41,376 nucleotides of DNA. Origin: Flavobacteriaceae bacterium. GTDB lineage: Bacteria > Bacteroidota > Bacteroidia > Flavobacteriales > Flavobacteriaceae. The stretch is taken from assembly GCA_030621915.1 (NCBI GenBank), contig JAUXGV010000004.1:1-41376 (forward strand), given 5' to 3'. This document shows positions 1 through 41,376 of the stretch, piece after piece. Each line of letters starts with the position of its first letter. The first letter of the stretch is position 1. Below the pieces are notes generated by a model. It worked only from the letters and a program-made list of their open reading frames with translations, did not search any database and was not told the origin of the DNA. The position numbers and the translations under genes are program-made.

Positions 1-831
1 AAAAGAGGCGTAAATACCGAAAATATCATTACAGGCGGAGATCGATTGGGTATCTATTTTTTAGAAACCGGAGCGGTTTCAAGAGGTTCAAAAGTAGTTT
101 ATGACAGGTCGAATTCTGCGGTGAGTGAGATTCAACCCGGTATGATTGTTTGGGAAAAAGTATTTGAAGGTGCTGATTGGTTTCATTGGACAGGCATCAC
201 TCCTGCCATTTCGCAAAGTGCCGCCGACACTTGTTTGGAAGCTGTTAAAGTAGCGAGTAAATTGGGAATTACCATTTCAACCGATTTAAATTATAGAGCC
301 AAATTATGGAAATATGGGGTTGAACCCGAAGCCATCATGACTGAATTGACCTCATATTGTGATGTCATTTTGGGCAATGAAGAAGATGCTGAAAAACACT
401 TTGGTATCAAACCTGTGGGACTGGATATTACTAAACAAGGACATGAGGTAAAAGCCGAAGCCTTTTTATCAGTTTGTCAGCAAATGATGGAAAAATTTCC
501 AAGAGCTAAAAAAGTGATAACCACCTTGAGAGGTTCTATCAGTGCCTCACACAATACATGGGCAGGCGTATTATATGACGGAATAAAAATGTATCAATCA
601 CCTCAATATCAGATTACCGATATTGTCGATCGTGTTGGTGGCGGAGATTCCTTTATGGGGGGATTGATTTACGGATTAAAAATTTATCCTGAAGATGATC
701 AAAATGCTTTGAATTTTGCAGTTGCAGCTTCTTGCTTAAAACACACGATCAAAGGAGATGCCAATTTGGTGACCGTTTCAGAAGTAGAAAAATTAATGGG
801 TGGCGATGCCTCTGGACGCGTAGCCCGATAG
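1..831 (+). CDS. kdgK: 2-keto-3-deoxygluconate kinase, PfkB family (5' partial; frame open to window edge)
   Basis: Frame is open from base 1 (KRGVNTENIITGGDRLGIYFLETG...). PfkB C-terminal motif VGGGDSFMGGLIYGL. Adjacent to KDPG aldolase. The track start at 46 is an internal TTG. Confidence 0.9.
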   Translation, partial: KRGVNTENIITGGDRLGIYFLETGAVSRGSKVVYDRSNSAVSEIQPGMIVWEKVFEGADWFHWTGITPAISQSAADTCLEAVKVASKLGITISTDLNYRAKLWKYGVEPEAIMTELTSYCDVILGNEEDAEKHFGIKPVGLDITKQGHEVKAEAFLSVCQQMMEKFPRAKKVITTLRGSISASHNTWAGVLYDGIKMYQSPQYQITDIVDRVGGGDSFMGGLIYGLKIYPEDDQNALNFAVAASCLKHTIKGDANLVTVSEVEKLMGGDASGRVAR

Positions 832-885
832 ATACCTTGTAATACAAAGTCTTATTAAGGAACAAAGCAAAATAAATATATATAA

Positions 886-919
886 AAAACCTTCCCTTTG
901 GGAGGTATTAAGGAAAGGA
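886..919. repeat. Small hairpin repeat related to the 17.1-kb element (ccttccctttgggaggtattaagg)
   Basis: cttccc-ttt-gggagg near-palindrome just 5' of the kdgA ATG, similar in layout to cttccc-ctt-gggaag before the ATG at 17156. Confidence 0.55.
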
Positions 920-921
920 TT

Positions 922-1590
922 ATGGCACAATATTCAAGATTAAAAGTAGCATCTGTTATGAAAGATACCGGTTTGGTTCCGTTGTTTTTCAATACAGATA
1001 TTGAATTGAGTAAAAAAGTTTTAAAAGCCTGTTATGACGGTGGTGCAAGGTTATTAGAATTCACCAGCAGAGGAGATTTCGCTTTTGAAGTATTTGGTGA
1101 ATTGAACAAATATGCTTTGGCTGAATTACCTGGTATGATATTGGGTGTGGGATCGGTTACTGATGCGGCTTCAGCCTCTTTGTATATGCAGTTGGGAGCT
1201 AATTTTGTTGTAACTCCGGTATTAAGAGAAGATATAGCAATTATATGTAATCGACGAAAAGTTTTATGGTCGCCCGGATGTGGCACTTTGACCGAAATTG
1301 CCAGAGCCGAAGAATTGGGATGTGAAATTGTCAAATTATTCCCTGGAGATATTTACGGACCTCAGTTTGTAAAAGGAATCAAAGGGCCTCAACCATGGAC
1401 TAGTCTGATGCCCACAGGAGGTGTTTCTCCTAATAAAGAAAATTTAGAAGCCTGGTTCGACGCCGGAGTGACCTGTGTAGGAATGGGTTCTAAATTAATT
1501 TCAAAAGAAGTATTGGCAAATCAGGATTTTGACAAATTAGAACAAGCTGTAAAATCTACATTAGAAATCATCAATTCAGTTAGAAAGTGA
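922..1590 (+). CDS. kdgA: KDPG/KHG aldolase (2-dehydro-3-deoxyphosphogluconate aldolase)
   Basis: GVGSVTDAASASLYMQLGANFVVTPV, SPGCGTLTEI, KLFPGDIYGPQFVKGIKGPQP and MPTGGVSPNKENLEAWF are class I KDPG aldolase motifs. ATG at 922 preferred over the TTG at 898. Confidence 0.92.
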   Translation: MAQYSRLKVASVMKDTGLVPLFFNTDIELSKKVLKACYDGGARLLEFTSRGDFAFEVFGELNKYALAELPGMILGVGSVTDAASASLYMQLGANFVVTPVLREDIAIICNRRKVLWSPGCGTLTEIARAEELGCEIVKLFPGDIYGPQFVKGIKGPQPWTSLMPTGGVSPNKENLEAWFDAGVTCVGMGSKLISKEVLANQDFDKLEQAVKSTLEIINSVRK

Positions 1591-2567
1591 AAAGATTAAA
1601 TTATTTTATATCGTCATTTATTATTTTATGCTGCTTGGTGAGTTGTGATCAAACAACTAAAAAGAGAACCTTAAGATTGGCACATGGTCTTGACGTCAAT
1701 CATTCCGTTCATAAAGCCATGGTTAAAATGGGTGAAGATTTAGAGGCGATTTCAGGGGGTAATATGACTTTGAAAATTTATCCCAGTCAACAATTGGGAA
1801 CCGAAAGAGAATGTTTGGAATTATTACAAATTGGAAGTTTGGATATGACCAAGGTATCGGCAGGTGTGATGGAAAATTTTGCGCCTAAAATGAAAATTTT
1901 TGGCTTGCCTTTTTTATTCAGAGACCGTGCTCATTCATTTAAGGTATTGGACGGGCCCATTGGACAGAAATTGTTAGATGATGGCGAAAAATACTGGTTA
2001 AAAGGACTGGCATATTACGATGCTGGAAGCAGAAGTTTTTATAGCAAGGAAAAACCCATTCATTCCCCTGAAGATTTAAACGGTCTTAAAATCAGGGTCA
2101 TGGAAAGTGTATCTGCCATGAATATGGTCAACAGCCTAGGAGGTTCTGCTACTCCAATTTCATGGGGTGAATTGTATACCTCCCTGCAACAGGGAGTGGT
2201 TGATGGCGCTGAAAATAATCCACCAAGCTTTTATTTATCACGTCATTACGAAGTTTGCAAATATTATACTTTGGATGAGCATACTGTGCTGCCCGATGTT
2301 TTGATTTCAGGCACGCATTTATGGAATAAATTAAGTGAGCAAGAAAAGGGTTGGTTGCAGGAAGCGGTTGATGGCTCTGTAGATTACCAAAGAAAATTAT
2401 GGGCGGAAGCTGAAGCTGAGGCCTTGGCCGCTGTAAAAAAAGCGGGGGTGGAAGTTATCATTCCTGATAAAACATTATTTTCAAAGAAAGTAGAAAGTCT
2501 TTATGATGATTATAGAAACGATCAAGAAATATATACTTTAATTCAACAAATAAGAGCAACACAATAA
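1587..2567 (+). CDS. TRAP transporter substrate-binding protein, DctP family, predicted lipoprotein
   Basis: N-terminal signal with lipobox LVSC. DctP-type motifs (LRLAHGLDVNHSVHKAM, YPSQQLGTERECLELLQIGSLDM, LNGLKIRV, QQGVVDGAENNPPSF). GTG start overlaps the kdgA stop. Confidence 0.92.
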   Translation: MKRLNYFISSFIILCCLVSCDQTTKKRTLRLAHGLDVNHSVHKAMVKMGEDLEAISGGNMTLKIYPSQQLGTERECLELLQIGSLDMTKVSAGVMENFAPKMKIFGLPFLFRDRAHSFKVLDGPIGQKLLDDGEKYWLKGLAYYDAGSRSFYSKEKPIHSPEDLNGLKIRVMESVSAMNMVNSLGGSATPISWGELYTSLQQGVVDGAENNPPSFYLSRHYEVCKYYTLDEHTVLPDVLISGTHLWNKLSEQEKGWLQEAVDGSVDYQRKLWAEAEAEALAAVKKAGVEVIIPDKTLFSKKVESLYDDYRNDQEIYTLIQQIRATQ

Positions 2568-2569
2568 TT

Positions 2570-3031
2570 ATGACAATCAGAGAAAAAATTGATAAAATAT
2601 TAGGCAATGCATTGGTCATTATTATGGGCACGATGGTACTCAACGTACTTTGGCAAGTCTTTACAAGATTTGTCGTCGGCAATCCCAGTTCGTTTACAGA
2701 TGAACTTGCTCGGTATTTAATGATATGGGTCGGTATCTTAGGAGCGGCATATGTATCGGGTAAAAATATGCACGTAGCCATTGATGTACTACCGAAAAGG
2801 TATGGTGAGAAAACTCAAAAAAAAATAAAACGTATTGTAAATAGTTTGGTTATTCTTTTTTCTGTTACAGTACTGGTCATTGGAGGTTTGAGATTGGTAT
2901 ATATTACCTATCTGCTTGATCAATATTCTCCTGCTCTACAAATACCATTAGCCTTGGTTTATTTAGTATTACCTTTAAGTGGACTACTGATTATTTTCTA
3001 TAAAATTTCTGATCTATTAAACAAATCATAG
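2570..3031 (+). CDS. TRAP transporter small permease, DctQ family
   Basis: 153-aa protein with several TM segments and the TDELARYLMIWVGILGAAY motif, between DctP and DctM. Confidence 0.92.
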   Translation: MTIREKIDKILGNALVIIMGTMVLNVLWQVFTRFVVGNPSSFTDELARYLMIWVGILGAAYVSGKNMHVAIDVLPKRYGEKTQKKIKRIVNSLVILFSVTVLVIGGLRLVYITYLLDQYSPALQIPLALVYLVLPLSGLLIIFYKISDLLNKS

Positions 3032-3032
3032 T

Positions 3033-4331
3033 ATGGCAGAATATATACCTGTAATCGTTTTAGTTTTGAGTTTTATCTGCTTACTTTCTATTGGCACACC
3101 TGTGGCGTGGAGCATCGCTATTTCATCCGTTTTGACCATGTTGGTAAGTATCCCTCCGATGGCATCATTTACAACCGTTTCACAGCGAATGGGCGTAGGA
3201 CTCGACAGTTTTGCCTTATTGGCAATTCCATTTTTTGTACTCTCTGGCGAATTAATGAATAAAGGGGGTATTGCCCACCGTCTCATTGCCTTTGCCAAAA
3301 CATTGGTTGGAGCACTACCAGGGGGTCTGGCATTGATCAATATTATTGGAGCTATGTTGATGGGATCCATTGCTGGATCGGCCATGGCATCAGCTTCAGC
3401 CATGGGAAGTATATTGGGACCTGAAATGGAAAAGGAAGGTTATTCCAAGGAGTTTGGAGCTGCCGTTAATATCACCTCATCTACAATAGGTCTCGTCATA
3501 CCACCAAGTAATGTTTTGATTGTTTATTCATTGGCTAGTGGTGGGGTATCTATCGCTGCATTATTTTTAGCAGGCTATATTCCGGGAATTTTAACGGGCT
3601 TATTTTTAATGATTGTAGCTTCCTTCTGGGCCAAAAAGAAAAAATACAATATCGGTAAAAGAAGTTCTTTAAAAGAAGTTTTTACAACCTTTATAGATGC
3701 TTTCCCCAGTTTATTACTCTTGGTAATCGTAATAGGAGGAATTGTAGCCGGAATTTTTACAGCTACAGAAGCCTCAGCCATTGCTGTTTTATATACCTTA
3801 TTATTGGGTATGTTTTATAGAGAAATAAACTTAAAAGGATTGCCTCAGATTTTGTTGAGTTCTTGTGTTACTACTGCAATTGTAATGTTGTTAATAGGAG
3901 CTTCTATGAGTATGTCATGGGTAATGTCCTACGAAAATATTCCTCAGGATATTAGTTCTGCCCTATTAGGAATCAGCGAGCATAAAATCGTCATACTTTT
4001 AATGATCAACTTAATCCTGTTATTTGTGGGTATTTTTATGGATATGACTCCTGCAGTACTTATTTTCACTCCTATCTTTTTGCCCATAGTTACCAAATTA
4101 GGAATTGATCCAGTGCATTTTGGAATCATTATGGTGTTAAATCTTTGTATTGGTTTATGTACGCCTCCAGTTGGGTCGGTTCTATTCGTGGGCGTTGGAT
4201 TGGCTAAAACCACTATTGAAAAGGTCATCAAACCCTTGATACCCTTGTTTATTGCCATGATTATTGCCTTATTTTTAGTGACTTATTTCCCTCAATTGAG
4301 CATGTGGTTACCGGGTCTTTTTGATTTATAA
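3033..4331 (+). CDS. TRAP transporter large permease, DctM family
   Basis: Multi-TM 432-aa protein: SGELMNKGGIAHRLIAFAKTLVGALPGGLALINIIGAMLMGSIAGSA, IPPSNVLIVYS, LCTPPVG. Confidence 0.95.
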   Translation: MAEYIPVIVLVLSFICLLSIGTPVAWSIAISSVLTMLVSIPPMASFTTVSQRMGVGLDSFALLAIPFFVLSGELMNKGGIAHRLIAFAKTLVGALPGGLALINIIGAMLMGSIAGSAMASASAMGSILGPEMEKEGYSKEFGAAVNITSSTIGLVIPPSNVLIVYSLASGGVSIAALFLAGYIPGILTGLFLMIVASFWAKKKKYNIGKRSSLKEVFTTFIDAFPSLLLLVIVIGGIVAGIFTATEASAIAVLYTLLLGMFYREINLKGLPQILLSSCVTTAIVMLLIGASMSMSWVMSYENIPQDISSALLGISEHKIVILLMINLILLFVGIFMDMTPAVLIFTPIFLPIVTKLGIDPVHFGIIMVLNLCIGLCTPPVGSVLFVGVGLAKTTIEKVIKPLIPLFIAMIIALFLVTYFPQLSMWLPGLFDL

Positions 4332-4348
4332 TATTATAATTGTATAAA

Positions 4349-5794
4349 ATGAAAGTTTTAAATAGAAAAAATACAAGTCTGGAGAATAAACCTCCTGTAA
4401 AAATCATTCAGTTTGGTGAAGGTAATTTTTTGAGAGCCTTTGTTGGGTATGCATTTCAGGAATTGAATGATCAACTGGATTACAATGCTGGAATTGCCGT
4501 GGTTCAACCCATTGACAAAGGTTTAATAAAACTGTTAAACGAACAGGACGGCTTGTATACCCTGTTTATGAAAGGTGTTCAGCAGGGGAAAGAAATTCAG
4601 GAAAAAAAGCTCATTTCCAATATTGTTCAAGGTGTTGATCCCTACACCGATTTTGACGCATATTTGAATCTGGCCAAAGAAGAGGCGCTAGAGTTTATAA
4701 TTTCAAATACAACAGAAGCAGGGATCAGTTATGTCGCAGGAGACCAACCCAACATGCAACCTCCTAGTTCTTTTCCTGCTAAATTGACTGTCCTATTGTA
4801 TGAAAGATATCGATATTTTAAGGGGGATTCTTCCAAAGGGCTGACGATCATACCTTGTGAATTGATTAATTATAATTCGGATACATTAAAAGAAATTATT
4901 TTAAAATATATAAAAGATTGGAGACTTGAAGAAGGGTTTAAAACCTGGATTATAGAACATAATTCTTTTCACAATACCTTGGTAGACAGAATTGTTCCAG
5001 GTTATCCGAAAGACCAAATTGAGGACTATAACAAACAATTGGATTATAAAGATAACCTGATTGTTTCGGCTGAATCTTTTTTTCTATGGGTTATAGAAGG
5101 TGACGAGTCTTTAAAAACTAAACTACCTTTTCATAAAACCAATTTAAATGTAAAGATTGTCAAAGATATGCAGCCCTATAGAACTCGAAAAGTTCGAATT
5201 CTTAATGGAGCACATACCAGTTTGGTACCTCTATCTTTACTTTATGGAAATACGACGGTTAAAGAATCTATCGATAATTCCTTTACCGGCAAATTTATTC
5301 ATGACGCTGTTTTTGGTGAAATTATTGACACCTTGGAATTAGACAAATCTGAATTAAATGGTTTCGCTGAAGAAGTCTTTGATCGTTTTAGAAACCCCTT
5401 TATCAAACACTTATTATCGAGCATTGCTTTGAATTCAATCTCAAAATTTAAGGTTCGTGTTTTACCCAGTTTATTAGCCTATGCATCGCTTCATAACAAA
5501 GTTCCAAGAAATTTGACCTTTGCCTTTGCCTGCCTAATTCGATTTTATCAAGGAACTTGGCAAGGCGAAGATTTGCCATTGAAGGACAGTGACGAGATAA
5601 TACAAACATTTGAAGAAATATGGAATTTGAAGAACTATTCTCTAATTGCAGAAGCTTCTTTAATGAATCAAGAATTTTGGGGTGAGGATTTAACAAAAAT
5701 AAATTCACTGACCCCAGCGATTGCAATGGCTCTTGAAGAAATAGAAAATCACGGAATCGAAAAAGCATTCAATAACTTTAGTAAAAAATATTAA
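4349..5794 (+). CDS. uxaB: tagaturonate reductase (altronate oxidoreductase family)
   Basis: IIQFGEGNFLRAFVGYAFQELN Rossmann start; KMQPYRTRKVRILNGAHTSLVPLSLLYG-like mannitol dehydrogenase/UxaB motif; followed by uxaA. Confidence 0.9.
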   Translation: MKVLNRKNTSLENKPPVKIIQFGEGNFLRAFVGYAFQELNDQLDYNAGIAVVQPIDKGLIKLLNEQDGLYTLFMKGVQQGKEIQEKKLISNIVQGVDPYTDFDAYLNLAKEEALEFIISNTTEAGISYVAGDQPNMQPPSSFPAKLTVLLYERYRYFKGDSSKGLTIIPCELINYNSDTLKEIILKYIKDWRLEEGFKTWIIEHNSFHNTLVDRIVPGYPKDQIEDYNKQLDYKDNLIVSAESFFLWVIEGDESLKTKLPFHKTNLNVKIVKDMQPYRTRKVRILNGAHTSLVPLSLLYGNTTVKESIDNSFTGKFIHDAVFGEIIDTLELDKSELNGFAEEVFDRFRNPFIKHLLSSIALNSISKFKVRVLPSLLAYASLHNKVPRNLTFAFACLIRFYQGTWQGEDLPLKDSDEIIQTFEEIWNLKNYSLIAEASLMNQEFWGEDLTKINSLTPAIAMALEEIENHGIEKAFNNFSKKY

Positions 5795-5804
5795 GTAGAA
5801 CATC

Positions 5805-7421
5805 ATGCAAAAAAAATTGATAAAAGTCCATTTAGAAGATAATGTAGCTGTGGCACTGATAAACTTAGTTGCCGATGAAATAGTGTTGTTTGAAGAGGAA
5901 TCCATTCGAATAAAATCTAACGTCAAAGCCAAACACAAAATAGCCTTATCAAATTTTGAAATAGGTGATCAAATATTCATGTATGGTGTTTTGGTAGGTA
6001 AAGCCAATGAGAAAATTGAAAAAGGAGGCCTCTTAACTGTAGACAACGTAAAACATCAGATTGAAAAAGTTGATAAAAAAACGGACACTATAGGTTGGAC
6101 TGCACCAACAGTTGACAATTGGAAAAAAAGAGAATTTTTAGGATATCACCGTGAAGATGGAAGTGTAGGAACTGCCAATGTCTGGCTCTTTTTCCCATTG
6201 GTTTTTTGTGAAAATAGAAATATTGAAATCCTTAAAGAAATTTTTGAAAAGGAATTATTACAGGAAAAAATAAGTAATCAAAGGCTGTTACTCCGTTCCT
6301 TGATTCATGATGAAGAGATTAGTTCTGATGAAACAGAACAAAATCGATCAACTAAGGTATTTGATAATATAGAGGTCAAATTTATTACTCATCAAGGCGG
6401 CTGTGGCGGCATTCGGCAAGATGCCAATGATCTGGCCAGATTATTGGCGGGTTATGTGAACAATCCTAATGTAGCAGGTGCAACAGTTTTGAGTCTGGGC
6501 TGCCAAAATTTACAAATCGATATTTTCAAGAAAGCTATAAATACGATCAATCCAAATAATAAAAAACCGCTGATTATTTATGAACAACAACAGATGGGTA
6601 CTATTGACGAAATGTTGAATGCCATTGTTAAAGATTCCTTTGTGGCCATTAAAAAAGCAAATGATATTCAAAGAAAACCAGCACCGCTTTCAAAATTAGT
6701 TATTGGTTTGGAATGTGGTGGTTCAGATGGATTTTCGGGCATTTCTGCCAATCCTACTTTGGGGCATACATCAGATTTGCTGGTTGCATTGAAAGGTACT
6801 GCCATACTTTCGGAATTTCCCGAATTATGTGGCGTGGAACAGGAATTGGTGAACAGATGCACCGATGAAAAGAAGGCTAATAAATTCTTAAATCTGATGA
6901 ATGATTTTGAAAAATCGGTCATAAATGCCGGATCTGGTTTTGACATGAATCCTTCACCCGGAAATATCAAAGATGGCTTGATTACCGATGCCATGAAATC
7001 AGCTGGTGCTGCCAAAAAAGGAGGAACTTCTCCCATTGAAGATGTATTAGATTATGGTGAATATGTCTCCAAATCAGGATTAAATCTATTATGTACACCG
7101 GGAAATGATGTTGAAAGTACGACTGCGATGGTTGGATCGGGAGCGAATTTGGTGCTATTTGCCACAGGCTTAGGTACGCCAACCGGAAATCCAATTGCGC
7201 CAATTATCAAAGTCTCAACCAATACAGAAATGGCAGAAAATATGCCCGATATTATCGATTTTGAAACCGGAGCCATTATAAGAGGAGAAAAATCCATAGA
7301 AGATATGGGGGAAGAGTTACTCGATTTGATTATTGAAGTTGCCAGTGGAAATATCAAAACAAAATCCATGCTCCTGAATCAAAATGATTTTATCCCTTGG
7401 AAAAGAGGGGTTTCACTTTAG
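5805..7421 (+). CDS. uxaA: altronate dehydratase (SAF + UxaA domains)
   Basis: N-terminal SAF-like region; GYHREDGSVGTANVW, THQGGCGGIRQDA, GLECGGSDGFSGISANPTLG and LGTPTGNPIAPIIKVSTN are galactarate/altronate dehydratase motifs. Confidence 0.93.
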   Translation: MQKKLIKVHLEDNVAVALINLVADEIVLFEEESIRIKSNVKAKHKIALSNFEIGDQIFMYGVLVGKANEKIEKGGLLTVDNVKHQIEKVDKKTDTIGWTAPTVDNWKKREFLGYHREDGSVGTANVWLFFPLVFCENRNIEILKEIFEKELLQEKISNQRLLLRSLIHDEEISSDETEQNRSTKVFDNIEVKFITHQGGCGGIRQDANDLARLLAGYVNNPNVAGATVLSLGCQNLQIDIFKKAINTINPNNKKPLIIYEQQQMGTIDEMLNAIVKDSFVAIKKANDIQRKPAPLSKLVIGLECGGSDGFSGISANPTLGHTSDLLVALKGTAILSEFPELCGVEQELVNRCTDEKKANKFLNLMNDFEKSVINAGSGFDMNPSPGNIKDGLITDAMKSAGAAKKGGTSPIEDVLDYGEYVSKSGLNLLCTPGNDVESTTAMVGSGANLVLFATGLGTPTGNPIAPIIKVSTNTEMAENMPDIIDFETGAIIRGEKSIEDMGEELLDLIIEVASGNIKTKSMLLNQNDFIPWKRGVSL

Positions 7422-7656
7422 GGATTGTTCTGTAATAACTTGCCCATTCAGACTCGTTCTTTTGCGCACTAACTTCGTTAAAAAACCTTGTCGTAGCTAA
7501 GGCTCTGTCTCCGTTTTTTGCCTTGTTATTGAACAAAATAACTTCGCCTGCTTTGGTCAACTTGTTCCATAATAATCCCTTAGTTGTTGGTTGATCGTCT
7601 TTAGTTTCAGATGATTCTTTTGAAATTTGTTTTTTGCTATTTGTTATTTGTTTTTT
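7390..7656 (-). other. Open frame continuing the LacI regulator after a one-base shift (no own clear start); possible C-terminal extension or remnant
   Basis: Reverse strand after the A7 tract (plus 7651-7657) reads QITNSKKQISKESSETKDDQPTTKGLLWNKLTKAGEVILFNNKAKNGDRALATTRFFNEVSAQKNESEWASYYRTIPKVKPLFSKG*, about 89 codons without a stop. Confidence 0.5.
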
Positions 7657-8686
7657 TGGATTTGCTATTCGAAGGTTTCGTTGATGATTTCCTCACATAA
7701 AGTTTAGGATTCAACACCACATTTTTTTCAATTTTAGTCTCCTTATTATTGACTTGTTCTAAAAACACTTTGGCGGCCATTTTCCCCATTTCCAAAGGGA
7801 ACTGATCAACTGAAGTTATTGGCAATTCCATAAAATTGGTAAAGGGTTCATTACTAAATCCTGTAACACAAAATTCATCTGGAATTTTAATTCCCTTTGC
7901 TTTCAATTCACGAATGGCTCCTAATGCAACAAAATCACTTGCAGAAAAAATAGCATCTGGAATTTGTTTCAATTCTAAAAGTTTCTGTATCGAAGTTTTA
8001 CCTCCTTCCAACGTGCTCTCAGATTCAATTATAAAATCTTCTTGAACTTGCATTCCATGATCCAATAATGCTTTTTGATATCCTTCGAATCTATCTTTAT
8101 AAATTTCTAAACTCCGATCAATTGTTAAATGGGCAATATGTTTACAGCCTTGTTGAATCAACTGTTTGGTTGCTTCATATGCTCCCACAAAATCATTAAT
8201 AGTCACTGAACTAACCCCTTCAATATCAGCTTTGCGATCAAAAAATATCAAGGGAAGATTCTTTTCAATAATAAAATTTAAATGATCATGATTTGAAGTT
8301 GCCCCGGAATACGACATTAAAATTCCATCAACCTGCGCATTTAATAAGGCATTGATGTTTTCAATTTCCCGGGTGCCTAATTCATAAGTTTGACAAATTA
8401 TTACATGATAGCCTTGAGGAAATAATTCATCTTCAATACCTCTGATTACTGATGAAAAAAAATTAGAGTTTATTTTGGGAACAATCACACCTACGTTATT
8501 ACTTTTCCCACTTTTAAGAGCCAAAGCCAGCCGATTAGGTTTATAATTCAATTTAGATGCCGTTTCCTGAACTAATTTCCTGGTTTTAGCACTAATTTTA
8601 GGGTTATTGTTTAAAGCTCTGGAAACAGATGCTGCCGTAATTTTTAATTCTTTAGCAATATCATATATGGTGATTTTCTTTGGCAT
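7637..8686 (-). CDS. LacI-family transcriptional regulator
   Basis: N-terminal LacI HTH (ITIYDIAKELKITAASVSRALNNNPKISAKTRKLVQETASKLNYKPN) and a periplasmic-binding-like effector domain. Confidence 0.95.
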   Translation of the reverse strand: MPKKITIYDIAKELKITAASVSRALNNNPKISAKTRKLVQETASKLNYKPNRLALALKSGKSNNVGVIVPKINSNFFSSVIRGIEDELFPQGYHVIICQTYELGTREIENINALLNAQVDGILMSYSGATSNHDHLNFIIEKNLPLIFFDRKADIEGVSSVTINDFVGAYEATKQLIQQGCKHIAHLTIDRSLEIYKDRFEGYQKALLDHGMQVQEDFIIESESTLEGGKTSIQKLLELKQIPDAIFSASDFVALGAIRELKAKGIKIPDEFCVTGFSNEPFTNFMELPITSVDQFPLEMGKMAAKVFLEQVNNKETKIEKNVVLNPKLYVRKSSTKPSNSKSKKTNNK

Positions 8687-8741
8687 TTGTTTCCTAATAA
8701 TTATCTAATGCACGAAAATAACAAATTTAATATTAAATTTG

Positions 8742-8756
8742 CGTTATCGATTACAT
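8742..8756. promoter_or_regulatory. Putative LacI-family operator (cgttATCGATtacat)
   Basis: Near-palindrome around an ATCGAT core with one half-site TGTAATCGAT; about 55 bp upstream of the lacI start in the divergent intergenic region. Confidence 0.4.
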
Positions 8757-8782
8757 AAGCATAAATATTGGCCAAATAATTG

Positions 8783-8809
8783 ATTTATTTTAGAGAATAT
8801 AAAATAAAT
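8783..8809. repeat. 10-bp perfect inverted repeat ATTTATTTTA-N7-TAAAATAAAT
   Basis: Read directly: atttatttta gagaata taaaataaat between lacI (-) and the Gfo/Idh/MocA gene (+). Confidence 0.7.
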
Positions 8810-9036
8810 TGTATGTGAAAAACTTGGTGAATTCCTTTTGAAATAAAAAGAAGCTCCGATAAGAAAAAAAAAGAGGCTTTATTAAAAATAAATAAGAATT
8901 ATAAAAATTAGTGCAATTACAAAATTAATTCTTGCACATTTTAATAAAGTTATTAGTGAAAATATGGATTTGAATTTAAAATAGAGATTGAAATGTGGGA
9001 AAATAGGGAATCATTGATCGATAAATTTGAAAAAAA

Positions 9037-10074
9037 ATGAAGGCAAAGAAAATTGGAGTTGGAATCATTGGATTTGGCAGTATAACTCCTTTTCATGTTC
9101 ATAGTCTATTGGAAATTGATGATTGCCAGTTAATTGCAATTCAGAGCAGCAATAAGGAGAAAAGGCAAATGATTCGAGATAAATACGATGTAATTGCCTT
9201 GGAAAACCATAGCGAATTACTAAAGTTGGATGAGATCGACTTAATAATTATATGTACTCCTAGCGGGTTTCATTTAGAGCCGGCACTTGCTGCGCTTCAG
9301 GCCGGAAAGCATGTTGTAGTTGAAAAACCATTAGAGATCAATACTACCCGATGTAATCAGATGATATCCGCAAGTAAGAAGTCGGGCGTAAGTCTATCCT
9401 GTATCTTTCAAAATAGATTTTCTGAAAATTTTCTGAAAGTAAAAAATGCCGTGGATTCTGGTAAATTAGGCAAACTACTATTAGGAAATGCATATATCAA
9501 ATGGAAAAGAGATCAGGAATATTATGATATGTCACCCTGGAGAGGAACTTTAAAAGGTGACGGTGGAGCGGCATTAATAAACCAAGGAATACATACCATT
9601 GATTTATTGATATATTTAATGGGACAAATTAACACAATTTCAGGAAGTATCCGAACCTTAACACATGACATTGAGGGAGAAGATGTTGCTACAGCAAATC
9701 TTGAATTTCAAAATGGAGCACTTGGAACCATCGAAGCTAGTACTTCATTATATCATGCTTTTCCTGAAAAAATCGAAATCCATGGTGAAGATGGTAGCAT
9801 TATATTAGAAGGAGGAGAAATTACACATTGGAATACAAAGGAAGATGGTAATTTGGAGTTGGTTTCGAAAAAATCTGATTTAGCATCAGGAGCAAATGAT
9901 CCTTTGGCAATTGATTATAACCTGCATAAAAATCAATTATACGCAATTATTAAGGCAATTAAACAAGGTGAAAAACCACCTGTTCATGGTCAGGAGGCTT
10001 TACGATCTATACAACTTATTGAAGCGATATACGAGTCGTCTGATACCGGTAAAAAAGTAAGAGTCATTATCTAA
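9037..10074 (+). CDS. Gfo/Idh/MocA family oxidoreductase
   Basis: GVGIIGFGSITPFHVHSL nucleotide-binding start, HVVVEKPLEI (EKP motif), INQGIHTIDLLIYLMG. Confidence 0.93.
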   Translation: MKAKKIGVGIIGFGSITPFHVHSLLEIDDCQLIAIQSSNKEKRQMIRDKYDVIALENHSELLKLDEIDLIIICTPSGFHLEPALAALQAGKHVVVEKPLEINTTRCNQMISASKKSGVSLSCIFQNRFSENFLKVKNAVDSGKLGKLLLGNAYIKWKRDQEYYDMSPWRGTLKGDGGAALINQGIHTIDLLIYLMGQINTISGSIRTLTHDIEGEDVATANLEFQNGALGTIEASTSLYHAFPEKIEIHGEDGSIILEGGEITHWNTKEDGNLELVSKKSDLASGANDPLAIDYNLHKNQLYAIIKAIKQGEKPPVHGQEALRSIQLIEAIYESSDTGKKVRVII

Positions 10075-10160
10075 GCATTCTTCTGAAAAGATTCTAAAAG
10101 CTGATAATTTGGGTTTAATTCAACAATTCCTTTTTTTTAAAATGGAGACATGGTTAGAAA

Positions 10161-11009
10161 CTAGACATCCGATTCAAAATACTCCATAAACTCCTTCTGG
10201 TAAGTTTTAGAAACTGGTATCAATTCGGTAACAAAATTCAGTTTTAATAAAATTTTCTGTCCGGCTTTTTTTGCAATATTCAAGTTGATAAGGTTCACCA
10301 TATAAGAGCGATGACATCTCCTTATAGGTTCGTTTTCCAAAATTTTTTCCAGATTCTTCAATGAATTTCTAAGCAATTCTTTTTTTAGAATATCATTGGC
10401 CTGATAATGAATATAGACATAATTATCTGTAGACTCTAAATACAGGAGGTCTTTAAGAAGAAGTGAAAATTTGACATTCCCTTTATCATCAGGAAATTTT
10501 ACGAGTTTGTTTTTTATATCAACATTTTTACCCTCTTTTTTCATTTCTAAAAGCTCATATCTCGAACGGAACAGAGACAGGATTAACAATACAATTGAAT
10601 AAGGAATGATAATAATAAGAAAGGTATGTTTTAATGTAAATAAAAATTCGTCAATAAAATTGAACCAATTCGAGAAGTCGTTGTAAATAACTGTAAGGAT
10701 AAATGTCAGTAAAATTAATTCGAAAAGCACCCATAGAAAAAATTGTTTGATCTTAAATTGTTCAAGCTTGAACAATTTTCTCAAAACAAACTGAGAAAAT
10801 GCCAATCCCAAAGCGCCAACCATGGCAAATCCTGACAATGTAAAAAATTGGGGGCTATTTGATAATGGCATCCAATCCTTTATATTAAATGGAATAAAAA
10901 TATTGAGAAACAACATCGCATAAACGAGCATAAACAAAACCAAAAAAAGACGATTTTTTTTACTGTCAAGAAGTTTAAATCTTAAATTAAAAAATTGTTT
11001 TAATTTCAT
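10161..11009 (-). CDS. Membrane-anchored LytTR-type DNA-binding regulator
   Basis: N-terminal hydrophobic segments (about four TM) followed by a LytTR domain (LLKDLLYLESTDNYVYIHY...RCHRSYMVNLINL...IPVSKTYQKEF). No receiver domain. Confidence 0.9.
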   Translation of the reverse strand: MKLKQFFNLRFKLLDSKKNRLFLVLFMLVYAMLFLNIFIPFNIKDWMPLSNSPQFFTLSGFAMVGALGLAFSQFVLRKLFKLEQFKIKQFFLWVLFELILLTFILTVIYNDFSNWFNFIDEFLFTLKHTFLIIIIPYSIVLLILSLFRSRYELLEMKKEGKNVDIKNKLVKFPDDKGNVKFSLLLKDLLYLESTDNYVYIHYQANDILKKELLRNSLKNLEKILENEPIRRCHRSYMVNLINLNIAKKAGQKILLKLNFVTELIPVSKTYQKEFMEYFESDV

Positions 11010-11143
11010 TCAAATAATCATTTAAAATTAGCTCCTATAAAAAATCTCCCATTTGAGGCATTAAATATACAAATCTTTCAATTCGATTTTTTTAGGGATT
11101 AAAATAAAACGTAAATTCACATAAAATTAAATCCTTCATTTTT

Positions 11144-12556
11144 ATGAAATCAGCCAATTATTATTTCCTAGTTTTCACTTTATTTTTATTCAATTCAGGC
11201 TTTTCTCAGAATAAAATTTCAGAAGAGCCAAATAATAAACCCAATATCATTATCATATTTGCAGATGACCTGGGCTACGGTGATTTGTCATGTTATGGTC
11301 ATCCAACAATCATGACCCCAAATCTGGATAGAATGGCAACCGAAGGGCAAAAGTGGACCAATTTTTATGTTGCAGCTTCCGTTTGTACACCAAGTCGAGC
11401 GGGATTAATGACAGGCAGGTACCCTATTAGAAGTGGTATGTGCAGTGATAAAAGCAGGGTCTTATTTCCAAATTCAACCGGAGGTTTACCTACCAATGAA
11501 ATTACCATAGCGGAACAAATGAAAAAAGCAGGATATGTTACTGCAGCTGTGGGCAAATGGCATTTGGGGTATCAAAAAGAATATTTACCCGCAAGTCATG
11601 GTTTTGATTCTTATTTCGGAATTCCTTATAGCAATGATATGGATAGAGCCAATGCGGAAGGAGTTTCTCATAAAGAAATATTTTGGAATGCCGATATCAA
11701 ATATTTTAATGTGCCTTTGATCAAAAACGAAACAGAAATTGAGCGACCTGCGAATCAAAATACCTTGACAAAAAGATACAATGACGCCGCCGTTAACTTT
11801 ATTAAAAAAAATCAAAAAAAACCTTTCTTTTTATACCTCGCTCATAATTTACCTCACGTACCCTTGTTCGCTTCTAAAGAGTTTTTAGGTAAATCCAAAA
11901 GAGGGCTTTATGGAGATGTTTTGATGGAAATAGATGATGGTGTTGGCAAAATTTTAAAGACCTTAAAAGAAACCGGGTTGGATAAAAATACCTTGGTTGT
12001 TTTTACCTCAGATAACGGACCTTGGTTGGTGTATAATGATCATGGTGGCTCAGCCGGGTTATTAAAAGATGGCAAAGGAACCTCATGGGAAGGTGGTATG
12101 CGAGTTCCTGGAATATTCAGGATGCCGGGAAAAATTAAGCCAGGTACCGTTACTGAAATCGGTTCTACATTGGATCTGTTTACCACTGTCAGCAAAATGG
12201 CAAATATAGATTTACCTCAGGATCGAATTACAGACGGTATTGATTTAAGCTCCATTTTGTATGGAACCGGAAATGATGGACGAGAAAATTTGATTTATTA
12301 TAGAGGGCAAAAAATTTATGCTGCAAGAAAAGGAGCTTATAAACTTCACTTTATCACTCAAACAGCCTATGTAAAAGACACAAAAAAGACATTTCATAAA
12401 AAACCCTTATTATTCAATTTAGAAACAGATCCGGAAGAGAGGTTCAATATTGCTATAGAAAATCCTGAAAAGGTGAAAGAAATAGAGAAAATGGTAGATG
12501 AACATAAATCAGGTGTAAAACCTGTAAAAGATCAATTAGCGGAAAGGATAAATTAG
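11144..12556 (+). CDS. Secreted sulfatase, S1 (arylsulfatase A-like)
   Basis: PNIIIIFADDLGYGDLSCYGHP; FGly motif CTPSRAGLMTGRYP; GKWHLGY; signal peptide. Confidence 0.95.
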   Translation: MKSANYYFLVFTLFLFNSGFSQNKISEEPNNKPNIIIIFADDLGYGDLSCYGHPTIMTPNLDRMATEGQKWTNFYVAASVCTPSRAGLMTGRYPIRSGMCSDKSRVLFPNSTGGLPTNEITIAEQMKKAGYVTAAVGKWHLGYQKEYLPASHGFDSYFGIPYSNDMDRANAEGVSHKEIFWNADIKYFNVPLIKNETEIERPANQNTLTKRYNDAAVNFIKKNQKKPFFLYLAHNLPHVPLFASKEFLGKSKRGLYGDVLMEIDDGVGKILKTLKETGLDKNTLVVFTSDNGPWLVYNDHGGSAGLLKDGKGTSWEGGMRVPGIFRMPGKIKPGTVTEIGSTLDLFTTVSKMANIDLPQDRITDGIDLSSILYGTGNDGRENLIYYRGQKIYAARKGAYKLHFITQTAYVKDTKKTFHKKPLLFNLETDPEERFNIAIENPEKVKEIEKMVDEHKSGVKPVKDQLAERIN

Positions 12557-12776
12557 CTAGAAGCCTTTATCAATTCCTGTTTATAATACTTAGAACAGTT
12601 AGCTCTTATATTCTATAAATAATAGAGGAATTTATTGTTTCATCCTGTATATTCAATTTATATCACTCGAAGGCAATAAAAGTATCAGTTAATGTAAAAA
12701 TAAAGGTTGAATAATAGATCCATCCAATGCTAACTTTGAAGATATAAAATAAGTCTAATTACCATATTTCAATAAA

Positions 12777-14606
12777 ATGTTAAATCGAATATATCTGTTA
12801 GTATTTCTTCTATTATCTATTTATCCATTCGAAACAAATGGACAAATAATTAGTGAAAAAGTCTACATTATTTATGCTGAAGAATTTGGAATTATCCCAA
12901 ATACCTTTGAAAATATTGCCATTCCTTTAAAAGAAGCCATTAAAGAAGTTAAAAAATACAATCATGTTAAACTTGTGTTTGAAAATGGACGTTATGACAT
13001 CTGGCCTGAACATTCAGAACAAAGAGAATATTTTATCAGCAATACATCTACGGAAAAGGAAGTGCCTTCAAAAATCAAAACCATTGGTTTACTTTTTGAA
13101 AATACCAATAATTTAATCATTGAAGGAAATGGTGCTTTGATCATACTTCATGGGAAGATGATCAATTTTGCTTTTGTGCAATGTGAGAATATCAAAATGC
13201 AAAACATTCAATTCGATTATGAACGCCCAACAATGTCTGAATTGACTTTTGAAAAGATCAGCAATAACAAAATTATTGCCAACATCAACCCTTTTTCCAC
13301 CTATTCCATCATTGACGGTAAATTGGTCTTTTATGGTGAAGGATGGACAATGAAGCGTTACCACGCCATCTTAATTGATTCCAAAAAATCTTCTTTTTAT
13401 TATACCAAGTTTGATCCTTTATTAATGGGCTTTGCCTCTGAAATTATTCCAAATAAAATCGAGTTCGTTGGAGATTTTTCTAAAACCAATTATAAAGTGG
13501 GGCAGACACTTTCTGTAAGAGATCCTTATCGAGATCAGGTAGGTGCCTTTATCGCTTATTCCAAAAATGTGGTACTGGAGAATGTAAAAATGCACTATAT
13601 GCATGGTATGGGAATCGTCAATCAGTTCAATGAAAATATAACTTTGGATAAGGTAATTGTTAAGCCAAGGGTGGAAACAAATAGAAAAATTGCCGCCTTT
13701 GCCGATTGCTTTCATTTTTCAGGTTGCAAAGGACAAATTACCATCAAAAATTGCGAGACTTATGGTGGACATGATGATCCTGTGAATGTTCATGGGACTC
13801 ATTTAAAAATCACAGAGAAAATTTCTAGCAACAAAATTAAACTTCGATTCATGCATGGACAGTCATATGGGTTCAAGGCCTTTTTCAAAGGAGACACCTT
13901 AGATTTTGTACATGGCAAAAGCCTGCAGGTTTATGGAAGTTCTCAAGTGAAAGAAGTAAAAAAATTAAACGAAAGAGAGCTCGAAATTACATTGAATTCT
14001 AATCTCCCAAAAGGATTTGAAATAGGCGATGTTATTGAAAATGTTTCCTGGACTCCTTCTGTTACCATACGTGATAATTATTTTGGGGGCACTAATACCA
14101 GAGGCGTTTTGATGACTACCCGTAAAAAAGTACTTATAGAAAACAATACTTTTTTCAGAACCGGGATGCATGCTATACTAATAGCAAACGATGCTTCAAA
14201 TTGGTATGAATCTGGCCCAGTAAGAGATGTGACAATTAGAGGCAACCGATTTGTAGATTGTGGTTACAATCAGACTCCAAACAGCTATATAATTAACATC
14301 TGGCCGGAAAATCATAAAACTGTTCCCGGCTATTATGTACATCAAAATATCATCATTGAAAACAATGTATTTGAAAGCTTTGACACACCAATTCTAAGAG
14401 TAAAGAGTACTGATGGATTGGTATTTAAAAACAATAAAATATTATATACAAATGCTTTTCCGGATATGAAAAGTGGTAATTCATCATTTTTTATTCAAGA
14501 ATGTAGAAATATTAAAATTGAACTTCAGAAAAAAGACAAGGATAATTTCGATAGTATTGAATGGGTGGGTATGAAGAAAAATCAAATTAAAGTGAAACTA
14601 AAATAA
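12777..14606 (+). CDS. Secreted parallel beta-helix glycosidase, GH110-like (alpha-1,3-galactosidase)
   Basis: Signal peptide; beta-helix repeats; FADCFHFSGCKGQITIKNCETYGGHDDPVNVHGTHL resembles the GH110 catalytic region. Confidence 0.8.
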   Translation: MLNRIYLLVFLLLSIYPFETNGQIISEKVYIIYAEEFGIIPNTFENIAIPLKEAIKEVKKYNHVKLVFENGRYDIWPEHSEQREYFISNTSTEKEVPSKIKTIGLLFENTNNLIIEGNGALIILHGKMINFAFVQCENIKMQNIQFDYERPTMSELTFEKISNNKIIANINPFSTYSIIDGKLVFYGEGWTMKRYHAILIDSKKSSFYYTKFDPLLMGFASEIIPNKIEFVGDFSKTNYKVGQTLSVRDPYRDQVGAFIAYSKNVVLENVKMHYMHGMGIVNQFNENITLDKVIVKPRVETNRKIAAFADCFHFSGCKGQITIKNCETYGGHDDPVNVHGTHLKITEKISSNKIKLRFMHGQSYGFKAFFKGDTLDFVHGKSLQVYGSSQVKEVKKLNERELEITLNSNLPKGFEIGDVIENVSWTPSVTIRDNYFGGTNTRGVLMTTRKKVLIENNTFFRTGMHAILIANDASNWYESGPVRDVTIRGNRFVDCGYNQTPNSYIINIWPENHKTVPGYYVHQNIIIENNVFESFDTPILRVKSTDGLVFKNNKILYTNAFPDMKSGNSSFFIQECRNIKIELQKKDKDNFDSIEWVGMKKNQIKVKLK

Positions 14607-14755
14607 TGAACAAAATGAAATTTATTTTAAGCCTATAATCCATTCATACCTCATTTTGATTGTTTATCCCAAATACCTGTTAAGACATCTAAGGAGAAAC
14701 GATTTTTTTTATATTTGAACAAACATTTTAAAAAAATAAATTTAATACAACAATT

Positions 14756-15121
14756 ATGAAAAAAATTATTTTAACAAGTGCAATGATCTTATCGGTAGTT
14801 TTATTGTCAAGTTTTGCGGTAGATGACTCTAAAAATGTGATTGGAACTTGGAAATATTCGGTGCCTGATGCACCTTATGAATACCAGGAAGGTCAATTGA
14901 TCATTGAAAAAAAGGATGGGAAATTATCAGGCTATACCATGATGGACGGATATCAAACAGATATTGAAGATGTGGTTGTTAAAAAAAGTAATGTTACTTT
15001 CTATTTGTATGTAGAATCTGAAAAAGTATCATTTGATCTTGATTTCGAAAAGAATTCTTTTTCAGGAACTGCATCCTATTCTGAAGGTGAATTGGACATT
15101 TCCGGAAAGAAAAAGTCATAG
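14756..15121 (+). CDS. Small secreted protein of unknown function (121 aa)
   Basis: Signal peptide then GTWKYSVPDAPYEYQEGQLIIEKKDGKLSGY..., a beta-rich stand-alone domain. Confidence 0.75.
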   Translation: MKKIILTSAMILSVVLLSSFAVDDSKNVIGTWKYSVPDAPYEYQEGQLIIEKKDGKLSGYTMMDGYQTDIEDVVVKKSNVTFYLYVESEKVSFDLDFEKNSFSGTASYSEGELDISGKKKS

Positions 15122-15148
15122 TTTCAAGGAAGTTTGTTCCTAACAGAA

Positions 15149-15202
15149 AGGCGGAATTATTTAAAATTATAAGTATAATTTGTAAGTAATTCTGCTTTTT
15201 TT
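15149..15202 (+). terminator. Rho-independent-like terminator after the 121-aa ORF
   Basis: ggcggaattatttaaaattat - aag - tataatttgtaagtaattctgc followed by ttttttt; long imperfect stem plus T-run. Confidence 0.75.
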
Positions 15203-15241
15203 ATATCTTATACCCTAAAAAAATAATAATGAATCAAATTG

Positions 15242-16873
15242 ATGATTAAAAATACGTATTTAACACATACTGCAATTATTGGTGGTGGTATTTCCGGAAT
15301 TACTGCTGCTATAGAATTGTTGGATGCCAATAAAAAAGTAATCATCATAGAACGTGATTTTGAAAAGAATTTTGGTGGCTTGGCCAAAGAGTCTTTTGGT
15401 GGCATGTTTTTTATCAATTCCAAACAACAAAAGTTTTCAAAAATTAAGGATAGTGTTCAACAGGCTAAAAAAGATTGGTTTTCTTTTGCGGAATTTGAGG
15501 ATAAGGAAATTTGGGGTAAAAAATGGGCCAATGCCTATTTAGAATCAACACATAAAATATATGATTGGCTGACATCCAAAAAAATTAAGTTTTTCCCCAT
15601 TGTACATTGGGTAGAAAGAGGATTATTTCAACCCGGAAATTCCGTACCGCGTTTTCATATGGTTTGGGGAACAGGTCATGGTTTGATGGAAGCCATTGTA
15701 AATCATTTAAAATCTCATCCTAATTACAATAATTTACAAGTTCTATTTGAGCATAGAGCTGAAGAATTTATAATTGAAAATGGAAAAACAACCGGTTTTA
15801 ATGGTTTAGATGAAAAAAATCAGGAGTCTTTTGTTTGTAAGGCAGAAAACATTATTGTGGCTACTGGTGGAATCAATGGCAATATGCAAAAAGTACGGCA
15901 GCATTGGCATAAAGAATGGAATACACCTCCGGATATCCTATTAAATGGATCTCATCAATTTTCTGATGGATTGATCCATGATGAAGTCCATAAAATAGGT
16001 GGACATATTAAGAATCTGGATTTGATGTGGAATTATGCAGCCGGTATTCCTCATCCCAATCCCAAAAGAGAAAATCATGGGCTTAGTTTGGTACCTCCAA
16101 AATCAGCCTTGTGGTTAAATTATAAGGGAGAACGGATTGGACCAATACCAATGGTCTCCGGATTTGATACACGTTATTTGGTGACTAAAATTTGTGAGCA
16201 GGAGAAGCAATACTCATGGCAAATTCTCAATGAAAAAATTGCTTATAAAGAGTTAGCCGTATCGGGATCAGAATTTAATGAAGGCATTAAAGAGAAAAAA
16301 ATTCTGAAATTCCTATATTCGGTTTTGAAGGGGAATAAGAAATTGATTAAAACTCTGGAGAATGATTCTCCAAATTATATAGTTGCCAATAGTATTGAAG
16401 AATTGGTTGAAAAAATGAATGACTTGACAGATACTAAAGATGTAACCGTAGAAACTTTAAAAAATTCCATAGAAAGCTATGACGCTAATTTTGAAAGAGG
16501 TAAAAATATCTGGAATGATGAACAAATCAGAAGGATTGAACACGCACGTCAATATAAGGGAGATAAAAAAAGGACATTGAAACCCCAGAAATTAAATCAA
16601 AAAAAGAATTATCCTTTGGTTGCCATCAGGGAGTTTATTTTGTCGAGAAAAAGTTTAGGAGGGATTGAAACCAATTTAAATTCACAGGTTTTAAGTATTC
16701 CTAATGAGCAAAATGAACAAAGTCCCATTGAGAATTTATATGCTATTGGGGAAGCAGCCGGATTTGGCGGTGGAGGATCTCATGGCAAAAGAGCCTTGGA
16801 AGGCACCTTCTTAACCACTTGTATTTTTACGGCTCAAAAAGCGGCGAAGCATATTATAGAAAGTGAGAAGTGA
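15242..16873 (+). CDS. FAD-dependent dehydrogenase (fumarate reductase/ketosteroid dehydrogenase-like fold)
   Basis: AIIGGGISGITAAIELLDANKKVIIIERD dinucleotide-binding motif; IIVATGG; C-terminal LYAIGEAAGFGGGGSHGKRALEGTFL. ATG at 15242 preferred over the TTG at 15239. Confidence 0.88.
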   Translation: MIKNTYLTHTAIIGGGISGITAAIELLDANKKVIIIERDFEKNFGGLAKESFGGMFFINSKQQKFSKIKDSVQQAKKDWFSFAEFEDKEIWGKKWANAYLESTHKIYDWLTSKKIKFFPIVHWVERGLFQPGNSVPRFHMVWGTGHGLMEAIVNHLKSHPNYNNLQVLFEHRAEEFIIENGKTTGFNGLDEKNQESFVCKAENIIVATGGINGNMQKVRQHWHKEWNTPPDILLNGSHQFSDGLIHDEVHKIGGHIKNLDLMWNYAAGIPHPNPKRENHGLSLVPPKSALWLNYKGERIGPIPMVSGFDTRYLVTKICEQEKQYSWQILNEKIAYKELAVSGSEFNEGIKEKKILKFLYSVLKGNKKLIKTLENDSPNYIVANSIEELVEKMNDLTDTKDVTVETLKNSIESYDANFERGKNIWNDEQIRRIEHARQYKGDKKRTLKPQKLNQKKNYPLVAIREFILSRKSLGGIETNLNSQVLSIPNEQNEQSPIENLYAIGEAAGFGGGGSHGKRALEGTFLTTCIFTAQKAAKHIIESEK

Positions 16874-16902
16874 GTAATATGATTTAAACATATTCAAGCA
16901 AG

Positions 16903-17153
16903 ACACACCCCTGAGGCGGAAAAATGTTCAAAAAATCAAGTTATATCAGCCTCTTCCCCTCTCAAGAGGGGAGTTATGAAATATAAATTATTAAAAAGTC
17001 AAGTATTACAAAATAAAATGATCATCTGATAATTTAATTATTGTTGTTTAATTCACCTCTTGAGAGGGGATTAAGGGGTGTGTAAAAAATTAATCTAAAA
17101 TAAAGTCCTTTCGTTTTCTTCCCCTTGGGAAGTTGTCCGAAGGACAGATGGGC
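16903..17153. repeat. Cluster of small palindromic (REP/MITE-like) elements with nested inverted repeats
   Basis: acacacccct (16903-16912) pairs with aggggtgtgt (17074-17083); cccctctcaagagg (16956-16969) pairs with cctcttgagagggg (17056-17069); then cttccc-ctt-gggaag and tgtcc-gaa-ggaca hairpins immediately 5' of the ATG at 17156. Confidence 0.85.
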
Positions 17154-17155
17154 TT

Positions 17156-18898
17156 ATGAAAAAAACAGGAGCAAGTTTAGCAGTTTATGCTTTAGAACAA
17201 ATTGGAGTAAAATACACTTTTGGAATTCCGGGGGTGCACAATATTGAGTTGTATGATGAACTCAACAATTCGGATCAGATTGAGCCTGTTTTAGTAACCC
17301 ATGAAGGTGGAGCATCTTTTATGGCTTTGGGTGTTTCCTGTACTTCTGATAGTATTGGTACTTTGATGATTGTTCCGGCAGCAGGTACTACCAATGCCAT
17401 GAGTGGAATTGGGGAAGCTTATTTAGATGGAATTCCTATGCTAATTATTTCTGGAGGAACTCGGCAGGATACAGGCAGACATTATCAACTGCATCAGTTG
17501 AGTCAGGAAAATTTGGTGAATGAAATTACCAAAGCTTATTTTAAAATTGAATCACATAATGATGTTCTTTCAACAATTTATAAAGCTTATGAAATTGCAA
17601 TCTCAGGTGAACCCGGACCTGTATTCATAGAAATTCCTACCGAAATCCAAATGTTTAAAGGTGATTTTAATGAATTGGTTCCTTATAACAAAAGTTTTCA
17701 GAATCCGACTATTGACCAACATAAAATAGAAGCCATGGCTCTACTATTACAACAGGCTAAAAACCCGGGAATATATGTGGGCTGGGGTGCTTCAAAAGCT
17801 ACTGAATACATCCAAAGAATTGTTGATATTTTAGGCGCACCTGTTGCAACCACTTTACAAGGTAAAGCATCTTTTCCAGCTTCACACCCTTTACATACCG
17901 GTTTTGGTTTTGGGCCAAATGCTGTACCCGCAGGACAAAAATCTTTTAAAAATTGTGATGCCATGCTAGCCGTTGGAGTTCGGTTTTCCGAAATTGGTAC
18001 TGGAAGTTTTGGTGTTACCGTACCTGAAAATTTAGTTCATATAGATATCAACCCGGATGTATTTGACAGGAATTATCCCACCAAAATAAATTTAGAAGCC
18101 GATGCTTCTGAAGCTTTGGAATTACTGGCAGATGAGCTTGAAAAATTGATGGGATCAAAACCAAAAAACAATTCAATATTAGTGGCTTCCATCAAAAAAG
18201 AAAAAGAAAAATATTTTAATCAATGGAAGGAAAAACCATTAAAAGATAAAGTATCACCTGGATACTTTTTTGAATCTCTAAGCAAGCACACAGATGATGA
18301 TACTCGCTTTGTAGTTGATGATGGCAAGCATACTTATTTGGCCGCAGAATTATTACCTGTAAACAGTGCTCGTCATTTTGTTTCACCAACAGATTTTAAC
18401 TGTATGGGTTTTTGCGTTCCAGCGGCGATCGGAGCTAAATTTATGAATCCAAAAAGCAAGGTTGTAGGTATTGTTGGTGATGGCGGTTTTTTGATGACAG
18501 GAATGGAAACCTTAACCGCCTCAACTTATAAAAAAGGTGTTGTTTATTTTGTTTTTAACGATGGCGAATTGGGTCAGATTTCACAGTTTCAGAAAATTCC
18601 ATTGAAAAGAAAGGTAGCAACCATAGTCGGCGATGTAAAAATAAAAGGGATTGCTGATGCCTGTAACGCTGTTTACTTTAGAATGGAAAATGATGATGAA
18701 ATTGATAAAGTAATTCAGTTGGCTTTTGAAAAAGTTGAAAACAATATCCCTGTAATTGTTGATGTGAATATTGACTATTCCAAAAAAACAATGATGACCA
18801 AAGGGGTGGTAAAAGTAAATTTGGCTCGATTCAGTTTTAAAGAAAAGGCTCGATTTATTGGCAGAGCATTAAAAAGACACTTGTTGGAAAAGGAATAA
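17156..18898 (+). CDS. Thiamine diphosphate-dependent enzyme (acetolactate synthase-like)
   Basis: YTFGIPGVHNIELYDEL, THEGGASFMALG (catalytic Glu region), PGPVFIEIPTEIQ, GDGGFLMTGMETLTASTYKKGVVYFVFNDGELG (ThDP motif). Confidence 0.92.
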   Translation: MKKTGASLAVYALEQIGVKYTFGIPGVHNIELYDELNNSDQIEPVLVTHEGGASFMALGVSCTSDSIGTLMIVPAAGTTNAMSGIGEAYLDGIPMLIISGGTRQDTGRHYQLHQLSQENLVNEITKAYFKIESHNDVLSTIYKAYEIAISGEPGPVFIEIPTEIQMFKGDFNELVPYNKSFQNPTIDQHKIEAMALLLQQAKNPGIYVGWGASKATEYIQRIVDILGAPVATTLQGKASFPASHPLHTGFGFGPNAVPAGQKSFKNCDAMLAVGVRFSEIGTGSFGVTVPENLVHIDINPDVFDRNYPTKINLEADASEALELLADELEKLMGSKPKNNSILVASIKKEKEKYFNQWKEKPLKDKVSPGYFFESLSKHTDDDTRFVVDDGKHTYLAAELLPVNSARHFVSPTDFNCMGFCVPAAIGAKFMNPKSKVVGIVGDGGFLMTGMETLTASTYKKGVVYFVFNDGELGQISQFQKIPLKRKVATIVGDVKIKGIADACNAVYFRMENDDEIDKVIQLAFEKVENNIPVIVDVNIDYSKKTMMTKGVVKVNLARFSFKEKARFIGRALKRHLLEKE

Positions 18899-18903
18899 TT
18901 TAT

Positions 18904-21180
18904 TTAGTTACTTACTGGATTTTCTCCCATTATAATTTTTAAAGTGCTACCATTTTTAATGTCACTGTGATTAAAATATAGTTCTTCTTGTTTGACTTCG
19001 TTTAAATAAAATTCTTGTACATAACTATTTTTTGCACTATTGTTTTCTGTTATAATTGTAAAAATATTGCCATTGTTTATTGGAATTTCAACTTTATCAA
19101 ATATGGGTCTACCAATGGCATAAACCGGTTTTCCGGGTGTAACCTGATAAAAGCCCATGGCATTTAAAATATACCAGGCACTCATTTGTCCGCAATCTTC
19201 ATTACCAATAATTCCATCAGGTTCTGTAGAATAAAAATCTTTAAGTATTTGATCTACTAACTTCTGAGTTTTCCAAGGTTGGCCGGCAAGCGTATAAAAA
19301 TAAGCAATATGATGACTAGGTTCATTTCCGTGTGCATATTGGCCAATCAAACCTGTAATATCTCCACTGGCATCTTCACCTTCAATTTCTGAGGAGGTTG
19401 TAAATAAGGTGTCTAATTTCTGAGTGAATTTTTCCTTGCTACCATATAAATTAATTAACCCATCAACATCGTGGGGTACAAACCAGGTCCATTGCCAGGC
19501 ATTACCTTCAACATATGATGAAGATTCATGACTTGAATATTTAGGATTAAAAGGTGATACCCATGAACCATCTTCATTTTTACCTCGCATAAATCCGGTT
19601 TCAGTATCAAAATAACGTTCATAATTTTTGGCTCGTTTTTGAAAGACTTGAACAATAGAGTCATTTTGATTCATTTTTGCGATTTGTGCTATACACCAAT
19701 CATAATAAGACATTTCCAAACCGAAAGAAACAGATTTTATGATTTTATCAGCGGGAATGTGATTTCCTTCATTGACATATTTGTTATACAATGGCATGAG
19801 TGGTTTCTTTCTCGGATTTTTAGTTTCTTCAACCAACCAAGGTTTATAGGATGCACTATTCAACGATGCTTCTAAAGCCAATTTTTTATCTATACCAGGA
19901 ATTTCTTTTGACAAGGCATCTGCAATATTTGCCACCGCCGGATAGCCCACCATGGTCGATGTATAATTCGATGCCAAGGGCCACATGGGTAAAAAATTAC
20001 CTTCCTGATATTTTACCAATAAATTGTTGACATAATTAGCAGATCTTTTTTCATCAATAATTGTCATTAAAGGATGTAAAGCTCTAAAAGTATCCCATAA
20101 AGAATAGACTGTATAGTTCATATCATTCTTAAACGATTGATGGATTTTTTTATCCATTCCTCTATATCTGCCATCAACATCCTGATACATCATAGGAGCG
20201 ATCATACTATGATACATGGCTGTATAAAATATTTTTAAATCATCTTGATTATCGGTTTCGACTTTTATTCTTTCTAACTCTTGTTGCCAAACCTCTTCCG
20301 AATCCCTTTGAACCTTATTAAAATCCCAATCCGCTAACTCAGCTTCCATGTTTTTTTGAGCGCCCTCCACATCCACAGCAGAAATACTGACTTTTATAAA
20401 TAAGGGTTCTTCATTTTCTAATTCATTAAAGCTAAATTTGGCATATAGATTCTTCCCAGTATATTTGATTGATTTATGAATAGGTTTTTGGTCCACAATC
20501 ACCGAATCAATTTCAAAGGGACTGGAAAATTCAGCATAAAAATATACCTTGTGATCATTGGCCCAACCCTTTGAATGTTTCAAGCCTCTAATTGTACTAT
20601 TATCTATTATTTCCAACTCATTGAAAATATTGCTATGACCCCAGGTACGTTGAAGGATATGGCCAACATCTACCAATAATTTTTTTGGTTCATCTCCTTT
20701 AAAATGGTATTGATGAATCCCTACATGATCTGTTGCTGCCAATTCAGCTTTTACATCATAATTGTCAAATTCAACAGAATAATACCCAACTTTCGCATGC
20801 TCCTTGTTTTTATCAAAAGTAGCGATTGGTTTTCCCTTTAATTCACCTGTATAAGGCAATAATAATATATCACCCATATCACCAATGCCTGTTCCACTCA
20901 AATGTGTATGTGAAAATCCATAGATGGTTTGATCATCATAGTGATAACCGCTTGATGCGTCCCAACCGTTTAATTTAGTATCTGGACTCAATTGAACCAT
21001 ACCGTGGGGCCGAACAGGCCCTGGAAAAGTATGCCCATGAAAACCAGTACCGATAAAGGGATCAACATATCGTAATAAATCAATCTCAGTTTTACTTTTC
21101 TGTTCAACTTTTTCTTCACAACTCAAAATTAGAATTGACAGAAAAAATAAAAACGAAATGTTTATTTTTAAATACTGCAT
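18904..21180 (-). CDS. GH92 family alpha-mannosidase, lipoprotein
   Basis: Lipobox LILSC; VDPFIGTGFHGHTFPGPVRPHGMVQLSPDT, GYHYDDQTIYGFSHTHLSGTG, NEDCGQMSAWYILNAMGFYQVTPG: classical GH92 motifs. Confidence 0.96.
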   Translation of the reverse strand: MQYLKINISFLFFLSILILSCEEKVEQKSKTEIDLLRYVDPFIGTGFHGHTFPGPVRPHGMVQLSPDTKLNGWDASSGYHYDDQTIYGFSHTHLSGTGIGDMGDILLLPYTGELKGKPIATFDKNKEHAKVGYYSVEFDNYDVKAELAATDHVGIHQYHFKGDEPKKLLVDVGHILQRTWGHSNIFNELEIIDNSTIRGLKHSKGWANDHKVYFYAEFSSPFEIDSVIVDQKPIHKSIKYTGKNLYAKFSFNELENEEPLFIKVSISAVDVEGAQKNMEAELADWDFNKVQRDSEEVWQQELERIKVETDNQDDLKIFYTAMYHSMIAPMMYQDVDGRYRGMDKKIHQSFKNDMNYTVYSLWDTFRALHPLMTIIDEKRSANYVNNLLVKYQEGNFLPMWPLASNYTSTMVGYPAVANIADALSKEIPGIDKKLALEASLNSASYKPWLVEETKNPRKKPLMPLYNKYVNEGNHIPADKIIKSVSFGLEMSYYDWCIAQIAKMNQNDSIVQVFQKRAKNYERYFDTETGFMRGKNEDGSWVSPFNPKYSSHESSSYVEGNAWQWTWFVPHDVDGLINLYGSKEKFTQKLDTLFTTSSEIEGEDASGDITGLIGQYAHGNEPSHHIAYFYTLAGQPWKTQKLVDQILKDFYSTEPDGIIGNEDCGQMSAWYILNAMGFYQVTPGKPVYAIGRPIFDKVEIPINNGNIFTIITENNSAKNSYVQEFYLNEVKQEELYFNHSDIKNGSTLKIIMGENPVSN

Positions 21181-21331
21181 GTGGGTATTATTTTTTAAAT
21201 GATATTTCTTATTCCTTCATTTGCCAATTTAGGAATAATTAAATAGAGTGACAATTAGCGAAATTACAAATCTATATTAGATCGAATAAAAATCAAACAT
21301 TAAACAGACTCAATCTGATACTTTAATTACC

Positions 21332-21339
21332 TATATTTG
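21332..21339 (+). promoter_or_regulatory. Bacteroidota -7-like promoter element TATATTTG upstream of the AraC gene
   Basis: tatatttg matches TAnnTTTG about 46 bp upstream of the ATG; the -33 element is not convincing. Confidence 0.35.
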
Positions 21340-21384
21340 TCAAAACCATCTGATTTAGGTAATAATCAAAGAAATTAAATATTT

Positions 21385-22254
21385 ATGAAACTTCATTTAT
21401 TGGATAGAAGTAGTTTAAACGATTGTTCCTTTACTACAAAAATCAATCACTATCCGCATTTTTTAAAAGTGTGGCATTTTCATCCTGAATTGGAACTGGT
21501 TTATATTAAAAAAAGCAGAGGTACTCGATTTATTGGGGACAGTATTGAAAAATTTGAGAAAGGAGAAATCGTTTTGATTGGTGAAAACTTACCTCATATG
21601 TGGTTGAATGATGACGAATATTTTAAAAAATCTTCAAAATTAGTTGCAGAAGCAGTGGGTATTCATTTTGAAAAGGAATTTTTGGGACGTGAATTTTTTA
21701 AAATTCCGGAAATGAACCATATTTCAAAATTAATTATAAGAGCCAAAGTTGGGATTAAATTTACTAATGTAAGTGAAGATATTATACATAAATTCAATCA
21801 CATTGTTGACCTTAATGGTTTTGAAAAAACCATGGAATTGATAAATTTGTTGAACTATTTAGCCAATCATAAGTATTATACCTTATTATCAAGTAGTGGG
21901 TATATGGACTCATTTACATATATCAATAATGAGAATATGATCAAAACTTATGAATATGTTTATAACAATTTTACCGATGTAATTTATCTAAAGGATGTGG
22001 CTGATGTGATCAATATGAATCCAGCCTCTTTTAGTCGGTTTTTTAAAAGAGTAAATCGAAAACCTTTTTCCAGATTCTTAAACGATGTAAGAATTGGATA
22101 TGCTTGTAAATTGATGATAGAAAGTAAGCGTGATATTACCTCCATTTGTTTCGAATCGGGCTTTAATAATATTTCCAATTTTAATCGACAATTCAAAAAA
22201 ATAAAGGGAATGTCACCTTCAAAATACATCAAACTTCATGATATAAAGGAGTAA
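21385..22254 (+). CDS. AraC-family transcriptional regulator
   Basis: Cupin-like N-terminus; C-terminal HTH YLKDVADVINMNPASFSRFFKRVNRKPFSRFLNDVRIGYACKLMIESKRDITSICFESGFNNISNFNRQFKKIKGMSPSKY. Confidence 0.96.
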   Translation: MKLHLLDRSSLNDCSFTTKINHYPHFLKVWHFHPELELVYIKKSRGTRFIGDSIEKFEKGEIVLIGENLPHMWLNDDEYFKKSSKLVAEAVGIHFEKEFLGREFFKIPEMNHISKLIIRAKVGIKFTNVSEDIIHKFNHIVDLNGFEKTMELINLLNYLANHKYYTLLSSSGYMDSFTYINNENMIKTYEYVYNNFTDVIYLKDVADVINMNPASFSRFFKRVNRKPFSRFLNDVRIGYACKLMIESKRDITSICFESGFNNISNFNRQFKKIKGMSPSKYIKLHDIKE

Positions 22255-22353
22255 TTCATTTGAAGGGCAAAAAAAGTATCATATTTGGCAACATCAATTG
22301 TTGTTGTTGATATCTGCAAGCTATATTTTTGTATTAAATTTAAATATAATCTA

Positions 22354-23688
22354 ATGCATGATATTCTAATTACGGATATTGAGATTAAAGATATTCGATT
22401 TCCAACAAGTAAATCCTTGGATGGATCTGATGCAATGAATCCTGACCCGGATTATTCTGCTGCCTACGTAATTTTAAAAACAAATCATCCTGATCATTTG
22501 GAAGGCCATGGCCTTACATTTACAATAGGCAGGGGAAATGAAATTTGCGTTGCCGCCATCAAATCTTTAATTCCTTTAATTCAAGGTAAAAATTTAAAAG
22601 ATTTTACAAAGGATATGGGTTCATTTTGGAAAATGATTACCGGTGACAGCCAATTGAGATGGCTAGGGCCAGAAAAAGGGGTCATTCATTTAGCGACCGG
22701 TGCCGTTGTAAATGCAGTTTGGGATTTATATGCTAAAGTAGAACAAAAGCCATTGTGGAAATTGCTGGCGGATATGACCCCCGAGGAATTGGTGAGCTGT
22801 ATAGATTTCACCTATATCACTGATGCAATAACTCCACAAGAGGCCCTTGAATTATTAAAAAATAAAGCTTCAACCAAGCAAAACAGAATTGATCATCTAA
22901 TGGAAAAAGGATATCCCGCCTATACTACATCAGCCGGATGGTTGGGTTATTCTGATGACAAAATGCGATTATTATGTAAGGAAGCCAAGGCAGAAGGTTT
23001 TAGGCATATGAAGATGAAAGTGGGATCGAATCTACAAGATGATATGCGAAGAGCCGCCATTATCCGTGAAGAAATTGGAGAAGACTTACAATTGATGATG
23101 GATGCCAACCAGAAATGGGACGTGGATGAAGCCATCACAAATATGGAATCCTTGGCTCAATTTAATCCCTGGTGGATTGAAGAGCCAACCAGTCCGGATG
23201 ACATATTAGGTCATGCGAAAATAGCTAAGGCTGTAGCCCCCATAAAAGTTGCCACAGGAGAACATTGCCAAAACAGGGTAATGTTCAAACAATTGATGCA
23301 GGCGGGTGCCATTGAAATTTGTCAAATTGATAGTTGTCGTGTTGGTGGAGTGAATGAGATTTTGGCAATCTTGTTGATGGCCGCCAAATTTAATATTCCT
23401 GTTTGTCCACATGCTGGAGGGGTGGGTCTATGTGAATACGTACAACATTTATCGATGATCGATTATATTGCAATAAGCGGTTCCTTAGAAAATAGAATTA
23501 TTGAATATGTTGATCACTTACATGAACATTTCTTAGACCCTGTTGTCATAGAAAATGGTGCCTATCTCCCTCCCAATATACCGGGATATAGTATCACCAT
23601 GAAAAGTGAATCTTTAAAGGATTATGAATTTCCTCATGGCAAAATTTGGAATGAGGAACTAAAAATAAAAAATAATGACACAATTTAG
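22354..23688 (+). CDS. L-fuconate dehydratase (enolase superfamily)
   Basis: DIRFPTSKSLDGSDAMNPDPDYSAAYVILKT resembles fuconate dehydratase N-termini; enolase-superfamily metal/catalytic segments MKMKVG, DANQKWDVDEA, EEPTSPDD, GEHCQNR. ATG at 22354 preferred over the TTG at 22285. Confidence 0.9.
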   Translation: MHDILITDIEIKDIRFPTSKSLDGSDAMNPDPDYSAAYVILKTNHPDHLEGHGLTFTIGRGNEICVAAIKSLIPLIQGKNLKDFTKDMGSFWKMITGDSQLRWLGPEKGVIHLATGAVVNAVWDLYAKVEQKPLWKLLADMTPEELVSCIDFTYITDAITPQEALELLKNKASTKQNRIDHLMEKGYPAYTTSAGWLGYSDDKMRLLCKEAKAEGFRHMKMKVGSNLQDDMRRAAIIREEIGEDLQLMMDANQKWDVDEAITNMESLAQFNPWWIEEPTSPDDILGHAKIAKAVAPIKVATGEHCQNRVMFKQLMQAGAIEICQIDSCRVGGVNEILAILLMAAKFNIPVCPHAGGVGLCEYVQHLSMIDYIAISGSLENRIIEYVDHLHEHFLDPVVIENGAYLPPNIPGYSITMKSESLKDYEFPHGKIWNEELKIKNNDTI

Positions 23689-24454
23689 TTTAAAAGGAAA
23701 AACAGCCATTGTTACAGGTGGAGCCAGTGGAATTGGCAAAGCAATTGCATTGAAATTCGCTAGCCAGGGAGCTCATGTCCATATTTTGGAACTGAATGCA
23801 GAAACAGCACAACAAACAGTTGACGAAATTGTTGGTGAAAATAAATTAGCAACCGCTCATTCATGTAATGTGGCAATTCAAAAAGAAGTTTTTGATGCTG
23901 TCAATTCCATTGCACAAACTTCTAAAATTGATATTTTGGTGAACAATGCAGGTATTGCTCATGTAGGTAACTTGGAAGGTACTGAAGAGGCCGATCTTGA
24001 TAGATTATACGAGGTAAATATAAAAGGGGTTTATAATTGTATGAAAGCTTCTATTAAAAATATGAAAGAAAATGGGGGTGGCGTGATTCTCAATTTGGCT
24101 TCCATTGCATCATCTGTTGGCCTTTCAGATAGGTTTGCTTATTCAATGACCAAGGGAGCAGTACTCACCATGACCTATTCGGTTGCCAAGGATTATGTTT
24201 CTAATAATATTAGATGCAATTGTATTTCTCCGGGAAGAGTACATACACCTTTTGTAGATGGTTTTATCTCTAAAAATTACCCCGGTAAAGAAAAAGAAAT
24301 GTTTGAGGCCTTGTCTAAAACTCAACCTATTGGAAGAATGGGGCAACCTGAAGAAATTGCCAACTTAGCCTTGTTTTTATGTTCGGATGAAGCTGGTTTT
24401 ATTACAGGAACAGACTACCCTATTGACGGAGGGTTTATTAAGCTTAATGGTTAA
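23675..24454 (+). CDS. SDR-family dehydrogenase, probable 2-keto-3-deoxy-L-fuconate dehydrogenase
   Basis: TGGASGIGKAIA, NNAGIAHVG, YSMTKGA SDR motifs; overlaps the fuconate dehydratase gene by 14 nt. Confidence 0.85.
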   Translation: MTQFSLKGKTAIVTGGASGIGKAIALKFASQGAHVHILELNAETAQQTVDEIVGENKLATAHSCNVAIQKEVFDAVNSIAQTSKIDILVNNAGIAHVGNLEGTEEADLDRLYEVNIKGVYNCMKASIKNMKENGGGVILNLASIASSVGLSDRFAYSMTKGAVLTMTYSVAKDYVSNNIRCNCISPGRVHTPFVDGFISKNYPGKEKEMFEALSKTQPIGRMGQPEEIANLALFLCSDEAGFITGTDYPIDGGFIKLNG

Positions 24455-24483
24455 ATTAATATTTTTAATAAAATCTAAAAACC

Positions 24484-25959
24484 ATGAAAAATTTGAAATT
24501 CATTTTTGGATTAATTTGTTTTATTTATTCTATAACCGCCATTTCTCAAACCAAATATGAAGCAACTTGGGAATCGTTAGATTCAAGACCAATTCCTGAT
24601 TGGTTTGGTGACGCTAAATTTGGAATTTTTATTCATTGGGGACCTTATTCGGTTCCTGCTTGGTCGCCAAAAGGAACTTATTCTGAATGGTATCAATATT
24701 GGCTTCAAAGTTCCAAATTATTTGGAAATGGCGAATTTAAAGGTGATGAAGTTACTCAATATCACAACAAAACTTATGGTGAAGATTTTGATTATTATAA
24801 ATTTGGCGAACTGTTTAAGGCCGATTTATTCGACCCCGATCAATGGGCTCAATTATTTGAAAAAGCCGGTGCTAAGTATATAGTCCTCACTTCAAAACAT
24901 CATGATGGATTTACCTTATGGCCCAATGAAGAAGCTAATGATAGAGGCTTTGCCTGGAACAGTATGGAAATTGGCCCCAAAAGAGATTTGGTAGGCGAAT
25001 TAACTACTGCAGTAAAAAAGACACCTGTTAAAATGGGCTTATATTATTCTTTATATGAATGGTATCACCCCTTATGGATCAATGATAAAGATCGATTTGT
25101 AGACGAACACTATTTACCTCAGGTAAAGGATCTTGTAACCAAGTATAGTCCCGATATTTTATGGGCTGATGGAGAATGGGAGATGGAAGCAGAAAAATGG
25201 AGATCAACAGAATTTCTATCCTGGTTATTCAATGAATCGAACGTAAAAAATTCAATTGTTGTTAACGATAGATGGGGAAAGGGAATCAGAAAAAATCACG
25301 GAGGTTATTTTACAACTGAGTATGAATCGGAAGCCCCAGAATTTGAAAAACCATGGGAAGAATGCAGGGGTATGGGATTTTCTTTTGGATACAACCAGAA
25401 TGAAGATGCTCAAGACTATAATTCGCCAAAAGCGTTAACCTTAATGTTGGTAAACATTGTAAGTACCGGTGGTAATTTATTGTTAGACATAGGCCCTGAT
25501 TCAAGAGGAAATATTCCAGTAATCATGCAGGAACGACTTTTACAATTGGGAGGCTGGCTAGAAACAAACGGTGAAGCAATTTACGGTACCAAACCATGGA
25601 ATAATTCATTTCAATGGTCGGAAGGAGAACGTAATTTTAAACCTAAACAACATTATCTGGGAGGTGATTTTATTTTGAAACAAACCATTGATCCAGAACC
25701 CGGATATGCGGTTAAAGAACTTTTCTTTACGCAAAACGATTCCAATTATTTTGCCATCAGTCCAAAATGGCCCACCCAATATTTATCCATTAAAAATTTT
25801 AAACCTGTTTCCGGTTCTACTGTTACTCTTTTAGCAACCGGTGAAATATTAAATTGGCAAATGAAAAACAAGAATATGATCATTGAAATGCCTCTTCTTG
25901 ATATCAATAAAATTTCGGATAAGGATCCCTATGCCTGGGCATTTAAAATCTCAAAATAA
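24484..25959 (+). CDS. GH29 alpha-L-fucosidase
   Basis: DWFGDAKFGIFIHWGPYSVPAW, LTSKHHDGFTLWP, ILWADGEWE (nucleophile region); signal peptide. Confidence 0.95.
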   Translation: MKNLKFIFGLICFIYSITAISQTKYEATWESLDSRPIPDWFGDAKFGIFIHWGPYSVPAWSPKGTYSEWYQYWLQSSKLFGNGEFKGDEVTQYHNKTYGEDFDYYKFGELFKADLFDPDQWAQLFEKAGAKYIVLTSKHHDGFTLWPNEEANDRGFAWNSMEIGPKRDLVGELTTAVKKTPVKMGLYYSLYEWYHPLWINDKDRFVDEHYLPQVKDLVTKYSPDILWADGEWEMEAEKWRSTEFLSWLFNESNVKNSIVVNDRWGKGIRKNHGGYFTTEYESEAPEFEKPWEECRGMGFSFGYNQNEDAQDYNSPKALTLMLVNIVSTGGNLLLDIGPDSRGNIPVIMQERLLQLGGWLETNGEAIYGTKPWNNSFQWSEGERNFKPKQHYLGGDFILKQTIDPEPGYAVKELFFTQNDSNYFAISPKWPTQYLSIKNFKPVSGSTVTLLATGEILNWQMKNKNMIIEMPLLDINKISDKDPYAWAFKISK

Positions 25960-26196
25960 ATGAAACAATTATTTTATCTTGGATTTTTTCTCTTGTCAAT
26001 TTCGGGATGTCAAATACCCGTTGAGACCATTTATATCAGTTCATCCGGTGAAATTGAAGATCAGAAAAATGAAGAGATTAATGCAATTCCCGATTTAATG
26101 AATATTTATGAAGGTCATAATTGGAAGGGAAAATTGAACCTAATTGTATATAGAAATCAAGAACCAATGAACCTCCTCTTAGCAACAAAAAAATAA
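25960..26196 (+). CDS. Small putative lipoprotein (78 aa), possibly a truncated beta-helix protein N-terminus
   Basis: ATG directly follows the GH29 TAA; lipobox SISGC; IYISSSGEIEDQ resembles the 'YVSxxGxD' start of beta-helix lipoproteins. Confidence 0.5.
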   Translation: MKQLFYLGFFLLSISGCQIPVETIYISSSGEIEDQKNEEINAIPDLMNIYEGHNWKGKLNLIVYRNQEPMNLLLATKK

Positions 26197-26202
26197 TTTA
26201 AA

Positions 26203-28437
26203 ATGATCAAAAATATATTTCAAATCCTATTCATTATTCTTTTTACAATTTCATGCAAGGAGAAATCGGCTAAACTCATTCCTTTAACCAGTACAATTGA
26301 ACTTGGAGAACACGAATCAAAAGATTCAATAATACTTAAAGCCGCACATGTAATTCCTACGCCCAATCAATATGAAGCTTTAAAAAATGAATTTATCGCC
26401 TTCATCCACTTTGGTCCAAATACTTTTACTCGAATGGAATGGGGAAATGGTTTTGAAGATCCTAAAATTTTCAATCTTCAAAATTTAGATACAGACCAAT
26501 GGTGTGAAGCTATGAAAAGCGCAGGAATGAAAATGGTGATTATTACCGTAAAGCATCATGATGGCTTTGTACTTTGGCAAAGCAGATATACCAAGCATGG
26601 TATTATGTCTTCTCCTTTTAAAGAGGGAAAAGGAGATGTGTTAAAAGAGTTATCAGCGTCCTGTCAAAAATTTGGATTAAAATTAGGTGTTTACCTATCT
26701 CCCGCCGACTTATATCAAATTGAAAACCGGGAAGGGTTATATGGCAATTTAAGTGAATATTCTGACCGAATCATCCCTCGTCCCATCGAAGGAAGGCCTT
26801 TTGAGAACAAAACTACTTTTACCTTTAAAGTAGATGATTATAATGAATATTTCCTAAACCAATTATTTGAATTATTAACTGAATATGGCCCTATTGATGA
26901 AGTTTGGTTTGATGGTGCCCATCCCAAAAGAAAGGGAGGGCAAAAATATAATTACATTGCCTGGAAGGAGCTTATCTCAACCCTTGCTCCAAAGGCTGTG
27001 GTTTTTGGAAAACAAGATATTCGCTGGTGCGGAAACGAATCCGGCGGCACCAGAGAAACCGAATGGAATATTATTCCTTACCAGGATGATCCAAATCTGA
27101 TGAATAGTTTTGCCGATATTACTGGTGAAGATATAGGAAGCAGAGATAAAATATACGAGGCTAAATTTTTACATTATCAACAAGCGGAAACAAATACATC
27201 CATCAGAGAAGGCTGGTTTTATCGAGATGAAGAAAAACAAAAAGTAAGAAGCGCCGATGATGTATTTGATATCTATGAAAGATCTGTTGGTGGAAATTCA
27301 ACTTTTTTATTAAATATCCCGCCAAACAGAGAAGGTAACTTATCACCTGAAGATGTTAAAGTATTGAAGGAAGTTGGCAAGCGAATCGAAGAGACCTATC
27401 ATCATAATATGTTTGAAAATGCCAAGGGTCCGAAAAGGGTTTTGGATAATGATATCATCAGTTATGTATTAGTCGATGATACCAATCATGAAATAATAAT
27501 AGAGACTCCACAAGTAATTACCACAAATCGAATCGTTATTCAAGAGTCTATTACAACACATGGTGAAAGAATAGAAAAACATGCCCTCGACGCCTGGATA
27601 GATAATCAATGGAAAGAAATTGCAACTGCAAGCAATGTTGGATATAAAAGAATTCTTCGATTTCCGGATATTACTTCTGATAAATTTAGAATTCGAGTTT
27701 TAGAATCTCGCTTAAATCCTGCTATCTCTAATATCAGTGCTCATTATTATAATACCAGACCTCCTCAATTGAGTGTTTCAAGAAATCTAGATGGCCTTAT
27801 AACAATTGCACCAAAAAAAGATGAATTTAGTTGGAAGCCTCATGGTGAAGATATCATTGGAAATATGAATGGGAGGTTCGAAATCAGATATACCATCGAT
27901 GGAACAGATCCGACTGATAATTCCAAATTGTATGTGGAACCTGTTTTGATCAATTCAAATAAAATTAAGGCGAGGGCTTTTAATAAAGATCAAATGGGTA
28001 GTGTGGCTTCCGTTGAATTTGGCATCGTAAAAAAAGGGTGGACAGTTTTAAAAACTGATAGTCAAAGTAGGGATCATAAAGGAGAACATTCAATGGATGA
28101 AGACCCGTCAACCTATTGGCAATCTGGAGAGAAAGGCAAGGCCCATTTTATATCTATAGATTTAGGCAAAGAACACACACTTAAAAGTTTTGCTTATACA
28201 CCTCAAGTAAGGAATTCAGAAGGTATGATTGAAAAAGGGGTCATCAAAACAAGTAAAAATGGGAAAAATTGGAAAAAACTAGAAGAATTTGAATTTGGTA
28301 ATTTGATCAACGATCCTGTAGTGAGACGACATTATTTTAAGGAATCCATCAATACTCAATATATTCGAATTGAATCTAAAGTTATTGCAGGCAATAAAAA
28401 GACAGCTGCGATCGCCGAAATAGATTTTTTTGAATAA
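26203..28437 (+). CDS. GH29 alpha-L-fucosidase with C-terminal FN3-like and F5/8 type C (CBM32-like) regions, lipoprotein
   Basis: Lipobox TISC; NEFIAFIHFGPNTFTRMEWGNG, VKHHDGFVLWQS, IDEVWFDGAHP; C-terminal region FEIRYTIDGTDPT then ... DEDPSTYWQSGEKGKAHFISIDLGKEHTLKSFAYTPQ ... YIRIES. Confidence 0.93.
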   Translation: MIKNIFQILFIILFTISCKEKSAKLIPLTSTIELGEHESKDSIILKAAHVIPTPNQYEALKNEFIAFIHFGPNTFTRMEWGNGFEDPKIFNLQNLDTDQWCEAMKSAGMKMVIITVKHHDGFVLWQSRYTKHGIMSSPFKEGKGDVLKELSASCQKFGLKLGVYLSPADLYQIENREGLYGNLSEYSDRIIPRPIEGRPFENKTTFTFKVDDYNEYFLNQLFELLTEYGPIDEVWFDGAHPKRKGGQKYNYIAWKELISTLAPKAVVFGKQDIRWCGNESGGTRETEWNIIPYQDDPNLMNSFADITGEDIGSRDKIYEAKFLHYQQAETNTSIREGWFYRDEEKQKVRSADDVFDIYERSVGGNSTFLLNIPPNREGNLSPEDVKVLKEVGKRIEETYHHNMFENAKGPKRVLDNDIISYVLVDDTNHEIIIETPQVITTNRIVIQESITTHGERIEKHALDAWIDNQWKEIATASNVGYKRILRFPDITSDKFRIRVLESRLNPAISNISAHYYNTRPPQLSVSRNLDGLITIAPKKDEFSWKPHGEDIIGNMNGRFEIRYTIDGTDPTDNSKLYVEPVLINSNKIKARAFNKDQMGSVASVEFGIVKKGWTVLKTDSQSRDHKGEHSMDEDPSTYWQSGEKGKAHFISIDLGKEHTLKSFAYTPQVRNSEGMIEKGVIKTSKNGKNWKKLEEFEFGNLINDPVVRRHYFKESINTQYIRIESKVIAGNKKTAAIAEIDFFE

Positions 28438-28512
28438 ATTTGAGATGAGAATAGATTTTTAAAAAAATGATTCAGATTAGAAACATATCTATTCATATTA
28501 AATACCTTTGAA

Positions 28513-30111
28513 GTGAAAACACATTACCTTAAAATAATTTACTCGACTCTATTATGTGTCTTATTTTTAACTAGTTACAATAATAAACCTGATGCATCAA
28601 TAGCAAAGGATGTATCAAAAATGCCAAATATTATTTATGTATTGGCTGATGATTTAGGTTATGGTGATATCAATACATTCAATCCTAATGGAAAAATAAA
28701 AACACCAAATATAGATGCCTTGGCAAGTGCAGGGATGAAATTTACAGATGCTCATACTTCTTCTGCGGTTTGTACCCCCACGCGGTACGGGATTTTAACG
28801 GGAAGGTATAATTGGCGAAGTAATTTAAAATCCGGTGTTCTTACAGGTAAATCGAATGCACTGATACCCACAAGTAGAAAGACAGTGGCCCGTTTACTGC
28901 AAGATAAAAACTACAATACCGCTTTTATTGGTAAATGGCACTTAGGGTGGGATTGGGCTCAAAAGGATGACGAAGAAAACCTTGGTCAAGGATGGAACCC
29001 TAAGGATTTTAGTAGTATCGACTTTTCAAAACCTGTGAAAAATTCACCCAATGATTTGGGTTTTAGCTATGCTTACGGACATTCAGGCTCCTTAGATATG
29101 GCGCCCTATGTTTATGTAGAAAATAGAATGCCCACACAAGTTCCAGATACAGTCACAGTTGATAAAGGGGCATATACCTGGTGGAGAGAAGGTCCTACTT
29201 CTAAAGATTTTATTCATGATGACGTAACTCCTAATTTTTTCAGGCGTTCTATTAAATATATTAAAGAAAAATCCAAAGAAGACAAACCCTTCTATTTATA
29301 TCTTGCATTGCCTTCGCCTCATACACCCATTTTACCCACAGAAGAATGGAAAGGAAAAAGCGGTTTAAATCCTTATGGTGATTTTGTGACTATGATTGAC
29401 GCTTATATGGGTCAATTGACCGAAGCCGTAAAAAATGCAGGTATTGAAGAAAATACAATGGTTATTTTTACCAGTGATAATGGTTGTTCGCCTCAAGCTA
29501 ATTTTGAAGTTTTGGCCGAAAAAGGACATGATCCGAGTGGTGTTTTTAGAGGTCACAAAGCCGATATCTTTGAAGGCGGCCATCGGGTTCCATTTATAGT
29601 AAAATGGCCTGCCAAAATTAAAGCCAATTCTGTTTCAAACAAAACGATTTGTACCACAGATTTTTTTGCCACTTGTGCTGATATCATCAAGACAGAATTA
29701 AATGCAAATGAAGGAGAAGATAGTTTTTCCATGTTATCTTTGTTTAAAAATCCCAATACAACTGATTATTTAAGAGAAGCAACCGTACATCATTCTATTA
29801 ATGGGAGTTTTGCCATTCGTAAAGACAATTGGAAATTAATATTTTGTCCTGGATCAGGAGGATGGAGTGATCCAAAACCCAAATCAGAATTAATTGCTGA
29901 ATTACCTAAATTTCAATTATACAATTTATCAAGTGATCCGGAAGAGCAAATTAACCTTTACAAGAAGAACCCTGAAATTGTTAAAGAACTTAAATCATTA
30001 ATGGAAAAAACTATTAAAAATGGGAGAAGTACTGATGGGAAAATGGTCAAAAATGATCCTGGATTTAAAAATGTTTGGCAGCAATTAAATGTATTCGATA
30101 TAAAACAATAA
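28513..30111 (+). CDS. Secreted sulfatase, S1 family
   Basis: MPNIIYVLADDLGYGDINTF; FGly motif CTPTRYGILTGRYNWRS; GKWHLGWDW. GTG start. Confidence 0.95.
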   Translation: MKTHYLKIIYSTLLCVLFLTSYNNKPDASIAKDVSKMPNIIYVLADDLGYGDINTFNPNGKIKTPNIDALASAGMKFTDAHTSSAVCTPTRYGILTGRYNWRSNLKSGVLTGKSNALIPTSRKTVARLLQDKNYNTAFIGKWHLGWDWAQKDDEENLGQGWNPKDFSSIDFSKPVKNSPNDLGFSYAYGHSGSLDMAPYVYVENRMPTQVPDTVTVDKGAYTWWREGPTSKDFIHDDVTPNFFRRSIKYIKEKSKEDKPFYLYLALPSPHTPILPTEEWKGKSGLNPYGDFVTMIDAYMGQLTEAVKNAGIEENTMVIFTSDNGCSPQANFEVLAEKGHDPSGVFRGHKADIFEGGHRVPFIVKWPAKIKANSVSNKTICTTDFFATCADIIKTELNANEGEDSFSMLSLFKNPNTTDYLREATVHHSINGSFAIRKDNWKLIFCPGSGGWSDPKPKSELIAELPKFQLYNLSSDPEEQINLYKKNPEIVKELKSLMEKTIKNGRSTDGKMVKNDPGFKNVWQQLNVFDIKQ

Positions 30112-30136
30112 AATAAATTAGTTAAAATTACTACAT

Positions 30137-30991
30137 ATGAAATTAATAAGATTTGGAGCCGAAGGACAAGAAAAACCTGGAGTTCAATTAGACAATGGAT
30201 CAAGAATAGATATATCTGCATTTGGACAGGATTTTGATGAAAATTTCTTTGGAAATGATGGTATTAAAAAATTAGGCAAATGGCTTAAAAGTAATCAACC
30301 GAATTGCCCCTTAGTTGACGAAAATATTCGACTAGGGGCTCCAATGACGCGTCCGTCAAAAATTGTATGCGTTGGTTTGAATTATGCACAACATGCAGCT
30401 GAATCGGGAATGGCGGTTCCTGAACACCCAGTATTATTCTTTAAATCTACCACAGCTATTGTAGGTCCTTTTGATGATATCATAATTCCAAAGGGAAGTA
30501 CAAAAACAGATTGGGAAGTGGAATTATCAATAGTTATTGGTAAAAAGGCTTCTTATGTCAATGAGGCTGATGCATTTGATCACATTGCAGGTTATGTATT
30601 GCATAATGATGTTAGTGAAAGAGCTTTTCAATTGGAATTATCCGGTCAATGGGTGAAGGGTAAAAGTTGTGATACTTTTGCTCCTATTGGTCCATTTATA
30701 GCCACTACTGATGAAATTAAAAATCCTAATAATTTAAACTTATGGTTGAAATTAAATGGTGAAATGATGCAAAATAGTAGCACCTCAGATTTTATATTTA
30801 ATGTACAACATGTTGTAAGTCATATCAGCCAGTTTATGACCTTATTACCCGGTGATATAATTTCTACCGGAACTCCTTTTGGCGTTGGTTTGGGATTAAC
30901 ACCACCTTTGTATCTTAAAGCAGGTGATGTGGTAGAGTTAGGAATTGAAGGTCTGGGTACTTCCAAACAACATGTAAAAGCATACGAATAA
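30137..30991 (+). CDS. Fumarylacetoacetate hydrolase family protein, probable 2,4-diketo-3-deoxy-L-fuconate hydrolase
   Basis: KIVCVGLNYAQHAAE, PVLFFKSTTAIVGP, DWEVELSIVIG, SERAFQ, LLPGDIISTGTPFGVG; context of fuconate dehydratase and SDR. Confidence 0.88.
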   Translation: MKLIRFGAEGQEKPGVQLDNGSRIDISAFGQDFDENFFGNDGIKKLGKWLKSNQPNCPLVDENIRLGAPMTRPSKIVCVGLNYAQHAAESGMAVPEHPVLFFKSTTAIVGPFDDIIIPKGSTKTDWEVELSIVIGKKASYVNEADAFDHIAGYVLHNDVSERAFQLELSGQWVKGKSCDTFAPIGPFIATTDEIKNPNNLNLWLKLNGEMMQNSSTSDFIFNVQHVVSHISQFMTLLPGDIISTGTPFGVGLGLTPPLYLKAGDVVELGIEGLGTSKQHVKAYE

Positions 30992-30998
30992 ATTAAAC

Positions 30999-33158
30999 AT
31001 GCAAAATGAAGATTTCAAATCAAGTATAATTCTCTTTTTTTTAATTTCTTTTTTTTCAATTTCCTGTTTTTCACAAGACTTAAATTGGAAAGAAATTCAA
31101 AATGGTATTTGGAAAGCTAGCGTTGGGGTTCCTGAATCGATAAGCTTGTTAAAAGCTGCCGATATTCAACCCAAAGTTGATGCTTTACAAAATCTTCCAA
31201 GTACTTCTTTTCCATTTTCAAAGGATAAAATTAGTGCAGAAGTTATTGATGGAAAGGTATATCTAAGATTTCCTCTTGAAAGAGAAGAACAGATTTATGG
31301 CTTGGGGTTAAATTTTAAAACCGTTCAGCAACGAGGAAGGATTATGCAATTGCATGTAGATCATTATGGTGGTAGAGATAATGGACGAACCCATGCGCCG
31401 GTTCCCTTTTATGTTTCTTCCAAAGGTTATGGAGTTTTGATTGATGCGGCTAGGTATATTACAGTTTATGCCGGAACTGCCGTCCGTGTAGATACTGATG
31501 ACCCTCCTGTTTTAAGAGATAGAAATACTGACAAACAATGGAAGGCGCAACCTTATTCTGATGCTGTGGAAATTTTGATTCCTGCCCAAGGGACAAACAT
31601 TTATGTTTATGGAGGATCCTCTCCCATGGAAGCTGTTCAGAGATACAATCTTTACAATGGTGGAGGTTATATTCCGCCCAAATGGGGATTGGGATTTACA
31701 CAACGGGTTCCAACACTTTATAGCGACGCTGATATTTTAAAAGAAGCCAGGGAGTTTGAGGATCATAATTTCCCTTTAGATTTTATAGGAGTTGAACCAG
31801 GATGGCAAAGTATGGCATATCCATGCACTTTTGAATGGGATAAAACCCGTTTTCCAGACCCCGAAAAGTTCAATAGTGATTTGAAGGCTCTGGGCGTTCG
31901 CTCAAATTTATGGTTGAATCCTTATGTTTCACCTATTGGCTCTTTATATCCAAAACTGAAAGACTTAACAGGATCACATACGGTTTGGAATGGTATCGTA
32001 CCCGATTTTACCATCAAAGAAACACGTGATATTTTCAAGAAACACTTTGTAGAAAACCATCTAAATTTTGGTGTAAGTGGTTATAAAATTGATGAAGTAG
32101 ATGGCTTTGATTCCTGGGTATGGCCAGATATTGCCACATTCCCATCAGGATATAGTGGTGAACAAATGAGGCAGGTTTATGGCTTGCTGGTTCAGGATAT
32201 GACAGGAAAATGGTTCAAGGAATTGAACCAGCGGACTTACGGTTTGGTAAGAGCTTCCAATGCAGGTGCCAGTGCTTTGCCATATGTAATTTATAATGAT
32301 TATTACAGCCATAGAGATTTTATCACAGCCTTGATCAACAGTAGTTTTATTGGGGTGTTATGGACACCAGAAGTTAGAGCCTCCAAAAGTGCTGAAGAAT
32401 GGGTACGCCGAATGCAATCGGTTTGTTTTTCGCCTATGGCCATGTTGAATGCCTGGGCTGATGGAACAAAACCCTGGTCTTTCCCAGAGGTAGAAACTGC
32501 GGTACGAGAAGTTGCTAATTTAAGAATGCAACTATTGCCTTATATTTATACCACTTTTTCACAATATCATTTTGAAGGGCTGCCTCCCTTTAGAGCCATG
32601 AATTTGGTTGAAGGATTTTTGCATCAACAAAAATCATCAGATGGAAAATTAGAATCTACAGATAACCCCTATGAAATAGCTGTTAAAAGTGAAATAAAAG
32701 ACCAGTATATGATGGGCGATGAACTATTGGTAGCGCCTATGTTTGCAGGTGAAACGGAAAGAAAAGTAATTTTACCTCAAGGAAAATGGTACGACTTTTA
32801 CAATGGAAAATATGTTGGGGAAAATGAAATTATTAGGGTATCTCCGGGAATAGAAAAAATCCCTTTATTTGTGAAAGACGGAGGAATCATTCCGATGAGA
32901 CCTGTAGAAAGACAGGCTCCAAAAGTTGGAGAAAAAGTAGAACTGATTATCAGACATTATGGAACAAGCAATGGGGATTTTGTTCTTTATGATGATGATG
33001 GAGTGAGTTTTGATTTTGAAAAAGGCGACTATTCAACAGTCAAAATATTGGTGAAAAAAGACAAAAAAGGGCAATTAAAAGGTGTTATTTCAAAACCTGA
33101 AAAAGGGAAACCCTATGGTTATCATAAAAAGGTGACCTGGGAGTTTATGACCAATTAA
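30999..33158 (+). CDS. GH31-family alpha-glycosidase (non-canonical active-site motifs, possibly alpha-galactosidase-like)
   Basis: EEQIYGLGLNFKTVQQRG, GGGYIPPKWGLGFTQR, GYKIDEVDGFD in the nucleophile region, RASNAGASALPYVIYNDYYSHRDF in the acid/base region; signal peptide. Confidence 0.88.
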   Translation: MQNEDFKSSIILFFLISFFSISCFSQDLNWKEIQNGIWKASVGVPESISLLKAADIQPKVDALQNLPSTSFPFSKDKISAEVIDGKVYLRFPLEREEQIYGLGLNFKTVQQRGRIMQLHVDHYGGRDNGRTHAPVPFYVSSKGYGVLIDAARYITVYAGTAVRVDTDDPPVLRDRNTDKQWKAQPYSDAVEILIPAQGTNIYVYGGSSPMEAVQRYNLYNGGGYIPPKWGLGFTQRVPTLYSDADILKEAREFEDHNFPLDFIGVEPGWQSMAYPCTFEWDKTRFPDPEKFNSDLKALGVRSNLWLNPYVSPIGSLYPKLKDLTGSHTVWNGIVPDFTIKETRDIFKKHFVENHLNFGVSGYKIDEVDGFDSWVWPDIATFPSGYSGEQMRQVYGLLVQDMTGKWFKELNQRTYGLVRASNAGASALPYVIYNDYYSHRDFITALINSSFIGVLWTPEVRASKSAEEWVRRMQSVCFSPMAMLNAWADGTKPWSFPEVETAVREVANLRMQLLPYIYTTFSQYHFEGLPPFRAMNLVEGFLHQQKSSDGKLESTDNPYEIAVKSEIKDQYMMGDELLVAPMFAGETERKVILPQGKWYDFYNGKYVGENEIIRVSPGIEKIPLFVKDGGIIPMRPVERQAPKVGEKVELIIRHYGTSNGDFVLYDDDGVSFDFEKGDYSTVKILVKKDKKGQLKGVISKPEKGKPYGYHKKVTWEFMTN

Positions 33159-33196
33159 ATCAGCATTTGAATCTTTTAATTTAAAAAAAACAACCT

Positions 33197-35629
33197 ATGT
33201 TAAAATTGGACAAAATAATTTATGCCATAAGCTTAATACTAATTCTTAGTTGTAGTAAGGACAATTTAAATTCATTTTCCACCAAGACCTTCAAAATTGA
33301 ACTTAATAATCGTGGAGAAATTAATAGTCTTGAAGATTTTAAACTACAAAAAGAATATAATTATCAGGAAGGTACGACCTCTCTCTTAGCCATTCAAATA
33401 AACGGTAAATTGGAATATCCCGGAGAAATGAAATTTCGAGAGCAAGATAGTTTGATTATTTTTATCTATCCTGAAAACGCCATTACAGCTCATATTAAAA
33501 TTTCGAATAAAAATGACTATTTAACCTTTGAATTGATCGAATTATCTGACGTTTCAAAAGTAGAACTCGTTACTTGGGGTCCGATAAAGACTACTATTAA
33601 AGAAACTATAGGGGAAACTGTTGGTGTTGTAAGAAATAAACAATTTTCAATGGGTATTCAAGCTTTAAACCCAAGAACTTTAGGTGGTTTTCCTACTCCA
33701 GATGATGATGCACCTTCTTACAATATTTTTGGAACAACCAGTTTGGTGGATGTTTCAGATTCTTTAAATATTTTATACAGAGGACATACAGCCTACCCCA
33801 GAGATTATGGGAGTTCAATCCAAGCGTATACTAGAAATAGGTCTCAAGAAAGAGTCATTTCTAATTTAAATCATGATAAATATGTGGCTCCATCTTTTAA
33901 AGATGACGGTGTAATTGGTTCAAAAATAGCTTTATTCGGATGTAAGCCAGAAGAAGTTTTAAATACTATTGAAAAAATTGAGTTAAACGAAGGCTTACCA
34001 CATCCCATGCTAAACGGTATATGGGCAAAAAGAGCCAAAGAGGCTACATCTGCATATCTAATTCAAGGATTTAATACCGATAATATTGATGATGCTATTG
34101 AACTAACAAAACGTGCAGGATTAAAATATGTTTATCAAGGAGGGCCTTTTGAAAATTGGGGGCAATTTGATCTAAAAGAAAAACAATTCCCAAATAATTG
34201 GGAAAGCATGAAAGAATGTGTTGATAAAGCAGAAAAACAAGGAATTAAAGTTGGGTTACATACACTCTCAAATTTTATAACTACAAATGACTCATACGTA
34301 ACCCCGATTCCAGATAAAAGATTGGCAAAAGTTGGGGCAAGTAAATTAACAAAAGAAATTAATGCTACCGATAAGAATATAGAAATTCAAGATCCAACAT
34401 ATTTCAATCAAATGAAAAATAACAGTCTTCATGCCGTGGTTATTGGAGACGAAATAATCCGTTATGAAAGCGTATCAGAATCTGCGCCGTGGACATTATT
34501 GAATTGTGAAAGAGGTGCTTTTAAAACCATTTCTAAAAGTCATGCTAAAGAAATTAAAATCGAAAAGTTAATAGATCATGCTTATAAAACTTTTTTAAGC
34601 AATCCTGAATTAACCGTGGAAATGGCTACAACATTAGCAAACTTATACAATGAAACGGGATTAAAACAAATTTCTTTCGATGGGCTTGAAGGAAACTTGT
34701 CCACTGGATTGGGAGCTTACGGAGAATTATTTATGACCAAAACGTGGTACGACCAGTTAAAGCCAGCCATAAAAAATGACTTTTTAATGGATGCCAGTAA
34801 ACCTGGGCATTTTTTCTGGCATATGTTTACGCGTATGAATTGGGGAGAACCTTGGTATGCCGGCTTTAGAGAAAGTCAGACTTCATACCGCATACTAAAT
34901 CAAGATTATTTTAGACGGAATTATATCCCTTCTATGCTTGGTTGGTTTAGTATGAAAGACAATACTAGTTTAGAAGATATAGAATGGATGTTGGCAAGAA
35001 GTGCGGCTTTTGATGCCGGTTATGCTTTGGTTACTTCTAATACACTTGTCGAAAAAAATGGATTTGGAAATGAAATTTTGGAAAAAATAAAGCAATGGGA
35101 ACTTGCAAGGATGGGTAAAGCCTTTACATCCGAACAAAAGAAAAGAATGGAAAACATCAAAGCCGAATTTACTTTGGAAACTATCTCCGAAGGAAAATGG
35201 AATTTAATACCCTATCATGTACAACGATTTGAGCATAAACTCATCATTCGTCAACCTGGAGAACCCGTATGGTCTACCTTTTACTTCACTAATACCTATG
35301 AAAAACAGCCATTGCAGTTTATTTTAACAACAACTAATAAAAGTTCAGCTTCCAATTTATTTATTGAAATTGATGATTTTAAGAAAATTGATTTAGATAT
35401 TACTCTTGAACCAGGCGAGAATCTAAAATATGAGGGCGGGAAGGAAGTTGTTTTATACGATAAATCATGGAATCGGTTGGAATCTATACGAATAGATCCT
35501 GACAAATTCAATCTAACAAAAGGAAGCCACAAAATCAAAATTGATTGTACATTTGATGACACCGAAAATTCCAGTTTAAAATTAGAATTAAAGACAATTG
35601 GTTTGCCTGAATTGATTTCCTTAAATTAA
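33197..35629 (+). CDS. Secreted lipoprotein, putative (beta/alpha)8 glycoside hydrolase of unassigned family
   Basis: Lipobox LILSC; barrel-like segments (AGLKYVYQGGPFENWGQF, GIKVGLHTLSNFI, ETGLKQISFDGLEG), embedded 'IGDEIIRYESV...WTLLNCERGAFKT' subdomain, operon context. Confidence 0.6.
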   Translation: MLKLDKIIYAISLILILSCSKDNLNSFSTKTFKIELNNRGEINSLEDFKLQKEYNYQEGTTSLLAIQINGKLEYPGEMKFREQDSLIIFIYPENAITAHIKISNKNDYLTFELIELSDVSKVELVTWGPIKTTIKETIGETVGVVRNKQFSMGIQALNPRTLGGFPTPDDDAPSYNIFGTTSLVDVSDSLNILYRGHTAYPRDYGSSIQAYTRNRSQERVISNLNHDKYVAPSFKDDGVIGSKIALFGCKPEEVLNTIEKIELNEGLPHPMLNGIWAKRAKEATSAYLIQGFNTDNIDDAIELTKRAGLKYVYQGGPFENWGQFDLKEKQFPNNWESMKECVDKAEKQGIKVGLHTLSNFITTNDSYVTPIPDKRLAKVGASKLTKEINATDKNIEIQDPTYFNQMKNNSLHAVVIGDEIIRYESVSESAPWTLLNCERGAFKTISKSHAKEIKIEKLIDHAYKTFLSNPELTVEMATTLANLYNETGLKQISFDGLEGNLSTGLGAYGELFMTKTWYDQLKPAIKNDFLMDASKPGHFFWHMFTRMNWGEPWYAGFRESQTSYRILNQDYFRRNYIPSMLGWFSMKDNTSLEDIEWMLARSAAFDAGYALVTSNTLVEKNGFGNEILEKIKQWELARMGKAFTSEQKKRMENIKAEFTLETISEGKWNLIPYHVQRFEHKLIIRQPGEPVWSTFYFTNTYEKQPLQFILTTTNKSSASNLFIEIDDFKKIDLDITLEPGENLKYEGGKEVVLYDKSWNRLESIRIDPDKFNLTKGSHKIKIDCTFDDTENSSLKLELKTIGLPELISLN

Positions 35630-35634
35630 AAGCC

Positions 35635-38436
35635 ATGTCAAATAAAACGATTCAAAGCAAAACAAAAGTATTTCTGATTTTACTATTTGGGATTAGTCTA
35701 ACATCAATTGCACAACAATATGTTAACCTTTCAGAAATGGAAGTTTCGTTAGGTCAACAAACTTATAGCGCACCTGCTGTTAATAAATCAGCTTCTGGAG
35801 AAAAATTGTCTATCGCAGGAACTAAATTTTTAAATGGAGTTGGAGTTTATTCCAAGTCCGTGATAAAAATTAAGAATCACGGGGGCCACACATTTACAGC
35901 AACTATTGGCGTGAATGATTCGAAAATTGACTATAATTCTGAGGCGATTAAAACAATTCCTTTAACAGATGGCAAACGTATGTTTTATCATGTTACCGAA
36001 ACTAAAAAACAGTTTTTAGGAGTTGAAGGTGCTGATGGAAAAATTGATGCCGGAAGCGTTGTTTTTAAAGTTCTACACAAAGGCAAAGAAGTTTTTAATA
36101 GTGGAATCATGAAACAAGGTGATCCTGCCAAAGAAATAAATCTAAAAGTAAAAGGGGGCGTTTTAGAATTGGTTGTAGAAGATGCGGGTGATGGTGTAAG
36201 TGGTGATAATGCCATTTGGGCCAATGCTAAATTAATATATTTTGAAGTGTCACCGGTTATTGTTGCAGGGAACTTTAAAGGAGAAATTCCTGAACAATCA
36301 AGTGAAGTTAAAAATAAGTTGACAAAACTAATCAATGAATTACCAGAAATACAATTGCCTTTGGAGCAACCGGATTATGATTGGTTGGTAAACAATGACA
36401 AGGCAGTGACAAGTGTTTATAAAACAAATACTGGGAAAGATATTGTAATAAGTAACGGCTTAATTGCACGTGTTTTTCGTTTGACTCCTAACCTGGCTAC
36501 TATTGACTATATCAATCAAATGACGGGTGAAAGTTTATTGCGCAGTGTATCTAATGAAGGAACTTTAACGATTGATGGAAAAGAGTATCCCATTGGTGGA
36601 TTAAGCAAACAACCGGAATATGGGTACACACTTATGAAATGGGTGGATGAACTTAAGGCGGCTGAAAATTCATTTATGATCGAAAACTTTGAAATAAAAG
36701 AAGTGTCTGAAAGAATGGATTGGAAACGAGTTCGCTGGTCTTCAAATGATAAAGCACCTACTGGTAAAGAATTGATATTTACGCTTTCAAAAGATGGAAT
36801 TGTTGTAAAAGTTCATTTTGTATTGTATGATGGGATTCCAACATTGAGTAAATGGATAGAAATTTATAACGAATCTGATATAATTGTTCAGTTGAATAAG
36901 TTTAAAATTGAGCAGTTAGCGATGGTTGAAGGTGAGAATTTGGTAAAAACTCCAAGTCATTGGACCAAGCCAAATATTCATTTCCAAAGTGATTATGCCT
37001 TTGGCGGTATGCAGCAAAAACCATCTGACCAAACTACCTACTGGGAAAAAGACCCTCGATACACCTCTCAAACAAACTATCCGTTAAACTTGCCTTGCTT
37101 GTTGGAAATTAAGCTACCTATTGGACCAGATACTGGAATTCCTGTAGGAAAATCCTTAACAACTTTTAGAGTTTGGGAAACACCTATGGATAGTAAAGAA
37201 GAAGAACGCGTTGGATTGTTTAAAAGAAAATTATATCGTACCATTTCTCCTTGGACTACAGAAAATCCGATGTTTTTACATTTAACCTCTACAGATCCAG
37301 AGGTAATTAAAAGAGCCGTAGATCAATGTGCCGAAACTGGCTATGAAATGATCATCTTGAGTTTTGGTAGTGGTTTGAACATGGAAAAAGAAGATGAGGA
37401 TTATTATAACAGATTTAGAGAATATCGGGAGTATGCAAATTCAAAAGGTATCGAATTAGGTGGGTATTCTTTGTTGTCAAGTCGTTGGATTAGTGACGAG
37501 GTAGATGTGATCAATCCAAAAACAGGCAAAAGAGGCGGGATGATTTTTGGGTCTTCTCCCTGTTTAAGTAGTGAATGGGGAACTAACTATTTTAGAAAGG
37601 TTAAAACATTCTACGAAAAAACAGGGATGCAAGTTTTTGAAAATGACGGTTCATATCCAGGAAATGTTTGTGCTTCAACAACGCATGCCCACCATGATGG
37701 TTTGGAAGATTCTCAATGGAAGCAATTCGCTCAAATTCAAGGCTTGTATAAATGGATGCGATCTGAAGGAATTTATATGAATGTACCTGATTTTTATTTA
37801 ATGTCTGGGACCAACAAAACTGGAATTGGCTATAGAGAAGTGAACTGGTCGTTGCCCAGAGATCGCCAGCTAATGTTGGGTCGCCAAAACATTTATGATG
37901 GATTGTGGGACAGAATTCCGAGCATGAACTGGACATTTGTGCCCTTAACACAATATCATGGCGGCGGAGCAGCAGCAACTATGGAACCTTTAAATGATCA
38001 TTTGGTGGACTATGAAAACCAAATGATGCAAAATTATGGATCGGGAACTCAGGCTTGTTATAGAGGCCCAAGATTATATGATACGGAGGAAACAAAACAA
38101 TTGGTTATTAAAGTAGTTGACTGGTATAAAAAATATCGCAATATCTTAAACAGTGATATTGTTCACTTAAGACGCCCTTCTGGAAAAGATTGGGATGGGT
38201 TTTTACATGTAAATCCTGAATTAAAAGAAAAAGGCCTTGCTATGATTTTTAATCCCACAGATCAGGAAATGGAAAGAACCATCGAATTACCAATGTATTA
38301 TACCGGAATTTCCGATGAAACTTCCATAAGGATCAAAGAAGGAAATATAAAAAAATATAAATTATCACGAGATTATAAAATAAAAATAGATCTTAGCATC
38401 CCCGCCAATTCTTATACTTGGCTGGTTATTGAATAA
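35635..38436 (+). CDS. Secreted protein with N-terminal NPCBM-like domain and GH-D-clan-like (alpha-galactosidase-like) catalytic region
   Basis: N-terminal YVNLSEMEVSLGQQTYSAPAVNKSASGEKLSIAGTKFLNGVGVYSKSVI (NPCBM-like); beta-supersandwich-like middle; barrel motif GMQVFENDGSYPGN; GYREVNWSLPRDRQ. Confidence 0.65.
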   Translation: MSNKTIQSKTKVFLILLFGISLTSIAQQYVNLSEMEVSLGQQTYSAPAVNKSASGEKLSIAGTKFLNGVGVYSKSVIKIKNHGGHTFTATIGVNDSKIDYNSEAIKTIPLTDGKRMFYHVTETKKQFLGVEGADGKIDAGSVVFKVLHKGKEVFNSGIMKQGDPAKEINLKVKGGVLELVVEDAGDGVSGDNAIWANAKLIYFEVSPVIVAGNFKGEIPEQSSEVKNKLTKLINELPEIQLPLEQPDYDWLVNNDKAVTSVYKTNTGKDIVISNGLIARVFRLTPNLATIDYINQMTGESLLRSVSNEGTLTIDGKEYPIGGLSKQPEYGYTLMKWVDELKAAENSFMIENFEIKEVSERMDWKRVRWSSNDKAPTGKELIFTLSKDGIVVKVHFVLYDGIPTLSKWIEIYNESDIIVQLNKFKIEQLAMVEGENLVKTPSHWTKPNIHFQSDYAFGGMQQKPSDQTTYWEKDPRYTSQTNYPLNLPCLLEIKLPIGPDTGIPVGKSLTTFRVWETPMDSKEEERVGLFKRKLYRTISPWTTENPMFLHLTSTDPEVIKRAVDQCAETGYEMIILSFGSGLNMEKEDEDYYNRFREYREYANSKGIELGGYSLLSSRWISDEVDVINPKTGKRGGMIFGSSPCLSSEWGTNYFRKVKTFYEKTGMQVFENDGSYPGNVCASTTHAHHDGLEDSQWKQFAQIQGLYKWMRSEGIYMNVPDFYLMSGTNKTGIGYREVNWSLPRDRQLMLGRQNIYDGLWDRIPSMNWTFVPLTQYHGGGAAATMEPLNDHLVDYENQMMQNYGSGTQACYRGPRLYDTEETKQLVIKVVDWYKKYRNILNSDIVHLRRPSGKDWDGFLHVNPELKEKGLAMIFNPTDQEMERTIELPMYYTGISDETSIRIKEGNIKKYKLSRDYKIKIDLSIPANSYTWLVIE

Positions 38437-38450
38437 TACAATCCTTGATT

Positions 38451-39902
38451 ATGAAAAATATTCTTTATATTCCGCTGTTTCTGGCACTATGTCTTCTTTC
38501 CTGCATTGAAAAAAAAGAATCAACCCCGGAAATCAAGAAAAAACCCAACATCATTTTCCTGTTTACAGACGATCAGAGTTTTAAGGCTTTGAATGCCTTA
38601 GGAAATCCGGAAATCAAAACACCTACTATGGATAAATTGGTAGAGCAAGGTGTTACGCTAACGCATGCATATAATATGGGTGGATGGAATGGAGCAATTT
38701 GTATGGCTTCCAGAGCGATGGTAATTAGTGGTCGATCTATATGGAATGCTCAGTCAATTTCAGGAAATTATTCAAAAGATGAAGACTTGGATAAAACCTG
38801 GCCTAAATTAATGCAAACCGCAGGCTACGACACTTATATGACCGGAAAATGGCATGTACAAGCCAAACCAAAAAAAATATTCAATCATGTTGGACATGTA
38901 TTAAGAGGTATGCCATTTGATACACCTGAAGGATACAATCGTCCACTTAATGAAAACGATACACTTTGGAAACCTTGGAAAAAAGAATTTGGCGGTTATT
39001 GGAAGGGTGGTAAACATTGGAGTGAATTGGTTAAAGATGATGCGGTTTCTTTTATTGATAGCGCCTCTTTAAAGGATGATCCTTTTTTTATGTATATCGC
39101 CTTTAATGCACCTCATGACCCGAGACAGGCTCCTAAAAAATATGTGGATATGTATCCCTTGGAAAATATCAGCATCCCTGAAAGTTTTGTCCCTGAATAT
39201 CCCTATAATGAGACCATGGGAGCAGGCAGAAAATTGAGGGATGAGAGGCTGGCTCCCTTTCCGAGAACTGAATATTCAATAAAAGTCAACCGACAAGAAT
39301 ACTATGCTATTACTACACATTTAGACGATCAAATCAAAGATATATTAGATGCCTTGGAAAAAAAGGGACTTAAAGAAAATACCTATATCTTTTTCTCTTC
39401 TGATCATGGTTTGTCCGTTGGAGAGCATGGACTCATGGGAAAACAAAGTATGTATGATCACAGTTTGAGAATGCCCTTAATGGTAGTAGGACCAGATATC
39501 CCAAAAGGAAAAAAAATCGATACAGATGTTTATATGCAAGATATTATGGCTACTTCTCTGGAATTGGCAGGCGTTGAAAAACCGGAATATGTTGAGTTCA
39601 ATAGTTTTTTAAATATCATAAAAGGTAATGAAAATCAAGGCTTTTATGAATCTGTCTATGGTACTTATGAAAAAGGCGCTCAGAGAATGATTAGAAAAGA
39701 TGGTTATAAACTTATTTTATACCCAAAATCGACTAAAATCCTGCTTTATGATTTAAAAAATGATCCCTTAGAATTAGATGATCTCGCTTCCAATCCTGAA
39801 AATACTGGCAAAATTAAATCCTTATTCAGGGATCTGATCCAATTGCAAAAAGACATGAAGGATCCACTTGATTTGGAAACCATTTATAAAAACTCCCTTT
39901 AG
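38451..39902 (+). CDS. Secreted sulfatase, S1 family, with CMASR (CxAxR) maturation motif, lipoprotein
   Basis: KPNIIFLFTDDQSFKALNALGNPEIKTPTMD; ICMASRAMVISGRS; GKWHVQAK; SSDHGLSVGEHGLMGKQSMYDHS. ATG at 38451 preferred over the TTG at 38445. Confidence 0.93.
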   Translation: MKNILYIPLFLALCLLSCIEKKESTPEIKKKPNIIFLFTDDQSFKALNALGNPEIKTPTMDKLVEQGVTLTHAYNMGGWNGAICMASRAMVISGRSIWNAQSISGNYSKDEDLDKTWPKLMQTAGYDTYMTGKWHVQAKPKKIFNHVGHVLRGMPFDTPEGYNRPLNENDTLWKPWKKEFGGYWKGGKHWSELVKDDAVSFIDSASLKDDPFFMYIAFNAPHDPRQAPKKYVDMYPLENISIPESFVPEYPYNETMGAGRKLRDERLAPFPRTEYSIKVNRQEYYAITTHLDDQIKDILDALEKKGLKENTYIFFSSDHGLSVGEHGLMGKQSMYDHSLRMPLMVVGPDIPKGKKIDTDVYMQDIMATSLELAGVEKPEYVEFNSFLNIIKGNENQGFYESVYGTYEKGAQRMIRKDGYKLILYPKSTKILLYDLKNDPLELDDLASNPENTGKIKSLFRDLIQLQKDMKDPLDLETIYKNSL

Positions 39903-39908
39903 TTTCGT

Positions 39909-41093
39909 ATGATTAAAAAGTACTTTACATGGTTAAAACAGTATGCGCATATATTAGTTTTAAGTCTTGTTTTTTTATTCAGTTGTAATAGTTCAGACGA
40001 TGAATTGATGAATGATGATCCGCCAATTGACCCACCTCTTATTGACATTTATGAAGAAGATCATTCCTTTAAAATTGTTGGGTATTTGCCAGAATACAGG
40101 TTTTCATTAATTGATCAAATGAATTTCGATAAAGTAACTTATGTAAATTTGGCATTTGGTAATATAAACGCCTCAGGTAATCTAGTTGTTGGTAATCATA
40201 TCGATATTCTTCCTATTGTACAACAAATCAAATCCGCCAATACTAAAGTGATGCTTTCCATAGCAGGAGGTGGTAACACGGGTAATCATTGGGAAAATTT
40301 TCTTTCCAATATTCATCGCAAAAAAACCATACAAAAAATGGTAGATTTTGTTGTTCTCAATCAACTGGATGGTATTGACGTAGATATTGAAGGGGCATTA
40401 ATTTCATCACTTGGTGTAAATTATAATCTTTTTGTTCAGGAATTAAAAAAACATTTGCACGCCAAGGGCAAAGCCATCACGGCAGCGCTTACTGCCATAA
40501 ATCTCAATAACATCATCACTGATAAAACCTTGCAAAGTCTGGATTTTATCAATATTATGGCCTATGACCTAACAGGTCCCTGGCAGCCTAATAATCCAGG
40601 ACCTCATTCACCATTTTCAATGGCCGATGATGCCTTAAGTTTTTGGAATAATACCAAAGGAATCCCTCAGGAAAAATTGGTTTTAGGAGTGCCATTTTAT
40701 GGACGAGATTTTAATCCTGCTGATTTAAAAGCATGGACTTATAATTCTATTCTTGAATTGGATCCGGAAAACGCGTATAAAGATCAGGTAGAACAGATTT
40801 ATTATAATGGAATTCCAACCATCGTTGATAAAACTAAATTAGCATTACAACGATCTAACGGTATTATGATTTGGGAAATGGGACAAGATGCTTTTAATGA
40901 CCTATCATTGCTTTCTACTATAGATCAGGTAGTGAATGCAACTGGCTGTGAACCAGATGAAATTCAAACTTTTTATAAAGATTTTGACGGTGATGGAAAG
41001 GGAAATTATCTACATCCCATGCAAGCATGTGAACCTCCTTTCGGCTATATTGACAATAGAGAAGATGAGGATGATGGTGATGCTTTAATTTAA
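39909..41093 (+). CDS. GH18 family glycoside hydrolase, predicted surface lipoprotein
   Basis: Lipobox LFSC followed by NSSDDE; KIVGYLPEYR; KVMLSIAGGG; catalytic LDGIDVDIE (DxxDxDxE); FINIMAYD; LVLGVPFYGR; acidic DFDGDGKGNY tail. Confidence 0.93.
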   Translation: MIKKYFTWLKQYAHILVLSLVFLFSCNSSDDELMNDDPPIDPPLIDIYEEDHSFKIVGYLPEYRFSLIDQMNFDKVTYVNLAFGNINASGNLVVGNHIDILPIVQQIKSANTKVMLSIAGGGNTGNHWENFLSNIHRKKTIQKMVDFVVLNQLDGIDVDIEGALISSLGVNYNLFVQELKKHLHAKGKAITAALTAINLNNIITDKTLQSLDFINIMAYDLTGPWQPNNPGPHSPFSMADDALSFWNNTKGIPQEKLVLGVPFYGRDFNPADLKAWTYNSILELDPENAYKDQVEQIYYNGIPTIVDKTKLALQRSNGIMIWEMGQDAFNDLSLLSTIDQVVNATGCEPDEIQTFYKDFDGDGKGNYLHPMQACEPPFGYIDNREDEDDGDALI

Positions 41094-41242
41094 TCAATAT
41101 TCCAGAATTTTAATAAAAAAATTAAACTCCTTGTATTAGAAAGAGGTAGAAAAATAGATAGCTACTCAAAATCAATTTATTAAATTTTATGATCTTTATT
41201 CGCAAAAGTGTATATCTAAAATGCATTGTACATCAAGATTAA

Positions 41243-41376
41243 TTATTTCATCAAATACTTAGCAAGTTTAGGTGCTAATTTGTTATAACCTTCTTCATTG
41301 GGATGTAAACCATCTCGGAACAAGGACTCGTCAATTTCTCCATTTTCTTTTAACAAAACCGATCCTATATCTGTAT
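41243..41376 (-). CDS. SGNH/GDSL hydrolase C-terminus (5' end outside the window)
   Basis: Reverse strand reads ...TDIGSVLLKENGEIDESLFRDGLHPNEEGYNKLAPKLAKYLMK*, with the SGNH block V motif DGLHPNEEGY. Confidence 0.85.
   Translation of the reverse strand, partial: TDIGSVLLKENGEIDESLFRDGLHPNEEGYNKLAPKLAKYLMK

Follow-up and report, generated by a model that had tools for sequence, protein, structure and literature searches.

Genes A and B lie next to each other in a 41,376-nt stretch of DNA (the window, i.e. the whole stretch that was analysed), which stems from the 2.93 Mb, 77% complete genome of a marine-type bacterium.

33197-35629, + strand: gene A, 810-aa lipoprotein, putative alpha-glycosidase (reading frame, relatives, structural model, fold matches to GH101/GH36)
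35635-38436, + strand: gene B, 933-aa secreted protein with an NPCBM domain and a GH36-like part, putative alpha-glycosidase

Both reading frames are open and on the same strand, with 5 bases between the stop codon of A and the start codon of B. Almost all of their relatives run the full length without stop codons inside, and A and B are real genes. A carries the lipobox ILSC; B starts with a signal peptide that is followed by the NPCBM domain. The pair is preceded by a GH31 gene (30999-33158) and followed by a sulfatase gene (38445-39902) and a GH18 gene. The motifs LKYVYQGGPFENWGQF, IKVGLHTLSNF and LKQISFDGLEG are present in the translation of A, FENDGSYPGN and GYREVNWSLPRDRQ in that of B. 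Coordinates, motifs and flanks were confirmed as given in the first-pass annotation, which had described two adjacent reading frames 5 bp apart between a GH31 and a sulfatase.

The same annotation had found no family for either protein, and at the sequence level this holds against Pfam, NCBIfam and the PDB. The sole Pfam match of B above the cut-off is PF08305 (E 7.3e-27), by which its supposedly NPCBM-like N-terminus is a true NPCBM domain. The catalytic parts of A and B gave no Pfam match above the cut-off, A showing no more than barrel similarity below the threshold (AP_endonuc_2, E 3e-4). Moreover, NCBIfam yielded no match above the cut-off for A or B, phmmer against the PDB returned no full-length relative of either, and the A profile had no match among PDB sequences up to E 10. 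PF02065 (Melibiase) matched neither A nor B at E up to 1, nor anything else in the window's genome. PF16499 (Melibiase_2), PF12905 (Glyco_hydro_101), PF11308 (Glyco_hydro_129), PF01055 (GH31) and PF10566 (GH97) were likewise without match in A or B. PF12905 was not found above the cut-off among 149 genomes of the phylum, and hhalign to the single clear GH129 protein found was negative. As Pfam, NCBIfam and the PDB hold no characterised relative of A or B, no activity can be transferred by homology. Two candidates for A were rejected: a weak phmmer match at E 0.035 to 5mqm_A (deposited under glycoside hydrolase family 2), which was gone with the profile, and matches to HblD at chance level (E 0.085-0.17).

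The structure of A was predicted with AlphaFold2 from an alignment of 63 sequences; GH29-type proteins, which single-linkage clustering had pulled into the A cluster, were left out. The model is confident (mean pLDDT 92.2) and consists of the following predicted parts.

33269-33991, + strand: N-terminal beta-sandwich, residues 25-265 (secondary structure of the model)
34004-35161, + strand: (beta/alpha) barrel, predicted catalytic domain, residues 270-655 (model, fold matches)
34328-34573, + strand: inserted beta domain, residues 378-459, after barrel strand 3 (Rcc01698_C and phrog matches)
35165-35620, + strand: C-terminal beta-sandwich, residues 657-808 (model)

The best fold match in the PDB is GH101 (3ecq, E 1.2e-15, TM 0.41), followed by GH36 (3mi6, E 7e-15), further GH36 alpha-galactosidases, a galactosaminidase and then GH31. 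With identities of 8-10% and low TM-scores (0.3-0.4), these matches of a predicted structure speak for a superfamily, not for membership in a family. At this level the model lends good support to a barrel of GH101 type and to a place of A within the alpha-galactosidase superfamily (GH27/GH36/GH31-related). The barrel that had been guessed from sequence motifs is thus seen in the model, with GH101/GH36 as its nearest folds.

The insert of A resembles beta domains of phage distal-tail and gene-transfer-agent tail proteins, matching Rcc01698_C in 6 of 16 relatives as well as phrog_358, phrog_1101 and phrog_11439. It is kept across the family and contains an invariant residue, E419.

Three regions are distinguished in B.

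35980-36234, + strand: NPCBM domain, best-scoring stretch, residues 116-200 (PF08305; a second stretch also matches)
36379-37179, + strand: putative GH36-type N-terminal supersandwich region, residues 249-515 (PF16875 in relatives; part matches 2xn0 by profile)
37237-38169, + strand: putative barrel region, residues 535-845 (hhalign to GH27)

PF16875 is weakly found in 11 of 17 relatives of B (best E 1.5e-5), the window's own B being without match, and the B profile matches the GH36 alpha-galactosidase 2xn0 (E 2e-5). In hhalign the barrel region reached a probability of 84-87% with GH27, and less than 3% with each of the GH29, sulfatase, GH20, GH31, GH36 and GH97 sets. The model of B, derived from seven relatives, is poor (pLDDT 55). 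Hence its best fold matches, which are GH36, carry little weight alone; the sequence profiles (PF16875, 2xn0, GH27) agree with them. Together with the weak model, the profiles point to B as a member of the same superfamily as A and as clan GH-D-like, the layout the first-pass annotation had proposed.

Related folds in adjacent genes might be explained by an old tandem duplication, A and B being copies of one another with the same job. The barrel profiles are indeed collinear (FDG versus NDG and NW versus NW), and the A-B profile score of 29 compares with about 18 +- 3.7 for shuffles, roughly 1 in 100. This score is marginal, however, A aligns equally well with GH27 (31.6) and GH36 (28.6), and many genomes possess B but not A. 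We therefore make no claim of A-B homology by profile and consider a duplication improbable.

Candidate catalytic residues were sought among the invariant positions of the barrels.

34679-34681, + strand: D495 of A (FDGLEG), end of barrel strand beta4 (strand 491-495), proposed nucleophile, invariant in 63/63 sequences
34847-34849, + strand: E551 of A (NWGEPW), proposed acid/base, invariant in 63/63
37645-37647, + strand: D671 of B (ENDG), proposed nucleophile, invariant in 34/34
37837-37839, + strand: E735 of B (GYREVNW), proposed acid/base, invariant in 34/34

The aspartates of FDGLEG and FENDG, earlier named as plausible candidates, are thus invariant throughout both alignments; D719 of B is so too (34/34). 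In enzymes of clan GH-D the nucleophilic Asp terminates strand beta4 (PMC1249566), a position that fits D495 and D671. When B was aligned by force with a GH36 protein, D671 came to stand opposite its LKMD. We propose D495 and D671 as catalytic nucleophiles. The acid/base of clan GH-D sits at the end of beta6. At the end of this strand A shows no conserved acidic residue in the 63-sequence alignment, which makes the choice of E551 a guess. The invariant residue in the beta6 stretch of B is Glu735, not the Asp expected for a GH36 acid/base. Judged by conservation, E735 and, as a guess, E551 are the likely acid/base partners.

It was also considered that one or both proteins merely bind glycans or serve as scaffold. 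The NPCBM domain of B would be in keeping with such a role, as would the lipid anchor and the inserted beta domain of A, but the barrel carboxylates are invariant and the barrel loops strongly conserved, and we regard a non-catalytic function as very improbable.

Both proteins were compared with the known systems. With GH36 (2xn0, 3mi6, 4fnr) they share the sandwich-barrel-sandwich order, the weak PF16875 matches among B relatives and the fold matches of A and B. They differ from it by the lack of PF02065, by identities of only 7-13% and by Glu instead of Asp as proposed acid/base of B. GH101 (3ecq, 5a55) and GH129 resemble A in the barrel with Asp nucleophile and Glu acid/base, GH101 being its top fold match, but A has no sequence match to them and lacks the numerous extra domains of GH101. 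Moreover, the proposed nucleophile and acid/base of A are spaced by 56 residues, compared to 32 in a GH101-derived design (PMC10949244). GH27 was the sole characterised-family set tried that aligned with weight to the barrel of B, whereas B is without PF16499 and carries an insertion ahead of strand 4 as well as large additional domains. The GH31 enzyme PsGal31A has its like in the same operon and belongs to the same superfamily, but neither A nor B has a sequence match to GH31.

Alternatively, A and B could belong, as divergent sequences, to established CAZy families (B to GH36/GH27, A in the vicinity of GH101) or to a recent one outside the searched libraries, in which case neither would be unassigned. 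The similarity of B to GH36/GH27 is real though faint, and GH101 leads the fold matches of A. Against this stand the missing matches of both proteins to PF02065, PF16499, PF12905, PF11308 and PF10566, the absence of PF02065 from the whole genome and the empty PDB search with the A profile. We consider such a membership possible but rather unlikely.

Relatives of A occur in 6 of 200 genomes of the same family, in 13 of 397 genomes of the phylum and at no fewer than 578 places (a lower bound, i.e. at least 578) in GTDB contigs. These are mostly Bacteroidota, with further members in Balneolota, Calditrichota, Verrucomicrobiota and Planctomycetota and more distant relatives in Embleya. B has relatives in 17 of the 200 same-family genomes, many of them without A, and also in records of Parabacteroides and Phocaeicola from the gut, one copy being named only 'NPCBM/NEW2 domain-containing protein'. 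Viral contigs contained no relatives of A or B. A relative of B in gut Parabacteroides distasonis (L202, 14989-17805 in NZ_OY725768.1) adjoins DUF1080, GH172 and GH140; the record is labelled plasmid and carries phage-tail-like genes as well.

Four of the 200 same-family genomes possess both genes (Fisher p = 5e-4). In three of these A and B are direct neighbours; in the remaining one they share a contig, separated by 20 kb. Among the GTDB loci, A is directly followed by B with gaps of 2-20 bases in L042, L057, L060, L065 and L115, and B is found near A in L055, L062 and L087. B is the most frequent same-strand downstream neighbour family of A; A without B is the commoner state. In the tree of A the A-B loci fall into at least three separate supported lineages, so that the arrangement is either old or was assembled repeatedly. 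The pairing of the two genes is well supported, and their linkage goes far beyond chance.

Three loci (L055, L059, L062) hold two or three A paralogues each, 28-38% identical to A of the window, indicating local diversification of the A family. A third uncharacterised family of about 690-700 aa was seen beside A-B or A (L065 15332-17422, L115 15304-17394, L060 2888-4963). The one member tested had no Pfam match; weak similarity by profile was seen with GH36/GH27 (about 50%) and with the B sandwich (54-83%).

The genes surrounding A and B in the window are as follows.

12777-14606, + strand: GH110-type alpha-1,3-galactosidase (9i4f, E 3e-92)
22285-23688, + strand: L-fuconate dehydratase (1yey, E 1e-176)
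24484-25959, + strand: GH29 alpha-L-fucosidase (PF01120, E 4e-121)
26203-28437, + strand: second GH29 protein, with F5/8 domains (PF01120, E 4e-39)
28513-30111, + strand: sulfatase
30137-30991, + strand: FAA-hydrolase family protein, deoxy-sugar oxidative pathway
30999-33158, + strand: GH31 alpha-galactosidase, PsGal31A type (4xpo over residues 22-718, E 6.5e-303)
38445-39902, + strand: S1-type sulfatase directly downstream of B (PF00884, E 2e-47)
39909-41093, + strand: GH18 protein (PF00704, E 3e-40)

Three sulfatases in all lie near A-B. The operon continues into the GH18 gene, and a GH92 gene is located further upstream, as is GH110; these three had not been named in the first-pass annotation. 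The GH31 protein is collinear over 697 residues with PsGal31A, an alpha-galactosidase captured with fucose in its +1 subsite (PMC9491548). From GH31, GH110, two GH29, three sulfatases and L-fuconate dehydratase we infer that the substrate is sulfated and contains both fucose and alpha-galactose.

Positions 1-7421 harbour a uronate catabolic operon (KDG kinase, KDPG aldolase, TRAP transporter, UxaB/UxaA-like), which suggests that uronic acid is part of the diet of the same region. A SusC/SusD pair is not found among the reading frames of the window; elsewhere, A follows SusD in eight loci. A search of 21 other genomes of the same genus gave no counterpart of the operon GH31 at E 1e-150, hence the operon looks accessory. 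A scan for promoters and terminators gave counts at or below those of shuffles.

In other loci A is accompanied by GH95, GH20, GH92 and L-fucose dehydrogenase, and L057 shows the consecutive order GH109-A-B. Across loci, alpha-galacto-configured and fucosylated glycans thus recur, not one polymer. Since the A family is also found in soil and gut bacteria, mostly without B, fucan alone is unlikely to be the substrate.

In one or both proteins the fold may also serve another sugar, i.e. cleavage of alpha-L-fucosyl, alpha-L-galactosyl or alpha-GalNAc residues, or endo action in sulfated fucan. Fucose catabolic genes and GH29 are nearby, GH101 as top fold match of A is endo-acting, and GH109 adjoins A-B in L057. 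On the other hand, the same region contains GH31 of alpha-galactosidase type and GH110, and precedent in the superfamily is mostly alpha-galacto or alpha-gluco. Such a specificity is conceivable though rather unlikely.

Taken together, A and B probably represent two alpha-glycosidase families, unassigned in the searched libraries (Pfam, NCBIfam, PDB), which would act on an alpha-galactosylated, sulfated, fucose-containing glycan. The first-pass interpretation is partly supported: fold type, invariant aspartates and gene linkage agree with it, and activity, joint action and substrate are inferred. Both would be secreted, probably retaining alpha-glycosidases of the alpha-galactosidase superfamily, each built from a (beta/alpha) barrel between an N-terminal and a C-terminal beta-sandwich, extended by the carbohydrate-binding NPCBM domain in B and the small inserted beta domain in A. 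The invariant Asp ending barrel strand 4 (D495, D671) would act as nucleophile and the invariant Glu (E551, E735) as acid/base. The target may be a polysaccharide or a glycoprotein glycan, unmasked first by the neighbouring sulfatases. A and B would then work sequentially or on alternative linkages of this one glycan, alongside the GH31/GH110 alpha-galactosidases and the GH29 fucosidases. More tentatively, the two may found new GH families and form a conserved two-enzyme unit that frees sulfated glycans containing fucose from alpha-galactosyl branches or related ones.

The sound finding is that of widely distributed, putative glycosidase families within a known superfamily, a good target for discovery rather than a surprise. 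The sulfated, fucose-containing polysaccharides of algae are hard to degrade and store carbon. According to a recent study (PMC12786026), many of the genes in fucoidan PULs have yet to be classified. With its many places in GTDB, no Pfam model, a confidently predicted glycosidase fold and several loci in which it directly follows SusD, the A family is a clear target.
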